DNA of 64,000 bases from the NCBI RefSeq assembly GCF_013340305.1, contig NZ_BLVP01000007.1, forward strand, positions 186,001-250,000, read 5' to 3'. Positions within the stretch are counted from its first letter, which is position 1, and each line of letters opens with the position of its first letter. Source of the stretch: Desulfovibrio psychrotolerans. Lineage in GTDB: Bacteria > Desulfobacterota > Desulfovibrionia > Desulfovibrionales > Desulfovibrionaceae. Under the pieces are notes generated by a model that worked only from the letters and a program-made list of their open reading frames with translations, was not told the DNA's origin and searched no databases. Positions 1 to 64,000 of this stretch are shown here, piece after piece. The translations under genes were made by a program, and so were the position numbers.

Positions 1-639
1 CGCTTCATATACGAACCACAGGTTCGCTCCCGGAAAGAACTGCACCTTCAGGGTCAGGTAATAGCCGCCTATATAAAAAAGCACGGCAGCCGCCAGCAGC
101 CTGAAATCCGTGTTCAAAAACCTGCCCGTCCCGTAATGCAGCAGCTCCACGGCAAACAGGCTTACAAAAAACCAGAGCGGAATGTTGAAAACGGGAAAGC
201 CCAGCAAGGTGGTGAGCATCCCTTTCATGTATCCCTGTGCCGAGGTCACGTCTGCCAGCACAAAATGCCCCGGCAGCACAAGACTCATCAGTATCAGCAA
301 GGCAGAAAAGAACAGATACGGGACCAGCCGCGATGCCGCCTGCCGCCTGAGAAACAGCCGCAGAGGCAGATGCCCCTTGCCCGCGTCCGCCACATACCCC
401 GCCAGCAGAAAAAAGAACGGCATGTGGAACGAATAGATGAGCTTGTAGTGCATAGTCGCCGTGGGGTCATGCAGATACATCACCCGTTCTATGATATGCC
501 CGTAATACACCAGAACAATGCCCAGAAAACGGGCAATATCCGGCATGGGCATACGCTGGTTCAGCGCAGTTATCCCGTTCATGGCGGCAGACAGGCTCCC
601 GCCCTGCCCGGCGGTACGTGTAGCGTGATCAGTGCTCAT
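1..639 (-). CDS. Acyltransferase family 3 membrane protein, 3' end outside window
   Basis: This is an open frame running off the left edge; 213 codons are visible. The ATG at 639 is preceded by an AAGGAG ribosome binding site eight bases upstream. The first ~30 residues are polar. They are followed by RFLGIVLVYYGHIIERV and YSFHMPFFFLLAGYVAD, which resemble the first two membrane segments of acyltransferase-3 (OafA/OpgC-like) proteins, where a conserved His lies near helix 1. Further hydrophobic helices follow (near PYLFFSALLILMSLVL and PLWFFVSLFAVELL). Members transfer acyl groups to surface or periplasmic glycans or lipids; the substrate here cannot be told. The gene is transcribed away from fdhE. 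The family is supported by the helix pattern and His position; the C-terminal part is not visible. Confidence 0.72.
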   Translation of the reverse strand, partial: MSTDHATRTAGQGGSLSAAMNGITALNQRMPMPDIARFLGIVLVYYGHIIERVMYLHDPTATMHYKLIYSFHMPFFFLLAGYVADAGKGHLPLRLFLRRQAASRLVPYLFFSALLILMSLVLPGHFVLADVTSAQGYMKGMLTTLLGFPVFNIPLWFFVSLFAVELLHYGTGRFLNTDFRLLAAAVLFYIGGYYLTLKVQFFPGANLWFVYEA

Positions 640-1060
640 TGCAGGCTCCTTTTCCTTCATGCGCCCGGCCGTTTTCCGGTTCCGCAGCATCGCAGAAACC
701 CGAAACACGCCTGCGGACGACAAAGACGGGATGAATCGTGTTGCAGAAGCGGAATACGGTAAAGATTGACCGACACCATATCCTAATGCGGCAGAGACAC
801 AAGCCCCGTATGGTCGGCACTCTCTGCACGCAACGAGCATCCTGCGCAAACAACCGCTCCACCCGACACAAGGACACTTTTTGTAATCTATGGTTCACAT
901 TGGCACCCTGCACGTGGCAAAAGAGACTCATTCTTACGCATACAAACAGATATGGTGCAAAATCAAGATTATGATTTTTTCACATTGAAATTTCGCCGTT
1001 CGTGGCTACTATGTCCTATCGCGCGAACTACATTTTCATCATTCCCCATCAGGAGATCTC
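640..1060. other. Intergenic region between divergent acyltransferase and fdhE
   Basis: These 421 bases hold no convincing gene; the short frames in them lack ribosome binding sites and family resemblance. The right third is AT-richer and contains the promoter proposed for the fdhE operon. I see no strong hairpin or repeat in the rest. Confidence 0.6.
985..1012 (+). promoter_or_regulatory. Candidate sigma70-type promoter for fdhE-fdhD-mobA-moaA
   Basis: TTGAAA at 985-990 and TACTAT at 1007-1012 are separated by 16 bases and lie about 50 bases before the fdhE start. The match is five of six at -35 and four of six at -10. The call rests on sequence resemblance only. Confidence 0.4.
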
Positions 1061-1942
1061 ATGAAATTCGAACTGGAAAAGGAACAGAAGCAGTTGGAAC
1101 GCAAGCTCACCTCGCTCCGCAAGAAAGATTTCCTGCCTGCCGCCCTGCTCGACATCGTTTCCGACACCGCCGCGCTGCAACTGGCTTCGCGCGCCGCCGT
1201 CAGCGTGCAGTTACCCGAGCATCTCGCCACGCCGGACGCCCATGTGCAGGGGCTGCCCCTGCTCCCCCGCGAACAGTTTCCCTACGATGCCAAGCAGACA
1301 GCCATTCTCTTCGGCAAGCTGCTGGCGTTGATGGAGGCTTCCGGCGGCCCGCTGGCCCAATCCGCCGTTATCGTACGCAAGGCACTGGAAGACGGCAGCT
1401 TCCAGCTCGCCGATGCCTGCACCGCCTTTCTGCACGACAGCTCCGAATTTTTCGCAGACTGGGCCGCACGCCTGCCGGACGCCCCCAGCCTTGTCCGCTT
1501 TCTCGTGCAGGGCAGCATCACGCCTTCGCTGCAAGCCACAGGCCTGCTTCTCGCAGAACTGCACAATAATGACGAACCGTGGGCGTTCGGGCACTGTCCG
1601 TGCTGCGGATCCATGCCCATCATGGCTTCGCTGCACGAAAAAGAAGGCTTCCGCCACCTCACCTGTTCGTTCTGTCGGGCGGAATACCGTGCCAAGCGCC
1701 TGCAGTGCGCGTTCTGCGGCGAAGAAGACCACAAGAAGCTGGAATACTTCAAGGCAGAAGGCGAAACAGGCTTTGAGGTGCACGTATGCAGAACCTGCAA
1801 CTGCTACATCAAAACAACCGATTTCCGGGAACTGGACGCTGTAAGCATTCCCGTACTCGACGATCTGGAATCGCTCACACTGGACATACTCGCCCGGGAG
1901 CAAGGACTCTCCCGGCCCACACTTTCCGCCTGGGGGTTCTGA
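1061..1942 (+). CDS. fdhE: FdhE-type formate dehydrogenase accessory protein
   Basis: This 293-residue protein has a Cys-rich C-terminal half: CPCCGSMP near residue 182, CSFC near 204, CAFC near 219 and a further CRTC/CNC cluster near 244. Paired CxxC motifs forming a rubredoxin-like metal site are the hallmark of FdhE, which binds formate dehydrogenase catalytic subunits and assists their maturation or export. The N-terminal half is helical and charged. The start is set by AGGAG seven bases upstream. The gene leads a tight run with fdhD (1-bp gap), mobA and moaA, so the cluster looks like a formate dehydrogenase and molybdopterin maturation operon. No formate dehydrogenase structural gene is in the window. 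Confidence 0.87.
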   Translation: MKFELEKEQKQLERKLTSLRKKDFLPAALLDIVSDTAALQLASRAAVSVQLPEHLATPDAHVQGLPLLPREQFPYDAKQTAILFGKLLALMEASGGPLAQSAVIVRKALEDGSFQLADACTAFLHDSSEFFADWAARLPDAPSLVRFLVQGSITPSLQATGLLLAELHNNDEPWAFGHCPCCGSMPIMASLHEKEGFRHLTCSFCRAEYRAKRLQCAFCGEEDHKKLEYFKAEGETGFEVHVCRTCNCYIKTTDFRELDAVSIPVLDDLESLTLDILAREQGLSRPTLSAWGF

Positions 1943-1943
1943 C

Positions 1944-2681
1944 ATGCCTACCGAAACCATTTCCGGCCTGCAGGGGGGTCCTGCCGCTGCACCGCGGGAA
2001 GAGGCCATAAGCCGCTTCCGTGACGGCCTTTGGGAACAGTGCGGCGACATCGTAAGCCGCGAGGTTCCCGTTCTCGTCCATACCGACTTTGCCCCGCCTA
2101 AACGCCTGTGGGCCTGGCCCTGCGACCTGCCGGACCTTGCCCTCGGCCACGTTCTGCTGGATATGGGCGGCATGGGCCGCGCCGCGTCCGTGGAACCTCT
2201 GGCCGAAACAGAATTCCGCGTCCGGCTCGGCGAACAGCTCTCCCGCACGGAACTGCCGGTTCCCAGCGTTCCCGCGCAGCAACTTCTGGACGCCATGGCC
2301 CTGTTCATGGGCAGCGAAGGCCTGTGGGACGATACCGGCTGCTTCCACAGGGCAGGCATTCTGGATGCAGGCAGCATGCGCATTCTGCACCGCACAGAAG
2401 ACATAGGCAGGCACAACTGTCTGGACAGGCTTGCAGGCTGGGCCAGCCGGAATAACGTCACCTGTTCCGGCGCGGTCATGCTGGTTTCGGCCCGTGTCAC
2501 TGCCAGCTTGTGTGCCAAGGCGCTCCGGGCAGGTTTCCGGTTCATCGTCAGCCGCTCGGCTGTTACCACGGCCTCCGTGGATATGGCCCGTGAGCACGGA
2601 GCCACGCTCGTAGGCTTTGCCCGTGACCGCGAAACCCGTTTCTCCGTCTTCGAAGACAAGGCGGGCAGGGTACTCAGGTGA
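1944..2681 (+). CDS. fdhD: FdhD-like sulfurtransferase for formate dehydrogenase, CxxC loop missing
   Basis: The 245-residue protein carries FdhD landmarks in order: DTGCFHRA, EDIGRHNCLDRL, VSARVTASLCAKALRAGF, SRSAVTTASV and TLVGFAR. FdhD transfers sulfur from IscS to the molybdenum cofactor before insertion into formate dehydrogenase. Bacterial FdhD normally has a CxxC loop (CGVCG in E. coli, Cys121 and Cys124) between the N-terminal strand region and the TGC-H motif. Here the corresponding stretch, around SRTELPVPSVPAQQ, has no cysteine and is shorter. The protein may therefore act by another mechanism, use the Cys of TGC, or serve only in cofactor binding. It follows fdhE after 1 bp and overlaps mobA by GTGA. 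The family call is secure; sulfurtransferase activity is uncertain. Confidence 0.85.
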   Translation: MPTETISGLQGGPAAAPREEAISRFRDGLWEQCGDIVSREVPVLVHTDFAPPKRLWAWPCDLPDLALGHVLLDMGGMGRAASVEPLAETEFRVRLGEQLSRTELPVPSVPAQQLLDAMALFMGSEGLWDDTGCFHRAGILDAGSMRILHRTEDIGRHNCLDRLAGWASRNNVTCSGAVMLVSARVTASLCAKALRAGFRFIVSRSAVTTASVDMAREHGATLVGFARDRETRFSVFEDKAGRVLR

Positions 2682-3295
2682 ACGCCTCGCGCCCTGCCAA
2701 CGGCATAACGGGCGTGGTGCTTGCGGGCGGCCTGAGCACCCGTCTCGGCAACGACAAAACAGCCATACGGCTGTACGGCGAAACAGAACCGGACATGCTC
2801 ACCCGCTCCTGCGCATTGCTTGCGGAAGTGGCGGACGAGGTCTGGATATCCGGCCGGGCACATAAACCGCACGCTCCGGGCTATTTGTGGCTGTGTGATG
2901 AGCAGGAAGGATTTGGCCCTATCGGGGGTGTCATGACCGCATTACGCGCCGCGCAGGGGCCGGTCATGGTTCTGTCCTGCGACCTGCCCTTCATGGACAC
3001 CGAAACCCTGCGCAAGCTGATCGCAAGGCGTAATGACCGCACAGAGACAACCCTTATGACCACCTTCCTGCAGGTGGAAACAGGCTTCATAGAATCGCTG
3101 GTGGCCATATACGAATTCGCCGCCCTGCCCTATTTCGAGCAGGCAGTAAAAAACGATGTCTATAAACTCAGCCGGGTCATTGACGCATCGGCCAGATTAT
3201 ACATACCGTACACCAGCAGGGAGTCGCTTCCTTTCTTCAACATCAACTATCCGGCGGATCTGGAAATGGCCCGCCGCATCATAGCCGCATTATGA
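2678..3295 (+). CDS. mobA: Molybdenum cofactor guanylyltransferase
   Basis: The 205-residue protein opens with GVVLAGGLSTRLGNDKTA, the nucleotide-binding signature LAGGxSxRxGxDK of MobA. GFGPIGGVMTAL and VLSCDLPFMD follow, matching the GPLAG and CDxP motifs for GTP and magnesium. MobA attaches GMP to molybdopterin to give the bis-MGD cofactor used by formate dehydrogenase, which fits its position after fdhE and fdhD. The start is GTG at 2678, overlapping the fdhD stop. The stop overlaps the moaA ATG in the same way, so the four genes are likely translationally coupled. A related NTP-transferase is possible but less likely in this context. Confidence 0.88.
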   Translation: MNASRPANGITGVVLAGGLSTRLGNDKTAIRLYGETEPDMLTRSCALLAEVADEVWISGRAHKPHAPGYLWLCDEQEGFGPIGGVMTALRAAQGPVMVLSCDLPFMDTETLRKLIARRNDRTETTLMTTFLQVETGFIESLVAIYEFAALPYFEQAVKNDVYKLSRVIDASARLYIPYTSRESLPFFNINYPADLEMARRIIAAL

Positions 3296-4329
3296 CCAAA
3301 ACCACGTCCGCCACCCCTCTGGTTCCCGCTGCGCAAGGCGTTGCAGATGCCCACGGACGCAGCGTGAACTACCTGCGGTTTTCTGTCACCGACCGCTGCA
3401 ACCTGCGCTGCCTGTATTGCTGGAGCGGCGGAGAGCCACAGTTCCTTCGCCATGACAATATCCTCAGCTATGAGGAGATGATCAGGCTGGTGGATATCGC
3501 CGTGGACATGGGCATCTCCAAGGTCCGGCTCACCGGCGGCGAACCGTTTGTACGCAAAAATCTGCTCCACCTCATCGGGCAGCTTCTCAATCGCCACCCG
3601 GCGCTGGACCTGCGCATCACCACCAATGCCACCATGCTTTCCGGCAAGATACGCCCCCTGCGGGATATGGGGGTGCGCCACCTGAACATCTCGCTCGATA
3701 CCTTCGACAGGGCCAAGTTCCAGCACATCACAGGTCGGGACATGCTGCGCAACGTCACCCGCGCCATTGACGAATGTCTGGAAGAAGGCATGCGCGTTAA
3801 GCTGAACGCCGTGGCCCTGAGAGGCATCAACGACGATGAGCTGCCGGTGTTCGTCAACTTTGCCCGCCATAATCCCGTGGACGTGCGCTTCATCGAGTTC
3901 ATGCCCATGGGCCAGTGCAACCGCTGGACACAGGATAATTTCTGGGCCGCTGCGGATATTCTGGAGTCCGCGCGCTCCCTCGCCACGCTCACCACCCTTG
4001 CCCCCGGCGAACGCAGGGCCGGTCCCGCCCGTCTCTACGGCATAGAAGGCGGTCTCGGGCGTCTTGGCTTCATCTCTCCCATGTCCAACCACTTCTGCGC
4101 CGAATGCAACCGCCTGCGCATCACATCGGACGGCAAACTGCGCACCTGCCTCTTTTCCGATAAGGAATACCGTCTGCGGCCGCTGCTCAGAAACCCCAAA
4201 ATCTCCCCGGCCCAGATACGCCGCGTGCTGGAAACAGCCAACCGCAGCAAACCGCTGGGCTACAAACTGCTTCAGCACATGCGGGAGCACACCGTTGCAG
4301 ACAAACGCATGAACGCCATAGGCGGCTAA
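3292..4329 (+). CDS. moaA: GTP 3',8-cyclase MoaA (radical SAM)
   Basis: The 345-residue protein catalyses the first step of molybdenum cofactor synthesis, converting GTP to 3',8-cyclo-7,8-dihydro-GTP. The radical SAM cluster motif CNLRCLYC (CX3CX2C) lies near residue 36, followed by VRLTGGEPFVR. The C-terminal auxiliary cluster motif is also visible: FCAECNRLRIT, then LRTCL, giving CX2CX13C near residue 269. The chain ends in Gly-Gly, as MoaA requires. Length is slightly above the usual ~330. It is the last gene of the fdhE operon, its ATG overlaps the mobA stop, and a terminator hairpin follows within 10 bases. Confidence 0.93.
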   Translation: MTKTTSATPLVPAAQGVADAHGRSVNYLRFSVTDRCNLRCLYCWSGGEPQFLRHDNILSYEEMIRLVDIAVDMGISKVRLTGGEPFVRKNLLHLIGQLLNRHPALDLRITTNATMLSGKIRPLRDMGVRHLNISLDTFDRAKFQHITGRDMLRNVTRAIDECLEEGMRVKLNAVALRGINDDELPVFVNFARHNPVDVRFIEFMPMGQCNRWTQDNFWAAADILESARSLATLTTLAPGERRAGPARLYGIEGGLGRLGFISPMSNHFCAECNRLRITSDGKLRTCLFSDKEYRLRPLLRNPKISPAQIRRVLETANRSKPLGYKLLQHMREHTVADKRMNAIGG

Positions 4330-4337
4330 CAACGAAC

Positions 4338-4361
4338 AAGCCCCCGCGTGGGGGGCTTTGT
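4338..4361 (+). terminator. Hairpin terminator after moaA
   Basis: An AAGCCCCC/GGGGGCTT stem with a short GCGT loop starts about nine bases after the moaA stop. The U-tract is weak (TTTG). It sits back to back with the qmoD terminator. Confidence 0.65.
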
Positions 4362-4370
4362 CAGCATGCT

Positions 4371-4401
4371 AAAAAACCCGGTCCTCGCGGACCGGGTTTT
4401 C
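4371..4401 (-). terminator. Intrinsic terminator after qmoD
   Basis: Read on the minus strand, AAACCCGGTCC pairs with GGACCGGGTTT across a CGCG loop and is followed by a run of T (the A-run at 4371-4376 on the plus strand). It ends the apr/qmo transcription unit. Confidence 0.85.
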
Positions 4402-4428
4402 TATCGTCGTCTGTCAAACGCGGTTCGC

Positions 4429-5184
4429 TTAGAAGCCGAAACCGTCGTCTCCGGAACCGGAGGCTCCGAAACCGAAGGTATCCGGCACAGCACCGCTGCT
4501 GTCGGTGGAACCAAAGTCGTCAGCAGGAGCGGCTGCCTCAGCAGCCACAGCACCGGCTGCGGCACCCGCAACGGCTGCGCCCACGGGCAGGTTGGCAAGA
4601 GCTTCCTTCACAGCCTTGGAAACCATATCCTTCACGGACGATTCGATTTCCTTTTCGCTGATGGCAACCTTGCCGTCAAAGGTCTTCAGTTCCTTCTGTG
4701 CGGCAGTCAGGTCAGCCTTGGACTTGTCCAGCTTGCCGTTCAGATCGGCAACCTGCTTTTCAAGGGTCGCGGTCTTGCCTTCAAAGGGAGCCAGTGCGGC
4801 CACTTTGGCCTTCAGATCGGCAATTTCTCCTGCCTGGGCCGCAATGGCGGCCTTGGAGTCCGCCATCTTGTCCAGCACAACGGAAATTCCGGACATTTCG
4901 GCTGCGGGAATGGGTTCAATGGAAACATTGTCGCCCAGTTCGGCGGCCTGCTTCTGTGCCCACTCTTCAAACGCCACGTTCTCGGAATACTCACACTTCA
5001 TGAAACGCGGCTCAAGGCTGTACAGCCATCCCTTGGCAATGGGAGCCACGGCACCCAATTCTTCCGGGGAAAGGTCGCGCTGCGAAAGATAGCCGAGCAG
5101 ATCGGCAACATCGGCACCGCTTTTACCGGCGATGACACCAAGAATGGTTTCCATCTTGAAAACCCTGCGTGCTTCTTCAGACAT
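4429..5184 (-). CDS. qmoD: QmoD-like protein of the Qmo locus
   Basis: This 251-residue soluble protein lies directly downstream of qmoC. That is the position of the promoter-distal gene (qmoD) of the Desulfovibrio qmo locus, whose deletion together with qmoABC has been studied in D. vulgaris. Residues 1-90 are globular (METILGVIAGKSGADVADLL). Residues ~105-175 form a Lys/Ala/Glu-rich coiled coil. Residues 180-215 are alanine-rich, and the tail holds two FGF-type elements (DTFGFGASGSG and DDGFGF). There is no signal peptide or cofactor motif. The start is supported by GGAGG seven bases upstream. A GC-rich hairpin separates it from qmoC. The biochemical role is not known from the sequence; association with the Qmo complex or APS reductase is inferred from context. 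Confidence 0.75.
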   Translation of the reverse strand: MSEEARRVFKMETILGVIAGKSGADVADLLGYLSQRDLSPEELGAVAPIAKGWLYSLEPRFMKCEYSENVAFEEWAQKQAAELGDNVSIEPIPAAEMSGISVVLDKMADSKAAIAAQAGEIADLKAKVAALAPFEGKTATLEKQVADLNGKLDKSKADLTAAQKELKTFDGKVAISEKEIESSVKDMVSKAVKEALANLPVGAAVAGAAAGAVAAEAAAPADDFGSTDSSGAVPDTFGFGASGSGDDGFGF

Positions 5185-5234
5185 TTGGGCCTCCTATACT
5201 CAAGGAAAGATTATTTTCTGTAAGAGTCGTTCAA

Positions 5235-5263
5235 AGCGCGCTCCCGCCGTGCGGGAGCGCGCT
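5235..5263. other. GC-rich hairpin between qmoC and qmoD
   Basis: A perfect inverted repeat AGCGCGCTCCCGC/GCGGGAGCGCGCT closes over a 3-base loop, eight bases after the qmoC stop. On the transcribed minus strand it is followed by TTTGAACG, which is too short for a strong terminator. It may stabilise the qmoABC 3' end or attenuate read-through into qmoD. Confidence 0.7.
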
Positions 5264-5270
5264 GTCGTTC

Positions 5271-6437
5271 CTAACGGCGTCCCATGTGACGTACATAGGT
5301 AAGCGCGGCGGTGCGATACACCAGATGCCCCAGCTTGGACCACGGCAGGTATGCAAAGAGCATCCACACCGTGACCAGATGCAGGTAGTACACAACGTAC
5401 GCAATCTGGGGAATGCCTGCCAGGCGGGTCAGTTGGGAAAGCACGCCGGTCAGGGCGACAGCCCAGATGACATTAAGCAGGTACCAGTCGTAATAGTTGG
5501 ACTTGGTCTTGGCGTCGTCCTGGCTGCGGCGGTTGTTGGTCAGAATGGCCAGACCCACGATCAGCATGATCGCGCCCACGTTCGCCAGAATCTTCACCGG
5601 GTTGGTAAGATTCAGGGGGGTGTGCAGCAGGTCTATGGCCGGAATAACCTTTCCGCCCCAGTGGGCAACCGCGATAAGGCCGGTAACCACCATCAGGGCA
5701 AGGAAGGCGTAGAAGACCAGCATGTGCCCGGCCTTGCGGTCGGAACGGTCATCGCCGCAGTCCTTGAACTTCTTGTGGGTCATCACTTCTTCAAGCAGCA
5801 CGTCCTTCAGGCACATGAGCAGCGGCTTCTGCTTGCCCAGAACCAGTGTCGTCCCCTCAGGTTTGAAGGAGTCAATAAGGTTCTTCGTGCCTTTGAAGAA
5901 GCAGAACACCATGCCGAAGAAGGTCGCCATGAAAATGGGGTCAATGGTGAAGTCGCCCGGGAAAAGCAGCCCGAACACAATGTCACCGGACGGAGTGACC
6001 GGGAACGCGGTACCAAGCTGCGATGCGCGGATGAACCACACAATCGCCCATATGATCGCCGGAATGGCGATGAGATGAATCAGATACTTGGGGCTGCTCA
6101 TCCACTTCCCTATGGCCGGGAAGAGGTTCACGCGCTGGTACGCCATGTTGCGCAGGGCGCTGAGCAGGTCACCGGGCTTGGCACCCCGCGGGCACAGGTC
6201 GGAGCAGGTGCCGCAGTTGTGGCAGAGCCAGATGTCGGGGTTGTTTATGAGTTTTTCCTTGAGCCCCCAGGAGGCCCATACCATTTCCTTGCGGGGGTAC
6301 GGGTTGCTCGCAGGAGAGATGGGGCAGGCCACACTGCAGGTAGCGCACTGATAGCACTTTTTCAGCGAGTCCCCACCAACAGCTTGCAACTCTTTTACAA
6401 ACTGAAGATCAGGTTCTATTCTTACGGGCTGAGCCAT
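5271..6437 (-). CDS. qmoC: QmoC, membrane subunit of quinone-interacting oxidoreductase
   Basis: The 388-residue protein fuses an HdrC-like iron-sulfur domain to an HdrE-like cytochrome b membrane domain. CYQCATCSVACP near residue 28 and CHNCGTCSDLCP near 72 are two [4Fe-4S] motifs. From about residue 125 there are roughly six hydrophobic helices, with several His residues (for example MTHKKF and VYYLHLVTVW) as possible heme b ligands. QmoC links the menaquinone pool to QmoA/B and so to APS reductase. The start has GGAGAC upstream and lies 13 bases after the qmoB stop. Length and domain order match known QmoC. Confidence 0.95.
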   Translation of the reverse strand: MAQPVRIEPDLQFVKELQAVGGDSLKKCYQCATCSVACPISPASNPYPRKEMVWASWGLKEKLINNPDIWLCHNCGTCSDLCPRGAKPGDLLSALRNMAYQRVNLFPAIGKWMSSPKYLIHLIAIPAIIWAIVWFIRASQLGTAFPVTPSGDIVFGLLFPGDFTIDPIFMATFFGMVFCFFKGTKNLIDSFKPEGTTLVLGKQKPLLMCLKDVLLEEVMTHKKFKDCGDDRSDRKAGHMLVFYAFLALMVVTGLIAVAHWGGKVIPAIDLLHTPLNLTNPVKILANVGAIMLIVGLAILTNNRRSQDDAKTKSNYYDWYLLNVIWAVALTGVLSQLTRLAGIPQIAYVVYYLHLVTVWMLFAYLPWSKLGHLVYRTAALTYVRHMGRR

Positions 6438-6450
6438 GTTCCGTCTCCTC

Positions 6451-8700
6451 CTAGTAGCCCTTGAACGGGTTCGGACCCTTTTCGAAGATCATATTCATGA
6501 ACTCTTCGATCATATCCGGCACCTTGTCGTACTCGTCTATGGCGACTTCGTACTGTTCCACGCGGTCAGGTTCCACGCCGAGACGGTTAAGCGTTTCGGC
6601 AATGTTGTCCTTGCGGCGGTTGCAGATTTCCGATCCCTTGACAAAGTGGCACTGGTAGTCGTCACCGTATTTGCAACCGAGCATCATCACGCCGTCTATG
6701 CCCTTGGACATGGCATCCGCAACCCAGATGGCATTCACGGAGCCAAGGCAGCGCACGGGAATAATACGCACGTAGGGGCTCCACTTCTTGCCGCGGATAG
6801 CGGCCATATCCAGCGCGGGATATGCGTCGTTCTCGCAGGCGAGGATGATGACGCGCGGACCGCCGGTCTCCATGTTGTCCGGAACGTATACTTCGCGGAT
6901 CATGGTGCCTATCTGGTCGACGTTGTAGTTGTCGAAGGAGATAACGCGCTCGGGGCAGGCACCCATACAGGTACCGCAACGGCGGCAGCGGCTGTAGTTG
7001 GGCAGCGGCGTTCCCTTTTCGTCGTCATCCAGTGCGCCGAAGGGACATTCTTCCGTGCAGCGCTTGCACTGGGTGCAGCGCACAAAGTTGAACACCGGGT
7101 AGCTCAGGTCGCCGGAACGCGGATGCACAGCCACGCCGCGGTTGGCAGACTCAATGCACTGAATGGCCTTCAGGGTGGCGCCTATGGCGTCTTCTTCGGC
7201 TGCATCCAGCATCATGGGCTGACGTACGCAACCGGCGGCATACACCCCGGTGCGGCGGGTTTCGTAGGGGAAGCAGATATAGTTGGAATCCGCATACCCT
7301 TCAAACAGTTCCAGATCCGGGAAGTTCGGTCCCTGACGGTACACGAAGTTCATAATGGGATCCTTTGCCGTGGCGGGCACTATACCCGTGGGCAGAACCA
7401 CCATATCCACCGGAATATCCACATCGCCGCCCATAAGCGTGTTGGCTGCGGAAACGAGAACGCCATCGCCTTCGGCGGTAACGCTCTTGATGTCCGCCTT
7501 GGACATCATAATGCCCAGACGGTTCTGGGCAGCCTTGTAGTAGCGCTCATGAATGCCCTGCACCACCATGGAATCATAGAGTATGAAGGCCTGTCCGTCT
7601 TCAAAGGTATCGCACACATAGTTGGCCTGCTTCAGGGCAACCACGGAGCTGATGGCGTTGGAGATGGGCAGGTGACGTACGGACTCAAGGTCCTTGTGCA
7701 CATACTTGGGAGCTTCTTCCTCGCCTTCTTTCTTGGCTGCCGGCTCGGCTTCCTCAGCGCACACGGGGGCGTAAATGTCACCACCGTCCACAAGGCTCGT
7801 GTTCAGGATAAAGGCCACGCGCTTGGCGGAAAGGGTTCCTTCCTTGGCCATCTTCTCAAACTCGGCGGCGGTTACCACGTTGGGTACCGAGCCGTAGCCC
7901 AGCGGGCCGAGCACCTTGGTATTCTGCGGAACCCAGCCGGCGGCCAGCACCACGGCACCCACAGAATATTGCTCACCCTTGACGGTGGCGGTGTACTGTC
8001 CGGGCAGACCTTCCAGCATTTCAAGACGCGCGCCGGTAATAACCTTGATCTTGGAATTCTCGGTCACAGCGGCAATCTTGTTTTCTATGCCTGTGGCATG
8101 GGCGTCGGTGTAGGGATATTCCAGCGGAACGGTCTTGAGCATGCCCTTGGCGCGGCCGCCCAGTTCAGCCTCCTTCTCCACCACAATCACGTCATACCCG
8201 TAGTCCGCCGCCTGCTTGGCAGCGGTCAGGCCCGCCCAGCCGCCGCCGACAACGAGAATGGTCTTCACCGTCTCGAACTCGGGCGGAGTGGGAATTCCGG
8301 TCTTCTGCATCTTGAAGATGCCCATGTTCACATAGTCTTTTGCCATGAGCATGAGCAGTTCGGGGGCATCGTCACCGGCCTCGGGCACGGAGCCGTCTGC
8401 GTCGCGGAACGACATGACACACTGCTCGCGCAGGTTCACGCGGTCGACGATCACCCCTTCAAAGTTGTAGATATCCCAGTCAACGCGGGGAGAAGAACCG
8501 CACAGCAGCACGCCGTTCAGCCCGTTCTCTTCTATGTCCGCGCGGATTTCCGCACGGGCACTTTCCGCGGCAAGCACCGGGAAGACCTTCACGGCGGGAC
8601 ATGCACCGCCGAACTTCTTGGAAACGTGTGCAGCAAGCTCCTCGCCGTCAATGATGCCGAGAGCCGACTGGTCAAAGTATACGCCAATTTTATCGGCCAT
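6451..8700 (-). CDS. qmoB: QmoB, HdrA/MvhD-like flavoprotein subunit
   Basis: The 749-residue cytoplasmic protein resembles heterodisulfide reductase HdrA with an MvhD-like C-terminal domain. An FAD-binding GxGxxG-type motif (LVVGGGWAGLTAAKQA) is near residue 150. Two ferredoxin clusters, CTQCKRCTEECP and CRRCGTCMGACP, lie near residues 541 and 581. The C-terminal ~140 residues (from VIILACENDAYPAL) are MvhD-like and include VRCLGSVNAIWVADA. It passes electrons between menaquinone (via QmoC) and APS reductase and may take part in electron confurcation. GGGAGG lies upstream of the ATG at 8700; the gene follows qmoA after 6 bp. Confidence 0.95.
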   Translation of the reverse strand: MADKIGVYFDQSALGIIDGEELAAHVSKKFGGACPAVKVFPVLAAESARAEIRADIEENGLNGVLLCGSSPRVDWDIYNFEGVIVDRVNLREQCVMSFRDADGSVPEAGDDAPELLMLMAKDYVNMGIFKMQKTGIPTPPEFETVKTILVVGGGWAGLTAAKQAADYGYDVIVVEKEAELGGRAKGMLKTVPLEYPYTDAHATGIENKIAAVTENSKIKVITGARLEMLEGLPGQYTATVKGEQYSVGAVVLAAGWVPQNTKVLGPLGYGSVPNVVTAAEFEKMAKEGTLSAKRVAFILNTSLVDGGDIYAPVCAEEAEPAAKKEGEEEAPKYVHKDLESVRHLPISNAISSVVALKQANYVCDTFEDGQAFILYDSMVVQGIHERYYKAAQNRLGIMMSKADIKSVTAEGDGVLVSAANTLMGGDVDIPVDMVVLPTGIVPATAKDPIMNFVYRQGPNFPDLELFEGYADSNYICFPYETRRTGVYAAGCVRQPMMLDAAEEDAIGATLKAIQCIESANRGVAVHPRSGDLSYPVFNFVRCTQCKRCTEECPFGALDDDEKGTPLPNYSRCRRCGTCMGACPERVISFDNYNVDQIGTMIREVYVPDNMETGGPRVIILACENDAYPALDMAAIRGKKWSPYVRIIPVRCLGSVNAIWVADAMSKGIDGVMMLGCKYGDDYQCHFVKGSEICNRRKDNIAETLNRLGVEPDRVEQYEVAIDEYDKVPDMIEEFMNMIFEKGPNPFKGY

Positions 8701-8706
8701 TATGAA

Positions 8707-9945
8707 CTACCTCCCTCGCACCGTCTGGATAGCTTTAAGCGCGGCACTTGTGCCGGATTGCGCGGTGCGCATGACATCCAGGGGCTTCGTGGCGCAGCCG
8801 GCTGCGAAAATACCCTTGGCCTCGCCGCCGATAACGAAACCATCTTCATCAAGCTGGACGCCGAACGGATTCTTTTCACCTGCCAGACTGGGCTGCATGC
8901 CGGTGGCAAGCACAACCATATCGTGGCGAACTTTCTTCTTCTCGCCCTTCACGGCGTCTTCCACTTCAACAATCACATCGCCGGTGGCGGCATCGCTCTC
9001 CACGCCGGCAACCTTGCCCTTGACCAGATGAATCATCTCGTCGGCGGTCACCTTGCGCATGAACTTGTCGTAGCGTCCGGGGGTGCGCAGGTCGATGTAG
9101 TAGATGGTGACTTCCGCATCGGGATACTGTTCACGAACATACAGAGCCTGCTTCAGGGAGGCCATGCAGCAGATGTAGGAACAGAAATTCAGGTGATTCT
9201 GGTCACGGGAGCCCGCACACTGCACAAAGGCGATCTTTTTGGGAGCCTTGCCGTCTGTGCGACGGGTGATCTTTCCGTCGGTGGGGCCGTTGGGAGAAGC
9301 CAGACGCTCAAGCTGCATGTTGGAAACGCAGTTCTTGATCTTGCCTGCCCCAAGGTTGGAAAGCCGGGTCACGTCGTAGGGCTTCCATCCCGTGGCAAGC
9401 ACAATGCTGCCCACGTTCAGCACCACGTTCTTTTCCGATTCGTTCAGGTCACAGTGCGCATTGGAGCCTATCTTCAGCTTGTCAGCCTTGGAAAGGTTGT
9501 CCTTTTCCAGCACATAGCGGTTGGGGAATCCGAAAGGGGTGTCCATGTACAGAGGCTTGCGGGTGGAGAGGCCGAAGTTGAAGGCATCGCTCACTTCCCC
9601 TTCAAGGCTTTCTGCAAGTTCGCCAAGGTTGGCGCTGCTGGGAGCGGTGCAGCGGGGGGCGACATTCAGTGTCACCGTAAAATTGCCCGCCTCGCCCGCC
9701 ACGGATTCCACCGTGGCCTGGGTAAAGAATTTCACATTGGGGTTTTTCTTGATGCGCTGGAACTGGATTTCCAGGCCACAGGACGGAGGGCAGAGCTTGG
9801 GAAAATATTTGTTCAGCTGTGCCACCCGGCCGCCAAGAAATGGGCTTTTCTCGACGATGTACACTTCGTAGCCGAGTTCCGCAGCCTCCAGCGCGGCTGT
9901 AATACCGCTGAAGCCGCCGCCGACGACGAGTATGGAGTTCGACAT
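8707..9945 (-). CDS. qmoA: QmoA, HdrA-like flavoprotein subunit
   Basis: The frame reaches back to 9987, but the ATG at 9945 is chosen because it has GGGAGG eight bases upstream and begins MSNSILVVGGGFSGITAA, the FAD-binding dinucleotide fold at the N-terminus as in other QmoA proteins. The product is 412 residues. FVQCAGSRD near residue 247 and LVVLATG-type strands near the C-terminus are typical HdrA motifs. PPSCGLE near residue 51 holds a Cys found in this family. QmoA works with QmoB and QmoC as electron donor complex to APS reductase. A terminator-like hairpin lies between aprA and this gene, so it may have its own promoter. Confidence 0.94.
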   Translation of the reverse strand: MSNSILVVGGGFSGITAALEAAELGYEVYIVEKSPFLGGRVAQLNKYFPKLCPPSCGLEIQFQRIKKNPNVKFFTQATVESVAGEAGNFTVTLNVAPRCTAPSSANLGELAESLEGEVSDAFNFGLSTRKPLYMDTPFGFPNRYVLEKDNLSKADKLKIGSNAHCDLNESEKNVVLNVGSIVLATGWKPYDVTRLSNLGAGKIKNCVSNMQLERLASPNGPTDGKITRRTDGKAPKKIAFVQCAGSRDQNHLNFCSYICCMASLKQALYVREQYPDAEVTIYYIDLRTPGRYDKFMRKVTADEMIHLVKGKVAGVESDAATGDVIVEVEDAVKGEKKKVRHDMVVLATGMQPSLAGEKNPFGVQLDEDGFVIGGEAKGIFAAGCATKPLDVMRTAQSGTSAALKAIQTVRGR

Positions 9946-10057
9946 TCTTGCAATCCTCCCTACGGATGTTTCAGGCCTCTTCATCAAAACGGCCTAAGCC
10001 CAGACAATAAGGCGCATTTACTTACTGCCCCGGCTTAGACCGTCTGGGTCAGGGAAG

Positions 10058-10090
10058 GAAAAGGGCGGTTGCGGTTTCCCGCAACCGCCC
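10058..10090 (-). terminator. Terminator-like hairpin between aprA and qmoA
   Basis: On the minus strand GGGCGGTTGCGG pairs with CCGCAACCGCCC over a short loop, followed by TTTTCC. It starts about 28 bases after the aprA stop. It should end much of the aprBA message and partly uncouple qmoABC. Confidence 0.75.
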
Positions 10091-10117
10091 GGGGGTTCTC
10101 TAGCCTACTTCAGATGA

Positions 10118-12115
10118 TTAGGCAGTGGGAATGATCTGGTAGTAGGGCTTCTTGAAGATGGTGGTTTCACCGGTCTTCACGTCGTACCTGGAGTTCACGA
10201 AGCACTTCCACTTGGCATCGTCCAGACCCATGAAGTCTGCGCGATAGTAGAAGCCGGGGTAACGGGATTCCGTCCGGAAGGAGATGTGCTGCATGTGCAG
10301 GCGCACGGTCCACAGACGGTGGTAGTTTTCCCAGCAACGGAGCAGTTCGTGCAGGTCGCGGGCGGCCAGCTTCAGGGAGTCTTCTTCCAGCATGTCCATC
10401 AGATGGAAGCCGGTGTTCAGAGCTGCTTCGGAAGTGGTGTAGTAGGTACCCACGCCACCGCCGTATTCGTCGGTGCACTTCATGAGACGCATCATGAAGT
10501 TCTTGGGCGAGATGTACTCGGGGTTCACCACGGGGCAGGTGGAAGCGTCCTTGCCAGCCATGTAGTTCTTGTAGGGGCGGTAGATCAGGTCAGCCAGAGC
10601 CTTGGAATCTTCAGCTATGGTGGGCTTGAAGTCCTTGTGGTCTACGCACCAGCGCACCATCTGCTTGCCGCAGATACGGCCTTCAGCATGGGAACCGGAG
10701 GAGAACTTGTGGCCGGAAGCGCCAACGCCGTCTGCGCAGGTCCACAGGCCCATAACGGTGGTCATACGGTTGTACACCTTACCGTTGGCAGCGCGAACCT
10801 TGTAGTCTTCGGGCACCCAGGGCTCGTCGGGGCCGGAGGCCCAGATACCGCAGCAACCGGAGTGGGAACCGAGCAGGTAAGGTTCGGTGGGCATGATTTC
10901 AGAACCGGTTTCTTCGGGCTGAATGTTCATACAAGCCCAAAGGTTGGCCTGCCCCACGCACATGTCGAGGAAGTCTTCCCATGCTTCGGCTTCGAGGTGC
11001 TTCTGCTGAGCAGGAGTCATGGTCTCGAAGGTGGACTGCAGGGCGGTCTTGGTGTCCATGTAGATGGGACCGCGACCTTCGCGCATTTCGCGAAGCATCA
11101 TGTGGTTACGCAGGCAGGTGGGAATAACGTGACCCTTAGCGTAGCCACGATCTTCGTAGGGCTTCAGCATTGCGCGGTTGGTTGCGCAGTAGTCTTCACC
11201 CTTGTAGTTGGTGGCTTTGGCCTTGAAGAGCAGGAACCATGCGCCAACCGGGCCGTAACCGTCCTTGAAGCGGGCGGGCACGAAGCGGTTTTCCATCATG
11301 GTCATTTCTGCGCCGACCTGTGCGCACATGGTGTAGGTGGAACCTGCGTTCCAAACGGGGTACCATGCACGACCCAGGCCTTCACCGGTGGAGCGGGGCT
11401 TGTACACGTTAACGGCGCCGCCGCAAGCCACAACCATGGCGTTGGTGCGGAAGATGTGCACTTCGTTGGCGCGCAGGTTAAAGCCCACGGCACCGGCGAT
11501 GCGGTTTTCTTCCTTGGCGTCGAGCAGCAGCTTCACAACAAAGATGCGCTCCATGATGCGGGATTCGCCCAGAACGTTCTTGGCGGCTTCTGCAACGATA
11601 CACTTGTAGGACTCACCGTTGATCATCATCTGCCAACGGCCGGAACGAACGCATTCGTCGCCGTTACGCAGGGACTTGCCGGCTGCCTTGGCGGCTGCGC
11701 CGTCCAGGTTGTGGCCGTGCTCGTCCTTGATCCAGCAGGGCAGGCCCCACTCTTCGAACAGGTGAACGGAATCGTCAACGTGACGGCCAAGGTCGAAGAT
11801 AAGGTCTTCGCGAACCAGGCCCATCAGGTCGGTACGAACCATGCGGACGTAATCGTCGGCATTGTTCTTGCCAAGGTAGGTGTTGATGGCGGAAAGGCCC
11901 TGTGCAACGGCACCGGAACGCTCAAGAGCGGCCTTGTCCACAAGCAGGATCTTCAGGTCGGGAGCAAACTTGTCTGCCCAGCGCACAGCTTCGAAAGCTG
12001 CGCCGCAGTTACCCATACCACCACCAACCATCAGGATGTCAACGTCGTGTTCCTTGATCACCGGTTCGGCAATCGCAACACCACGGGGCTGTTCCTTAAC
12101 GGGAATCATCGGCAT
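10118..12115 (-). CDS. aprA: Adenylylsulfate (APS) reductase alpha subunit
   Basis: The 665-residue flavoprotein reduces APS to sulfite and AMP in the cytoplasm during sulfate respiration. The FAD-binding fold is visible at LMVGGGMGNCGAAFEA near residue 30. GAVAQGLSAINTYLG follows, the flavin-covering segment of the fumarate reductase-like family. The active-site regions RNHMMLREMREGRGPIYMD and SGCCGIWASGPDEPW are intact. SGHKFSSGSHAEGRI closes the FAD site. Length matches AprA of Desulfovibrio. Codon use is strongly biased, as expected for a very abundant enzyme. AGGAGA lies upstream of the ATG, and the gene follows aprB after 49 bases. Confidence 0.98.
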   Translation of the reverse strand: MPMIPVKEQPRGVAIAEPVIKEHDVDILMVGGGMGNCGAAFEAVRWADKFAPDLKILLVDKAALERSGAVAQGLSAINTYLGKNNADDYVRMVRTDLMGLVREDLIFDLGRHVDDSVHLFEEWGLPCWIKDEHGHNLDGAAAKAAGKSLRNGDECVRSGRWQMMINGESYKCIVAEAAKNVLGESRIMERIFVVKLLLDAKEENRIAGAVGFNLRANEVHIFRTNAMVVACGGAVNVYKPRSTGEGLGRAWYPVWNAGSTYTMCAQVGAEMTMMENRFVPARFKDGYGPVGAWFLLFKAKATNYKGEDYCATNRAMLKPYEDRGYAKGHVIPTCLRNHMMLREMREGRGPIYMDTKTALQSTFETMTPAQQKHLEAEAWEDFLDMCVGQANLWACMNIQPEETGSEIMPTEPYLLGSHSGCCGIWASGPDEPWVPEDYKVRAANGKVYNRMTTVMGLWTCADGVGASGHKFSSGSHAEGRICGKQMVRWCVDHKDFKPTIAEDSKALADLIYRPYKNYMAGKDASTCPVVNPEYISPKNFMMRLMKCTDEYGGGVGTYYTTSEAALNTGFHLMDMLEEDSLKLAARDLHELLRCWENYHRLWTVRLHMQHISFRTESRYPGFYYRADFMGLDDAKWKCFVNSRYDVKTGETTIFKKPYYQIIPTA

Positions 12116-12164
12116 GATAATATCTCCTGTAGGAAATTTTTTCGTTTGTTACGCTACGCTGCGA

Positions 12165-12653
12165 TTAAACAGCGGAAGCCTTCTTGACCATGGTGATGTC
12201 GGCTTCAGCGACTTCAAACTTCTGGCACAGGGCTTCGATGGGCTTTACAAGTTCCTTTTCGGTGAACAGCAGTTCGTCGTCCAGGTTGGTCGGCTCCGGC
12301 TTGCCTTCGAAGGGCTTGAGGGAACCTTCGGGGGTGGTGCGGATGGGGAACTTGAAGCGCTTGACGTTGCCGTTACGGAACTTGACGGTCCACATGATGG
12401 AATCAGCGGAGCGCATGGGAATACAAGTGCCGCCCATGGGAGCGAAGTCAGCGTAGGGGCGAGCGGTGATTGCGCCCTGAGGACAAATCTTCACGCAGGA
12501 GTAGCATTCCCAGCATGCTTCGGGCTCCTGGTTGAATGCACGCATGGCTTCGGGGTCCAGGATCATGAGGTCATTGGGGCAGATGTACATGCAGGCGGTC
12601 TTTTCGCCACCCTTGCAGCCATCGCACTTAGACGGGTCTACATAAGTCGGCAT
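12165..12653 (-). CDS. aprB: APS reductase beta subunit (ferredoxin-like)
   Basis: The 162-residue subunit carries two [4Fe-4S] clusters that feed electrons to the FAD of AprA. Motifs are CDGCKGGEKTACMYICP near residue 10 and CWECYSCVKICP near residue 47. The C-terminal tail from residue ~100 wraps around AprA in known structures. It is the first gene of the apr/qmo locus, with GGAGGA before the ATG at 12653. A leader of about 170 bases with a large hairpin precedes it. Confidence 0.97.
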   Translation of the reverse strand: MPTYVDPSKCDGCKGGEKTACMYICPNDLMILDPEAMRAFNQEPEACWECYSCVKICPQGAITARPYADFAPMGGTCIPMRSADSIMWTVKFRNGNVKRFKFPIRTTPEGSLKPFEGKPEPTNLDDELLFTEKELVKPIEALCQKFEVAEADITMVKKASAV

Positions 12654-12727
12654 ACCTTAATCCTCCAACACAACGAAATTAAAGGTTTTACCTAAAAGCC
12701 TTTTTCCCATTTCAGGGTCCATCTTTC

Positions 12728-12785
12728 CGATGGAGACTAAAAAGCAGGTACGAACTGTGTCCCCCTGCCTTTTGGGGCTCCATCG
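12728..12785 (-). promoter_or_regulatory. Stem-loop in the aprB leader
   Basis: CGATGGAG at 12728-12735 and CTCCATCG at 12778-12785 are perfect inverted repeats. Nested inside are AAAAGCAGG and CCTGCCTTTT, which pair with one bulge. The structure falls in the predicted 5' leader of the aprBA message, about 75 bases before the start codon. It could be an mRNA stabiliser or a regulatory element; no known riboswitch was recognised. Confidence 0.55.
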
Positions 12786-12822
12786 AAAACTCAAACCGCT
12801 ACGGGCGACTACTCCGCAGCAT

Positions 12823-12840
12823 TTGTGAGAGATTTAACAA
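12823..12840 (-). promoter_or_regulatory. Rex-like operator over the aprB -10 region
   Basis: The 18-mer TTGTGAGAGATTTAACAA consists of inverted half-sites TTGTGA and TAACAA around six bases. It resembles the NADH-sensing repressor Rex consensus TTGTGA-N6-TCACAA / TTGTTAA-N4-TTAACAA. It overlaps the proposed -10 element, as expected for a repressor. Rex control of sulfate-reduction genes is known in Desulfovibrio. A second, weaker palindrome TTGTG-N9-CACAA at 12866-12884 lies just upstream of the -35, but its spacing is one base too long. Confidence 0.5.
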
Positions 12841-12860
12841 AGCAGGCGGCATCTGGTCAA
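12832..12860 (-). promoter_or_regulatory. Candidate sigma70-type promoter of aprBA
   Basis: On the minus strand TTGACC (12860-12855) and TTAAAT (12837-12832) are separated by 17 bases. The predicted leader is about 170 bases. The location and spacing suit a strong housekeeping promoter. Confidence 0.55.
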
Positions 12861-13239
12861 GAGGCTTGTGCGTTTTTTTCACAAACACCTCCAGCACCCA
12901 ATCAACCACATGGAATAATACAACTTTGCCCATCTCCGAAGACCCAAAACCCTACGGCTGATGCCGGATGGTCCATAGGCATTTACATGGATTGAGCAAA
13001 GGTTGCAAGCAACTCTGGCATCCAAATGCATATTTTCACGAAATGGAAGCACATCTGACATATCTAGACTTTTTCACGACGCCCCTTCCTTTTTTGCCAT
13101 CTGTCTTTCGGAACACCCTGAGCGCTCAATCAAACTTGCCTTTTCTTTCCCCCACATACGTAACCAGAACACCTTTCAGGCGCCTGCCACCGTGCCCGCC
13201 CACGCAAGCACTTCCCCGAAAAACCTCGCCGCCCGGCCA

Positions 13240-13257
13240 TTGTGATTTTTGTCACAT
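13240..13257. promoter_or_regulatory. CRP/HcpR-type palindromic operator
   Basis: TTGTGATTTTTGTCACAT contains a perfect TGTGA-N6-TCACA palindrome, the consensus of CRP-family regulators and close to the HcpR motif of sulfate reducers. It lies about 175 bases upstream of the EPSPS-like gene and 590 bases from aprB. Regulator identity is inferred from the motif only. The rest of 12885-13431 shows no convincing gene. Confidence 0.5.
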
Positions 13258-13431
13258 ACCCTATCCCTTGCCACTCCTGCGCCGCGGACAGATATCATAT
13301 ATACTTGCACGCCCCCTGTTACACGGTCATGCTCGCACCATGGCAACCCCGTGGCACCGATTATTCTTCTTGCGGGTCAAACGGTTTCACGCTACGGGAA
13401 CGCCACACAAACCAATGCAAGGCACCACGTG

Positions 13432-15036
13432 ATGATAAAAAAGAATATTACGCTCGTCGAAGAGATCAGCGAACTCGATGTGGAACTGATGAAGCTTCTG
13501 GCCCGTCGTTCCAAGCTCCTGCAAAAGACCCGCCGCCCCAAAAAGGAAGGCTCCGGCACCTCCGGCATCGCCAGCGAAAAGCAGCTGCGCCTGCTTTGGG
13601 AAGCCAATGCCACCAAGTTCAGCAAGGACCCGCGCCTTGCCCGCCAGCTTTTCACCCTGATTCAGGATATAGATTTCACCACCAAGGCCGCGTCGGATGA
13701 GCAGACGGAATTCGTTCTCTCCCCAAACCGCAAACCCGTACAGGTAGACCTGCCCGGACCGGCATCGTTGCGCGCGTCCCGGCTCTGGATGACCCTTGCC
13801 GCCTCCTCCGGCACCTCCTGCAGGCTGCGCAGCGTCCCTACCGCCGACCCGGTCCATGAACTGGTTAAGGCACTCAATCAGGCGGGTGCTTCCCTGCATC
13901 GGCAGGATGACGACATAGTTTCGCGCGATGCCAGCGTTCTGGAATTCGCGGACAAAGTTATTTTTGCCGGGGACGATGCTCTCAACTTCTACCTGCTTGC
14001 CCTCATGGCTGCGGGCCGCCACGGCACCCTTAAATTTACGGGCGGCTCCGTCCTCAAGGATGCAGACCTCACGGCCTTCCGCCATTTCCTGCCGCAGATA
14101 GGAGCACGCATGGCCCACGTGGTGCCCCGCTCCAACGGGCTGCCCGTCCGGCTGGAATGCTCCGGCGTTATCCCTGATGCCATCGCCCTTCCGGCCGACC
14201 TTCCGGCAGAGGCTGTGTGTGCCTGCCTCGTGGCTGCCACAACGTGGGACCTGCGGGTCACCCTGAACCTGATCAACAATCCCCACGGCGAATCCTGCCT
14301 GCTCGAAGTGCGCAAAATGCTCGAACAGTGCGGCATACAGGCAGAAGGTACCGCCAGTGCCTTCACCATTTATCCCGGCCCCGCCGCCCTGCCCGCAGAA
14401 CCCGGCCTCACACTGGACCCGAGCATCAGCGTCAACCTGCTTGCCCTGCCGGTGTTCGCTGCCGGAACGGTACGCCTGAGCGGTGTCTGGCCTTCCGGCA
14501 CCGCAGAAGGTGACGACGCCCTCAACCTGCTCCGCTCCGCAGGCCTGCGCGTCGAGGTAACCGCCACTTCGGTCACTTCTTCGCACACCCCCGAAGTGGC
14601 ACGTGCCATCGGGCTTGAAACAGGCAGCCTGCCTGCCCGCTATCTGCCGCTGTCCATAGCCATGGCCTGCGCGCGGGCAAAGGCCACCGGCACCCCCGTG
14701 CCCCTTCCCCCGCTCCCGGCAGACATGGATACCGTACTGGTGGACGGTTTCGTGGCACAGGCGAACATGCTGCTGGACGAGGGCAAGGTGTTTCCCTCAG
14801 CCGATGTTCCAGCTGCCGCAGTCTGGTCCAGTCCCGATGCCTTCTGGACTATGGCTGTTGCCATGCTGGCCTTTCTGCGCCGTTCCATCAAGCTTTCCAA
14901 CCCCGGCAGTGTAACAGACCTGATGCCGTCCTTCTGGACGCTCTACAATGGTCTGCCGACTCCCGACATGTCCCGCAAACCACGGCAGGAGATCACAGAT
15001 GAGCAGCCCAAACGCCGCAGAATTATTGCCGGATAA
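13432..15036 (+). CDS. EPSP synthase-like protein with chorismate mutase-like N-terminus, catalytic residues missing
   Basis: The 534-residue product starts at the ATG at 13432, where the AroQ-like helix ITLVEEISELDVELMKLLAR begins; an AAGG lies about ten bases upstream. The longer frame to 13249 lacks family resemblance. Residues ~90-530 follow the two-domain EPSP synthase layout: PGPASLRASRLW aligns with PGSKSxSxR, a region around AGDDALNFYLLALMAAG aligns with GNAGTxxR, and SPDAFWTMAVAMLAFL aligns with DHRxAMAxAL. In each motif the key residues (Lys, Arg, Asn/Thr, His-Arg) are replaced, so catalysis of the shikimate step looks impossible. It may be a regulatory or structural relative. It is divergent from aprB and overlaps the next small gene. 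Confidence 0.65.
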   Translation: MIKKNITLVEEISELDVELMKLLARRSKLLQKTRRPKKEGSGTSGIASEKQLRLLWEANATKFSKDPRLARQLFTLIQDIDFTTKAASDEQTEFVLSPNRKPVQVDLPGPASLRASRLWMTLAASSGTSCRLRSVPTADPVHELVKALNQAGASLHRQDDDIVSRDASVLEFADKVIFAGDDALNFYLLALMAAGRHGTLKFTGGSVLKDADLTAFRHFLPQIGARMAHVVPRSNGLPVRLECSGVIPDAIALPADLPAEAVCACLVAATTWDLRVTLNLINNPHGESCLLEVRKMLEQCGIQAEGTASAFTIYPGPAALPAEPGLTLDPSISVNLLALPVFAAGTVRLSGVWPSGTAEGDDALNLLRSAGLRVEVTATSVTSSHTPEVARAIGLETGSLPARYLPLSIAMACARAKATGTPVPLPPLPADMDTVLVDGFVAQANMLLDEGKVFPSADVPAAAVWSSPDAFWTMAVAMLAFLRRSIKLSNPGSVTDLMPSFWTLYNGLPTPDMSRKPRQEITDEQPKRRRIIAG

Positions 15037-15256
15037 CATTCCCGCGCTGCAGGAGTTTATCACCTCCTTCGACCGGCAGTTGCAGGAGCTTGATGCCGAA
15101 CTGAAGCGCCTATTCGCTATGGAAGACCCGGCAAAAGGCATTTTCTTCTCACAGGAGATCCACCTGAACCGGCAGCAGAAGAACCAACTGCAGGTCCACA
15201 GGCAGTTTGCGCAAGTGCGCTTAAACCGCCTGCGGCTGGAAGCCTCTCCGTTCTAA
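14999..15256 (+). CDS. Small helical protein of unknown function
   Basis: This 85-residue product starts at the ATG at 14999 with AGGAG nine bases upstream, inside the end of the EPSPS-like gene (38-bp overlap), so the two are probably co-translated. The sequence is almost all helix: DNIPALQEFITSFDRQLQEL, then LKRLFAMEDP, then a Gln/Arg-rich helix (QQKNQLQVHRQFAQVRLNRL). Heptad-like Leu/Phe spacing suggests a helical hairpin. I do not recognise the family. A terminator follows 20 bases later. Confidence 0.6.
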   Translation: MSSPNAAELLPDNIPALQEFITSFDRQLQELDAELKRLFAMEDPAKGIFFSQEIHLNRQQKNQLQVHRQFAQVRLNRLRLEASPF

Positions 15257-15276
15257 CCCGCCATGCACCACGTAAA

Positions 15277-15308
15277 AAAGCCTTCGGCTCCCTGCCGAAG
15301 GCTTTTCA
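15277..15308 (+). terminator. Intrinsic terminator after the small helical gene
   Basis: AAAGCCTTCGGC pairs with GCCGAAGGCTTTT over CTCCCT. A-rich and T-rich flanks on both sides could let it work on both strands. Confidence 0.8.
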
Positions 15309-15677
15309 CGTTGCGCCCGCCACGCGCATCTCTGCGCGCATTATTTCAGCCAGAGCACAAAAATATACCACCTGAAGCCCTTCCTTTTCAGCACCGCTTT
15401 TCTCCGCGTGTCATTTTTGTGACATTTTGACATATCCAGCGAAGCGAGTGCTCACAAGGAGATGTTTCTCAACCTTATGTCATGAAACAACAGTCTGAAA
15501 TAAAACAGTAAAATTGACTTTTACGACGAAATTGTCGCCATAAAAGGATGCGTAAAAAAAATTTGACTCCCCCCCCTTGCGACACATTGCCTTTGGCAGT
15601 ATAGCTCGTCTTCAGGAAGGTTAACGGTCACCCGCGTCAGGACCGCACACACAGTAAAAGAAGGAAGGATTACAATT
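15309..15677 (+). promoter_or_regulatory. Long AT-rich leader and promoter region of the porin gene
   Basis: These 370 bases are distinctly AT-richer than their surroundings. TGTCA at 15409-15413 and TGACA at 15420-15424 form a perfect inverted repeat with a 6-base spacer, a possible CRP-family site. A candidate promoter is TTGCGA at 15577-15582 and TATAGC at 15600-15605 with 17-base spacing, about 70 bases before the start codon. AAGGAAGGA precedes the ATG. No gene is seen in the region. Confidence 0.45.
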
Positions 15678-17288
15678 ATGAATCGCATCATTACTCTGAT
15701 GCTCGCCCTCTGTCTGGTTTTCGGTGCTGTCGCCAACAGCTCCGCTGCCGACATCAAGGCCAAGGGCTCGTTCGCCATGGAATATGGCTGGATGGACAAC
15801 ACCAACTTCGAGAAGGGCTCCTCCACCGGTGGTGACGGCACTTCCGAAGACGACTTTGTCGCCCAGCAGCGTTTCCGCACCCAGATCGACATCGTTGCCA
15901 GCGAAAACCTGTCCGGTGTCGTGTTCTTTGAAATCGACAACGTATGGGGCCGCAACGACGCTGGCGATACCAAGGTCAAGGGCGGCGCCCTCGGTGCCGA
16001 CGGTATCAACATCGAAACCAAGCGCGCCTTCATCGACTGGACCGTGCCGAACACCGACCTGGCGTTCCGCATGGGTATCCAGGGCGTAGCCCTGCCCGGC
16101 GCAGTTGCCGGTTCCCCCATCCTGAACGACGACGTGGCTGCCATCCTCGCCACCTACAAGTTCAACGACATGTTCACCCTGAACGCCTTCTGGGCACGTC
16201 CCTATGATGCCCGTCAGAGTGACACTCTGTCCGGCGTTGGCCGTAACCACAACGACGAAATCGACCTGTTCGGTCTCATCGCTGGCGTCAAGCTGGACGG
16301 TATGAAGATCAACCCCTGGGCCATGTACGGCGCAGTGGGCGGCGGTGCTCAGGCCGTTGGTGGCTTGCAGTCCCTGTTCGCAGCCAACGTGCCCAGCGGG
16401 GTCATCTCTGGCAACGCTACCAACAACTGGGGTCCGGCTACCCACACTGCCCTCCCCGCCTTCATTTACAATTCCTACAACGGCACTGAGAACATCGACA
16501 ACCATCGCGCATGGTGGCTCGGCCTCGGCTATGAACTGAACATGTTTGATCCCATCGTGTTCAAGTTCGACGCCGTATACGGCAAGGTTGACGGCGGCGA
16601 TCTGAACTACCGCCTGACCGGTGTCAACGGCACTGATCCCGCGAACGCTTTCGCGAACGGTACCGTCTTCCACACCGACAGCGACATCCTTGACCGCGAA
16701 GGCTGGGCCCTTGCTGCCAAGCTGAGCTACAAGATGGACATGCTCACCCCCGGCGTGATCGGCTGGTACGGTTCCGGTGAAGACGACGACATCACCAACG
16801 GTTCCGAGCGCCTGCCCTTCATCAAGGGTGCCTTTGCTCCCACCTCCTTCGGCTACTACGGCTACAGCGGCGGCTTCACCGTGGGTACCGGCGAAATGAT
16901 GGGCGCAACCATGGACGGCAAGTGGGGCGCAGGCCTCCTGCTGGAAGACATCAAGGTCATCGAAGACCTGACCTCCCAGGTCCGCGTCGTGTACATGGAA
17001 GGTACCAACGATCACGACGTGCTGGACAGCCTGGTCAAGTACACCTCTACCTCCAAGGCCACCTTCCTGCGCAACAACGTTGGCAAGTTCATGACAGACA
17101 AGGACCATGCTTGGGAAGTGAACTTCGACCACAAGTACATGATCTATGAAAACCTGGCCATGATCGTCGAACTGGGCTACATCAACCTGGACCTCGACGA
17201 CTCCACCTGGGGCCTGAACGGCGCCAATGCCGTCAAGTACGACGAAGATGCTTGGAAGGCCAACGTGATCTTCCAGTACACCTTCTAA
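15678..17288 (+). CDS. Outer-membrane trimeric porin of Desulfovibrio type
   Basis: The 536-residue precursor has a Sec signal peptide (residues 1-23, cleavage after NSSA, mature start ADIKAKGSFAMEYGW). The mature chain alternates polar and hydrophobic residues, has many Gly/Asp/Asn turns, and ends in Phe (VIFQYTF), the usual C-terminal signal for outer-membrane beta-barrels. It matches the large homotrimeric porins abundant in Desulfovibrio outer membranes. Extremely uniform codon use points to high expression. The order porin, hisD, purC, fabI is, from memory, shared with D. vulgaris. The transported solute cannot be inferred; a general diffusion role is likely. Confidence 0.9.
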   Translation: MNRIITLMLALCLVFGAVANSSAADIKAKGSFAMEYGWMDNTNFEKGSSTGGDGTSEDDFVAQQRFRTQIDIVASENLSGVVFFEIDNVWGRNDAGDTKVKGGALGADGINIETKRAFIDWTVPNTDLAFRMGIQGVALPGAVAGSPILNDDVAAILATYKFNDMFTLNAFWARPYDARQSDTLSGVGRNHNDEIDLFGLIAGVKLDGMKINPWAMYGAVGGGAQAVGGLQSLFAANVPSGVISGNATNNWGPATHTALPAFIYNSYNGTENIDNHRAWWLGLGYELNMFDPIVFKFDAVYGKVDGGDLNYRLTGVNGTDPANAFANGTVFHTDSDILDREGWALAAKLSYKMDMLTPGVIGWYGSGEDDDITNGSERLPFIKGAFAPTSFGYYGYSGGFTVGTGEMMGATMDGKWGAGLLLEDIKVIEDLTSQVRVVYMEGTNDHDVLDSLVKYTSTSKATFLRNNVGKFMTDKDHAWEVNFDHKYMIYENLAMIVELGYINLDLDDSTWGLNGANAVKYDEDAWKANVIFQYTF

Positions 17289-17333
17289 GGCGTACTGCGC
17301 ATAAGCACACTGCGGCAAACCTGACGCTTTGAC

Positions 17334-17366
17334 AGCCGGGGGCTCAGGCCCCCGGCTTTATATTTT
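17334..17366 (+). terminator. Intrinsic terminator of the porin gene
   Basis: AGCCGGGGGC pairs with GCCCCCGGCT over a 4-base loop, followed by TTATATTTT. The hairpin lies about 45 bases after the stop. Confidence 0.9.
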
Positions 17367-17634
17367 CCCAAGGATTTTCCGGGCACCAACTCACCCCTGA
17401 CGACCCACCCCCTGACTCAAAACCTGACTCTGGCCTTGGCTCTGCAGAGCGCGCTTAAGCATGCCGGAAACAAGGGCATCCGTTCAGGCTAGCCCCGGCC
17501 ATTCTCCTCACATCATCCATCCGCCCAGTTCCTGCAGACGGCTTACAAGCACTCCCGTCTGGCGGCTCGCACTCGACTTTTCCGCCGCGCTCCTATAAGG
17601 ATACGCCCATACCGAAACACCACAAGGAGCCGCC
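17367..17634. other. Intergenic region before hisD
   Basis: About 270 bases hold no gene. Several loose CTGACTC-type repeats occur at 17395-17430, but nothing firm. AAGGAG just before 17635 is the hisD ribosome binding site. Confidence 0.5.
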
Positions 17635-18954
17635 ATGCCCTGTCGCCTTCTACACTACCGGTCCGCGCAGGACGGCATTCCCCTGCGCGGCATGCTCGCC
17701 GGGCGGGACGATCCCGGCAATTCCGTGGAACCGGTCGTGCGGGACATCCTCGCCGCCGTGGCCTCGGACGGAGACGCGGCTCTTATCGAGTACACCCGCC
17801 GCTTCGACTGCCCCGATTTTTCAGCGGATATGCTCCGGGTAGCCCCGGAGTCTCTGGCCCAAGCCGCGAAAGAGGTGCCTGCCGACGACCTCGCCATCAT
17901 TCTGGAAGCCGCGCAGAACATCCGCGAATTCCATGAACGCCAGAAACAGAACTCGTGGTTCACCACCCGGCCGGACGGCACGGTGCTGGGCCAGATGGTC
18001 CGCCCGGTAGACCGCGTGGGCCTCTACGTGCCCGGCGGGCAGGGCGGCAACACCCCCCTCATTTCCAGCATGCTCATGAACGCCATCCCCGCACAGGTGG
18101 CCGGGGTTCCCGCCATCGCCGTGGTCTCTCCGCCCAGCGGGGACGGCTCACCCAATCCATATATTCTCGCCGCGGCACACGCACTGGGCCTTAACGAGGT
18201 ATACGCCTGTGGCAGCGCATGGGCTGTGGCCGCCCTTGCCTACGGCACCGGCACCATCGCGCCGGTAGATGTCATCGCCGGTCCCGGCAACATCTTTGTC
18301 GCCACGGCAAAACGCATGCTCATCGGCAAGGTCGGCATAGACATGATCGCAGGCCCCAGCGAAATCCTCATCCTTGCCGACAAAACAGCCCGTGCCGAGC
18401 ACATCGCGGCAGACATGCTCTCGCAGGCAGAGCACGATGCTCTGGCCTCCGCCATTCTCGTTACGGACCACCCCCCCCTTGCGGATGCCGTCCTTGCCGC
18501 GCTGGAGGCGCAACTGGCAACCCTGCCCCGTGCGGACATCGCCCGCAAGGCTCTCTCCGACTGGGGTGCCGTGGTCGTGGCAAACTCCATGGAACTGGCG
18601 CTGGAACTCTCCAACGCCATCGCCCCGGAGCATCTGGAGATCATAACGGCAGACCCGTGGTCCATGCTCCCGGCCATCCGCAACGCGGGGGCCATTTTCC
18701 TCGGCACGCACTCACCGGAACCTGTGGGCGACTATTTCGCCGGTCCCAACCATGTGCTGCCCACCAACGGCACGGCGCGGTTCTCCTCCGCCCTGTCCGT
18801 GGACACCTTTACCAAAAAGTCCAGCATCATAGCGGCATCTGCGGCGTTCACGCAGCACAGCGCCGCAAAAATAGCCCGCCTTGCCCGCCTTGAAGGGCTG
18901 GAAGCCCACGCCCGTTCGGCAGAATCGCGCTCCAACACGCAACATCAGGAGTAA
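17635..18954 (+). CDS. hisD: Histidinol dehydrogenase
   Basis: The 439-residue enzyme oxidises L-histidinol to L-histidine in two NAD-linked steps, the last reactions of histidine synthesis. Signatures are VGLYVPGGQGGNTP near residue 127, IAGPGNIFVATAKR and MIAGPSEILILAD near 240, and SQAEHDALASA with the zinc/catalytic Gln, Glu, His and Asp. GAIFLGTHSPEPVGDYFAGPNHVLPT is the conserved C-terminal block. AAGGAG lies before the ATG. purC begins 4 bases after the stop, so histidine and purine genes are co-transcribed here, which makes sense because the pathways share AICAR. Confidence 0.96.
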   Translation: MPCRLLHYRSAQDGIPLRGMLAGRDDPGNSVEPVVRDILAAVASDGDAALIEYTRRFDCPDFSADMLRVAPESLAQAAKEVPADDLAIILEAAQNIREFHERQKQNSWFTTRPDGTVLGQMVRPVDRVGLYVPGGQGGNTPLISSMLMNAIPAQVAGVPAIAVVSPPSGDGSPNPYILAAAHALGLNEVYACGSAWAVAALAYGTGTIAPVDVIAGPGNIFVATAKRMLIGKVGIDMIAGPSEILILADKTARAEHIAADMLSQAEHDALASAILVTDHPPLADAVLAALEAQLATLPRADIARKALSDWGAVVVANSMELALELSNAIAPEHLEIITADPWSMLPAIRNAGAIFLGTHSPEPVGDYFAGPNHVLPTNGTARFSSALSVDTFTKKSSIIAASAAFTQHSAAKIARLARLEGLEAHARSAESRSNTQHQE

Positions 18955-18958
18955 TCCC

Positions 18959-19855
18959 ATGCAGGTTGTCACCAAAACAGAGATTACCGAGTATCCCCTC
19001 CTCTCCAGAGGCAAGGTTCGCGACATTTACGCCATTGACGACCAGACCCTGCTGCTCGTCACCACAGACCGCATGTCCGCCTTTGATGTCATCATGAACG
19101 AGCCTATCCCCTACAAGGGCGTGGTGCTCAATCAGATAACCCTGTTCTGGATGGAAAAATTCAAGGATATCCTGCCCAACCACCTCATCGCCTCGGAAGT
19201 GAAGGATTTCCCCACCCCGCTGCACAAATACGCCCCGCAGCTTGAAGGCCGCTCCGTGCTGGTGCACAGAGCCAAGCCCCTGCCCGTGGAGTGCATTGTC
19301 CGCGGCCACATTACCGGCTCCGGCTGGAAGGACTACAAGACAACCGGAACCGTGTGCGGCCACGCCCTGCCCACAGGGCTTGTGGAGTCGCAGAAACTGG
19401 AAAACCCGCTGTTCACCCCGTCCACCAAGGCGGAACTGGGCGAGCATGACGAAAACATCACGGTGGAACAGGCGGCAGCCCTGCTTGGTCAGGAACTCGC
19501 CCGCAAGGTGGAGGCCGTTTCCATAGAAATCTTCAGCAGGGGCCGGGAATATGCGGAAGGCTGCGGCATCATCATTGCCGACACCAAATTCGAATTCGGC
19601 CTGCTGAACGGCAACCTCATCCTTATTGACGAGGTGCTCACCCCGGATTCCTCCCGCTTCTGGCCCATGCAGGGCTACACCCCCGGCAAGGGGCAGCCCA
19701 GCTTTGACAAGCAGTATCTGCGCGACTGGCTCTCGGCCCAGCCGTGGGACAAAACCCCGCCTCCGCCCACTCTTCCGGAGGATGTGATCGCGCAGACCCG
19801 TAAAAAATACGAAGAAGCATATTCCATTTTGACGGGCAGGGCACTTCCCTGCTAG
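18959..19855 (+). CDS. purC: SAICAR synthase
   Basis: The 298-residue enzyme joins aspartate to CAIR with ATP in purine synthesis. LLSRGKVRDIYAIDD at the N-terminus, PVECIVRGHITGSGWKDY near residue 103 and IADTKFEFGL plus IDEVLTPDSSRFWP near 205 are the ATP- and substrate-binding motifs. The length is that of the ~300-residue PurC type. The ATG at 18959 is preferred over an upstream in-frame codon because it has AGGAG nine bases before it and starts at the conserved fold. It follows hisD after 4 bp. Confidence 0.95.
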   Translation: MQVVTKTEITEYPLLSRGKVRDIYAIDDQTLLLVTTDRMSAFDVIMNEPIPYKGVVLNQITLFWMEKFKDILPNHLIASEVKDFPTPLHKYAPQLEGRSVLVHRAKPLPVECIVRGHITGSGWKDYKTTGTVCGHALPTGLVESQKLENPLFTPSTKAELGEHDENITVEQAAALLGQELARKVEAVSIEIFSRGREYAEGCGIIIADTKFEFGLLNGNLILIDEVLTPDSSRFWPMQGYTPGKGQPSFDKQYLRDWLSAQPWDKTPPPPTLPEDVIAQTRKKYEEAYSILTGRALPC

Positions 19856-19953
19856 TGTAAGCATTGCTCTCACATCACCCTAAACCGCAGAACAGCCCGC
19901 ACAACACGCCAAAAGGCGTTTTCCGGGCCTGAACCAACAATTCGGAGAACTAC

Positions 19954-20724
19954 ATGCTGCTTGAAGGCAAAAGAGCCCTCATCTTCGGTGTGGCGAACAA
20001 CAAAAGCATCGCGTACGGCATTGCCAAGGAATTTAAGGCACAGGGCGCACGTCTTGCTTTCAACTTTCTCGGCGATGCGCTGAAAAAGCGGGTGGAACCC
20101 ATTGCCGAAGAACTCGGCGGCGACTTCATCTTCCAGTGTGACGTGACGAGCGACGAAGAAATCGCCGCCGCCGTGGAGCGCGTGAAGCAGGAATGGGGCG
20201 GCGTGGATATCCTCATCCACTCCGTGGGATTCGCCAACCGCGACGACCTGCAGGGCCGCTACATAGACACCTCCCGCGACGGCTACAAGCTGGCGCTGGA
20301 CATATCCGCCTATTCGCTCACCGCACTGTGCAAGGCGTATGAAGAACTGCTCACAGATAACGCCTCCGTCATCACCCTTACCTACTACGGTGCGGAAAAG
20401 GTTATCACCAATTACAACGTCATGGGCGTTGCCAAGGCAGCGCTGGAGGCAAGCGTCCGATACCTTGCGGTGGACCTCGGCACCCGCAACGTACGCATAA
20501 ACGGCATCAGCGCCGGCCCCATCAAGACGCTGGCGGCTTCCGGCATATCCGGTTTCCGCAGCATCCTCACTTACATTGAAGAGCAGGCCCCCCTGCGTCG
20601 CAACGTCACCATAGAAGATGTGGGCCGCAGCGCCGTCTATCTTGCCAGCGACCTGTCCAGCGGCGTCACGGGAGAAATTCTCCATGTAGACAGCGGCTAC
20701 AACGTCATGGGTATAGGCCTGTAA
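19954..20724 (+). CDS. fabI: Enoyl-ACP reductase (NADH)
   Basis: The 256-residue short-chain dehydrogenase-like enzyme performs the last reduction of each fatty acid elongation cycle. The FabI-type nucleotide motif is FGVANNKSIAYGIA. The active-site Tyr-x6-Lys pattern is visible in YNVMGVAKAALEASVRYLA, and the preceding TYYGAEK is typical. INGISAGPIKTLAASGI is the substrate-loop segment. GGAGA lies before the ATG. It follows purC after ~100 bases and is followed by a tiny membrane peptide gene. Confidence 0.95.
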   Translation: MLLEGKRALIFGVANNKSIAYGIAKEFKAQGARLAFNFLGDALKKRVEPIAEELGGDFIFQCDVTSDEEIAAAVERVKQEWGGVDILIHSVGFANRDDLQGRYIDTSRDGYKLALDISAYSLTALCKAYEELLTDNASVITLTYYGAEKVITNYNVMGVAKAALEASVRYLAVDLGTRNVRINGISAGPIKTLAASGISGFRSILTYIEEQAPLRRNVTIEDVGRSAVYLASDLSSGVTGEILHVDSGYNVMGIGL

Positions 20725-20745
20725 AGACTCCCGGAGGGTGCTACC

Positions 20746-20841
20746 ATGCTCGGCGTCATCATTTCCGTAGTGGGCTTCATCGTCCTTGCGCTCATCTGCA
20801 TCAAGGTGGTGCCCAAGGACTACGTGCCCAAGGGCGGCTGA
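20746..20841 (+). CDS. 31-residue single-span membrane peptide downstream of fabI
   Basis: ATG at 20746 has GGAGG eight bases upstream and lies 21 bases after the fabI stop. The product is one hydrophobic helix (MLGVIISVVGFIVLALICIK) followed by a short basic tail ending in YVPKGG, a layout typical of small inner-membrane proteins. The strong ribosome binding site and the clear helix argue that it is translated. Function is unknown; a link to lipid synthesis or to a membrane complex is only suggested by position. Confidence 0.6.
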   Translation: MLGVIISVVGFIVLALICIKVVPKDYVPKGG

Positions 20842-21080
20842 ATCCCCACATTCGACGGACGGGGAGGTTCCTCGTCGGGCGGCTGTGCGTGCGGTGCCGG
20901 GCTGCGTAAGCAAAAAGGCTGCAACAAATGAAACAACGGGGCGGTGCCGAAAGGCCCGCCCCGTATCCTTTCAGACTCCCCGCGTATCAGAACGTTCCGG
21001 CTCGCACGCAAAAGCTGTGCGGCACTGCATTTCTCCTTGCCAAGCATTCCCCCTTCTGCTAGGTACTCCCTTCCTGAAGT

Positions 21081-21173
21081 GGTGAGGTGTCCGAGTCCGG
21101 CCGAAGGAGCACGATTGGAAATCGTGTGTACCTTAACAGGGTACCGAGAGTTCGAATCTCTCCCTCACCGCCA
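21081..21173 (+). tRNA. tRNA-Ser(GGA), copy 1
   Basis: The 93 bases include the encoded CCA. The acceptor stem GGTGAGG/CCTCACC, the anticodon arm CACGA-TTGGAAA-TCGTG with GGA in the loop, a long variable arm and the T-loop TTCGAATC are all present. The sequence is identical to the copy at 21559-21651. Confidence 0.97.
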
Positions 21174-21558
21174 TTTTCCCCTCTTGGGGCAGGAAACCGG
21201 GAGTCGGGCGGCGGACACGCTGCCAACCCGGTCAGGTCTGAAAAGAAGCAGCCGTAACAGTTGTTTCCGGGTGCCCGACTCCCAGAAGGCGCAAATTCCA
21301 CGAATTTGCGCCTTCATCATTTCGGGCTTGCGCAAATCAAACCACCTGCACCTTCATCCCCATCTGTGGTAATGTATGGCAACGTGTGGCCATATGTGGC
21401 CATGCATCACAGGCTTAGGCTCGCACCTTACGCAATACCATTTCTCCCGCAGCCCCTGCCATCCCCCGCATTCCGCCCTCCATACACCTCATATCCACGC
21501 TTTTGCGTATTTTTCTCTTGCAAAGCCTACGCCCCTTTGCTAGCTATCACTCCGCGTT
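21174..21558. other. Spacer between the two tRNA-Ser genes with inverted repeats
   Basis: The 385 bases start with a CCCC-TCTT-GGGG hairpin directly after copy 1. GGGAGTCGGGC at 21199-21209 and GCCCGACTCCC at 21273-21283 are 11-bp inverted repeats 63 bases apart. A strong hairpin AAGGCGCAAATTC/GAATTTGCGCCTT at 21286-21314 follows, with a weak T-tract, and may end transcription of copy 1. The right half holds short GTGGCCAT repeats at 21371-21403. No gene was recognised; a small structured RNA is possible. Confidence 0.5.
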
Positions 21559-21651
21559 GGTGAGGTGTCCGAGTCCGGCCGAAGGAGCACGATTGGAAAT
21601 CGTGTGTACCTTAACAGGGTACCGAGAGTTCGAATCTCTCCCTCACCGCCA
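21559..21651 (+). tRNA. tRNA-Ser(GGA), copy 2
   Basis: Base-for-base identical to copy 1 over 93 positions, including CCA. The flanks differ on both sides, so only the gene itself is duplicated. A strong terminator follows. Confidence 0.97.
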
Positions 21652-21662
21652 CACAAAAGCAG

Positions 21663-21697
21663 AAGCGGCGCAATCGTCAGATTGCGCCGCTTTTTCC
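21663..21697 (+). terminator. Terminator after tRNA-Ser copy 2
   Basis: AAGCGGCGCAATC pairs with GATTGCGCCGCTT over a 4-base loop and is followed by TTTCC. Confidence 0.88.
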
Positions 21698-21725
21698 TTA
21701 GTATTTCAGCTTACTATTGAAAAAA

Positions 21726-22487
21726 CTACCACTCAGGCTCTTTTTCCTCATCCAGCTTGCAGGCAATCCAGCAGGTCAGGCGTTTCAGCGGGGCAAACAG
21801 CAGACACGCCGCCACTCCCACCACAAACCCCTGAAAAGCCAATCCCGGCAGGGGCACAACTCCCAGCTTGTGGAAAGCAGCGCCGGAGAAAATGGCAATG
21901 CCCACGCCCAGCGCAAGCAGCCACGCCGCGCGCAGCCCCACCTCAGCACCCTGCCGCAACGTTGCCAGCATCCATCCATACAGCCCCGCAGCCGCAACAA
22001 AGGCGACTGCGGCAATGGCACCGGCATACGGCCCGGTGTACAGAAACATCAGCAGCAATACGGCGGCAACACCGCACAGCCACAGGCCGGTCTGAATGTT
22101 CATGCCTGTTTCGCGGTCAAGACGGCGCAAAAGCAGCGCCAGCAGCAACCCTGCGCTCACAAGGCATCCCAGCACCACAGACCATTTCCCCGGCAGCACA
22201 AAGGCCGCACCGGCCAGCCCGAAGGAAAGGATGGCCATCCCCGCACTGCCGGGAACAAACCGTCCGTCACCTGTGCGGAACTCCGAAACAGCGCCCAGCA
22301 TAAGCGCAAAAATACATCCCAGCACACCGCCCAGCCCTATGACCACAAAGGAAGCCCCGCCCGTCACCAGAGCCGTGAGCAGCAGAACGCCGCATACGCC
22401 CCAGCGCAACCAAAACGCGCCGTCCCTGCTCTCCAAAACCTGCCGCACCGCATCTCTGCGTCCGGCCAGCCTGCTACGAATCGTCAT
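21726..22487 (-). CDS. Polytopic membrane protein of unknown function
   Basis: The ATG at 22487, preceded by GGGAG, gives 253 residues; the frame upstream has no membrane character and is left out. A basic N-terminus (MTIRSRLAGRRDAVRQV) is followed by about eight hydrophobic segments, the last near LPGLAFQGFVVGVAACLLFA. The tail LDEEKEPEW is acidic. No catalytic or transport motif was recognised. It is the last gene of a minus-strand run with the PilZ and TPR genes. Confidence 0.65.
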   Translation of the reverse strand: MTIRSRLAGRRDAVRQVLESRDGAFWLRWGVCGVLLLTALVTGGASFVVIGLGGVLGCIFALMLGAVSEFRTGDGRFVPGSAGMAILSFGLAGAAFVLPGKWSVVLGCLVSAGLLLALLLRRLDRETGMNIQTGLWLCGVAAVLLLMFLYTGPYAGAIAAVAFVAAAGLYGWMLATLRQGAEVGLRAAWLLALGVGIAIFSGAAFHKLGVVPLPGLAFQGFVVGVAACLLFAPLKRLTCWIACKLDEEKEPEW

Positions 22488-22561
22488 GTCATCTCCCGTC
22501 AGTAAGCCGTACAGCCCATGACTGTCCGGCCTGTTTCCAGCGCCGCAGCGCTCCGCCCCCG

Positions 22562-22897
22562 CTAAATGCAGGAGTCCGCAAGCAGCTTTTCCAGCAATCG
22601 CTGGTCTATGTCCATGCCGTTGCGGAAACACACCCCGAAGGATTCTTCCCCCACCCACGCCACCACGGCATGGGCATTGGTTATCACTCCGTCCAGTTGC
22701 ACCGGCGGGTCCACAATGGTCAGCACATCCCCTTCGCGCACGCGCACGTTGCGTTCGCCGGGCGGCAGCGCCACCTGCGCCCCTTTAAGGCTCACATCGC
22801 GCAGCAGGCAGTATACCTCCGCACCATCCACCATGCGGATGGTGGCAAAAACGGGGCAATCCAGCGGCACACGCGGGTCCTTTCGTCTTTCAACCAT
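22562..22897 (-). CDS. PilZ domain protein, predicted c-di-GMP binding
   Basis: The 111-residue protein consists of one PilZ domain. The c-di-GMP binding residues are present: RRKDPR near residue 4 (RxxxR) and DVSLKG near residue 33 ([D/N]xSxxG). The ATG at 22897 with AAGGAG six bases upstream is chosen over a TTG at 22927 without a good site. PilZ proteins bind c-di-GMP and alter motility, surface polysaccharide or gene expression. Neighbours are a TPR protein upstream and a membrane protein downstream. Confidence 0.85.
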   Translation of the reverse strand: MVERRKDPRVPLDCPVFATIRMVDGAEVYCLLRDVSLKGAQVALPPGERNVRVREGDVLTIVDPPVQLDGVITNAHAVVAWVGEESFGVCFRNGMDIDQRLLEKLLADSCI

Positions 22898-22954
22898 TTC
22901 CGTCTCCTTGCAGGCTCCGACACTCAATGGAAATCAACCCCACTTTCCGCCCCG

Positions 22955-23662
22955 TCATCCCGCGCTGGAGGCGTCCAGATACCTCAAAAACCGGCGCGCC
23001 ACCTCAAGCTCCGGGTTCACCTCCAGAGCCTGATACAGCATCCCGCGCGCCTCGTTGAACTTTCCCATTTCAAAATACGCCCGCGCCAGATTGAACATGA
23101 TGTGATCGTTCCCGCTGTCCAGCACAAGCGCCTTCTGGTAGTAGGTCACGGCGGCTTCAAAGTTGCGCTTCTTGCGCAGTTCAATGGCGGCGTCCGTGAT
23201 AACCCGCTGATACTCAAACACCAGATTCTTCGTCTGCCGCATGGCATCCAGCATGGTGCGCACAGACAGCATGTCGGCATCGGAAGGAGGAATATCGGGC
23301 TTGGCATGCAAAAAAGCCATAAGCCCCCTGAAAAGCATGGCCTCCTCGCGCGGCAACGTCTTCACTGCAAGCACAGAGTCCATGCCGTTCATCCTGTCCC
23401 GCAACGCATTCACCACGCCGCGCAGCGACTCGTCATACACCTGCGGCACCGGGTGGTAGCCGGAAAGGAACACGTCCCTCTCCACCGGCTGCACAAACCC
23501 CGAGGGCAGATGCTGGTCCGTAAGCGGCTGACACGCGATATCCCCCCCGGGCATCTGCGCGGCAAACCAGAGAATCCGCAGGTCCGTGGTCTGGCGCGTT
23601 GTTCCCGTGCCCACCGTATCGGTCTTCTGCGATTCGTACACTCCAAGCACTATGGGAATCAT
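22955..23662 (-). CDS. TPR-repeat protein of unknown function
   Basis: The 235-residue soluble protein has a C-terminal TPR region (residues ~150-230). Two repeats are visible, FEAAVTYYQKALVLDSGNDH and MFNLARAYFEMGKFNEARGM. Residues 1-75 are a distinct globular segment beginning MIPIVLGVYESQK with no recognised family. GAGGAA lies before the ATG. The gene heads the run TPR, PilZ, membrane protein, suggesting a c-di-GMP-linked function, but this is inference. Confidence 0.7.
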   Translation of the reverse strand: MIPIVLGVYESQKTDTVGTGTTRQTTDLRILWFAAQMPGGDIACQPLTDQHLPSGFVQPVERDVFLSGYHPVPQVYDESLRGVVNALRDRMNGMDSVLAVKTLPREEAMLFRGLMAFLHAKPDIPPSDADMLSVRTMLDAMRQTKNLVFEYQRVITDAAIELRKKRNFEAAVTYYQKALVLDSGNDHIMFNLARAYFEMGKFNEARGMLYQALEVNPELEVARRFLRYLDASSAG

Positions 23663-23911
23663 TCATTTCCTCAGTCAAAAAACCACAGGTTGCATAATGA
23701 GAACCATATGGTTCCCCCCCTCTGCCATTGTCTGAATAGACCCGCAAACCCCAAGAAAGTCAAACCTGTCACCGCTCCCCGAATCAGCATGATTTCCTTG
23801 GCGAAAACCGCTTAATGCGTCATAGTGGCAACCATACTTGTTACACATCCGGCACGGCGGAGCAGGGCAACGGTTTTACGGCAGGCAGCAAACAGGGCAC
23901 ACGGAAGCAGC

Positions 23912-25327
23912 ATGAGCACGCGCAGCAATCCCTTTCAAAGCAAGCAGGAACTGGAAACGGTCTTCGCTCTGGTAAACAGGCGCATCGCCGAAAAGGTCGG
24001 CGATTACAAACGGTACGACTTCAGCCAGAACCAGTCCCGGGCATTCAACGTCTTTTTCGACCTCGCTCAGGAATTCGACCTGCTGGAAGACCTGCTCACG
24101 CTGGCGGTGCTGACCCTGCGCTCCCTGTTCCACATCCACGCAGAAATTTACGTGCTCACCCGTTCCGCCAGCCTGCTGCGTTACTGCTGTTCCACCGGGG
24201 CAGACTGCACCATCCCCCCCATGGATACGGAAGGCCTGCCCCTTACCGACGGTCCGTTCATTCACGAAGGCCGCTACTGCATCCCCATCCGCGGCAAAAA
24301 GATGGATGTGGAACTGCTGCCCATAACCCCGGTGGGCGAAACGCTGGGGCTGCTTGTTCTGCACCCGCGCCTGCCGCTTTCCCCCAAGAAGCAGCTTTTT
24401 TACGAAAAATTCGCCAACCGCGTGGGCTACCAACTGCATAACAGACTTGTGGCCTGCAAGCACCGCGAGCATCTGGAATTCATCAAGAGCCTCGTGCACG
24501 ATATCGGCCACAACGTCATCGTGCCCAACATGTACTTCAAGCTGCTGTTCCGGCAACTGGACGGCAAAATGAAATCCATGCGCCACGCCATAGAAGACCT
24601 GCTGGAAACCTCCGAGTGCTCAAACGCCCTCGCCCAGCTCAACTATATCCAGAACCGCATGGACGAGCAGTATCAGGAGGTCTACAAGCACTTCCAGCAG
24701 ACAAGCCTTTTTCTGGAAACCCTGCTCCGGCAGAGCCATTTCGAAAAAGGACGCTACGTGCTGCACAAAACAGTGGTCCACCTGCACGACAGGATAATGG
24801 CCCCGCAACTGGAGCGGTTCAAAACCCGCTTCGACGAAAAGGACATCGCCCTCGTGCCCTTCTGCGATGCCTCCGCAGCCACGGAAAAAGACATCACCGT
24901 CACCGCAGACGTAGGCCTCATCAGTCAGGTGCTGGCCAACCTCTTCTCCAACGCCGTCAAGTATACGCGCCCCTCACCAGCCCCCGAAGACGCAAAAGGC
25001 CACGCACTTTCGGGCATGCCCGCAAAATTCCTCTGCTACGGCATATCCCGCCTGCGCGGCTACCTTGAAGGCGACCGGGATGCCGCGCGCATAGACATCA
25101 TCACCTCCGGCCCCCATCTGGACAGCGACGATGCCCCCCGCATTTTCGATGCCGACTACCGCGGCAAAGACGTCGGGCAGGAATACGGCACGGGGCACGG
25201 CCTTTTCTTCGTGCAGGAAATAACCCGCCTGCACGGAGGCGATGCGGGGTACGAACAGCACCCCAAGGGCAACTGCTTCTACATCATCCTTCCCTGCGAC
25301 GATTCTGAACCAAAACAGCCTTTTTGA
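23912..25327 (+). CDS. Soluble sensor histidine kinase with GAF-like domain
   Basis: The ATG at 23912 (GGAAG upstream) gives 471 residues with no membrane segment. Residues ~45-180 resemble a GAF-type sensor domain. The H-box is IKSLVHDIGHNVIVPN near residue 200, with a long helical insert before the ATPase domain. The N-box LFSNAVKYT lies near 345 and the G2 box GTGHGLFFVQEITRLHGG near 435. The ATPase domain is slightly unusual, with PHLDSDDAPRIFDADYRG in place of a standard G1/F box. No response regulator is adjacent, so it is an orphan kinase. Confidence 0.78.
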   Translation: MSTRSNPFQSKQELETVFALVNRRIAEKVGDYKRYDFSQNQSRAFNVFFDLAQEFDLLEDLLTLAVLTLRSLFHIHAEIYVLTRSASLLRYCCSTGADCTIPPMDTEGLPLTDGPFIHEGRYCIPIRGKKMDVELLPITPVGETLGLLVLHPRLPLSPKKQLFYEKFANRVGYQLHNRLVACKHREHLEFIKSLVHDIGHNVIVPNMYFKLLFRQLDGKMKSMRHAIEDLLETSECSNALAQLNYIQNRMDEQYQEVYKHFQQTSLFLETLLRQSHFEKGRYVLHKTVVHLHDRIMAPQLERFKTRFDEKDIALVPFCDASAATEKDITVTADVGLISQVLANLFSNAVKYTRPSPAPEDAKGHALSGMPAKFLCYGISRLRGYLEGDRDAARIDIITSGPHLDSDDAPRIFDADYRGKDVGQEYGTGHGLFFVQEITRLHGGDAGYEQHPKGNCFYIILPCDDSEPKQPF

Positions 25328-25638
25328 CGGGCAGACTGAAGGAACCATCACCATATTGCACATTTGTAAAAATATTCCGCAATAACCGCACAAACATTGC
25401 AAGTTTGAAGCATCCCGCCCGCCCTTTCCGGCACCTGCACCCGCATTCCCCAAAATTCCCCCTTAAATACTGGCCGGGTAGCGTCTTTCATCAGACTTTC
25501 CCCCGATATTTCAGCCAAAACGCAGCAGACAATATTGTAAACCGTCCAGTTTTTCGTTGCCCCATTGCAACCTTTTTTGGTAGCACCCTTGTGCGGGATT
25601 GAGGCATCCCGCGCCTATGCCATTACTGGGAGAATCAT
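25328..25638. other. AT-rich intergenic region before the amino-acid ABC transporter
   Basis: About 310 bases are richer in A and T than the genes around them and lack ORFs with ribosome binding sites. It probably holds the transporter promoter, but no hexamer pair with good spacing stood out. No terminator hairpin after the kinase gene was seen. Confidence 0.5.
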
Positions 25639-26370
25639 GTGATCCGTTTTGAACAGGTGAATAAGTGGTACGGCAGCGACCATCATGTGCTCAAGGACGT
25701 CAACCTTGAAATTGCCCAAGGCGAGGTCGTGGTCATCTGCGGCCCTTCCGGCTCCGGCAAAAGCACACTCATCCGCTGCATCAACAAGCTGGAACCGATC
25801 CAGAAGGGGCGCATCATCGTGGACGGGCTGGACCTCCACGACCCCCGGCTCAATCTTACCAGCCTGCGCGCCGAGATAGGCTTCGTTTTCCAGCAGTTCA
25901 ACCTGTATCCGCACATGACGGTTCTGGAGAACATCACCCTCGCCCCCACCATGGTGCGCAATACCCCGCGCGCCGAGGCGGACAGGCTGGCCATGGAACT
26001 GCTGGAAAAGGTGAACATCCCCGACAAGGCGGGTGCCTACCCCAGCCAGCTCTCCGGCGGCCAGCAGCAGCGCGTGGCCATTGCGCGCGGCCTTGCCATG
26101 AAGCCGAAGATCATGCTCTTCGACGAACCCACCTCCGCCCTCGACCCCGAAATGATCAACGAAGTGCTCGACGTCATGAAAGCCCTTGCCCGCGAGGGCA
26201 TGACCATGGCCTGCGTGACGCACGAGATGGGCTTCGCGCGTGAGGTGGCGGACCGGGTCATTTTCATGGATTTCGGCGAACTCATAGAGGAAAACACCCC
26301 CAACGAGTTCTTCAACAATCCCAAGCAGGACCGCACCAAGGATTTTCTCAGCAAGATTCTCTCGCACTAG
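25639..26370 (+). CDS. Polar amino-acid ABC transporter ATP-binding protein
   Basis: The 243-residue ATPase has Walker [10 protein letters not shown] near residue 37, Q-loop [18 protein letters not shown], signature [15 protein letters not shown], Walker [15 protein letters not shown] and the switch His in CVTHEMGFA. These are the GlnQ/AapP-type motifs of polar amino-acid importers. The start is GTG at 25639 with GGGAGA upstream; the upstream ATG reads straight into a stop. It is followed by the binding-protein gene and a fused permease gene, forming a complete importer. Confidence 0.93.
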
Positions 26371-26470
26371 CATGGACACCGGGCACCGGCCTGCGCCGGA
26401 GCCTTCCGTATGTTGAGGCGTGCACCGGGGCACCGGGCACAGAGGAAACTGAAAACACTGGGAGTAGAAC

Positions 26471-27295
26471 ATGCGTATCGGAAGAATTATCGCCCTCGCG
26501 CTGGCCATCACCATGGTGGCGTCGGCCGCGTTTGCAGGCCCGGTCTATGACCGCATCATGCAGGAAAAGAAAATCCGCATCGGCATCATGACCGACTCCA
26601 TCCCCGGCGCCTTCTTTGACGAAAAGGGCGAATGGACCGGCTTTGACTACGACATCTCCACCGAACTTGCCAAGCGCATGGGCGTGGAACTTGAGCGCGT
26701 AAAGGTCAACAACAAGACCCGCATCGCCTTCATCCAGCAGAACCGCATAGACGTGTCCGTTGCCAACATGACCCACACCCGTGAACGCGACAAGTCCATC
26801 GACTTCTCCATCACCTACTTCTTCGACGGCCAGAAGGTGCTTGCCAAGAAGGGTGCCTTCGCCTCTCTGGAAGACATGAAGGACAAGAAGATCGCCACCA
26901 TGCAGGGCACCACGTCCGAAATCAACATCAAGAACGCCCTCAAGGCCCTTGGTGTTGCCAACCCCGATGCCAACGTCATCTCCTTCCAGAAGGAATCCGA
27001 GTGCTTCCAGGCACTAGAAATGGGCCGCGTGGCCGGCTGGACCACCGACGCAACCATCCTCCTCGGCTATGCCGCCAAGAAGCCCGGCGAATTTGAACTC
27101 GTAGGCGATTTCCTCTCCGACGAACCCTACGGCATGGGCCTGCCCCAGGACGATTCCGCCCTGCGTGACGCAGTGAACTTCGCCCTGCAGGATATGTGGC
27201 TCGACGGCACCTACATGGCCATTTACAACAAGTGGTACGGTCCTGAGACCCCCTACGCCATGCCCATGACCGACCAGATCGAAATCTGGCCCTAA
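26471..27295 (+). CDS. Amino-acid ABC transporter periplasmic binding protein
   Basis: The 274-residue precursor has a Sec signal peptide (MRIGRIIALALAITMVASAA, cleavage near FAG). The mature part is a family 3 solute-binding protein: IRIGIMTDSIPGAFFDEKGE, FDYDISTELAKRMG, RIAFIQQNRIDVSVANMTHT and KKIATMQGTTSE are typical of glutamate/aspartate-type binders. The ligand-contact Arg in THTRERDKSIDFS is present. It belongs with the ATPase upstream. A structured repeat element begins 3 bases after the stop codon and separates it from the permease gene. Confidence 0.92.
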   Translation: MRIGRIIALALAITMVASAAFAGPVYDRIMQEKKIRIGIMTDSIPGAFFDEKGEWTGFDYDISTELAKRMGVELERVKVNNKTRIAFIQQNRIDVSVANMTHTRERDKSIDFSITYFFDGQKVLAKKGAFASLEDMKDKKIATMQGTTSEINIKNALKALGVANPDANVISFQKESECFQALEMGRVAGWTTDATILLGYAAKKPGEFELVGDFLSDEPYGMGLPQDDSALRDAVNFALQDMWLDGTYMAIYNKWYGPETPYAMPMTDQIEIWP

Positions 27296-27297
27296 CC

Positions 27298-27441
27298 GTC
27301 TGCTGAAATCCGTTTCGACAGGCCGTTCAACAATGGCAGAATGCAGGGCGCGCAAAATGTTCAGTTCCAAAGCGTATGCAGGCATACGCGAAGATAGGAA
27401 CGTTTCGCTGCAACACAGCAGACCGCCTTTCCCCAACGGCC
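27298..27441. repeat. Intergenic palindromic repeat element, copy A
   Basis: This ~144-bp element recurs at 37912-38043. Its core is a perfect hairpin GCGTATG-CAGG-CATACGC (27372-27389), enclosed by AAATGTTC (27356-27363) pairing with GAACGTTT (27398-27405, one G-U) and TGCAG/CTGCA outside. Further arms are GGCCGTT (27321-27327) with AACGGCC (27435-27441), and GTCTGCTG (27298-27305) with CAGCAGAC (27416-27423); the last two cross each other as in a pseudoknot or alternative folds. Identity with copy B includes GGCCGTTCA, AGCGTATGCAGGCATACG and GCAACACA. It resembles ERIC-like elements in size and symmetry but not in sequence. Confidence 0.8.
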
Positions 27442-27563
27442 GCATACCATCTGGTTGCTATTGATAATCGCCGTGCGCCCGGCTCAGCCGGGCGCACGCT
27501 TGTCTGCACCAGATAACGGGCCATGCGCCCGTCCGCGCACCTCAACACAATGGTTTGCTGTTC

Positions 27564-29354
27564 ATGATACGCTTCTGGCTGGAAAAGAACTGGGTCCAAA
27601 ACGCCGTGCTGTTCACGCTTGCGGCACTCATGGTCTATTACTGGGGCTGGGTTTTCGACTTCGGCTACAAGTTCGAATGGTCCATGCTCTACACGGTGAA
27701 CGAGACCTACCAGATCAATCTGGGCTACGAGATCCTCCGCGGCCTGTGGGTCACGGTAAAAATCACCGCCGTCAGCGCCGCCATCGGTCTTGTTCTGGGC
27801 ACCGCCCTCGGCCTCTCCCGGCTTTCAGACTTCAAGCCCCTGCGCTACACCGCCACCTGCATCATAGAATTTTTCCGCAACACCCCGCTTCTGGTGGTGC
27901 TGTTCTTCTTCTATTTCGCCCTGCCCCGTGCCCTGCCGGACACCCTGCGCGAATGGGTGTTCAGCATGCAGTTCGAATTCTGGACAGCCGCCGTGGCCGT
28001 GGGCATGTACACCAGCGCCTTCATGGCAGAAGTCATCCGGGCGGGCCTGCAATCCATCCCCAAGGGCATACTGGAAGCATCCTACTCTTCGGGCCTCTCC
28101 TACGTACAGGTGCTGCGCACCATCATCCTGCCCCTGGCCTTCCGCGAAATCATCCCCCCGCTGGGCAGCGAGTTCCTCAACAACATGAAGAACACCTCGC
28201 TGGCCATGTTCGTGGGCGTGGCAGATATGACATGGCAGGCCCAGCAGGCAGAGGCACTCACCTTCAAGGGGTTCGAGGCCACAACCGCCGCATCGGTCAT
28301 GTACCTCTCCTTCTCGCTGATCATTTCTTTTGTGCTGAACGGCGTAAACTCCCGCCTGCGCACCGTGGGCAACACCGGAACCTCCGTCCCGGCACTCTTC
28401 GTCAATGCGCTCTGCTGGCCTTTCGGAACAGCCAGCCGCCTGCTGCTCAACCCGGTGGGGCGTTTCCTGCGTGCCCGCAAACGCAGGCAGGCAGCAAGCA
28501 CCTATCTTTCCAGCACCCGCGCCGCATGGCTGGCCACGCTGCGCCGGGGCAGGCAGGCACTCATCCTTGCTTCCAAGGCAGCCTTTCTGGCCTTTCTCGC
28601 CGCCTGCCTCTATACCGTGGTCAAGGGCGTGCTCGGCTTTGACTGGGCAGTCGTCGCCCGCGAATTTTCCAATCTCATCCTCTGGCAGTTTCCCAACGAG
28701 GTGGCAGACCCCTTCCTCGGTCTCGGCGGGTTCGCACTCTCGTTCATCATCGCCGTGGTCGCCATTGCGGCCAGCTTTGTCATCGGGCTGCTGGTGGGCC
28801 TCGGCCGTTGCTCAACCAACCGCATTTTCCGCATTCCCAGCCTGCTGTACATAGAAATCATCCGCGGCAACCCGCTCATAATCGTCATCTACTGGGTCTA
28901 TTTCCTCATTCCGGTGCTGTTTAACACCTTCTTCAACACGGTCTGGTCCGCCTCCATCGCGCTCACCCTGTTCACCGCGGCCTACCTTGCGGAAATCGTG
29001 CGCAGCGGCATCCAGAACATCCCGCCCGGACAGGTGGAAGCCGCCACCGCTTCCGGCCTTTCCTACTGGCAGACCATGCGCAAGATCATCCTGCCGCAGG
29101 CCCTCAAGCAGATGATTCCGCCCATCGTGGGCCTGTTTATCGCCATTTTCAAGGATACCTCGCTGGTCTCCATCCTCGGCGTCATGGAACTCACCTCCGT
29201 AGCCAAGGCCGTGGATAACCGCCTTATGGTCAACTCCATGGAAATCTGGACCCTCGCCGCCCTGCTCTACTTTGTCCCCTGCTTCTTCATGTCCAAATAC
29301 GCAGACGCGCTGGAGCGGCGGCTCAGCCCGGAAAAAGTGAACCTCAAAATGTAG
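27564..29354 (+). CDS. Fused amino-acid ABC transporter permease (two permease domains in one chain)
   Basis: The 596-residue inner-membrane protein holds two complete His/Glu/Gln-type permease domains that are usually separate genes. Domain 1 spans residues ~45-270, with FFRNTPLLVVLFFFYFALP and the EAA loop EASYSSGLSYVQVLRTIILP. Domain 2 spans ~385-590, with EIIRGNPLIIVIYWVYFLIP and the loop EAATASGLSYWQTMRKIILP. A basic linker (RFLRARKRRQA) joins them. The reading frame is open throughout, so the fusion is not a sequencing break. The ATG at 27564 is chosen; TTG at 27555 is an alternative, and neither has a clear ribosome binding site. It works with the ATPase and binding protein upstream. 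Confidence 0.9.
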   Translation: MIRFWLEKNWVQNAVLFTLAALMVYYWGWVFDFGYKFEWSMLYTVNETYQINLGYEILRGLWVTVKITAVSAAIGLVLGTALGLSRLSDFKPLRYTATCIIEFFRNTPLLVVLFFFYFALPRALPDTLREWVFSMQFEFWTAAVAVGMYTSAFMAEVIRAGLQSIPKGILEASYSSGLSYVQVLRTIILPLAFREIIPPLGSEFLNNMKNTSLAMFVGVADMTWQAQQAEALTFKGFEATTAASVMYLSFSLIISFVLNGVNSRLRTVGNTGTSVPALFVNALCWPFGTASRLLLNPVGRFLRARKRRQAASTYLSSTRAAWLATLRRGRQALILASKAAFLAFLAACLYTVVKGVLGFDWAVVAREFSNLILWQFPNEVADPFLGLGGFALSFIIAVVAIAASFVIGLLVGLGRCSTNRIFRIPSLLYIEIIRGNPLIIVIYWVYFLIPVLFNTFFNTVWSASIALTLFTAAYLAEIVRSGIQNIPPGQVEAATASGLSYWQTMRKIILPQALKQMIPPIVGLFIAIFKDTSLVSILGVMELTSVAKAVDNRLMVNSMEIWTLAALLYFVPCFFMSKYADALERRLSPEKVNLKM

Positions 29355-29377
29355 GGTTTCCCCTTCCCGGCACACAC

Positions 29378-29410
29378 GGCCCCCGGACATCTCTCCGGGG
29401 GCCTTCTTTT
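29378..29410 (+). terminator. Terminator of the amino-acid transporter operon
   Basis: GGCCCCCGGA pairs with TCCGGGGGCC over a 6-base loop, followed by TTCTTTT. Confidence 0.9.
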
Positions 29411-29724
29411 ACGCTTGCCTCCATCTCCCGCAGCCCTTCTAAGGACATAGAAATTTATTGCGACGCAAACGCATACGAATTTTAAAATTGTAACAACGAA
29501 ACATAAAATGCCCCATTTTTATCAAGTCAAAAAAAATAAAAATAGTTGCAACACAAATTCCAGGCATGATAATCACATTAGGTAATTCATAAAAAAATCT
29601 CGCGCAGTTCCTTCTCACTTATAGCGATCAACGCAGCACTACCTATAATATCACATTATCTTTAGGCGGCAATAATTCATGCACGTTACCAAACAGCGTT
29701 TGTACATTTAAAAATGGAACTACT
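29411..29724. other. Strongly AT-rich region upstream of the chemoreceptor gene
   Basis: About 315 bases are far richer in A and T than the window average, with A-runs near 29530. TATAAT at 29644-29649 is a perfect -10, but no good -35 lies 17 bases upstream. The low GC continues into the first part of the next gene. No gene was recognised. Confidence 0.55.
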
Positions 29725-31761
29725 ATGAAAAACGTTTCAATAAAGACAAAACTTATAGGTGGCTTTGTAAGCCTTCTCCTTCTTGTGTGCTCCGGAGTCG
29801 GATACATAGCATATGACAGAGCATTTCAGTCGTCGCTTGAGCAGGTGCAGGAGAATATTCCAAGCATCGCGGTAGATGGCGCAAAGCTTGTACGAAGCAG
29901 ATTGGACTACTACATGCTTGCCTTGGAGGGTGTCGCCAACAGGCATGTGATCCGTTCCATGGATTGGGGGCAGCAACAGCCCGCCCTCGTTGCTGAAAAT
30001 TCACGGCTGGGCATGCAGCAAATGGCCTTTGTCACGCCGGATGGGCATGCAAAGCTCCATGACGGAACAGAAGCGAATGTCAGTGAACGAGAGTATTTCA
30101 AGCAGGCAATGAATGGTAAGACGACTTTTTCCGATGTCATCATTCATAAAGTCCTCAACAAGCCGATTATGGTTGTCGCGTCTCCTGTCAAAGACGAAAA
30201 CGGCAAGGTTGCAGGCGTAGTCTTCGGCATTTTGGATGCTGTAATGCTCAGTGAAGTCACTGACGGAATCCGGTACGGAAGATCGGGTTACTCGTACATT
30301 ATCGATGGAAAAGGCGCGCTTATCGCACACGCAAATCGACAGTTCGTGCTCGACCAACGCAACTTTATTGAAGAATCCAGAACGAACAATGACTTTAAAA
30401 GACTCGCCGTTATGCTTCAACGAATGGTGCGTGGAGAGTCCGGATTTGATGAATATAGCTTTATGGGCTCTGACCGTTTCTTCGGGTTCTCTCCTATTGA
30501 AGGAACAGCATGGTCTATAGCGGTCGGGGCGATTAAGGATGATGTCCTGGCCCAAGTGTATCAACTACGGTGGACCATTGCCTTGGCTTCAGCCGTATTT
30601 CTGGCCTTTGGCATCGGTGCGGGATATTTCATCAGTCGTGGCATCATCCGGCCCATCCAGTTGCTGATGCAGTATGCAGGTGAGATCGAAGGTGGCAATC
30701 TGCAAGCGAAGTCCGGAATCGATCAGGGCGATGAACTGGGAAGACTCAACCGAAGCATTCAGGCAATGGTAGGCAAACTGATCGAAAAAATGAATGAAGC
30801 TGATCAGAAAACTACAGAAGCTGCCGCCGAGGCCCGTCGTGCCCAACTTGCCACGGAAGAGGCAAACGAAGCCAAAAACCGTGCTGAGCGCGCCAAGGCA
30901 GAAGGCATGATGCAGGCGGCAGCCCAGCTTGAAGGCGTTGTGGAAATCATCAGTACAGCAAGCGAGGAACTTTCCGCCCAGATCGAACAGTCCAGCAGAG
31001 GCACCGAAGTGCAGTCGCAACGGCTGGGCGAAACCGCCACCGCCATGGAGCAGATGAACGCCACCGTGCTGGAGGTTGCCCGTAATGCTTCCGAAGCGTC
31101 CGAAGCCACAGGGGTTGCCCGTTCCAAGGCTGCTGAAGGGGCAACTGTTGTCTCCCAGGCCGTACAAAGCATAACCGAAGTGCAACAGGCTTCCGTCGTC
31201 ATGAAAAACGATATGGGCACCCTCGGCAAACAGGCCGAGGGCATAGGCCAGATCATGAACGTCATTTCCGATATTGCAGACCAGACCAACCTGCTGGCCC
31301 TGAACGCCGCCATTGAAGCTGCCCGCGCAGGTGATGCCGGGCGCGGATTTGCCGTGGTGGCTGACGAGGTACGCAAGCTGGCGGAAAAGACCATGACCGC
31401 CACAAAGGAAGTAGGGCAGGCAGTTGGCGACATTCAGCAGGGTACACGCAAAAATCTGGATAACGTGGAAAATTCCGTCAGCGCCATCGGGCGGGCCACA
31501 GAACTTGCGGAAAAATCAGGACTGGCCCTGCAGGAAATTGTCACGCTGGTGGATCGAGCCGCTGATCAGGTACGCGGCATAGCAACCGCCAGCGAACAAC
31601 AGTCCTCTGCGAGCGAACAGATTAACCGCAGCGTGGAAGAGATTGACCAGATTTCGCAGGAAACAGCCAGTGCCATGAATCAATCCGCACAGGCCATAAG
31701 CGAACTGGCGGAACAGGCTATCAGGCTCCGCAGGCTTATCGAAGACATGAAAAAAGGGTAG
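29725..31761 (+). CDS. Methyl-accepting chemotaxis protein with periplasmic Cache sensor domain
   Basis: The 678-residue receptor has a first membrane helix at residues ~9-29 and a double-Cache-type periplasmic domain to ~280 (MQQMAFVTPDGHAKLHDGTE, YGRSGYSYIIDGKGALIAH). A second helix at ~287-307 leads to a HAMP region and a long cytoplasmic coiled coil. The signalling tip contains IEAARAGDAGRGFAVVADEV, the conserved CheA/CheW-binding hairpin. It senses a small extracellular ligand and drives chemotaxis. The first ~1 kb uses AT-rich codons, unlike the GC-rich second half, suggesting a recombined or acquired sensor module. No CheR/CheB docking pentapeptide is seen at the C-terminus. Confidence 0.93.
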   Translation: MKNVSIKTKLIGGFVSLLLLVCSGVGYIAYDRAFQSSLEQVQENIPSIAVDGAKLVRSRLDYYMLALEGVANRHVIRSMDWGQQQPALVAENSRLGMQQMAFVTPDGHAKLHDGTEANVSEREYFKQAMNGKTTFSDVIIHKVLNKPIMVVASPVKDENGKVAGVVFGILDAVMLSEVTDGIRYGRSGYSYIIDGKGALIAHANRQFVLDQRNFIEESRTNNDFKRLAVMLQRMVRGESGFDEYSFMGSDRFFGFSPIEGTAWSIAVGAIKDDVLAQVYQLRWTIALASAVFLAFGIGAGYFISRGIIRPIQLLMQYAGEIEGGNLQAKSGIDQGDELGRLNRSIQAMVGKLIEKMNEADQKTTEAAAEARRAQLATEEANEAKNRAERAKAEGMMQAAAQLEGVVEIISTASEELSAQIEQSSRGTEVQSQRLGETATAMEQMNATVLEVARNASEASEATGVARSKAAEGATVVSQAVQSITEVQQASVVMKNDMGTLGKQAEGIGQIMNVISDIADQTNLLALNAAIEAARAGDAGRGFAVVADEVRKLAEKTMTATKEVGQAVGDIQQGTRKNLDNVENSVSAIGRATELAEKSGLALQEIVTLVDRAADQVRGIATASEQQSSASEQINRSVEEIDQISQETASAMNQSAQAISELAEQAIRLRRLIEDMKKG

Positions 31762-31777
31762 CCCAACGATCATACAA

Positions 31778-31812
31778 AGCCTCCCCCTGCGCACTCTGGC
31801 TCCGGGGGAGGC
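31778..31812 (+). terminator. Terminator after the chemoreceptor gene
   Basis: AGCCTCCCCC pairs with GGGGGAGGCT, with TGTTCTC following. It begins about 17 bases after the stop. Confidence 0.8.
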
Positions 31813-31929
31813 TGTTCTCTCATTTCATCTGCCAGTACCTATCTCCCTGTGATAAAGAGCTTTTTCCCGCCAACTCTATACTTCCGCTTCTCCGGTACAA
31901 TGGCTATAGAATGGTAAAGGAGAGTCCCC

Positions 31930-32700
31930 ATGCGCCCATCCGTCCGCTCTGCCTTCATCGCCCTGCTTGCCGCCGGGTTGCTCAGCGTGCTGGCCTACCC
32001 CCTGCTCTCCGCTCGCCCATCCTTAACCCTTGTCTGCGATATCTGGCCGCCGTATCAGTATGAAACGGAATACGGCGTAGACGGCTTCTCCGTTGCGGTC
32101 GTAAGCCGCGTGTTCGAGGAGATGGGCATCGAAATGAAGCCGCTTCAGGCCTTTCCATGGAAGCGGGCCATGGAGATTCTGGAACACGGCCATGCAGACG
32201 GCCTCTTTTCCGCCAACTTCACCCCGGACCGCGCCCTCTTTGCCCACTTCCCGCAGGAATCACTTGTCGATACCCCGTGGGTGATATGGACCCGCAACAG
32301 CCCCATCCGGTCCATGGAAGACCTCAAGGGCAAGCGCATCGGCGTCGTGCTGGGCTACAGCTACACACAGGAATTCTGGGACTTCATAGAAACCTACTGC
32401 GTGGTGGAACAGGTGCACGCAGACTTCCTCAATTTCCGCAAACTGCAGTTAGGCAGGCTGGACGCCACCGTAGCGGAACTGGGCAACGGCCTGCACATTC
32501 TGCGTATGCTGAAGGATGAAACTATCCGCCCCCACATGGACATCACGGTCAAAACAGACGGCCTGTTCCTCATTTTCAGCAGACGCGGAGTGCCGGAAGA
32601 AACCGTCAATGACTTCTCCGCGCACCTGCGCCGGTTCAAAGAAACGGAAGCCTACCGGAAACTGCACGAACATTACTTTCCGCTCCCCCCTTCTCTCTGA
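31930..32700 (+). CDS. Periplasmic family 3 solute-binding protein, orphan
   Basis: The 256-residue protein has a signal or anchor segment (SAFIALLAAGLLSVLAYPLL) and then a family 3 solute-binding fold: CDIWPPYQYETEYGVDGFSV, FPWKRAMEILEHGHADGLFS, NSPIRSMEDLKGKRIGVVLG. Such proteins bind amino acids or related small ligands. No permease or ATPase is adjacent, so it may serve as a sensor partner or work with an unlinked transporter. AAGGAG lies before the ATG. Confidence 0.82.
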   Translation: MRPSVRSAFIALLAAGLLSVLAYPLLSARPSLTLVCDIWPPYQYETEYGVDGFSVAVVSRVFEEMGIEMKPLQAFPWKRAMEILEHGHADGLFSANFTPDRALFAHFPQESLVDTPWVIWTRNSPIRSMEDLKGKRIGVVLGYSYTQEFWDFIETYCVVEQVHADFLNFRKLQLGRLDATVAELGNGLHILRMLKDETIRPHMDITVKTDGLFLIFSRRGVPEETVNDFSAHLRRFKETEAYRKLHEHYFPLPPSL

Positions 32701-32888
32701 GCAGAGGCAGACGCAATCTCCGGCCTCTGGCGGCTCTTCCCGGCTCCCGCATAGTGCTGGAAAAGCTCCTGCCGCCTTCCCGCCAGTGCCTCACAGCCCC
32801 TCCCCCCGTCCCCTGTATTCCTGATTCTGCTCGCTAACATCCCGCACTCATGGTACTCTCAAGGTACAAGGAACCAAGGAGCACCACC

Positions 32889-33863
32889 ATGTCATCCGAA
32901 GTCCGCGAACTCATACGCACCCACCTGCCGGAATTTCCTCTCCGTCACTGCCGCCATCTCGTCACGGACACCACGCAGTTCATGTCCATTGACTACGGCG
33001 ATGTCATCCGCGTGGCCAACCGCCACTACCTTGTCTACAAAAACGAGATGGAACGCCGCTTCGGGCTGGAAGACCCCAAGTACTGGGTCAAACGCTGCCA
33101 TGAACTGGAAACCGGCGAGCGCAAGATTCTCAAGCTGGAATTCTTCGAAACCTTCCCCATTCAGGTGGGCAGGCTCAATGTGGAATGCTTCCGCAGCCCC
33201 GATAAGGAAAGCCGCATACTGGATCTGGTGCGGGGCGATATGCGCTTTATGCAGGGCTTCACCGCGCGCGATGCCGTAGACCGCAACGTGCGCGTGCTGG
33301 ATATTGTCTCCGGCAGAAGACTGGACATAACCGTAGACCGACTGGACGCGGACCACGCCACCTATTTCCGCACACACCTTCCGGGTCTGCTGCGCACCTA
33401 TCTGGGAGCCATCAGAGCCATCGGCACCCTGCACGAACATGGTGAACGCCACGGCGATATCCGCCGCGACCACCTCTATGTGGAGTTCGAAACAGGCCAA
33501 TGGCGGTGGATAGACTTCGACTACACCTTCAAGTCCTACGAACACCCCTTCGGGCTCGACCTGTTCGGGCTGGGCAACATACTGGTCTTTCTGGTGGGCA
33601 AGGCCAATATCACGGTGCAGTCGCTGGAATCGCTCGGCCTGCCGGAAGAGCGCACGGAAAAGCTCACGTCAGACGACCTGTCCATCGTCATCCCCAACCG
33701 CATCGTCAACCTGCGCAAGCTCTACCCTTACATACCGGAACAGCTCAACCGGGTGCTCATGCATTTTGCCGCCGGTGCCCCCGTGTTCTACAACACCACC
33801 ACCGAACTGATGGAAGACCTCACCCCCTGCGTGGAAGAACTGGAACGGCTGGCATCCCGCTGA
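32889..33863 (+). CDS. Protein kinase-like fold protein
   Basis: The ATG at 32889 (AAGGAG upstream) gives 324 residues. The middle holds a degenerate kinase catalytic region. LHEHGERHGDIRRDHLYVE near residue 180 resembles the HxDxxxxN catalytic loop of small-molecule and lipopolysaccharide kinases, with HGD-IRRDH in place of HGDLHxxN. WRWIDFDYTFKSYEHPFGLD resembles the DFG/IDF metal-binding segment. The N-terminal lobe lacks a clear glycine-rich loop, but YLVYKNEMERRFG and ILKLEFFETF could supply the lysine. It probably phosphorylates a protein or small molecule. A universal stress protein gene follows after 46 bases. Confidence 0.6.
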   Translation: MSSEVRELIRTHLPEFPLRHCRHLVTDTTQFMSIDYGDVIRVANRHYLVYKNEMERRFGLEDPKYWVKRCHELETGERKILKLEFFETFPIQVGRLNVECFRSPDKESRILDLVRGDMRFMQGFTARDAVDRNVRVLDIVSGRRLDITVDRLDADHATYFRTHLPGLLRTYLGAIRAIGTLHEHGERHGDIRRDHLYVEFETGQWRWIDFDYTFKSYEHPFGLDLFGLGNILVFLVGKANITVQSLESLGLPEERTEKLTSDDLSIVIPNRIVNLRKLYPYIPEQLNRVLMHFAAGAPVFYNTTTELMEDLTPCVEELERLASR

Positions 33864-33909
33864 CCACCCCCTCCGGAACCGCCATGCGACCGGCATAAGG
33901 AGAACAGAC

Positions 33910-34398
33910 ATGCAAACCCAAAAGATCCTGCTCGCGTTCGATTCCTCAGAAAGCTCATACAATGCCGTGGCCTACGCAGGCAGCATGCTCGCCCATGTGC
34001 CGGACGTACACGTCACCCTTGTTTTCGTGGAACGCCTGCCGGACCGCGACTTCTTTCCGGACGAGGCATCGTGGCGGGCAGAGTGCGACAGCAGGACGCA
34101 GGCCCACCACCGCCACCTGTCTGCGGCACGCACCCGCCTTACGGAATACGGCATTCCCGCAGCAGCCATAGACGAGCGCTACCTTGCCAGCTGCAAATCT
34201 CCCTTCGGGCAGGCAACGGTGTGCAGCACGGGCGAAAGCGTGGTGGAAGACATCCTGCGCATTCAGCGTGAGGAAGGGTACGGAACCGTCATCGTGGGCA
34301 AGCGGGGGGTTTCCAGAACAGAGGCATTCCTCTTCGGCAGCGTCTCCAACCGCATCATTCAGGAAACGCAGGGCTGCACCGTCTGGGTAGTGGGATAA
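33910..34398 (+). CDS. Universal stress protein, ATP-binding type
   Basis: The 162-residue protein starts with ILLAFDSSESSYNAVAYAGS, the USP alpha/beta core. It ends with VGKRGVSRTEAFLFGSVSN, matching GxxGx9GS, the nucleotide-binding signature of ATP-binding USP proteins. Residues 45-80 form a charged helical insert. AAGGAG lies before the ATG. Its close link to a kinase-like gene suggests they act together. The gene ends 2 bases before the convergent glycosyltransferase, with no terminator between. Confidence 0.88.
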   Translation: MQTQKILLAFDSSESSYNAVAYAGSMLAHVPDVHVTLVFVERLPDRDFFPDEASWRAECDSRTQAHHRHLSAARTRLTEYGIPAAAIDERYLASCKSPFGQATVCSTGESVVEDILRIQREEGYGTVIVGKRGVSRTEAFLFGSVSNRIIQETQGCTVWVVG

Positions 34399-34400
34399 GC

Positions 34401-35642
34401 CTACCCCAGCCTGCCCGTCCCTGCGTCCAGCACCATCTGCACGCTGCGGGGCAGCAGGGTTTCCAGATTGTAGTGCTCCGCAATGGTCTGCCGTGCGCGT
34501 TTGCGCATGGGCACAAAGTCTGCGGGCCTCTCCAGTGCGCCGCACACGGCATCCGCAATGGCGCGCGGCGAAAAAAAGTCCACCAGCACGCCGTTTACGC
34601 CGGAGGTAATCACCTCTTCCACAGGCGGCGTGGCAGAGGCAATAACAGGCGCGCCGCAACTCATGGCCTCCAGCATCGACCACGAGAGCACAAAGGGCCG
34701 TGTCAGGTACACATGGGCCATGGAATGCTGCAATACCTGCCGGTACTGCCCATAGGGCAGTCCGCCCGTAAAATGCACCCGGTCCATGCCGGGAACCCCT
34801 TCCAGCTTTTTCAGCATCACAGACTTCCACGTCCCCCCGCCTTCCGGCGGACGTCCGTAACAGACACGGTCTTCCCCCACAATAACCACATGCGCACCGG
34901 AACGCCGCTCCAGAATATCCGGCAGCGCCTCCATAAACTGGGGGAACCCCCGATACGGCTCCATGCCCCGCGTGGCATAGGTGACTATCTCCCGCACACC
35001 GCCAAGGTCCAGACCGGGCAACACCAGCCCGCGTCGCCGTTCCTCCGCAGAAAGCGGCGCAAAGAACTGCGTATCCACCCCGTCATGGCACACGGTCAGC
35101 TTGTCCCTGAAGGCGGGCGGAAACTGCGCCGCCTGCCACGTTGTGGGCAGCTGCCCCGCGCAGCAGGCCTCAAGGTCGCTCAGAATGGGCAGGTTGCGCA
35201 CACGCAGATTCATGCGCAGGGCATCGTTTACCGGTTCGGCGGGATCAAACCCCACATCGGCCCCCTGCGCCCGGTAATACCACTCAAAGTATCCCAGAAA
35301 GGGCGTACGGGGCAGCGCATCACGCACAAACAGGCTGGCCCCCCAGCCGGAATGGGCCACCACCACGTCCGGCACAAAACCGGCATCAGCCAGCTTGCGG
35401 CAGAGCACGTATCCGGCCTCTCCCTGCGCCGCCACGGTCTCGAAATGCAGGGCAAACCGGTGCACCCCCTTGGGCGGCATGAACCGGGTGGCAAACTGCA
35501 CCTTGCGCACGCCGGGAATAACCCATTCCGGGCGGGGATTGGTGCAGGCAAAAACCACCTCATGGGCGGGATCACGCCCCAGCGCCGCCGCAACATGCCG
35601 GAACTGTGCAGGAAAATTGGGATGTATGAACAAAATCTTCAA
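34401..35642 (-). CDS. Family 4-type glycosyltransferase
   Basis: The 413-residue cytoplasmic enzyme has the GT-B fold. Its N-terminus is MKILFIHPNFPAQFRHVAAA. The C-terminal donor-site block is visible as PFVLSWSMLEAMSCGAPVIA near residue 320, including the family E-x7-E-like element. A mid-section VTYATRGMEPYRGFPQFMEA precedes it. It transfers a nucleotide-activated sugar to an unknown acceptor. The start is TTG at 35642, supported by GGAGG six bases upstream. It lies 51 bases after the nucleoside transporter gene on the same strand. Confidence 0.85.
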   Translation of the reverse strand: MKILFIHPNFPAQFRHVAAALGRDPAHEVVFACTNPRPEWVIPGVRKVQFATRFMPPKGVHRFALHFETVAAQGEAGYVLCRKLADAGFVPDVVVAHSGWGASLFVRDALPRTPFLGYFEWYYRAQGADVGFDPAEPVNDALRMNLRVRNLPILSDLEACCAGQLPTTWQAAQFPPAFRDKLTVCHDGVDTQFFAPLSAEERRRGLVLPGLDLGGVREIVTYATRGMEPYRGFPQFMEALPDILERRSGAHVVIVGEDRVCYGRPPEGGGTWKSVMLKKLEGVPGMDRVHFTGGLPYGQYRQVLQHSMAHVYLTRPFVLSWSMLEAMSCGAPVIASATPPVEEVITSGVNGVLVDFFSPRAIADAVCGALERPADFVPMRKRARQTIAEHYNLETLLPRSVQMVLDAGTGRLG

Positions 35643-35693
35643 ACGCCGCCTCCGTGTCTGAACCGCCCTCCCCTCCGCACGGGGACAAAGAAC

Positions 35694-36932
35694 CTAATAC
35701 AGCAGGCCCACCACGGCCCCTGTCATGCAGGTTGCCAGGGTACCTGCCACAATGGACTTCATGCCCAGCGAGACAACCTCGTCTTTCCGCTCCGGCGTCA
35801 GTGCAGCAAGCCCTCCGATAAGAATACCAAGACTCCCCAGATTGGCAAACCCGCACATGGCATAGGTCATAATGGTCACGGAGCGGGGAGAAAGGGCATC
35901 CGGCGGCAGGGCAGCCAACTGCAGATAGGCTATAAACTCGTTCAGAATCGTCTTGGTGCCCATGAGCTGGGCCGCCTGTGCCGCTTCTGCGGCAGGAATG
36001 CCCATCAGCCACACCACGGGCCACATCACAAACCCCAAAAGCCGTTCCAGCGTAACAGGCTTTCCGCCAACATGCGGCAAAAACTCCAGCAACTGGTTGC
36101 CCAGCGCCACAAGCGCCACAAGCACCAGCAACATTGCCACCACGTTGATCAGCAGCTTCACCCCCTCCGCCGTGCCCTTTGTTATGGCATCCATGGAGCT
36201 TACTGCGTCCGACATGGGGTCTGCATCTCCGGCGGTTCGGCCTTCCCGCTCCGGCACCATGAGCCGGGAAACAAGAATGGCCGCAGGGGCGCTGATAATG
36301 GATGCGGTAAGAATATGCCCGATGGCACCGGGCAGCACGCCGTTCAAAATGCTGGCATACAGAACAAGCACAGTGCCGGATAACGTAGCCATACCGCTGG
36401 TCATAAGCGTAAAGAGTTCACTGCGCGTCATGCGGCGCACATAGGGAGCAATAATAATCGGTGCCTCAACCATGCCGACAAACACGTTGGCTGCCACGCC
36501 CAGCCCCAACGCACCGCCCACGTCCATGGTTCTTTGCAGCACCAGCGAGAATCCGCGCACCACAAGGGGGATAATGCGCCAGTAAAACAGCAGAGCGGAA
36601 AGGGCGCTCACCACAAGAATGAGCGGCAGTGCCTGAAATGCCAGAATCCAGCTTCCCCCGGGCACTGTTTCGTCATAGGGCAGCGCTCCGCCTCCCAGAT
36701 ACCCGAAGATGAACGACGTACCTGCCATGGTAGCCTGCTGCAGCGCATCCACCAGCCCGTTCAACCCCATGAGCATGGACTGGAACACAGGCACCTTAAG
36801 GAGCAACAGCGCGGCGGCGAACTGAAGCAGCAACCCTGCAACAATGACGCGCGGCTCCACCTTCCTCCGGTCTTCGCTTATGGCCCATGCCAGCACGGTA
36901 AATCCTATCACGCCTGCCAAACTCTGTATCAT
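35694..36932 (-). CDS. NupC-family concentrative nucleoside transporter
   Basis: The 412-residue inner-membrane protein imports nucleosides with H+ or Na+. CNT-family landmarks are visible: FIFGYLGGGALP near residue 95, GLGVAANVFVGMVEAPIIIA near 150, LMTSGMATLSGTVLVLYASIL near 180, and in the C-terminal half LMGTKTILNEFIAYLQL and MTYAMCGFANLGSLGILIGG. About ten hydrophobic segments are present. The ATG at 36932 has GGAGC upstream. Specificity for purine or pyrimidine nucleosides cannot be read from the sequence. Confidence 0.92.
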   Translation of the reverse strand: MIQSLAGVIGFTVLAWAISEDRRKVEPRVIVAGLLLQFAAALLLLKVPVFQSMLMGLNGLVDALQQATMAGTSFIFGYLGGGALPYDETVPGGSWILAFQALPLILVVSALSALLFYWRIIPLVVRGFSLVLQRTMDVGGALGLGVAANVFVGMVEAPIIIAPYVRRMTRSELFTLMTSGMATLSGTVLVLYASILNGVLPGAIGHILTASIISAPAAILVSRLMVPEREGRTAGDADPMSDAVSSMDAITKGTAEGVKLLINVVAMLLVLVALVALGNQLLEFLPHVGGKPVTLERLLGFVMWPVVWLMGIPAAEAAQAAQLMGTKTILNEFIAYLQLAALPPDALSPRSVTIMTYAMCGFANLGSLGILIGGLAALTPERKDEVVSLGMKSIVAGTLATCMTGAVVGLLY

Positions 36933-37017
36933 GCCCGCTCCGATTGTGCCCGTCCATGCGGTCTTATGCAGTCTTCATCTCCCATAAATCCTGCGCCAAC
37001 CTATTGTATTTTCACCT

Positions 37018-37083
37018 GCCGCACAATGCCTGTACTGTGCCTGCACGGTGCCCGCACAATACCTGCACCATGTCTGCAAGAGC
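37018..37083. repeat. Degenerate 11-bp tandem repeat
   Basis: Six consecutive 11-base units can be read, such as CCTGTACTGTG, CCTGCACGGTG, CCCGCACAATA and CCTGCACCATG. They lie between the nucleoside transporter start and the rubrerythrin terminator. The unit resembles the 11-bp repeat before hsp20 at 58248-58280. One turn of DNA per unit suggests protein binding on one face, or simple slippage. The remainder of 36933-37227 holds no gene. Confidence 0.6.
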
Positions 37084-37090
37084 CCGAAAC

Positions 37091-37122
37091 AAAAACGGGC
37101 ACCGGCACAAAGCCGATGCCCG
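37091..37122 (-). terminator. Rubrerythrin terminator
   Basis: On the minus strand CGGGCATCGGC pairs with GCCGGTGCCCG and is followed by TTTTTG. It lies about 105 bases after the rubrerythrin stop. Confidence 0.75.
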
Positions 37123-37227
37123 CACGGGAATCATCATACGAAACAGCCCATGCCGCCCGTAAGCATCACGCGAAGACCAATCGATTACCCGCCGGTACTG
37201 GCCGGTTACCAACCGGTTTCCAGCAAA

Positions 37228-37806
37228 TTACCAATTAGTCGCCTTCTTTTCAAAATGCGCCTGCGGATGGATACAGGCGGGGCAAAGCTCAGGTGCCTCG
37301 GTACCCGTGTGGTTGTACCCACAGTTGCGGCAACGCCAGACAATGCTCTCTTCCTTGCGGAACACCAGCCCCTTTTCCAGATTGCTTATCAGGGCGCGGT
37401 AACGCTCCTCGTGGTATTCTTCCGCAATACAGATGCTGCGGTACATCTTTGCCACATCCGGGAACCCTTCCTCGTCCGCCACGCGGGCAAACTCGGGATA
37501 CAGCTCCACAAACTCCTCGTGCTCACCATGGGCAGCCGCCTTCAGGCACTCCAGCGTGGTGTCCAGCTTCCCTGCGGGGAAGGAGGCGGTAATCTCCACA
37601 TCGCCGCCTTCAAGGAACTTGAACATGCGCTTGGCATGTTCCTTCTCATGGTTGGCGGTTTCTTCAAAGATGTGGCTGATCTGCACATACCCTTCCTTCT
37701 TGGCAATGGCGGCAAAGTAGGTGTAGCGGTTGCGCGCCTGCGATTCTCCGGCAAAGGAGGTGAGCAGGTTCTTTTCCGTACGGGATCCCTTGATGGATTT
37801 AGACAT
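37228..37806 (-). CDS. rbr: Rubrerythrin
   Basis: The 192-residue protein is a non-heme di-iron peroxidase that reduces hydrogen peroxide in anaerobes. The N-terminal four-helix bundle has ligand motifs ESQARNRYTYFA, EETANHEKEHA near residue 48, GEHEEF and AEEYHEERY near 128. The C-terminal rubredoxin-like domain has CRNCGY near residue 158 and CPACIHPQAHF near 173, giving two CxxC pairs for one iron. Length and domain order fit typical rubrerythrin. GGAGAG lies before the ATG. A repeat element lies upstream, between it and the lipoprotein gene. Confidence 0.96.
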   Translation of the reverse strand: MSKSIKGSRTEKNLLTSFAGESQARNRYTYFAAIAKKEGYVQISHIFEETANHEKEHAKRMFKFLEGGDVEITASFPAGKLDTTLECLKAAAHGEHEEFVELYPEFARVADEEGFPDVAKMYRSICIAEEYHEERYRALISNLEKGLVFRKEESIVWRCRNCGYNHTGTEAPELCPACIHPQAHFEKKATNW

Positions 37807-37911
37807 TCTATTCTCTCCTTACAGTAGAGACACGGGGTTACATGACAAAAAGGGCGGAACACTCTCTCCGCCCGCAAATAGCATACGCTCGCCGTAGGCG
37901 ACTGCAGAAAC

Positions 37912-38043
37912 GTCACTTCCGGGGGCCGTTCATAAATGGTTGTACATGTTGCAGGAAATGTTCAGAATTGAAGCGTATGCAGGCATACGTGCAGCTCTGA
38001 ACATTTCGAAGCAACACAACAGAGTGCTTGCAGTAAACGGTCC
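37912..38043. repeat. Intergenic palindromic repeat element, copy B
   Basis: This is the second copy of the element at 27298-27441. AAATGTTCAGA (37956-37966) and TCTGAACATTT (37996-38006) form a perfect 11-bp stem, enclosed by TGTTGC/GCAACA (37947 and 38011). The inner hairpin is GTATG-CAGG-CATAC (37975-37988). The outer arms GGCCGTT (37924-37930) and AACGGTCC (38036-38043) keep pairing through a G-U. It lies between the lipoprotein stop and the rubrerythrin start. Confidence 0.8.
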
Positions 38044-38051
38044 GTCAGCGG

Positions 38052-38516
38052 TTAATGACGCACGCGCGCCGAACCGTCGCTGGCGCGCAGCACGCGCACC
38101 CGGTCGCCCACGGCAAAAAATTCGCCGCCCGCTTCCTGCACCACGGTCACAATCTTGCCGTCATCCTGTTCCACGGTCAGCTCAAGTGCTTCCTTGTTAC
38201 CCACGGCATGTTCCGTTGCCGCACCGGCTGCACCGCCAAGCACAGCACCGCCAAGCACAGCAAGGGTCTTGCCGGAACTGCGCCCCATGGTGCTGCCTAT
38301 CACGCCACCCACCACCGCTCCGCCAAGCGCGCCCAGTCCGGACTGCTCAGCCTGCATGGTCACACTCCGCACATCCGTAATCTTGCCGTACACCACCGTG
38401 TGTTCCACCCGCGCCTGTCCGGGCGAGTAGACGTTGCCGCTCCTGTTGTAACACCCGGTCGCAAGCAGCGACAGAGCCAACAGGGCCATAACGAGAACGG
38501 TCGGTATTCTTTTCAT
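38052..38516 (-). CDS. Glycine-zipper outer-membrane lipoprotein (SlyB/Pcp type)
   Basis: The ATG at 38516 (GGAGAG upstream) gives 154 residues. The signal peptide ends in a lipobox, SLLATGC, so Cys near residue 22 is lipidated. Residues ~60-105 form a glycine zipper, GALGGAVVGGVIGSTMGRSS and VLGGAVLGGAAGAATEHAVG, as in SlyB/Pcp-like 2TM proteins. The C-terminal third (ELTVEQDDGKIVTVVQEAGG) is a small beta domain. Such lipoproteins stabilise the outer membrane. The frame also starts upstream at 38534, but that codon lacks a good site. Confidence 0.85.
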   Translation of the reverse strand: MKRIPTVLVMALLALSLLATGCYNRSGNVYSPGQARVEHTVVYGKITDVRSVTMQAEQSGLGALGGAVVGGVIGSTMGRSSGKTLAVLGGAVLGGAAGAATEHAVGNKEALELTVEQDDGKIVTVVQEAGGEFFAVGDRVRVLRASDGSARVRH

Positions 38517-38792
38517 TGCTCTCTCCGTTTGCATAATGGGGGTTCACTCCCGCCGCACCGGCAATGGTTCGCCAGACGCGCGGGCCGGGGTGCCGCAAAG
38601 CACGTATTCATACCCTATTTTTAGATAGTAACTCCCGTGGCACCCGTGTCAACCGAATTACATCCTGAGCAAAAAAGGACAACAAAACAATACGACACCG
38701 CAGCCCGCCTACGCAGCCGCGTGCGTCTTTCCTTAGCCAGTGCACAGGGCGCGGCGTTGGCCCCGCCACATGTTCCGTCCGCCCCTTCCGGG

Positions 38793-38846
38793 CGCTCCGA
38801 TCATTCCGATCATCCCGGGCACTCCGATCATTCGGACCATTCCGGG
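38793..38846. repeat. Six 9-bp tandem units upstream of nikA
   Basis: Units read CGCTCCGAT, CATTCCGAT, CATCCCGGG, CACTCCGAT, CATTCGGAC and CATTCCGGG. The plus strand is open from 38637 to 38927 and would translate the repeat as a His/Asp/Ser-rich stretch (SDHSDHPGHSDHSDHSG), but no ribosome binding site or good start codon supports a gene. The rest of 38517-38982 shows only the nik promoter region. Confidence 0.6.
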
Positions 38847-38895
38847 TGCCCTTCCGGATGCTCATCCCTGAATGCTCAACCAATATCAAGGCTTA

Positions 38896-38924
38896 TTGAC
38901 AGTCTGCTTCCCCCTTTGTATGAG
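38896..38924 (+). promoter_or_regulatory. Sigma70-type promoter of nikABCDE
   Basis: TTGACA at 38896-38901 is a perfect -35, and TATGAG at 38919-38924 is a -10 at 17-base spacing. Transcription would start near 38931, giving a leader of about 50 bases before nikA. Confidence 0.65.
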
Positions 38925-38925
38925 T

Positions 38926-38953
38926 AACATGCTTTTTAAAATAATAGCACGTT
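38926..38953 (+). promoter_or_regulatory. Candidate repressor operator at the nik start site
   Basis: AACATGCT at 38926-38933 and AGCACGTT at 38946-38953 form an inverted repeat (seven of eight) with a 12-base AT-rich spacer. It overlaps the predicted transcription start. The two-half-site layout with ~20 bp between centres suits NikR, but the half-site is not the E. coli one. Confidence 0.35.
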
Positions 38954-38982
38954 CTCCCACTATTTCAAACTGAGGTGCCACC

Positions 38983-40587
38983 ATGAGAACACTGTTTCGT
39001 CTGGCATTCGCCACACTGCTGGCTTGCGCCATGCTGCTCCCCGTCCTGTCCGTCCAGTCTGCCCATGCAGCCGACAAAGACACCCTCACCTACTCGTGGG
39101 CGTCCAACGTAGGGCCGCTCAACCCGCATCTGTACTCTCCCAGCCAGATGTTTGCGCAGGCGCTGGTGTACGAACCGCTGGTGCGCTACGGCAAAGACGG
39201 CACCGTGCAGCCGTGGCTGGCCGAATCGTGGGAAATTTCTCCGGACGGCAAGGTTTACACCTTCGCCCTGCGTAAAAACGTCACCTTCTCAGACGGCACC
39301 CCCTTTGACGCCGATGCGGTGAAAAAGAACTTCGATGCCGTTCTGCGCAACGCCGAAAGCCACGACTGGCTGGAATTCATCGCCCAGATTGACAAGACAG
39401 AGGTTGTGGATGCGCACACCTTCCGCCTTACGCTGAAAAACTCCTATTATCCCGCGCTTCAGGAACTGTGCCTCATCCGTCCCATGCGCTTCCTTTCCCC
39501 TTCCGCCTTCCCCGATGACGGCGACACCGGCAAGAGCATAAAGGCTCCCGTGGGCACCGGACCGTGGAAGCTGGTAGAAATCCGCAGGGGCGAGCACGAC
39601 ATCTTCGAGGCCAACGAAAACTACTGGGGAGAAAAACCCAAGTTCAAACGGCTGGTCGTTAAGGTTATCCCCGATTCCGACGGCCGCGCAGTCGCCTTTG
39701 ACACCGGCGTCATCGACCTCATCTACGGCGCAGGCGGTCACGGCGCGGGCCAGATAGGTCTGGATACCTTCCGCCGTTATGCAGAAATGCCCGGCCTGAA
39801 AACCGATGTGTCCAAGCCGCTGGCCACCCGCAACTTTGCCCTCAACTCCAAGCGTTTTCCCACCGATGACCTTGCCGTGCGCACAGCCATCCTGCACGGC
39901 GTGAACAAGGCCGCCATCGTCAAGCATATCTTCCTCGGTGTGGAACCGCAGGCAGACACTCTCTTCTCCCCCAACATGCCCTACTGCGACCTCGGCCTCG
40001 CCCCCTTCACCCACGATCTGGAAAAGGCAAAGGCCGGACTGGAAGCCGCAGGCTGGAAGACCGTGGCAGGTTCCGAATACCGCATGAAAGACGGCAAGGA
40101 ACTCGCGCTGGACCTGTGCTTCGTGGGTAACGACAGCCTGCAGAAAACCGTGGCAGAGGCTGTGCAGGGCGACCTCAAACGTCTTGGCATGAAGGTCCGC
40201 CTTGTGGGTGAAGAGGCCGATTCCTTCTACACCCGCCAGCGCACAGGCGAATTCGGCATGATCTTCGGCGATACGTGGGGTGCCCCGTATGATCCGCATT
40301 CCTTCTGCAGCGGCATGCGCGTGCCCTCCCATGCAGACTATCAGGCACAGCTGGGCCTGCCCATGAAGGAAGAAATAGACCGCGCCATCGGCGAAGTGCT
40401 GGTGAGCGTGGATGAGGATAAGCGGAGCGAACTCTACCGCTACATCATCACCACCCTGCACGAACAGGCGGTCTACCTGCCCCTGTCCTACATGACCAAC
40501 ATCTACGTCCACCGCCCGGACCTCACCGGTGTGGACTTCGGCCCCACCAAGTACGAAATGCCCTTCGATTCCATAGGCAGGCAATAA
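38983..40587 (+). CDS. nikA: Nickel ABC transporter periplasmic binding protein
   Basis: The 534-residue precursor has a Sec signal ([20 protein letters not shown], cleavage near AHA). The mature sequence closely follows E. coli Nik[47 protein letters not shown], and [17 protein letters not shown]. The His that contacts nickel complexes in E. coli (His416) is conserved in RVPSHADYQ, and the Arg equivalent to Arg137 is kept in RPMRF. The Arg97 position is Ser here. It delivers nickel to the NikBC permease for hydrogenases and other nickel enzymes. First gene of nikABCDE. Confidence 0.93.
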
Positions 40588-40597
40588 CGGCGGAGCC

Positions 40598-41542
40598 ATG
40601 CTCAAATACATAGTAAAACGACTTCTGTTGCTCATTCCCATCCTCCTCGCCGTGTCCGTAGTGGTCTTCCTGATCCTGCGGCTCGGCGAGGGGGACCCGG
40701 CCATGTCCTACCTGCGGCTTTCCAACATCCCGCCCACGGACGAAGCACTCGCCGTGGCCCGCACAGCACTGGGGCTGGACCAGCCCCTGCCCGTGCAATA
40801 CGCGGCATGGCTCGGCAAGGCACTCACGCTGGATTTCGGCCGCTCGTACGTAACAGGCAACCCGGTACTGGGCGAGATACTCTACTACCTGCCAAACACC
40901 CTCAAGCTGGCCGGTTTCTCGCTGCTGCTCACCCTCGCGATCAGTCTGCCGCTGGGTATCTGGTCCGCCCTGTACAAAGACAGGCTGCCGGACCACGTCA
41001 CCCGCGTGCTTGCCTTCACCGGCGTTTCCATGCCCAGCTTCTGGCTCGGCTTCCTGCTGGTGTGGCTGTTCTCCATCCACCTCAAGTGGCTGCCCCCCAT
41101 GGGCATGGGCACCATGAGCCACATGCTCATGCCTGCCGTCACCATGTCGCTCATGTCGCTGGCCATAAACACCCGCCTCATACGCGGCAACATGCTGGAT
41201 AACATGCACGCCCGCTACGTGCTTTACGCCCGTGCGCGCGGGCTGCCCGAGCGGGTGGTGGTGGGCCGCCACGTGCTGGTCAATTCCCTCATCCCGGTCA
41301 TCACCGCCGTAGGCATGCACGTGGGCGAACTCTTCGGCGGCGCGGTGGTGGCAGAATCCATCTTCTCATGGCCCGGCGTGGGGCGCTACGCAGTCTCCGC
41401 CATCTATAACCGGGACTTTCCCGTCATGCAGTGCTTCATCCTCATCATGACCACCATCTTCGTCCTCATGAACCTGTGCGTGGATATTCTCTACGCATGG
41501 CTTGACCCGCGCATCAGGCTGGAAGGAGGCACCAGACAATGA
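40598..41542 (+). CDS. nikB: Nickel ABC transporter permease NikB
   Basis: The 314-residue inner-membrane permease is of the DppB/OppB family. It has about six membrane helices, an N-terminal [20 protein letters not shown] typical of the family, and a long periplasmic segment with [19 protein letters not shown]. The EAA-type loop [20 protein letters not shown] lies near residue 207. It pairs with NikC to form the channel. It starts 10 bases after nikA, and its stop overlaps nikC by ATGA. Confidence 0.93.
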
Positions 41543-42390
41543 GCATGACTATGAACACCCTGCGCACCGCGCTGCGTCGCGGCGTGGTGGCCCTTTCCGT
41601 GCTCATGGTGCTGGGCATAGCCGTCACGGCCGCCTTCGCCCCCGCCATAGCCCCCATGGACCCCACCGAAGTGGTACTGGAACGCAAGTTCGCCCCGCCC
41701 AGTTCAGAACACCTGCTCGGCTGCGACCATCTGGGACGCGATGTCTTTTCGCGTCTGGTCCACGGCACGCGTGTCTCCGTAAGCTCCGTGGGAGCCATTC
41801 TGGGCATCGTGCTGGTGCTCGGCTTCGTGGTGGGCGCCACCGCAGGCTATGCCGGAGGCGCGGTAGACACGGCCCTCATGCGGTTCTGCGATGTGTTCCT
41901 CACCTTCCCCACCTTCATCCTCGCCATGTTCCTCATCGGTGTGCTGGGCACAGGCATGACCAACGTCATCCTCGCCGTGGCCCTCACACACTGGGCGTGG
42001 TACGCGCGCATCATCCGCAGCATGGTGCTCTCGCTGAAAACGCGGGAATACGTGCTGGCGGCCCGTGTGGCGGGCACAACCAGGCTGCGCATCCTGCAAC
42101 GCCACATCCTGCCGCCCGTCTCCGCGCAGCTGCTCATCCTGTGCACGCTGGACATAGGCCATATGCTGCTGCATGTGTCCGGGCTTTCGTTCCTCGGGCT
42201 GGGCATCACCCCGCCCACCCCTGAATGGGGTGTGATGATCAACGATGCCCGCCAATACATCTGGTCCAGACCGGAACTCATCTTCCTTCCGGGCATGATG
42301 ATATTCCTCACGGTCATGGCCTTCAATCTTCTGGGCGATGCCATGCGCGACGCCCTCGACCCGGCACTGCAGGAGGATTCCGCGCGATGA
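41539..42390 (+). CDS. nikC: Nickel ABC transporter permease NikC
   Basis: The 283-residue permease is of the DppC/OppC family. The conserved [20 protein letters not shown] lies near residue 55, about five further membrane helices follow, and the EAA loop [20 protein letters not shown] is near residue 174. AGGAGG is upstream and the ATG overlaps the nikB stop, indicating translational coupling. The stop overlaps the nikD start in the same way. Confidence 0.93.
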
Positions 42391-43274
42391 GCCAACAGAC
42401 ACGCCCCCCTCAGGCTCCCCCGCAGACGTCGCCACCCGCTACGTCAACAGGCGTTCAGAACGCCTGCACCACCTTCTGCCGCGATGCCTTCCTCACCGTG
42501 CAGAACCTGCACGTACGCACCGCCGCCAAGGAACTCGTTTCCAATGTCACCTTCAGCGCCGCCAAGGGCCGCGTTCTCGGTCTGGTGGGCGAGAGCGGCA
42601 GCGGCAAGTCCCTCACCTGCCTTGCGGCTCTGGGGCTGCTGCCCAAGGGGCTTTCCGCGCAGGGCACCGTCACCATAGACGGCACAGTCATAACCGAAGC
42701 CACCCCCATGCACCGCATCCGGGGGCGGCGCATCGCCATGATCCTGCAAAACCCCATGAGCTGCTTCGACCCCGTCTTCACCATACGCACCCATTTCCGG
42801 GAAACCCTCACCGCCCACGGACTGGGCAAGGATATCTCGGACACCCGTCTGGAAAGCGTCCTCACAGAGGTAGGATTCCCGGAACCGCGCGGCGTGCTGG
42901 ACCTCTATCCCTTCCAGATGAGCGGCGGCATGCTGCAGCGCGTCATGATCGCCCTTGCGCTGGTGCTGGAAGCCCCCTTCCTCATTGCGGACGAGCCCAC
43001 CACCGACCTCGATACCGTGGCGCAGGCCAAAGTCCTTGATCTGCTCGCCTGCCTCAAGGAACGCTGCTCCATGGGCATGCTGCTGGTCACGCACGACCTC
43101 GGCGTCATCGCGCGCCTTGCGGACGATGTGGCCGTCATGCGCCACGGCGTCCTTGTGGAACAGGGCAGCGTGACAGACCTGTTCAGTGCCCCCCGGCACC
43201 CTTACACGCAGGAACTCATCGGCACGCACCTGCGTCTGGCGGGGCTGGATTTCGCCCTGCAGGGCCGCAACTGA
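42387..43274 (+). CDS. nikD: Nickel ABC transporter ATPase NikD
   Basis: The ATG at 42387 with AGGAGG upstream gives 295 residues; the open frame further upstream lies inside nikC. Walker A is GESGSGKS, the Q-loop ILQNPMSCFDPVFTI, the signature MSGGMLQRVMIALAL, Walker B FLIADEPTTDLD and the switch LLVTHDLGVIA. The C-terminal HPYTQELIG element is typical of the peptide/nickel ATPase family. A proline-rich N-terminal tail of ~35 residues is longer than usual. It pairs with NikE. Confidence 0.93.
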   Translation: MSQQTRPPQAPPQTSPPATSTGVQNACTTFCRDAFLTVQNLHVRTAAKELVSNVTFSAAKGRVLGLVGESGSGKSLTCLAALGLLPKGLSAQGTVTIDGTVITEATPMHRIRGRRIAMILQNPMSCFDPVFTIRTHFRETLTAHGLGKDISDTRLESVLTEVGFPEPRGVLDLYPFQMSGGMLQRVMIALALVLEAPFLIADEPTTDLDTVAQAKVLDLLACLKERCSMGMLLVTHDLGVIARLADDVAVMRHGVLVEQGSVTDLFSAPRHPYTQELIGTHLRLAGLDFALQGRN

Positions 43275-43292
43275 AGCCACGGAGAATATGCC

Positions 43293-44111
43293 ATGAATGT
43301 CATAGAACTGCGCGATATACACAGAACCTACCGCCGTGGCGGATTTTTCGGCAAGGCGGAATGGCTGCATGTGCTGCGCGGCATTGATCTGGACCTGCGC
43401 CAAGGCGAAAGCCTCGGGCTGGTAGGCCGCAGCGGTTCAGGCAAAAGCACGCTGGGCCGCATCATGCTGGGGCTGGAATCGCCCGACTCCGGCACCGTGC
43501 GCATCATGGGCCGCGAAACCACGGGCATGCGCACTCTGCCGCCGGATGTACGGCGCGCCGTGCAGGTGGTGTTTCAGGACGCCATCGGCTCCTGCAATCC
43601 CCGCCTCACGGCGGGAGAGATCATCGCAGAACCCCTGCGCAATTTCGACCGCCTGTCAGGCACCGCGCTCCGGCAACGGGTGGCGGAACTGCTGGAACAG
43701 GTGGGCCTCTCGCCGGACGATGCAGGCAAACTGCCCGGCAGGTTCAGCGGCGGGCAGTTGCAGCGGGTGTGCATTGCCCGCGCCCTTGCCCCGCGTCCCC
43801 GCGTCATCGTGCTGGACGAGGCGGTAAGCAGCCTCGACATGCTGGTGCAGGCGCGCATTCTGGACCTGCTGGAAGACCTGCGCCGTGAACACGACACAGC
43901 CTACCTCTTCGTCACCCACGACCTGCGTCTGGTACGCCGCTTCTGCGACCGGGCCTTCATCATGGCGGACGGCGTGCTGGAATCCTTTGCCCCGTCCAAC
44001 ATCCACACGGAATTCGCCCCGGCAGCGCTCTCCGAACTGTCCGGCGCACTGCTGCCGCCGCTTCCCCCCTCCCTGTCACCGGAAAAGCTGCAACGCCCCG
44101 CCGGAGCCTGA
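43293..44111 (+). CDS. nikE: Nickel ABC transporter ATPase NikE
   Basis: The 272-residue ATPase has Walker A GRSGSGKST near residue 48, the Q-loop VVFQDAIGSCNPRLT, signature FSGGQLQRVCIARALAPRP, Walker B VIVLDEAVSSLDML and switch FVTHDLRLVRR. It lies 18 bases after nikD and completes the five-gene importer. No further nickel gene such as nikR or a hydrogenase is seen nearby in the window. Confidence 0.93.
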   Translation: MNVIELRDIHRTYRRGGFFGKAEWLHVLRGIDLDLRQGESLGLVGRSGSGKSTLGRIMLGLESPDSGTVRIMGRETTGMRTLPPDVRRAVQVVFQDAIGSCNPRLTAGEIIAEPLRNFDRLSGTALRQRVAELLEQVGLSPDDAGKLPGRFSGGQLQRVCIARALAPRPRVIVLDEAVSSLDMLVQARILDLLEDLRREHDTAYLFVTHDLRLVRRFCDRAFIMADGVLESFAPSNIHTEFAPAALSELSGALLPPLPPSLSPEKLQRPAGA

Positions 44112-44151
44112 TACTGGATGGAACCAGACAATACCAAACAATACAGCCAGG

Positions 44152-44199
44152 CATGGCCCGATATAGCCCCGACATGGCCCGATATAGCCCCGACAGGGC
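44152..44199. repeat. Two-copy 21-bp tandem repeat after nikE
   Basis: Two perfect 21-base units beginning CATGGCCCGATATAG occupy 44152-44172 and 44173-44193, with a partial third (CAGGGCCTGACATA) after them. It looks like simple tandem duplication in the nik 3' region. Confidence 0.8.
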
Positions 44200-44238
44200 C
44201 TGACATACCCTGACCGGGCAGGCTGCCGCACAACAAAC

Positions 44239-44270
44239 ACTCCCCCGCATAGTCAGCCTATGCGGGGGAG
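44239..44270 (+). terminator. nik operon terminator
   Basis: CTCCCCCGCATAG pairs with CTATGCGGGGGAG over a 5-base loop. The T-tract is weak (CATCCGTTT). It lies ~130 bases after nikE. Confidence 0.75.
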
Positions 44271-44365
44271 CATCCGTTTCTGCGCACTCGGCACATGAAA
44301 GTATTATGGAAAAGGCGTGGTCGCGCAGCCGCAGGCATATCCGCGCCGCATAAAAGGCCCGTGTC

Positions 44366-45385
44366 TCACCCCGCGTTCTGCACACGCAGATACAGCACCA
44401 GCCCCAGCAGGGTCAGAGCCATGCCCGCCCATCCCATGGAGTGGGGCAGCGCGCCTCCCAGCAGCAACGCCTCTCCCGCAAGAGAAAAAACCACCTCCAT
44501 AGACTGCGTGCAATCCGCCGCCGCAAGGTCCGCAGGGGTTTTGGCGGCATGACGCGCACTGAGAAACAGGCTTGTAGCAGCAACGCCGGAAAAAACAGCC
44601 ACCAGCAGCGTCATGAGCACCTGCCCGCCGGAAGGCGCAGGCGGCGCAAACCAGACCGCCAGCACCACCCACAGGGGCAGCGACCCCAGCGTGAGCAGCA
44701 GCACGCGGCACATGGCATCGTCCATGGCGGGATGGCTCAGGGCAGGAATACAGCGACGCACAATCCCCCCCATACCCGTCCGGGCAGAAATCTCTTCCGC
44801 CGGGCCCTTGCCCGCCGCAGCACGGGCGTCCGCACGCACCCCGGCCTCACGCGCCTCCCAGACCATCTGGTTGCCAAAGGGATACGCAAACGCCGCCACC
44901 AGCACGGGCAGCGCGCCCAGCAGCACATCCCCTGCGGGCAGCGTGCCCGCCTGCTCAAGGTTAATGAGCAGCACCCCGGCAAAAACCAGCAGCGTGAACC
45001 CTAGTGCCCGCAGCGGCACCCGCCGTCCGAACAGCAGCAGCACCACAGGCGTGGCCAGTATGGTCATCTGCCACGTTGCCGCCACCACCCAGCCGGGAGC
45101 ATAGCTGGCGCTGAAGCTGATAAGCGCGTAAAACACGCCAAATCCCACGCTCCCCGCCACGGTCCAGAACACAAAATGCCTGCGGTACAGCCCAAGGGCG
45201 GCCAGACCCAGCGCACCGCGTCCCGTCACTCCCAACCACAGACAGAGCAGTGCCAGCATCCACGCGTAGCGCAGGGCAGCGGTCCACACCCAGTGGCCGC
45301 CATCCAGACTCATGGCGCGGTTGAGCACAAAGGTGGAACTGAAAAATAAGGCTGCAAGAATGCCCATCAGGATAATGCGTGCCAC
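44366..45385 (-). CDS. EamA/DMT-type membrane transporter
   Basis: GTG at 45385 follows GGAGG after four bases and gives 339 residues; TTG at 45403 is possible but would place the Shine-Dalgarno sequence inside the gene. About ten hydrophobic helices are present, in two halves as in the drug/metabolite transporter superfamily. The start IILMGILAALFFSSTFVLNR and the mid-protein PVVLLLFGRRVPLRALGFTL are typical. The hydrophilic loop near residues 190-225 (AREAGVRADARAAAGKGP) is longer than usual. The substrate is unknown; members export amino acids, drugs or metabolites. Confidence 0.8.
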   Translation of the reverse strand: MARIILMGILAALFFSSTFVLNRAMSLDGGHWVWTAALRYAWMLALLCLWLGVTGRGALGLAALGLYRRHFVFWTVAGSVGFGVFYALISFSASYAPGWVVAATWQMTILATPVVLLLFGRRVPLRALGFTLLVFAGVLLINLEQAGTLPAGDVLLGALPVLVAAFAYPFGNQMVWEAREAGVRADARAAAGKGPAEEISARTGMGGIVRRCIPALSHPAMDDAMCRVLLLTLGSLPLWVVLAVWFAPPAPSGGQVLMTLLVAVFSGVAATSLFLSARHAAKTPADLAAADCTQSMEVVFSLAGEALLLGGALPHSMGWAGMALTLLGLVLYLRVQNAG

Positions 45386-45654
45386 AAATCCTCCGCCATG
45401 CAAGGTGTCCTGCGCATTGCTCTGTGTCGGGTTGAATACACGACCAGCACCATCGCACGGGTCAGAGATGCCGTCAACATGATGGTAAAACTACACTTTT
45501 GTCCCCTGCCTCCATCTCCGTGCAACACTCTGTCGGCAAGGTACATGCACATCCGCCAGCCTGTCCCATGAAATAGATCAGGCAAATACCACAAGCATTG
45601 TTTCATCAATATTTGCGATGAGACAATCAGCCGTTCCCCGGCTATGCTCTGCGC

Positions 45655-46611
45655 ATGTCATGCCTTCACGCCCACGCATCGCAGCCGGTCCCGCCAGCCG
45701 CATCCTCAGGCAGCCCCTACGCACCTCAGGCGCCGGATTTCCTGTGCCCTGCGGAAGCGGCTCATCCCGGAGTGTCTGCCGAATCTGCCCCCGCACGTGG
45801 CAGAAACGTGCATTCCGTCTACGAACAAGGTTCCGGCCACTGCAACGAAGATGCCCTGCTCTGCGCATCCCCTCTTTATGCCGTTTTCGACGGCGCTTCC
45901 TGCCTGTGCGGGAATATGTACAAGGGGGCTTCCGGCGCGTGGTGGGCCGCCAACACGGCCCGCAGTGTCTTCGCGGACGCGCGGTATGCAGATATGCCGC
46001 TGAATCAACTGGCAATGCGGGCAAACCGTGCCGTGGGCGCTGCCATGCGGCAACACGGGGTGGATACGGGCGATCCTTTGCGGGTCTGGTCCGCAAGCAT
46101 GGCGGCCTTCCGCGTAAGGGAAGATGTGCTGGAGTATGTCCAGATAGGCGACAGCCTCATCCTGTGCATCACGGACAAGGGCTGCTTCCTGCCCGCCCCC
46201 TACCACAACCACGACAGGGAAACCCTCTGCCGGTGGCGGACTCTGGCGGAACAGGGTGTGCGCAACCTGCGCATTGCGCTGCATGACCATATCTGCGCCG
46301 TGCGGCAGGGCATGAACAGAACCTACGGAGTGCTGAACGGCGATGACCGGGCACAGGACTTTCTGCATTGGGGCACGGTTCCGCTGCACGGCGTACGTCA
46401 CGTGCTCACCTTTACGGACGGTCTGCACCTGCCTGCGGAATCCCCTCAGGATGCACCGGATTTCAGTGCACTTGCCGCCTTGGTCAGCCGGCAGGGGCTG
46501 CACGGGCTCCATGCCGCCGTACGCCATGCGGAATGCGGCGACCCGCAATGCCTGCGCTACCCCCGCTTCAAAACGCACGACGACATAGCCGCCGTAGCCG
46601 TCACCCTGTAG
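45655..46611 (+). CDS. PP2C-like protein phosphatase
   Basis: The 318-residue soluble protein carries PP2C metal-site motifs: GSGHCNEDALL near residue 60, LYAVFDGAS near 74, YVQIGDSLILC near 162, LTFTDGLHLP near 247 and THDDIAAVAV at the C-terminus. These supply the Asp residues of the Mn/Mg centre. It would remove phosphate from Ser/Thr of partner proteins. The first ~50 residues are low-complexity, and the ATG at 45655 has no clear ribosome binding site, so the true start may lie inside. No kinase is adjacent. Confidence 0.75.
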   Translation: MSCLHAHASQPVPPAASSGSPYAPQAPDFLCPAEAAHPGVSAESAPARGRNVHSVYEQGSGHCNEDALLCASPLYAVFDGASCLCGNMYKGASGAWWAANTARSVFADARYADMPLNQLAMRANRAVGAAMRQHGVDTGDPLRVWSASMAAFRVREDVLEYVQIGDSLILCITDKGCFLPAPYHNHDRETLCRWRTLAEQGVRNLRIALHDHICAVRQGMNRTYGVLNGDDRAQDFLHWGTVPLHGVRHVLTFTDGLHLPAESPQDAPDFSALAALVSRQGLHGLHAAVRHAECGDPQCLRYPRFKTHDDIAAVAVTL

Positions 46612-46711
46612 CCCGCGGGAAATAACTTTCCTGCCTCACCGCAGAACGGCAGGGCGCGGCCCCGTACCGTCTCACGCCATGGCAGGGCAGCTATTTTCCG
46701 CCCGGCCCGCT

Positions 46712-47995
46712 TCAGTTGGTCCCGTCCGGCCGTGCATCATCAGCATCGTCCAGCACCGCCGCCGTCCACAGCACGGCCTCGTTACGCAGCTCGGCTGCAC
46801 GCCGCATGGGAATGCCCAGCCAGTTGGCGGACGTGGCAGAGGTGTCCCACCGGGCATCCTCCAGTGCGCTCAAAAAATCCAGCACGTCGCGCACAAAGTT
46901 CTTTTTGCCGCAGTAAGCTTCCTTGATGAAGCCGTCCAGCGGCAACTCCGTCACCAACTCCGCCATAGGCTTGCCCAGCAGGTAATCAAGCCGGGAAAAC
47001 AGGCCGATGAGAAACATGGTCTCCGGCCCGTAGGTACCCAGAACCCCCTCTTCCGCCATGCGGTAGAGAAACCGCGCCCGCTGCACAGACCAAAACGAAA
47101 CCTCCTGCGCCCCCGGAGAAGGGTTCAGGTCCGCCAGCAGCACCACCATGAGCCATTGACGCACCATCCGCTCCCCCAGCACCACCAGCGCCTGATCAAG
47201 CGCCCGCACGGAGGAACGCAGCCCCATGGCGGCGGAGTTCACATAGCGCAGCAGCCTGTAGCTGAGCGAAACATCCTGCTTGATGAGGTCTGCAAGACGC
47301 TGCACATCATACGCGCTGTGCAGTTCCTTCAAAATCTCCAGCTTGACCATCTGGGCGGAAGAGACCTTGCGGCCGGCAAACAGCTCCGGCTTGCCGAAGT
47401 AAAATCCCTGAAACAGCGCAAAACCCATATTCCGGCACAGCGCATAGGTCTTTTTGCTCTCCACCTTTTCCGCCAGCAATTGCAGGGGCAACTTCTTAAG
47501 CTCCCCCACCAGCGGAAAAAGGTCGCTCGGCGGCACGGTCAGCACGTCCACCTTGACCAAATCCACCACTTCCAGCAGCGGCGCAAGATGCGGCTGCCCC
47601 GCATAGTCATCCAGCGCGAGCATATACCCGACGTCCTTCATGGCGCGCAGGGCGTCCAGCAGTTCGGCTGTCACCTCCCGCACCTGCCCTATCTCCGCGA
47701 TGCACCGTTCCGGCGACAATGCCAGAACAGCAGCGCCCTGCAGCAGTCCCACAGGAATATTCACAAAAATGCGTGCATCCTGCGGAATACTGTCGCGCAT
47801 AAGGCCATAACCGTCAGCAATGACCCGCGCAGAGGCAACCCCGGCATCGTCAAACTCCGCCCTGCCCGCATCGGCACTGTGCCGGAAGAACAACTCATAG
47901 CCCCACACACCCTGCTCCCTGTCAAAGACAGGTTGCCTCGCGGTGAATATGGGCTCGGAGCACTGAGGAGTCCCGGGCGAACACGGCAGCTTCAT
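46712..47995 (-). CDS. EAL-HDOD signalling protein
   Basis: The ATG at 47995 (a G-rich site upstream) gives 427 residues; a TTG at 48007 is an alternative. Residues ~15-195 are an EAL-related domain of the YuxH type: IFTARQPVFDREQGVWGYEL, LALDDYAG, LVKVDVL, LLAEKVES and FQGFYFGKPE. The EAL signature itself is altered, so c-di-GMP hydrolysis is unlikely and the domain may bind the nucleotide or act structurally. Residues ~200-400 are an HDOD domain (LADLIKQDVSLSYRLLRYVN). Such proteins link second messengers to motility or stress control. It is monocistronic on the minus strand. Confidence 0.82.
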   Translation of the reverse strand: MKLPCSPGTPQCSEPIFTARQPVFDREQGVWGYELFFRHSADAGRAEFDDAGVASARVIADGYGLMRDSIPQDARIFVNIPVGLLQGAAVLALSPERCIAEIGQVREVTAELLDALRAMKDVGYMLALDDYAGQPHLAPLLEVVDLVKVDVLTVPPSDLFPLVGELKKLPLQLLAEKVESKKTYALCRNMGFALFQGFYFGKPELFAGRKVSSAQMVKLEILKELHSAYDVQRLADLIKQDVSLSYRLLRYVNSAAMGLRSSVRALDQALVVLGERMVRQWLMVVLLADLNPSPGAQEVSFWSVQRARFLYRMAEEGVLGTYGPETMFLIGLFSRLDYLLGKPMAELVTELPLDGFIKEAYCGKKNFVRDVLDFLSALEDARWDTSATSANWLGIPMRRAAELRNEAVLWTAAVLDDADDARPDGTN

Positions 47996-48121
47996 TTTTG
48001 CCCCCAAAGGTGACTTCGGCGTCTATGCGGTTCCGTAAAACCGAAACAATTGCTGACCTGTTCAGTCTACACGGTTTGCGGGAAAAAGAAACGGGAACCC
48101 GTCAAAGAGTCCCCGGCAGGT

Positions 48122-49561
48122 TCATCGAAAGCTGGAAGCGTCTATGTCCAGCCGGGCCAGAATCTTCTGCAACGCCACGCGCGAAAGACCGGATACACGC
48201 GCCGCCTCCGATATGTTGCCCCCCGTGGAGGCAAGCAGGTCACGCACGTAATTCTTGGTAAACTCGTCCGTCACCCTGCCCTTGGCTTCCTTATACGGCC
48301 CCATCCCGCCCGCAACAGATGCCCGCCCGCCCGCAGACGACACAAACGAGGGCTGCGCCCCCTGTTCCACATGGTACACCAGCCCCATGTCCACCGTGTC
48401 GCCCACGCAGAACACCACCAGCCTGCGCACGTAGCTTTGCAGTTCACGCACGTTGCCGTGCCACGGCTTCGCGGTCAGATAATCCAGCACCTCCGGCGTC
48501 ACGGACTTTTCCGCAACCCCCATGTCCCGGCAGGCAAGTCGCAGAAAATGGTGCACAAGCAGCGGAATGTCCTCGGTGCGCTCCCGCAGGGGCGGCACGG
48601 AAACCGAGAGCACGTTCAGACGGTAGTACAAATCTTCACGAAACGTCTTGTCCGCGATGCGGGCTTCCAGATCCTGATTGGTAGAAGCCACCACCCGCGT
48701 GCTCACAGAGATGGAGGTGTTGGACCCCACGGGGCGTATCTCGCCGTCCTGCAGCACGCGCAGCAGCTTTATCTGTATGCTGGCGGAAATATCACCGATT
48801 TCGTCCAGCAGCAGGGTGCCCCTGTCCGCAGAGGCAAACAGCCCCTTGCGGTCCTGATCGGCTCCGGTAAAGGCCCCCTTCATATGGCCGAACAGCTCGC
48901 TCTCCAGCAGGTGCTCCGGTATGGCCGGGCAGTTCACAGCCATGAACGGCATCTCCGCCCTGTTGCTCATGCGGTGGATAAGCCGGGCCACCAGTTCCTT
49001 GCCCGTGCCCGATTCGCCGCGCACCAGCACCGTGTAGTCAGACCCCGCCACCGCCTGCACCACATAGCGCAGACGCTGCATAACGGACGACTCCCCCACC
49101 AGTTCACCCGTGGAACCGCTGTCCACCATCTGGCGCAGCCGCTTGTTTTCCACAAGCAGCGTGGCCCGCTCCATCCCTTTGCGGACAATATGAAAAAGCT
49201 GGTCCGGCTCAATGGGCTTGGTCAGAAAATCATACGCGCCCGCCTTGAGTGCCTGCACCGCCGTCTCTATGGTTCCGTGGGCGGTCAGCATGACCATGGA
49301 AATATCCGGCTGCAGCTTCAGCGCATTGGTGAGCAGCTCCATGCCCGTCATCTCCGGCATGCGCAGGTCGGTCATCATAATGTGAAAACCGCCCCCCTGC
49401 AGCATGGCAAGGGCCTGCGCGCCGCTGTGGGCCATTTCCACCCGCAGGTCTTTGAACCGGCCGGTAATGAGCCGGGCCAGACCACGGGCAAAATCCTTCT
49501 CATCGTCCACTATGAGCATGCCAAGGCTTATTCTCTGGCCTTCCGCAACAGCTACAGACAT
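48122..49561 (-). CDS. NtrC-type sigma54-dependent response regulator
   Basis: The ATG at 49561 with AGGAG upstream gives 479 residues. The receiver domain (residues ~14-130) is intact: LIVDDEKD, phosphoacceptor Asp65 in MMTDLRMPEM, and Lys in LTKPIEPD. The AAA+ domain has Walker A GESGTGKE, the sigma54-contact loop GAFTGAD, Walker B GTLLLDEIGD and NVRELQ. A Fis-type DNA-binding helix-turn-helix lies at the end (GGNISEAARVSGLSRVALQK). It activates sigma54 promoters when phosphorylated. The heme-binding kinase gene lies 19 bases upstream, so the two form a pair. Confidence 0.95.
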   Translation of the reverse strand: MSVAVAEGQRISLGMLIVDDEKDFARGLARLITGRFKDLRVEMAHSGAQALAMLQGGGFHIMMTDLRMPEMTGMELLTNALKLQPDISMVMLTAHGTIETAVQALKAGAYDFLTKPIEPDQLFHIVRKGMERATLLVENKRLRQMVDSGSTGELVGESSVMQRLRYVVQAVAGSDYTVLVRGESGTGKELVARLIHRMSNRAEMPFMAVNCPAIPEHLLESELFGHMKGAFTGADQDRKGLFASADRGTLLLDEIGDISASIQIKLLRVLQDGEIRPVGSNTSISVSTRVVASTNQDLEARIADKTFREDLYYRLNVLSVSVPPLRERTEDIPLLVHHFLRLACRDMGVAEKSVTPEVLDYLTAKPWHGNVRELQSYVRRLVVFCVGDTVDMGLVYHVEQGAQPSFVSSAGGRASVAGGMGPYKEAKGRVTDEFTKNYVRDLLASTGGNISEAARVSGLSRVALQKILARLDIDASSFR

Positions 49562-49580
49562 ATCCGCTCCTCGCGCAAAA

Positions 49581-52022
49581 TCACTGGTCCCCGCGTACCA
49601 GCGGCAGACGCACCTCAAACCGTGCGCCGCCCAGAACAGGGTCGTTGCCCACGTCAATGGCTCCGCCCGCCTCGGCCACTATGCCGTAGACAATGGTCAA
49701 ACCAAGCCCCGTGCCCGCCCCCGGAGCCTTGGTGGTGAAAAACGGGTCAAAAATCCGCCCCATGTCGTCGCCCAGAACACCGGGCCCGTTGTCCTTGACC
49801 ACCACATGCGCCATGCCGTTTCTGGCATGCAGTCCCATAAAGACCTGCCCGCCGGATTCCGGCACGGCATCCAGCGCATTCAGCACAAGGTTGGAGAGCA
49901 CCTGTTCCAGCTTGCTCTCCGCCATGGCCACAATGGCTGTTCCGGGCGTGGCATCCGTCAACAGGGTAATGCCCTTCTTGGAAGCCTGCACGGAAAATAC
50001 CTCTGCAATGCCAGCAGCCACGCGTCCCGCATCACATGTGGCATCGGAAGAAGGCTTGGGCCGTGCAAAATTGAGCAGGTCCGTGAGCACGCGCTGTGCC
50101 TGCCGCGTATGCCGCAGAATCACATCCACGTCCTGCAGCTGCTGTTCTTCCGCCATATTCTGGCGCAGCAGTTCCGCATAGCACAAAATCACACCCAGCG
50201 GGTTGTTAATCTCATGGGCCAGACCGGCGGCAAGCTTGCCCACGGTTATCATCTTCTCGCTCTGCTGCACCCGTGCCAGCATACGCTTCTCACGCGTGGT
50301 CTCGCGGGCGTACACAACGATGCGTCCGCCTCCGTTGGGCCTGCCGCCCGCATCATCAGGCGGCGCCGGAGAAACAATGGGATACATGTTCAGGGCAAAG
50401 CTTCTGCCCCCCTCCAGCGTCACGTTCTCCACGTGGGTTCTGCCGCTTTGCAACGCGGCAGCCATGTGGCAGTCCCCCTTGCCGCCTGTGCAGCCGAACA
50501 GGGGAAGCAGCGCGCCGTCCGTCACCACGCCGCCGGAAAGTTCGCTGGCAAGGTCACGCGCCGCCTGATTCGCCATAATCAGCCCGTAAATGGAATCCAT
50601 GAGCACCAGCGGGTCGGAAATGCCTTCCACAATGGACTGCAACGTAGCCTTCTGCCGCGTCAGGTTGTCCAGTGCGGTCAGGTTCTCCGCCGCCATGCCG
50701 AGCTGCCGCCCCAAAGCCTGCAACAGGTCGTGGTCCTGCCGCTTCGCAACCCGCCGGTCCGCCCAGTGGATGCAGAGCATGCCCTCTGCCGTGCCTTCGC
50801 TGGACTCCACAGGTATGAACGCGCTGTCCTCGTCCAGACAGGTGCGGCTGTCCGTGAGCAGGTCCACCCAGTTATCGGGCAGCCGGGGCCTTTCCGCCTC
50901 GTCAGGCCATGAAAAATGCCGCTGCGAGGAAAAGGTGCAGACATACGAAACGCTGGAAGCCCGGAAACGCCTGCCTATTTCCGGCAGGGTGAGCCGCCAC
51001 AGGTCCGCGCGTGAATTGCTGGAACGCATGTCCGCCAAAAGCCGCACAAACAGCTCCACGTCTGCCCTGCGTTCCTGCGCCTCGTGCATCAGGTCGCCCG
51101 TGCGTTCCTCCACCATATCGCGCAGTCGGTCCGCATACCCTTCTAGTTGCCTGCGCGCTTCCAGCAGATGGCTGTTCAGCTCCTGCATGCCCGCTTCCAG
51201 TTCCTCAATCTCGTCCCGCTCAACCAGCTTGTTCAGCAGCTCCGTGCCCCCGGTCACTTCAAGGTTGTCCCGGAACATGGTGGAGAGCCGCTTTATGTTC
51301 TTCACCACCAGCACCTTGAAAAGCAGGTTGGTCACGGAAAAAAAGACCATAGCGGCAAGGGCGAAAAAGCCGAAATACCCAAAAATGGTACGCTGCAGCC
51401 GCGCCACCCCGTTGGTAACGGAAAGCCCCACCAGATCCACTCCCCCTATGGTGTTCACCACATGGTCGAATCCGCGGTTGCCGTAGGTATTTATAATTTC
51501 CTGCGGGGCGGTCTCGGGGTGTCCGTGGCAGTACATGCACTCCTCGGTAAACACCACGGGCCGTGCCATGATATAGAATTCGGCCCCGTCCACATCCCGG
51601 TATCCCTGCCACAGCCCTGCGTCCTCGTTGGCGCGAAAATAGTCAATGAGCTCGCGTTCCAGCGTATTGGCTTCGTAGTCGGGATTACGGGCAGAGATGG
51701 CCACCCGGCGGTACAGCTGGCCTTCCACGTTGCGCATGCCGTCCATAATCTCGCGAGAGATGTAGGAGGAACTCATGGCCTCTATGATAAATTGGTCGGG
51801 CACCACGCCGTACATGCGCGGCCGCAGATTGGACCGCACATAGCGCTGTATGGAATCCACCTGCAGGAAGATAAGCCGGGCTTTATCGCGCACTTCTTCT
51901 TCAAGCACGGTGCGCATGTGCAGATAAAAGCCCCCGGCAAAGCAGACCCCCATAAGCAGGGTGGCTACGGAGAGGCCGCTGAGAAATTTGGCCTGAAGCG
52001 TGAATGGGCGGGGAAAATGCAT
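49581..52022 (-). CDS. Sensor histidine kinase with periplasmic c-type heme-binding domain
   Basis: The 813-residue kinase has membrane helices at ~15-34 and ~213-240. Between them lies a DUF3365/Tll0287-like periplasmic domain with a single covalent-heme motif CMYCH at residues 162-166. A HAMP-like coiled coil (~240-320), a GAF-like domain (~325-450) and a PAS domain (~460-580) follow. The transmitter has the H-box at His603 (KLAAGLAHEINNPLGVI), N-box NLVLNALDAVPESGG, DNGPGV and GTGLGLTIVYGIV. A heme-c sensor would respond to redox state, oxygen, NO or a sulfur compound. The pair regulator lies downstream; an exporter and a small protein lie upstream. Confidence 0.9.
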   Translation of the reverse strand: MHFPRPFTLQAKFLSGLSVATLLMGVCFAGGFYLHMRTVLEEEVRDKARLIFLQVDSIQRYVRSNLRPRMYGVVPDQFIIEAMSSSYISREIMDGMRNVEGQLYRRVAISARNPDYEANTLERELIDYFRANEDAGLWQGYRDVDGAEFYIMARPVVFTEECMYCHGHPETAPQEIINTYGNRGFDHVVNTIGGVDLVGLSVTNGVARLQRTIFGYFGFFALAAMVFFSVTNLLFKVLVVKNIKRLSTMFRDNLEVTGGTELLNKLVERDEIEELEAGMQELNSHLLEARRQLEGYADRLRDMVEERTGDLMHEAQERRADVELFVRLLADMRSSNSRADLWRLTLPEIGRRFRASSVSYVCTFSSQRHFSWPDEAERPRLPDNWVDLLTDSRTCLDEDSAFIPVESSEGTAEGMLCIHWADRRVAKRQDHDLLQALGRQLGMAAENLTALDNLTRQKATLQSIVEGISDPLVLMDSIYGLIMANQAARDLASELSGGVVTDGALLPLFGCTGGKGDCHMAAALQSGRTHVENVTLEGGRSFALNMYPIVSPAPPDDAGGRPNGGGRIVVYARETTREKRMLARVQQSEKMITVGKLAAGLAHEINNPLGVILCYAELLRQNMAEEQQLQDVDVILRHTRQAQRVLTDLLNFARPKPSSDATCDAGRVAAGIAEVFSVQASKKGITLLTDATPGTAIVAMAESKLEQVLSNLVLNALDAVPESGGQVFMGLHARNGMAHVVVKDNGPGVLGDDMGRIFDPFFTTKAPGAGTGLGLTIVYGIVAEAGGAIDVGNDPVLGGARFEVRLPLVRGDQ

Positions 52023-52113
52023 ACGGAACCTTCGGGAAAAACGTCATCCGCACTTACCGGAATGCGGCCTTGCACCGAGCGCAGAATGCCGGTCACAAGA
52101 AACGGCCCTGGGC

Positions 52114-52380
52114 CTATTTCCCGGAGGCTGCGCCCCCCGGCCCCGTGGGCATAAAGCGGATGGTGTTGCTGGTTTCTCGGTTGGCGTCGCTCACCACTTC
52201 AAGATCACTATAGTAGTAGGCACTGGCGTCAATCTGGTTATCGTCCAGCACAGCGGCCATGTACTCAAGCTTGTCACAGGAGCGGGTAAGGGCAGGAAGA
52301 AGCACGTTGGAGAAAAGCAGCAGTGCCCCTATCCCCAGAACAAAGCGTTTCATGCGGGCTGCACGTGTCGGTGTATTCAT
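52114..52380 (-). CDS. Small signal-anchored protein of unknown function
   Basis: The 88-residue product has a basic N-terminus and one hydrophobic segment (RFVLGIGALLLFSNVLLPAL), then a polar part (LEYMAAVLDDNQIDASAYYY and SDLEVVSDANRETSNTIRF) likely to sit in the periplasm. One Cys follows the helix (TRSC). A GGGGGA lies before the ATG. It is placed between the exporter terminator and the heme-sensor kinase on the same strand, so it may be a periplasmic partner of the kinase. The family is not recognised. Confidence 0.6.
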   Translation of the reverse strand: MNTPTRAARMKRFVLGIGALLLFSNVLLPALTRSCDKLEYMAAVLDDNQIDASAYYYSDLEVVSDANRETSNTIRFMPTGPGGAASGK

Positions 52381-52420
52381 CTGTCTATCCCCCGTCTGGC
52401 GGCACCCTTCCGGTACCGAT

Positions 52421-52449
52421 AAAAAAGGGGGAGGCCGTAGCCTCCCCCG
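52421..52449 (-). terminator. Terminator after the YeiH-type exporter gene
   Basis: On the minus strand GGGGGAGGC pairs with GCCTCCCCC over a 4-base loop and is followed by a run of six T. It separates the exporter gene from the small protein and kinase genes. Confidence 0.9.
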
Positions 52450-52468
52450 TCAGTTCAGAGAGGCGCTA

Positions 52469-54211
52469 CTAGATCTTTGCGGTGATCTCGGGGAACACCA
52501 GATAGAACATGATGTAGGCCATGGTCAAGGTCAAAGCAAGGTTGAAGCTCTGACCGCAGGCATACAACACCAGCGGCTTGCCGCCCTTGAAGTAGTGAGC
52601 CAGTTCGCGGAAGTTGGTGGCAAGACCAATGGCCGCGAAGGAGAGAGCAAAGAACCAGTCGCGGAAGATACGGGTACCGCCGCGCACCACGCCGTGGTCA
52701 ACGGCAGCCGCACCAAGGTCCGCTCCAAGCGAGCCGTCGATAACTGAGAAGATGATGGATGCGGACATGAAGCCGATGACGAACTTGGGGAAGCGGTGCC
52801 AGATTTCCATCCAGCCCACAGACTTGCCCGCTTCGCACTCCACCTTGGTGCACCAGTACACGGCCACGCCGAAGGCGGTAACACCGATAAGCACGTTCTG
52901 GATCATCTTGATGGTTGCAGCAACGTACAGAGCCTTTTCGCCGAGGAACGCGCCTGCAGCAGCCACTGCGCCGGTGGCGTCAATGGTACCGCCCATCCAT
53001 GCGCCGCCCAGAATTTCCGGAATGCCCACAGCCTTGATAAAGGCGGGCATGGCGATCATCATAATGGCGGTGAACACCAGAGAAAGGCCGATTGCCAGCG
53101 TCAGTTCTTCCTTCTTGGCGCGGCAGGCGGCTGCCGTGGCAATGGCGGAAGAGGTACCGCACACAGACATGTCGGCGGAGATGACGATGTTCAGGGTCTT
53201 GGAGGGCATCTTCAGCACCTTCTGGCCGAAGATGAAGGTAGACACCAGCACGACGGGGGTAACAACCCATGCCACAAAGATGCCGGGCACGCCGATGGCG
53301 ATAATCTTGTTGAAGAGCACTTCGCCACCCAGCAACACAAGGCCGGTCTTGATGAAGTATTCAACCTCAAGGGCCTTCTTGGCAAAATTGGGGGTACCCA
53401 CGGTGTTGGCAATGAGCATACCGATGATGATGCCCCACGCTTCCGCGCCAATCCCGTACTGCTTGGCAACAGACTGACCACCCATCATGTAGGCGAGCAC
53501 TGCCACCAGATACACCATGGCGAAGCCCTTCATGAACCCGGGGGTGTCCTTGCCCATGAACTTTATGCCCACGCTGAAGAACAGGGCCAGCACGCCGCAA
53601 AAGATGATCAGCGTAAGGAAGCGGTTGTAGGGCTTGTGCGCAGTCTTTTTCTTGGCATCGCCTTCAGCCTTCTGGGCTGCGCGCCATTCGCCAATCTTCT
53701 TGCCGGCCTCATCGTTCAGTGTGGCGTCCTGGAAGCCGGCATCCGCAGCAGCGGCCTGTGCGGCCTGCGCCAGCACAAAGGAGTTGGCGGCCTTGGCCTT
53801 GGCGTCCTCAAACTTGGGCATAGCCTTCGCGTTCATAGCGTCGGCGCGCTCCTGCGACATATAGAACGCGTCAACCGGGTTTTCCTTCCAGGAACCGGGC
53901 TTGGCGGTCCACTTGCTGAAGAACTTGCCTATGGCGCTGTCGGTGGACTTCAGCTTGCCCTTGGCATCCTTGGCCTGATGCCATTCAATGGTCTTAAAGG
54001 GCGCACGGGCGGCCTCCGTTTCCATTATGGCGTTGCTCTTGGCAATCTTTTCCTTGAACTCGCCCACGGGGGTAAAGTTGAAATACAGGAAAAACGACAG
54101 GGCAATGAGGAAGAAGCCGAGCCAGATGGCCCAGTAGTCTTCCTTGGTCCACAGGTCGGACCAGGAAGACTGGGCCTTATCGACTACTACACTGGATTCT
54201 TGCTGAGACAT
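52469..54211 (-). CDS. YeiH-family putative sulfate exporter with N-terminal extension
   Basis: The ATG at 54211 is nine bases after AGGAGG and gives 580 residues. The C-terminal ~390 residues match the YeiH/PSE family: GAEAWGIIIGMLIANTVG, EYFIKTGLVLLGGEVLFNKI, SADMSVCGTSSAIATAAACR and GGAWMGGTIDATGAVAAAGA, with about ten helices. The N-terminal ~190 residues are extra: one membrane helix (AIWLGFFLIALSFFLYFNFT) then a hydrophilic Ala/Lys-rich segment. The family is annotated as sulfate exporters, though proof is thin; in a sulfate reducer export of sulfite, sulfonate or related anions is conceivable. Even codon use suggests high expression. Confidence 0.82.
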   Translation of the reverse strand: MSQQESSVVVDKAQSSWSDLWTKEDYWAIWLGFFLIALSFFLYFNFTPVGEFKEKIAKSNAIMETEAARAPFKTIEWHQAKDAKGKLKSTDSAIGKFFSKWTAKPGSWKENPVDAFYMSQERADAMNAKAMPKFEDAKAKAANSFVLAQAAQAAAADAGFQDATLNDEAGKKIGEWRAAQKAEGDAKKKTAHKPYNRFLTLIIFCGVLALFFSVGIKFMGKDTPGFMKGFAMVYLVAVLAYMMGGQSVAKQYGIGAEAWGIIIGMLIANTVGTPNFAKKALEVEYFIKTGLVLLGGEVLFNKIIAIGVPGIFVAWVVTPVVLVSTFIFGQKVLKMPSKTLNIVISADMSVCGTSSAIATAAACRAKKEELTLAIGLSLVFTAIMMIAMPAFIKAVGIPEILGGAWMGGTIDATGAVAAAGAFLGEKALYVAATIKMIQNVLIGVTAFGVAVYWCTKVECEAGKSVGWMEIWHRFPKFVIGFMSASIIFSVIDGSLGADLGAAAVDHGVVRGGTRIFRDWFFALSFAAIGLATNFRELAHYFKGGKPLVLYACGQSFNLALTLTMAYIMFYLVFPEITAKI

Positions 54212-54648
54212 GGATGTCATCTCCTCCTTCGAAACGGTATTTGAAAAATACAAGCAATCTGGATGGCCGGACCGCATGCATGTGGCAACCACACGCCGCA
54301 CACCCATCCAGCCCCGATTTGGAACACCCCGCCTACTACAAACCATGTGCCAAGAGGCGCAATCTCGATAACCCGCTAAAATAATGCGACTACATCACCA
54401 GACCACGCTTATCAGCCCGCAAACACGGCATTGCGGTGCAAACTCGTGTTTACACCGCATCCGGCAATGCGGCTATGCACCTCACGACAAAACGCAGGGC
54501 AGGCGTTCAAAAACGGCGTGCCCACCCGCTCAATTTGTGAAACTGCACACAACGCGCTCTCATAAAAATCTGCTTGCCAAGGTCGTGTCATTTCGCTAAG
54601 AAAGCACCTCGGCACAAGGCGGAGCATTCCGCCAAACTGCCCTTCCGT
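54212..54648. other. Intergenic region with nested palindrome upstream of exporter
   Basis: These 437 bases hold no supported gene. TGCGGTG (54432-54438) and CACCGCA (54453-54459) enclose AAAC/GTTT, making a tight hairpin. GCATTGC (54428-54434) also matches GCAATGC (54464-54470) as an alternative outer arm. No sigma54 -24/-12 pair with correct spacing was found upstream of the exporter, although a sigma54 regulator is encoded nearby. Confidence 0.5.
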
Positions 54649-54735
54649 GCCCAAGTGGTGGAATTGGTAGACACGCTAGGTTCAGGGTCTAGTGAGGGTT
54701 CCCTCATGGAGGTTCGAGTCCTCTCTTGGGCACCA
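54649..54735 (+). tRNA. tRNA-Leu(CAG)
   Basis: The 87 bases include an encoded CCA. Acceptor stem GCCCAAG/CTTGGGC, anticodon arm CTAGG-TTCAGGG-TCTAG with CAG in the loop, a long variable arm, and T-loop GTTCGAGTC are present. Confidence 0.96.
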
Positions 54736-54746
54736 CGGAAAAAGTG

Positions 54747-54775
54747 AAAGGCTCCGGCGCATGCCGGAGCCTTTT
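54747..54775 (+). terminator. tRNA-Leu terminator
   Basis: AAAGGCTCCGGC pairs with GCCGGAGCCTTTTT over a short loop, 11 bases after the CCA. Confidence 0.9.
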
Positions 54776-54909
54776 TCGTTGGCCTTCTTCCACCTGCTGC
54801 TGCATGCCCCCCCCCTCAACCATACCCGCACCCGGCAAATACTGCCCCGGAATGCATTTTGCTTATTTGACGCAGGCCCATATACATACAACGATATTGG
54901 AGCAGCGTC

Positions 54910-55542
54910 ATGAGCATTACCCTTATTACAACCCCCAACTACTGGAAAACGTCCCGGAAGAACACGTCCGCAACTCCCGCGGCCAAGGAAACGTTTGCCG
55001 CGCTGTTTGATGAAAAGCCCAACGGCACGGCAACCTCCCTTTCTGAACAGCAGGCAGCAACGGCGGGAACAGACAAGGCACCTTCCATTGAATATTACGC
55101 CGCACAGGCACGGGCGCACCGCGAAGCCCAAGTGGCGGCTGATATCTCCGGCAAAGGGGAATACACACCTTATTTCATACCGCGCACCAGCCCTCTGCCG
55201 TCCGGTGTAACCGCCGCAGAGGCGGATACCCGCCCGGAATTTTTTCAGGGCCGGGAGGTGGTGGGATACATGAACGAACTGCCGGTAACGGAAGAAAGTC
55301 CCGAAGAAGAAGCAGCCGCCGTGGCTGACCTTACAGCGCGCATGCTCGCAAGGGGGCAGCGGGAAGATGAACTTGTCTTCATCAAGGTGAACAAACCGGT
55401 CTTTGAAGAGCCTACAGGCCCCCTCATCGGACACCATGTGGCCACGGCAGTAATGCTCACAATCCCCCTCCTGCAACCCGAAAGCCTGCCCAGGGCCGCT
55501 GCCGAACTGCAGCACGCCTTCAACACAAAGCATCCCGCGTAG
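54910..55542 (+). CDS. Hypothetical protein, family not recognised
   Basis: The 210-residue soluble protein begins MSITLITTPNYWKTSRKNTS with a GGAG-type site before the ATG. It is rich in Ala, Glu and Thr, with a disordered first ~60 residues. A helical acidic region (EESPEEEAAAVADLTARMLA near 128-148) and the segment EDELVFIKVNKPVFEEPTGP follow. There is no signal peptide, membrane segment or cofactor motif. It stands alone between tRNA-Leu and the convergent Dus gene. Codon use is normal for the window, which supports it being a real gene. Confidence 0.55.
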   Translation: MSITLITTPNYWKTSRKNTSATPAAKETFAALFDEKPNGTATSLSEQQAATAGTDKAPSIEYYAAQARAHREAQVAADISGKGEYTPYFIPRTSPLPSGVTAAEADTRPEFFQGREVVGYMNELPVTEESPEEEAAAVADLTARMLARGQREDELVFIKVNKPVFEEPTGPLIGHHVATAVMLTIPLLQPESLPRAAAELQHAFNTKHPA

Positions 55543-55602
55543 CTGCCAAGGTGCGGGTGGCACTCTGCCGCAGCTCCTGCGGCATCTGGGCGCACCACAG
55601 CG

Positions 55603-56688
55603 CTACATGGTAAACATGAGCATGTTGGGACGGGGAGAGATGTCCGGCACCACGGCAAATTCGCGCTCGGCGTTTTCCCGCATGCGCTCCATGGTCTCAC
55701 CGGCTATCAGCCTGCCGAACAGGCGGTTGCCATACGTAAAGTTCGCCGCGTAATACAGAGCGAACTTCTTATACAGCTTAATGGCGCGGGTGGGTATATT
55801 CCACCGTTCCAGCGCCTCAAAAAAATCGAACAAGGTTTCGCGATATGTCTCCGGTGTGGGAACAAACCCGCGCGTCCACTCCGCGAAGACCCACGGGCGG
55901 GCAATACCCATGCGCCCCAGCGCCACACCGTCGCAGCCGGTTTCGTCCAGCATCTTCCGGCAATCGTCCACGGTAAACACGTTGCCGTTGCCAAAAACAG
56001 GCACGGTCACGGCCTCCTTCACCAGACGTATGTGGTCCATCAGCGGCGGCCTGCTGCGCCTGTCCGGGGCTACGCGCGGGTGAAAGGTCAGCGCGTCCGC
56101 CCCCGCCTGCTCCAGCATCCGGGCAAAAGCCACGGCGGGTGCCGGGTCAGGCTGCCAGCCGGTACGCAGCTTCACGGTCACGGGAATATCCACTGCGGCG
56201 CGCACCTTCTCCACCATGCGGCAGGCCCGCTCCGGGTCGCGCAGCAGGTCAGCCCCGCAGCCCTTGTAGACAATGGGAGCCACAGAGCACCCCATATTCA
56301 GGTCCACTCCCCAGAACCCTTCCGCCTGAATCCGCTCGGCCGCCAGCGCCATATCGTCAGGGTCCGCCCCGAAAATCTGACAAACCAGCGTGCCAAGCTC
56401 CTCCTGCCGCCAGCTGAACACGGGAGAAACAGACGGCTTTTCCGTAGGCACGGCACGGGCGCTGCACATGCCCGTAAACTGCAACCCCCAGCCCCCGAAC
56501 CGGCCGGCCACCTCGCGGAAGGCCGCGTGTCCCAGCCCCGCCATGGGCGCAAGGCACAGGCGGCTTTCCAGTTGCCGCCCCCGTATGGTCAGGGGTTCTC
56601 GCAACCGCGCCGCAAGAGAAGCGGCGGCACCACTTGCGCCGCCGCCGGAACGGCTTTCGCCGTCAACATCCGCAGAAATTCCTGTCAT
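55603..56688 (-). CDS. tRNA-dihydrouridine synthase
   Basis: The 361-residue flavoenzyme reduces uridines in the tRNA D-loop. After a Gly/Ala/Ser-rich N-terminal extension of ~35 residues come LCLAPMAGLGHAAFREVAGR (FMN site), LVCQIFGADPDDMALAAERI, the catalytic Cys in DLNMGCSVAPIVYKGCGADL, VTVKLRTGW, ALTFHPRV and PVFGNGNVFTVDD with GRMGIARPWVF. The substrate-proton-donor Cys and the FMN-binding Lys and His are present. It cannot be assigned safely to DusA, B or C. The phosphoesterase gene lies upstream on the same strand, 15 bases away. Confidence 0.92.
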   Translation of the reverse strand: MTGISADVDGESRSGGGASGAAASLAARLREPLTIRGRQLESRLCLAPMAGLGHAAFREVAGRFGGWGLQFTGMCSARAVPTEKPSVSPVFSWRQEELGTLVCQIFGADPDDMALAAERIQAEGFWGVDLNMGCSVAPIVYKGCGADLLRDPERACRMVEKVRAAVDIPVTVKLRTGWQPDPAPAVAFARMLEQAGADALTFHPRVAPDRRSRPPLMDHIRLVKEAVTVPVFGNGNVFTVDDCRKMLDETGCDGVALGRMGIARPWVFAEWTRGFVPTPETYRETLFDFFEALERWNIPTRAIKLYKKFALYYAANFTYGNRLFGRLIAGETMERMRENAEREFAVVPDISPRPNMLMFTM

Positions 56689-56703
56689 GCCCGCACCCGA
56701 TAA

Positions 56704-57264
56704 TCAGGCGGTTCCCGCTTTTGGCAGGCCGCGCTCCAGCACCACTTCGCCATCCAGCGTCAGCACGCGAAACACCCCGTCCTCATACAGCCCGTACGAG
56801 GGTTCGTTGCCCTCCTTGGGCAGCGAGCACGAGCCGGGATTCCATATCCCCACCCCGCCGCGCTCACGCGCCTGCGGCACGTGGGTATGCCCGTACACCA
56901 GCACGTCACCGCCATTCAGGGGCGGCATGTTGTCTTCGTGCCACAGGTGCCCGTGGGTCAAAAACAGCCTGTGCCCGTCCACGAACAGCCACGAAAAATC
57001 GCTCCGTGCAGGAAACTCCAGCAGGGTCTGGTCCACCTCGCTGTCGCAGTTGCCGCGCACGGCGATAATCCTGTGCTTCCACAGATTCATGAACGCCGCC
57101 GTGGCTCTGGGATCATAGCCTTCCGGCAGGGGGTTACGCGGGCCGTGATACAGCACGTCGCCCAGCACAACCACGGCATCCGCCGTGTCCGCCCCGGCAG
57201 AGGCAAAAACGGTCCTTGCACGAGGCAAGGCCCCGTGTATATCTGAAATAAAAAGAATTTTCAT
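56704..57264 (-). CDS. YfcE-like metallophosphodiesterase
   Basis: The 186-residue protein has the calcineurin-like metal ligands in order: SDIHG near residue 7, LGDVLYHG near 34, RGNCD near 70, LTHGH near 103 and VYGHTHVP near 122. The segment PEGYDPRATAAFMNLWKHRI near residues 48-67 is typical of YfcE. E. coli YfcE hydrolyses phosphodiesters with Mn, but the natural substrate is unknown. It lies between the Dus gene and an hsp20 gene, all on the minus strand. Confidence 0.9.
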   Translation of the reverse strand: MKILFISDIHGALPRARTVFASAGADTADAVVVLGDVLYHGPRNPLPEGYDPRATAAFMNLWKHRIIAVRGNCDSEVDQTLLEFPARSDFSWLFVDGHRLFLTHGHLWHEDNMPPLNGGDVLVYGHTHVPQARERGGVGIWNPGSCSLPKEGNEPSYGLYEDGVFRVLTLDGEVVLERGLPKAGTA

Positions 57265-57282
57265 GAAGATACGAAGATGTTC

Positions 57283-57651
57283 CTATATGACTTCAATGCG
57301 GATGCGGCGCGGTTCCTGCGCCTCACGCCGGGGAATGTAGATGCTAAGCACACCGTTGGCAAGCTGTGCGCCTATATGACGCGTATCCATGTTGTCCGTC
57401 AGCGCGAACTGCGCATGGTACTCCACATCGCCAAACTCCATGGCGTGCACCCGCTCTCCGTTGCACAGCCCATGATTGGACCGCCCCTGAATGGAAAGCT
57501 CGTCATCCTCCACGTGCACGGAAAGGGCTTCCCGCGAAACGCCGGGCATGTCCAGATAAAGGTAGAAGCCGTCCTCGCGCTCCACAAAATCCGCTGCGGG
57601 ACGTATTCTGGGCGCTTTTCCGCAGCGCTCCGGTGTCTGGTTCTGATGCAT
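57283..57651 (-). CDS. Hsp20-type small heat shock protein
   Basis: The ATG at 57651 has GGGGG seven bases upstream and starts MHQNQTPERC; the upstream frame lacks homology and is left out. The product is 122 residues. The alpha-crystallin domain is present: FVEREDGFYLYLDMPGVS, LSVHVEDDELSIQGR and the C-terminal ANGVLSIYIPRRE (A-x-x-x-G-V-L motif). It lacks the usual C-terminal IxI tail except RIRIEVI, which could serve. Such chaperones bind unfolding proteins as oligomers. A second hsp20 gene lies just upstream on the same strand. Confidence 0.9.
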   Translation of the reverse strand: MHQNQTPERCGKAPRIRPAADFVEREDGFYLYLDMPGVSREALSVHVEDDELSIQGRSNHGLCNGERVHAMEFGDVEYHAQFALTDNMDTRHIGAQLANGVLSIYIPRREAQEPRRIRIEVI

Positions 57652-57818
57652 ATGGCCCCCTGAAAGACTGCTGAAAACGGCACCTGCCATGAATGGCGCA
57701 ACGCCTTTGCACCGCATCGCGCACACGCCGTACGCGGCACAGCGGCACAACGTTGGCCCCCGGCATCACGCCATGTCTGCCCAGCCTGTAAAAATGGATT
57801 CTCTCAATACTCCATCAG

Positions 57819-58226
57819 CTAGCGCGACTCAATGCGAATAGCCTGCGGGCGCACCGCAGAGGTTTTGGGCAAAACCACCTCCAGCACGCCGTCCTTCATG
57901 GTGGCGCGCACATCCTCCGCGCTCACGGGCACATTCACCCGCACCACGCGCTGAAACGGCCCCGTAGGCCGCTCCTGCCGGTAGTACTTCCCCTGCACGG
58001 GCTTAAGCTCCCCCTTCAGCACAAGCATCTTGTCCGTAAGGGTCAGCTCCACGTCCTCAAGGCGCGCGCCGGGAATAAGCGCACGCACCACCACGGTCCC
58101 GTCGCTTTCTCCGATATACAGGGGCGGAAAGGCCACCTGCCTGCCGCCCGCCGCATAGGGCTGGCTCACCTCGCCCATCATGCGGTCCAGCAGATGCGGA
58201 AAATCATAAAAAGAACCGAAGTCCAT
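57819..58226 (-). CDS. Hsp20-type small heat shock protein
   Basis: The ATG at 58226, preceded by GGAGGAG, gives 135 residues beginning MDFGSFYDFPHLLDRMMGEV. The alpha-crystallin domain runs from VAFPPLYIGESDGTVVVRAL through VELTLTDKMLVLKGE, GPFQRVVRVNVPVS and MKDGVLEVVLPKT. The tail AIRIESR carries an IxI-like motif. Together with the neighbouring hsp20 it forms a two-gene chaperone pair. An 11-bp tandem repeat lies 22 bases upstream of the start. No CIRCE element was found. Confidence 0.92.
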   Translation of the reverse strand: MDFGSFYDFPHLLDRMMGEVSQPYAAGGRQVAFPPLYIGESDGTVVVRALIPGARLEDVELTLTDKMLVLKGELKPVQGKYYRQERPTGPFQRVVRVNVPVSAEDVRATMKDGVLEVVLPKTSAVRPQAIRIESR

Positions 58227-58247
58227 GACCACTCCTCCTCGGCTCTC

Positions 58248-58280
58248 TGCCGTTCCTGTGCCGTTCCTGCACCGTTCCTG
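58248..58280. repeat. 11-bp tandem repeat upstream of hsp20
   Basis: Three 11-base units (TGCCGTTCCTG, TGCCGTTCCTG, CACCGTTCCTG) run without gaps. They lie in the leader or promoter region of the minus-strand hsp20 gene. A similar CCTGCAC-type 11-bp array is at 37018-37083. Confidence 0.8.
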
Positions 58281-58323
58281 CACGGAAAAGACGCATCGCA
58301 AACCCCTGCGCCCGCCCCGCCCG

Positions 58324-58545
58324 CTACTCCTTCACGCTCCGCACGCCCCGCGCCCAGCCGTCCGCGGGCACGCCTTCTTCTACCAGCATCACGGGAATAC
58401 CTTCCCGCACGGGATACACCACCCCGCAGACGGCGCAGGCAAGCCCTTCCACCTCGTGGTCCCGCTCAGGGGCAACCACGGGGGCAATGGCGCCCCGGCA
58501 CTTGGGGCAGGCCAAAATTTCCAGCAAATCCGAATTCATGGGCAC
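58324..58545 (-). CDS. Trm112/YcaR-family small zinc-binding protein
   Basis: GTG at 58545 lies six bases after AAGGAG and gives 73 residues; ATG at 58539 is the alternative. LEILACPKCRGAI near residue 8 and LACAVCGVVYPVREGIPVML near 34 give two CxxC pairs binding zinc, followed by the conserved YPVREGIPVML block of the UPF0434/Trm112 family. Trm112-like proteins activate methyltransferases in eukaryotes and archaea; the bacterial role is not settled. Confidence 0.88.
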   Translation of the reverse strand: MPMNSDLLEILACPKCRGAIAPVVAPERDHEVEGLACAVCGVVYPVREGIPVMLVEEGVPADGWARGVRSVKE

Positions 58546-58922
58546 AAAAAACTCCTTGCAGCACGGTGTTCCGGGTGCGGTGCGCACTCCGCCACCGCCT
58601 CGCGGTCCACAGGGCCGGATGACGATGCTGCCGCATCATACGCGCATGGCGTCCATTCCTCAAGGGGCCACTTACCCGGGTGCTGCAAAACTCCTTTCCG
58701 CAGGCATTCAAAAACAACGGGGCACCGGGGGCAAGACAGACAGACAAGGCAGGCGCAAAGAACTGCAACATTCACGGGGCGCACGGCAGACTCCCCTTTC
58801 TCCCCCCCCTGCGCACAGGTCAGGCGGATTTGACAGAGCCAACCCTGCAACGTACAGCCAAAGAACAGCGGCTCCCCCCACGGCAACAAAGAGCATCACG
58901 GCGCAGACCCAAGGGAACACCC
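58546..58922. other. Intergenic region between Trm112-like and PHP genes
   Basis: These 377 bases hold no supported gene; frames on both strands are low-complexity and lack ribosome binding sites. It must carry the promoters of the two divergent genes, but I saw no good hexamer pair. Confidence 0.5.
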
Positions 58923-59789
58923 ATGACACGCACCTACACCGACCTGCACACCCACTCCACCGCCTCCGACGGCAGCGACTCCCCCGAAGAACTCATCACC
59001 CTTGCCGCACGGTCAGGCGTAACCACCCTCGCCCTCACCGACCACGACACCACCGACGGCGTGGAAGAGGCCATGGAAGCCGGCAGACGGCACGGCGTGC
59101 GCGTCATTCCCGGCTGCGAACTCAGCGTCCGCACGGAACTGGGCGAACTGCACATTCTGGGATTGTGGGTCACGCCGCAAGCCCCCGTGCTCAGGCGCGC
59201 CATGACCGAACTGCGCAACCACCGCGATGCACGCAACACGCACATCGTGGACAAACTCCAGGAACTGGGCATGCGCATCACCTACCCGGAGGTGCTCGCC
59301 ATGGCGGGAGAAGGCTCGGTGGGCCGCCCGCATATCGCGCAGGTGCTCATGCGCAAGGGGTACGTGCGTTCCATGATGGAAGCCTTCGACCGGTTTCTGG
59401 GCGAACGGGGCCTCGCCCACGTGCCCAAAAAAGTGCTCTCCCCGGCAGAGGGTATATCCCTGCTCAAGGAAGAAGGTGCCACGGTATCGCTTGCCCACAT
59501 GTTCCTGCACGGCTACCCGGACCCGTGGCTGGAAGAGATGGTGGCCCAACTTGCCGCGCTGGGGCTGGACGCCATAGAAGCATACCATAGCGAGCACGAC
59601 GGCAGAGCCACCCGCAAGGCTGTGGACCTTGCCGTCCGTCACGGGCTTGCCCTTACCGGCGGTTCGGACTATCACGGCGCGGTCAAGCCCAACATTATGC
59701 TCGGCAGGGGAAAGGGCGGGCTGTACGTCCCGGATTTTGTGCTGGAAAACCTGCACGCCCTGCGCAGCGCACAGGGGCTTCCGGTCTGA
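58923..59789 (+). CDS. PHP-domain nucleotide phosphatase (RNase AM/TrpH type)
   Basis: The ATG at 58923 with AAGGGA upstream gives 288 residues beginning at the PHP fold. The metal-binding motifs are DLHTHSTASDGS (HxH) near residue 7, LTDHDTTDGV near 37, GCELSV near 63 and SDYHG near the C-terminus. Length and motif spacing match the bacterial 3',5'-nucleoside bisphosphate phosphatase / RNase AM family (YciV, formerly TrpH), which removes 5' nucleotides from short RNA and hydrolyses pAp. In a sulfate-metabolising cell, pAp removal is plausible, but this enzyme type is widespread. Confidence 0.88.
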   Translation: MTRTYTDLHTHSTASDGSDSPEELITLAARSGVTTLALTDHDTTDGVEEAMEAGRRHGVRVIPGCELSVRTELGELHILGLWVTPQAPVLRRAMTELRNHRDARNTHIVDKLQELGMRITYPEVLAMAGEGSVGRPHIAQVLMRKGYVRSMMEAFDRFLGERGLAHVPKKVLSPAEGISLLKEEGATVSLAHMFLHGYPDPWLEEMVAQLAALGLDAIEAYHSEHDGRATRKAVDLAVRHGLALTGGSDYHGAVKPNIMLGRGKGGLYVPDFVLENLHALRSAQGLPV

Positions 59790-59823
59790 ACATACGCCCC
59801 CGCATATCACGCCAGACACACTG

Positions 59824-59866
59824 CCATACCCACCGCCATAGCCACCACCATACCCACCACCATACC
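59824..59866. repeat. 12-bp repeat before the U32 peptidase gene
   Basis: Units CCATACCCACCG, CCATAGCCACCA, CCATACCCACCA and a partial CCATACC run directly up to the ATG at 59867. No ribosome binding site is seen in it, which is why the start at 59891 is preferred. Confidence 0.75.
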
Positions 59867-59890
59867 ATGATGACTAACGGAAAGACCTCC

Positions 59891-61342
59891 ATGCCCCATA
59901 CGCCCCCGCCCCATTCCGCCCCCGCGCATCCGCAACTGCCGGAACTGCTCTGCCCCGCCGGAGACATGGACAGGCTGGACGCCGCCCTCGCCTACGGGGC
60001 AGACGCCTGCTACCTTGGCGGCACATCGCTCAGCCTGCGCGCGGGCACCGGAGGCTTCAACGCCGCCGCCCTGTCCGAGGCATGCACCAAGGCCCACGCC
60101 CGCAACGCGTCCATTTATTTCACGCTGAACATCCTGCCCCATCAGACCCACCTGCCGGATGTAGCCGCCACGCTGGACATGCTGGCGCACTCCGCCGTAG
60201 ACGGCATCATCATCGCAGACCCCGGTGTCCTGCGCATGGCCCGGCGCATAGCCCCGCACAAACCCGTACACCTAAGCACGCAGGCGAACACCGCCAACAG
60301 CGAGGCCGTGGGCTTCTGGCACGATCTGGGCATCTCCCGCGTCAACCTTGCCCGCGAACTGAACGCCCCCACCATGCGCCAACTGGTACGGGCCTTTCCC
60401 GATATGGAATTCGAAGTCTTCGTACACGGAGCCATGTGCCTTGCCCTGTCGGGCCGATGCCTGCTTTCCGCGTGGCTGAACGGACGCCCCGCCAATCTGG
60501 GTGAATGCACCCATCCCTGCCGGTTCGAATACCGCGGGGTTTCCGCTGCCAATTCAGGCTATTCGGGCGGCTCAGGCGGCTCAGGCGGTTGCAGCAGTCA
60601 TGGCGGGCACGGCAATTCCGGGTACTCCGGGGCTTTCCCTACCGGAAACACCGTGGAGAACGCACAGGGCATACTTCATAGCTCCTGCATGGCAACAACG
60701 GGCATCCCCACAGCAACAGCCATCCCCCCACTGGCCGTGGAAGAAAAAACCCGCAGCGGGGCCGCCATGTGGGAAATAACCCGCGAGGAGCCGTACAGCG
60801 CGTTCTGGGCACCGGAAGATCTCTGCCTCGTCAAATATCTGCCGTGGTTCGTGCGCACGGGCATAGCCTCCCTGAAAATCGAAGGGCGCATGAAAACCCC
60901 CGGATACGTGGCCCACGTGGCAGATACCTACCGCACCGCGCTTAATGATGTCGCTGCGGGCAGGTTCCGCCCGCACCTCTACCTGCACGAATTGCAGAAC
61001 ACGGCCTCGCGCAATCTGGGCACAGGCTTTTTCCTGCCCGGCGGCAGACGCCGCTCCCTGCCCCCCCTGCCCGCCGGGGAACGCCGCCCCATTGTGGCGC
61101 AGGTGCGGGAACGGCTGGCGGACGATGCATGGCGCATAGCAGTGCGCTCACCGTGGGATGACGACCGCCCCGTGCAGCTCATGCTCCCCGGCCTGCGCAG
61201 GCCGGAAATATCCCCCGGAACATACGCCTTCGAAAACCACCGGGGCGAGGCCTGCCATCGCCTGAACCCCGGCACCGAGGCCCTGCTCCGCTGCACCGAC
61301 CCCGCCATGTCCGAGCTGGAACCGGGGCTGTTCATCCGTTAG
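59891..61342 (+). CDS. U32-family peptidase-like protein (TrhP/RlhA group)
   Basis: The start at 59891 has GGAAAG upstream and gives 483 residues; ATG at 59867 is an alternative without a site. ELLCPAGDMDRLDAALAYGA at the N-terminus, the Cys-rich block AMCLALSGRCLLSAW then GECTHPCRFEYRG near residue 190-213, and LKIEGRMKTPGYVAHVADTY near 325 are family marks. The four Cys may bind an iron-sulfur cluster; related proteins hydroxylate tRNA or 23S rRNA. A ~70-residue Gly/Ser-rich segment (GYSGGSGGSGGCSSHGGHG and beyond) interrupts the domain between the Cys block and EEPYSAFWAPEDLCLVKYLP. This insertion is unusual. Confidence 0.88.
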   Translation: MPHTPPPHSAPAHPQLPELLCPAGDMDRLDAALAYGADACYLGGTSLSLRAGTGGFNAAALSEACTKAHARNASIYFTLNILPHQTHLPDVAATLDMLAHSAVDGIIIADPGVLRMARRIAPHKPVHLSTQANTANSEAVGFWHDLGISRVNLARELNAPTMRQLVRAFPDMEFEVFVHGAMCLALSGRCLLSAWLNGRPANLGECTHPCRFEYRGVSAANSGYSGGSGGSGGCSSHGGHGNSGYSGAFPTGNTVENAQGILHSSCMATTGIPTATAIPPLAVEEKTRSGAAMWEITREEPYSAFWAPEDLCLVKYLPWFVRTGIASLKIEGRMKTPGYVAHVADTYRTALNDVAAGRFRPHLYLHELQNTASRNLGTGFFLPGGRRRSLPPLPAGERRPIVAQVRERLADDAWRIAVRSPWDDDRPVQLMLPGLRRPEISPGTYAFENHRGEACHRLNPGTEALLRCTDPAMSELEPGLFIR

Positions 61343-61456
61343 CATCTGTGCAGCACGGCATTTTTTGCAACCATCCCGGCAGGAGAACACAGCGGAACCA
61401 ACCCCGCCCCCTGTTCCGGCCTTGCCATGCCACCCTGCCAACGCTAGAGTCGCGCC

Positions 61457-63037
61457 ATGAAAGACCAGCACAACAGCGAGGAAACCCCGCCACGCCTCTC
61501 CCCGCGTGAGGATCATGACGTCCGCAGCTTTTTTGACAACGCTGCAGAGGGCATGTTCCGCAAATCGCGCACGGGCACCTTTCTGCTGGTCAATCCCGCT
61601 CTGGCCCGCATTTTCGGGTACGCCTCTCCCGGCGACATGCTCCGCCGCTTCCCGGAAGAACGCGCAAGCATCCTGCTGGATGCTCCCCGCTTTCTCTCCA
61701 TGCTGGAAACCTTGCGGGCGCACGGCAGCGTGCGCGACTTTGAAATGCAGTTCCGCCGCCGCGACGGCAGACTGGTCTGGGCACTCATAAACGCCCGCGC
61801 GGTGTACACCACAAAAGGCTCCATCCGCTATTACGAAGGCTCGCTGGTAGACATAACGCAGCGCAAAGAAGCAGAATTCCAGCGTCTCTTCATTGAGGAG
61901 CAGACGCGGCAGTCTCAGCGGCTGGAGGCCGTGAGCATCCTTGCGGGCGGCATGGCGGCAGACTTCGGCACCCTGCTCGCCCCTCTGGTGCGCAACGCAG
62001 AAGAAGCCCTGTACCGCGTGCCGGAAAACCACCCCGCGCACGGCAACCTGAACGCCGTGCTCGCCGCCGCCAATCGCGCCACCTCACTCATGCACCAGTT
62101 TCTGGCCATCAGCCGCCAGCGCGAGGGAGAAAAGCAGCCCATTCCCATTTCCCCGGTGATAACGGAAACGCTGGACGACCTGCGCCCCGCCCTGCCTCAG
62201 GGAGTGCGCCTGCACGAAGACCTTGCGGTCCAGCCCGATACCGTTCTGGCAGACGCCGCCCACATCCGGCAGGTGCTGGAAATCCTCATGAGCAACGCCG
62301 TACGGGCCGTGGACAACAACGGCGACATAACCGTAAGCCTGCGCAACGTGGAACTGGACGAACGCACGGCCGCCTTCCGCGCGGATCTCAGTCCGGGCCA
62401 TTATGTGCGTATGACCGTGCAGGACACCGGCTGCGGCATGAATGAGCAGACCGCCGCCCGCATCTTCGACCCCTTTTTCACCACGGTGGAAGGGGCACAG
62501 GGACTGGGCCTTTCCGTTGCACACGGCATCGCCCGCGCCCATGACGGCGGCATCACCGTGCTTTCCGAGCAGGGACTCGGCTCCACCTTCTGCCTGTATC
62601 TGCCCTGCCACGCGCGCGAGGTGGACCAGAGCCAGCCCCTCGGCCCCGCGCCCCGGCTGGGCAGCGAACGGATTCTGGTGGTGGACCCGGACCCCGGCGA
62701 ACTGCGCAAGTGGCGCGGCCTTCTGGCACCGCTGGGCTACCGTATGGATACCATTTCCGGCAGTGTAGAGGCCCTGCGGGTGTTCATGGAATCCGCCGCC
62801 ACCATAGACCTTGTGGTCACGGCCTTCTCCCTGCCGCAGATGAACGGCCTTGAACTTGCCCGCACCCTGCTGGGCATCCGCCCCGAGGTGCAGGTCGCCC
62901 TGTGCCGCGACCCGGCAGACCCGGTCACGCCGGACCTCGCCCGTGAATCAGGCGTCTGCTGCGTGGCCCGCAAGCCCATGGACACGCAGTCCCGGCTGCG
63001 CCTTCTGGAAACCGCGCTGGATGCAAGGCAGGAATAA
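61457..63037 (+). CDS. PAS-HATPase-REC hybrid kinase lacking both phosphoacceptor residues
   Basis: The 526-residue soluble protein has a PAS domain (~20-135), a dimerisation helix region (~150-225), an HATPase domain (~235-385) and a receiver-like domain (~404-520). The ATPase motifs are intact: MSNAVRAVDNNGD, VQDTGCGM and GLGLSVAHGI. The H-box reads ILAGGMAADFGTLL, where LAGGIAHDFNN is expected, so the His is Ala168. The receiver reads DLVVTAFSLPQMNG, where the Asp after Thr should stand, so it is Ala456. ATP binding may still be possible, but His-Asp phosphorelay is not. It is followed after 3 bp by a sigma54 regulator with a similarly altered receiver. Confidence 0.85.
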   Translation: MKDQHNSEETPPRLSPREDHDVRSFFDNAAEGMFRKSRTGTFLLVNPALARIFGYASPGDMLRRFPEERASILLDAPRFLSMLETLRAHGSVRDFEMQFRRRDGRLVWALINARAVYTTKGSIRYYEGSLVDITQRKEAEFQRLFIEEQTRQSQRLEAVSILAGGMAADFGTLLAPLVRNAEEALYRVPENHPAHGNLNAVLAAANRATSLMHQFLAISRQREGEKQPIPISPVITETLDDLRPALPQGVRLHEDLAVQPDTVLADAAHIRQVLEILMSNAVRAVDNNGDITVSLRNVELDERTAAFRADLSPGHYVRMTVQDTGCGMNEQTAARIFDPFFTTVEGAQGLGLSVAHGIARAHDGGITVLSEQGLGSTFCLYLPCHAREVDQSQPLGPAPRLGSERILVVDPDPGELRKWRGLLAPLGYRMDTISGSVEALRVFMESAATIDLVVTAFSLPQMNGLELARTLLGIRPEVQVALCRDPADPVTPDLARESGVCCVARKPMDTQSRLRLLETALDARQE

Positions 63038-63040
63038 CCC

Positions 63041-64000
63041 ATGGCACGCATTCTCATCATAGACGGCGACTCCGCCTTCCGCGACACACTGGGAGCCATT
63101 GTCACGGGCCTCGGCCATCATGCAGACCACGCCGCCACGCTGGCCGAAGCAATGGCCCCCTCAACCTCACGCGGCACAGACATCATCTTTCTGAACGCCC
63201 GCCTTGAGGACGGCAGCGGACTGGACGCCCTGCCCCGCCTGCGCAACACCCCCGGCAAGCCGGAAATCATCATCGTCACAGACGCCGCCACCCCGGACGG
63301 AGCGGAACGCGCCATCCGCAACGGTGCGTGGGAGTATCTCTCCAAGCAGGGCACCGTGGACCGCATGGTTCTCCCCCTGCTCCGCGCGCTGGAATATCGG
63401 GGCCGCAAGCCCAGCAAGCGGGAGGAGGTGCGCCTCAAACGCGACTCCATCATCGGCAACGGCGCGGGCATTACCCGCTGTCTGGATATCGTGTCCGAGG
63501 CTGCCGCGTCAGACGCCTCAGCCCTGCTGTACGGAGAAACCGGGGTAGGCAAAGAGGTCTTTGCCCGCGCCATCCACGAAAACAGCCAGCGTCATAGCGG
63601 TCCCTTCGTGGCGGTAGACTGCGCCTCGCTCTCGCGTACCCTCGCGGGGTCCACCCTGTTCGGGCATCGTAAGGGCGCGTTCACCGGAGCGGACAAGGAC
63701 CGCGACGGCCTTGTGGCACAGGCCCACCGGGGAACGCTCTTTCTGGACGAGGTGGGCGAACTGCCGCTGGCCATGCAAAAGATTTTCCTCCGCGTCCTGC
63801 AGGAGCACCGTTTCCGCCCCGTGGGGGGCCGCGCGGAAATCACTTCCGATTTCCGCCTCATCTGCGCCACCAACCGCAATCTGGAAGAAATGGTCTCGCG
63901 CGGAACCTTCCGCAGCGACCTGCTTTTCCGCATGCGCACCGTGGTCATGCACATCCCCCCCCTGCGGGAACGTACCGAAGACCTCCCGGAACTGGCGGAA
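63041..64000 (+). CDS. Sigma54-dependent regulator with altered receiver, 3' end outside window
   Basis: The ATG at 63041 (AGGAA upstream) opens a frame that continues past the right edge; 320 codons are visible. The receiver domain (~1-120) keeps ILIIDGD but has Asn52 in FLNARLEDGSG where the phosphoacceptor Asp is expected, and SKQ instead of a K-P motif. The AAA+ domain follows: Walker A YGETGVGKE near residue 168, GAFTGAD near 213, GTLFLDEVGE and the sensor ICATNRN. It should bind sigma54-RNA polymerase. Its C-terminal DNA-binding domain is not visible. It is coupled to the degenerate kinase upstream, so signal transfer must use something other than Asp phosphorylation. Confidence 0.88.
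   Translation, partial: MARILIIDGDSAFRDTLGAIVTGLGHHADHAATLAEAMAPSTSRGTDIIFLNARLEDGSGLDALPRLRNTPGKPEIIIVTDAATPDGAERAIRNGAWEYLSKQGTVDRMVLPLLRALEYRGRKPSKREEVRLKRDSIIGNGAGITRCLDIVSEAAASDASALLYGETGVGKEVFARAIHENSQRHSGPFVAVDCASLSRTLAGSTLFGHRKGAFTGADKDRDGLVAQAHRGTLFLDEVGELPLAMQKIFLRVLQEHRFRPVGGRAEITSDFRLICATNRNLEEMVSRGTFRSDLLFRMRTVVMHIPPLRERTEDLPELAE

Follow-up and report, generated by a model that had tools for sequence, protein, structure and literature searches.

A MITE-like repeat with a conserved hairpin fold in sulfate-reducing and related bacteria

Two similar intergenic repeats in the 64,000-nucleotide stretch of Desulfovibrio psychrotolerans DNA analysed here (the window) raise the question of whether such sequences are mobile palindromic elements or conserved structured elements, the two readings offered by a first-pass annotation. 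We find that the repeats, A and B, belong to a single MITE-like mobile element, some 145-150 bp long, whose copies occur in many sulfate reducers and related bacteria. Both readings hold together.

Two copies in the window and their family

Copy A is best taken as positions 27296-27443 and lies immediately 3' of the TAA stop (27293-27295) of a gene for an extracellular solute-binding protein of family 3 (PF00497, 26471-27295, plus strand), with which it is co-directional rather than convergent. A gene for a binding-protein-dependent transport permease (PF00528, 27570-29354, plus strand, start codon uncertain) follows. Copy B extends over 37899-38044, its left boundary being set by analogy with A, near a rubrerythrin gene (PF02915, 37228-37806, minus strand); about 9 bp separate the end of its core from the stop codon (TAA, minus strand, 38052-38054) of a glycine-zipper gene (PF05433, 38052-38534, minus strand) that faces the 3' end of the element. 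The proximity to stop codons noted in the first-pass annotation is thereby upheld with slightly moved boundaries, since A had been placed 3 bases after its stop codon, which it abuts directly, and B 8 bases before its own. The long blocks GGCCGTTCA, AGCGTATGCAGGCATACG and GCAACACA were located in both copies, as were the quoted arms AAATGTTC/GAACGTTT in A and AAATGTTC/GAACATTT in B, together with AACGGCC and AACGGTCC.

The common core comprises 121 positions. In a cmsearch of the window with a covariance model that had A and B among its training copies, the cores of A (27321-27441) and B (37924-38042, with the element end at about 38044) scored 106.6 and 95.8 bits on the plus strand, their antisense strands 36.2 and 22.6 bits, and the next match 18 bits. 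A blastn query with A by itself already matched B in part, along with six other places. On the plus strand of A, the core is preceded by a left terminal repeat or leader (27296-27320), a degenerate form of CAGGNTGTTGAAAAAGTC assigned from its position relative to the left terminal repeat elsewhere and from the length difference to congeners. Alignment gives an outer stem in which 27321-27327 pair with 27435-27441, the latter being part of the right terminal repeat that ends at about 27443. Inside it lie the 5' side of a conserved internal loop (27340-27353, consensus GATGCnAGGCGCAA in 140 copies), a hypervariable middle stem recognised from alignment and covariation (27354-27368 paired with 27392-27406), a conserved apical hairpin GCGTAT...ATACGC (27371-27390, alignment and consensus) and the 3' side of the internal loop (27407-27422, consensus GcAGCAACrmmGCAGA in 140 copies). 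The corresponding plus-strand features of B are a degenerate leader (37899-37923, with the left limit again by analogy and by equivalence of position) and, in the alignment, middle-stem arms at 37955-37969 and 37993-38007.

Further copies, whose absence would have counted against the first-pass reading, are present: this genome has 16 distinct copies, and 33 of 59 sampled genomes have members of the family. The family also occurs in Syntrophaceae, Omnitrophota and others, and one genome holds more than 70 copies. Antisense, overlapping or identical matches were removed before this last count, as they were for the orientation counts, the G011 middle stems and the 90-copy alignment given below. 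No pair exceeds 85% identity among 46 copies in genome G011 (nearest-neighbour median 77%) and none exceeds 90% among 66 copies in G133, so these copies are old. In G043, 11 of the 20 fetched copies share one core sequence at different sites. A single copy used as blastn query (E<=1e-3) found no match in plasmids and phages, and IMG/VR contained one contig with the exact pattern, which suggests that the element is mainly chromosomal, even though queries of this kind can miss members of a diverse family. Searches against Rfam (4227 families) gave no match to the element at the gathering score: they returned only SRP RNA and a tRNA for the whole window, no match at E<=1 for window positions 27250-27500, and one sub-threshold match, outside the element, for eight loci that carry further copies (E<=0.1). 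We found no description of the repeat family in the main texts of the open-access literature searched.

Terminal repeats, target sites and a candidate mobiliser

The family has inverted terminal repeats, CAGGNTGTTGAAAAAG... and ...TTTTTCAACNGCCTG. Among 73 copies with a recognisable left terminal repeat matching the right end (up to two substitutions allowed), 40 had identical 4-bp flanks, as compared to a mean of 5.6 and a maximum of 12 in shuffles, and 29 of these 40 flanks read NTAR; copies too close to a locus end were left out of these and of the orientation and orthologue counts. In the G043 set the flanks were identical in 15 of 18 copies. The proximity of the copies to stop codons is explained by this target, because NTAR contains TAA/TAG. 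In the window, the left ends of A and B are both degenerate relative to the family repeat; the flanks of A agree in two of four letters (CTAA/ATAC) and B has no recognisable duplication. The plus-strand tetranucleotide CTAA (27292-27295), which includes the stop codon, is the presumed insertion target of A, as judged from the sequence, the flank duplications of other copies and the empty site.

Empty sites were found for two copies. A is absent from the same site in all nine congeners (at L287, L288, L291 and L292 as judged from alignment coordinates): when lengths are taken between identical aligned flanks, the window exceeds G003, G005 and G006 by 152 bp and the six other congeners by 146-149 bp, and the empty site in G006 reads ...GTGGCCCTAA GCCGCAACG. 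Likewise, the stop codon that precedes one G043 copy (L090) has orthologues in G051, G038 and G047, none of which is directly followed by the element. The family thus displays three features of a MITE, namely terminal inverted repeats, target site duplications and empty sites, and these, with the identical dispersed copies, bear out the reading as a mobile palindromic element. Of the earlier comparison with ERIC and MITEs, the second half stands for the same reasons, and the likeness to ERIC is one of kind.

The closest candidate for a mobiliser is an IS5-family insertion sequence (NCBIfam NF033581) at 6239-7777 of the IMG/VR contig L473. Its ends, CAGGGTGTTGAAAAAG and CAGGCTGTTGAAGAAG, and the CTAG on both sides match the ends and target of the repeat; these ends and the duplication constitute the link, and the insertion sequence was not found with these ends in host genomes. 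A distant relative of its transposase is present in 3 of 199 genomes of the order. DDE_Tnp_1 (PF01609) had no match in G043 and G013; in a search of six genomes it matched in four, and ends checked at 8 of the 14 loci revealed no insertion sequence with the ends of the family. The same was true of 23 loci checked for PF13546 (IS701-like), which matched in 18 of 150 genomes. Two candidates were rejected: the transposase copies of G137 have different ends (...GCTGACAAACCC), and a pair of terminal repeats 2.3 kb apart in G051 encloses no autonomous element but two similar genes, which from their translations we read as protease-like, each followed by a tiny remnant of the element. An IS5-like mobiliser of the repeat is likely.

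Compensatory evolution of the fold at gene ends

As a single strand, the body of the element can fold into a long three-helix hairpin, in which hypervariable yet complementary stems surround near-fixed loop bases (G27 in 138 of 140 copies, C94 in 138 of 139 and A71 in 139 of 139). Both sides change in 43 of the 44 pairs in G133, with a score of 0.684 against 0.256 after shuffling in an alignment fitted to the model, and 583 of 644 cells in the middle stems of G011 are Watson-Crick pairs. The first-pass annotation had also suggested a pseudoknot or a switch between folds in A. The crossing arms exist as letters, but over 84 copies the complementarity between leader and 3' loop is at the level of chance (mean best run 5.21, against 5.08 and a maximum of 5.32 for shuffled leaders), and a run of 8 is reached by A alone among six copies shown from its own genome. 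The pseudoknot was therefore rejected.

To follow resident copies, we compared orthologous sites aligned by sequence, 34 of the 66 G133 copies being matched by one in G011 at the corresponding position. With one 100% identical site left out, we counted 45 double Watson-Crick changes versus 12.5 in shuffled data (maximum 22), and 112 versus 30.4 (maximum 46) in the more diverged half of the sites. This excess indicates that resident copies keep their fold; covariation in homologous regions, on which the reading as a conserved structured element depended, is thus present and strong. At 17 of the 34 sites the element identity is 59-69%, compared to 61% (sd 6) for unrelated copies, and a different G011 copy is more similar, so independent re-insertion is possible there. 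G-U-compatible differences, emphasised in the first-pass annotation, account for one part of the changes and full replacements for another: changes between Watson-Crick and G-T numbered 50 at the 17 closer sites and 74 at the 17 others, versus 24 and 19 between Watson-Crick and A-C, and broken pairs occur too (26 and 58 with other mismatches, besides those with A-C). An alignment of 90 copies, fitted to the model, contained 310 G-T and 69 A-C pairs, 170 of the 310 falling in four columns that are wobble-paired in many copies. Between orthologues, 17.1% of the unpaired positions and 15.2% of the stem positions have changed; since unpaired positions change as fast as stems, the constraint on the loops rests on particular bases.

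A convergent stop codon lies within 20 bp of the 3' end in 37 of 66 copies in G133 (23 at 0-4 bp) and in 35 of 74 in G011 (19 at 0-4 bp). Among tandem genes the copies lie in either orientation (64 antisense, 37 sense). The better-folding strand runs antisense to the neighbouring gene. Its RNA MFE is -56.8 versus -47.7 for the other strand and is the lower of the two in 121 of 140 copies, and the orthologue changes, with 50 involving G-T versus 24 involving A-C, favour the same strand. This speaks against a simple role as an mRNA 3'-UTR. We found 32 convergent genes at the 34 orthologous G133 sites, a sample biased towards conserved genes; 20 were scanned with Pfam and 19 had a family, mostly ordinary core genes such as enolase, GatB, HisG, HisA and three tRNA synthetases, and the 20 had no common functional theme.

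Taken as a whole, these data are probably best explained by a MITE-like element with IS5-type mobilisation, whose gene-end hairpins are retained for a REP-like action. An IS5-type DDE transposase would move the element in trans, and a target that resembles a stop codon would direct insertion often exactly to gene ends, where it should be harmless. Copies at gene ends would then be kept, the hairpin directly after the stop codon acting in a REP-like manner on the mRNA 3' end or on the DNA at the ends of transcription units. We infer this gene-end function from position and fold; the paired mutations that, in some species, preserve the fold of resident copies after genes suggest that these copies have been co-opted by the cell. 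More tentatively, the element may have been turned, in some lineages of Desulfovibrionales, into a permanent device at gene ends, with dozens of copies in one orientation directly after the stops of core genes, long kept as a precise fold whose near-fixed internal-loop bases are read by a host factor while the stems drift by compensation.

It is unlikely that the repeat is a purely selfish structured MITE, in which the fold serves transposition only, for example through recognition of a single-stranded hairpin, and residents are junk, young within each transposition lineage. The mobile hallmarks, the high copy number and patchy distribution, the core shared by over half of the fetched G043 copies and a strand-specific G-T excess that fits a single-stranded DNA intermediate all agree with it, but the copies in G011 and G133 are old by their low mutual identity, yet the G011 middle stems remain mostly Watson-Crick paired, and orthologous copies compensate after insertion. 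Long imperfect palindromes are in principle substrates for template switching during replication, which could copy one arm onto the other and produce compensation without selection on the fold. The similar rates of change of stems and summed unpaired positions would fit such homogenisation, which we nevertheless hold to be somewhat less likely still, as it should have erased the near-fixed, non-complementary internal-loop bases in 140 copies, and the excess of G-T over A-C changes between orthologues is unexpected under symmetric correction.

A bidirectional intrinsic terminator, a long hairpin with an A-run and a T-run at its base kept at the ends of transcription units, is improbable. The position after stop codons, the A5/T5 that many copies have at the base of the stem and one terminator-like site at L390 (minus strand) that overlaps the element 3' end speak for it, but 51 of the 140 G011 and G133 copies lack both a T4 in the 3' arm and an A4 in the 5' arm, the scan found no terminator at A, and the sole terminator-like site at B lies outside the element (37873-37852, minus strand); the GC hairpin directly followed by a T run that defines intrinsic terminators is not a feature of the family. 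Least probable of all is an autonomous small RNA gene spread as a family and expressed from the plus strand, despite the more stable fold and conserved internal-loop bases of that strand, given the two orientations among tandem genes, the single weak promoter-like match at A, which overlaps the element start, with none at B, and a copy number above 70 in one genome.

The MITE-like element is of wider interest since bacterial MITEs are usually regarded as decaying junk. Dozens of copies with known orthology, from genomes in which many others reside, make selection on the fold of a settled transposable element measurable, and in one genus the elements mark gene ends in a fixed orientation, so that the old question of a host function of palindromic repeats becomes directly testable. 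The family, which has no match in Rfam, is also supplied for the annotation of Desulfobacterota and their relatives.

Comparison with known repeats

Integron attC sites are delimited by R boxes of the form RYYYAAC ... GTTRRRY; the repeat ends GGCYGTT...AACRGCC are of opposite polarity, and this candidate was rejected. The bacterial MITEs covered in a review are likewise short, geneless, intergenic and present in many copies, with terminal inverted repeats and flank duplications, and QMITE2 has a core similar in size to the repeat. The repeat differs from them in its conserved fold, its near-fixed loop bases and the compensatory evolution of resident orthologues; neither "covari" nor "compensatory" occurs in the main text of the review.

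REPs are not known to duplicate their target on insertion. None of their tags, GTAG or CGTC, was conserved at the element ends examined. In the available parts of two accounts of REPs, BIMEs and RAYTs (PMC3733652, PMC12306157), REPs resemble the repeat in being palindromic and extragenic, in the frequency of GT pairs and in the location of some directly after stop codons, and ribosome stalling is reported for REPs that lie within 15 nt of a stop. According to the same parts REPs are tagged and 20-40 bp long, whereas the repeat is untagged, about 121-148 bp long and has terminal inverted repeats with 4-bp duplications (PMC3733652, PMC12306157). MRSC-65-2 also has a covarying long stem and dozens of copies per genome, and is thought to be mobile and possibly to act as DNA, but it consists, as far as the accessible part of the study describes it, of a single long stem with a conserved UYCCGG that is absent from the core consensus of 140 copies (PMC11109978). 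The accessible part of that study, which used a Geobacter genome, lists 250 candidates for mobile or repeat sequences, and the present family could be an unnamed entry among them (PMC11109978).

Covariance model and distribution of the element

The sequence blocks and arms that the first-pass annotation had quoted for the two copies of the ~145-bp structured repeat, A (27296-27443) and B (37899-38044), were all found in the window. A covariance model of the element core (R1; 121 positions), trained on A, B and four further copies found in the same genome by blastn with A, scored A at 106.6 bits and B at 95.8 bits, and the next place in the window, the antisense of A and B aside, reached 18 bits. 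In the six-copy alignment, stem cells were paired in 90.2% of cases versus 83.4% with shuffled partners and 36-40% with slid ones; in the inner helix, both sides had changed at six pairs. Just downstream of A is a perfect GC-rich palindrome, GTGCGCCCGGCTCAGCCGGGCGCAC (27473-27497), and congeners without A have similar palindromes at the corresponding place. The segment 21195-21290 encodes the bacterial small SRP RNA (RF00169).

Further copies were present both in the D. psychrotolerans genome and in its relatives. At E<=0.001, R1 gave 21 matches in the own genome. Five were antisense to a higher-scoring match, so that 16 distinct copies remain, with scores down to about 30 bits. Some lie in tandem arrays, with three copies 154 bp apart on contig C43 (L009, 1695-2121) and two copies 167 bp apart on C8 (L010, 1887-2174); in the C43 array CAACATCC is abundant in the spacers and the first copy has an unrelated 5' arm. 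R1 matched 33 of 59 genomes (the own genome and 58 relatives) and 18 of 38 genera, with 1 to 61 matches per positive genome, antisense matches included; the other 26 genomes had none. A pattern scan of named genomes yielded at least 117 stretches, those listed including ones from Syntrophaceae, Smithella, Desulfovibrio, Pseudodesulfovibrio, Omnitrophota, Bdellovibrio and one Firmicutes MAG. Eighty were examined as loci and R1 matched 76 of these, 21 letters being already fixed by the pattern itself. The pattern matched one contig in IMG/VR, and blastn with one copy as query gave no match in plasmid and phage collections.

Several variants were observed. In one subfamily (L112, L113, L338-L345; genomes G043, G047, G038 and G055), the left arm of the middle stem is lengthened by about 80 bp of small hairpins, CCGGACACGTCCTGTGTCCGG...GATTTGCCGTCCTGGCAATCGAATC, a feature that recurs among several species of one genus. 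In variants from Syntrophaceae UBA4054 (L145, L159, L168, L177, L183, L197) the inner part is replaced by another palindromic repeat, GTTCGACAAGCTCACCATGACA...CCTGTCGAAGGG. Genome G051 contains two 34-bp remnants (L128, 6334-6367 and 8561-8594) that consist of the two element ends only, have ATAA on both sides and are located one behind each of two similar protease-like genes.

Ends, target sites and mobility

The repeat is mobile. Of 20 copies taken from G043 (a single contig of 3.76 Mb), 11 had the same core, and their identity continued for 29 bases upstream of it before ending sharply. This added stretch, C(A/T)GNNNGTTGAAAAA, repeats the 3' end, TTTTTCAACNGNCTG, in inverted orientation. 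Among the 73 copies whose left repeat could be recognised, 40 were flanked by the same four letters on both sides, compared to 5.6 expected (maximum 12) when right flanks were redealt; in the G043 set the count was 15 of 18. Among the 40 identical flanks, 29 were of the form NTAR (CTAA 9, CTAG 7, TTAA 5, GTAA 3, ATAG 2, ATAA 2, TTAG 1). Between aligned flanks at locus A, the window is longer by 152 bp than three congeners (G003, G005 and G006), corresponding to the 148-bp element plus 4, and by 146-149 bp than six others; in G006, ...GTGGCCCTAA is joined straight to GCCGCAACG. At locus B, the closest congeners aligned on the rubrerythrin side only. Since NTAR contains TAA and TAG, insertion at this presumed target would duplicate a stop codon and spare the gene, which accounts for the place of copy A immediately after a stop codon. 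A G043 copy (L090) is located at a stop codon with TTAA on both sides; G051, G038 and G047 have no element behind the orthologous stop, and the region beyond could not be aligned.

Searches with PF01609 and PF13546 revealed no insertion sequence (IS) with the element's ends in the hosts, and G043, which has identical copies, had zero PF01609 matches. The same end sequence, with CTAG on both sides, borders a 1539-bp IS on IMG/VR contig L473, whose transposase is of the NCBIfam IS5_4 type. Within the order, 3 of 199 genomes had matches to this transposase, and the copies so found in G137 had ends different from those of the element. We therefore infer an IS5-type mobiliser from the ends and the flank duplication. 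Two other IMG/VR loci (L471 and L475) contain short elements of about 154-163 bp with the same CAGG..GTTGAAAAA ends and different bodies, one of them with CTAG on both sides, and this end type may be common to several MITE families.

Conservation of the fold in resident copies

Resident copies retain the fold. In the copy-rich genome G011, 46 copies had a mean identity of 64% and a median nearest-neighbour identity of 77%, none exceeding 85%, and judging from these sequences they are mutually old. Their middle stems averaged 53% identity, yet 583 of 644 cells were Watson-Crick. Within its congener G133, 43 of 44 pairs covaried (score 0.684, versus 0.256 shuffled and 0.09-0.14 slid) in an alignment fitted to the model.

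To compare orthologous copies, we took part of the R1 matches in G011 (131) and G133 (118), antisense included, and removed antisense and duplicate rows, retaining 74 and 66 copies. With right flanks aligned within 15 bp, which imposes the same orientation, 34 of the 66 G133 copies shared their place with a G011 copy; no pair in opposite orientation occurred at that offset. Element identity at shared sites was 59-100% (mean 74%; flanks 82%), compared to 61% (sd 6) for unrelated copies. Unlike the G133 covariation analysis, the orthologue test used a sequence-only alignment, with base pairs taken from R1. At 16 sites with identities of 0.73-0.999, 45 pairs had changed at both bases and were still Watson-Crick, whereas 12.5 were expected (maximum 22 in 1000) when partners were exchanged among like pairs. 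At 17 more diverged sites there were 112 such changes versus 30.4 expected (maximum 46), but another G011 copy was closer in each case, so that re-insertion of a different copy behind that stop codon offers an alternative explanation there. Single changes that broke a Watson-Crick pair to AC or to other combinations numbered 24 and 26 at the closer sites and 19 and 58 at the more diverged ones, alongside 50 and 74 changes to GT. Particular unpaired bases were nearly invariant, with G27 in 138 of 140 copies, C94 in 138 of 139 and A71 in 139 of 139, although between orthologues unpaired positions overall changed as fast (17.1%) as stems (15.2%). One orthologous pair (L410/L447) was 100% identical over 121 bp with flanks at 79%, possibly reflecting conversion, transfer or unusually strong constraint.

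Position at gene ends and relation to known repeats

With ORFs called by a simple script instead of a gene finder, 177 copies from many genomes had 55 ORF stops and 3 starts within 15 bp of the 3' end, compared to 21 stops and 20 starts on the 5' side (45 bp). A convergent stop lay within 20 bp of the 3' end in 37 of 66 G133 copies (23 at 0-4 bp) and 35 of 74 G011 copies (19 at 0-4 bp), whereas stops at the 5' side were scattered. Among tandem genes, 64 copies were antisense and 37 sense. The better-folding strand is antisense to the convergent gene, with mean RNA energies of -56.8 versus -47.7 kcal/mol (lower in 121 of 140 copies). On this strand, single changes between orthologues went to GT 50 times and to AC 24 times. 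These observations are inconsistent with a plain 3'-UTR hairpin, and the acting form may be single-stranded DNA or antisense RNA.

The most probable reading is a MITE-like element with a folded body that, once inserted at gene ends, came to be of use or at least under constraint. A simple terminator is disfavoured: one terminator-like site does overlap an element in L390, but 51 of 140 copies have neither a T4 run in the 3' arm nor an A4 run in the 5' arm, and at B such a site lies apart, outside the element. The main non-selective alternative is that template switching homogenises the arms. The G-T excess and the near-fixed mismatched loop bases make it less likely.

As to covarying mobile repeats, the reported class MRSC-65-2, from a study that lists 250 candidates (PMC11109978), has a signature that differs from that of the element. 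By the definition in PMC3733652, the element is not a REP sequence, being without the GTAG/CGTC tag and of different size, but it resembles REP elements in its position behind stop codons, and those within 15 nt of a stop are reported to stall ribosomes (PMC12306157).
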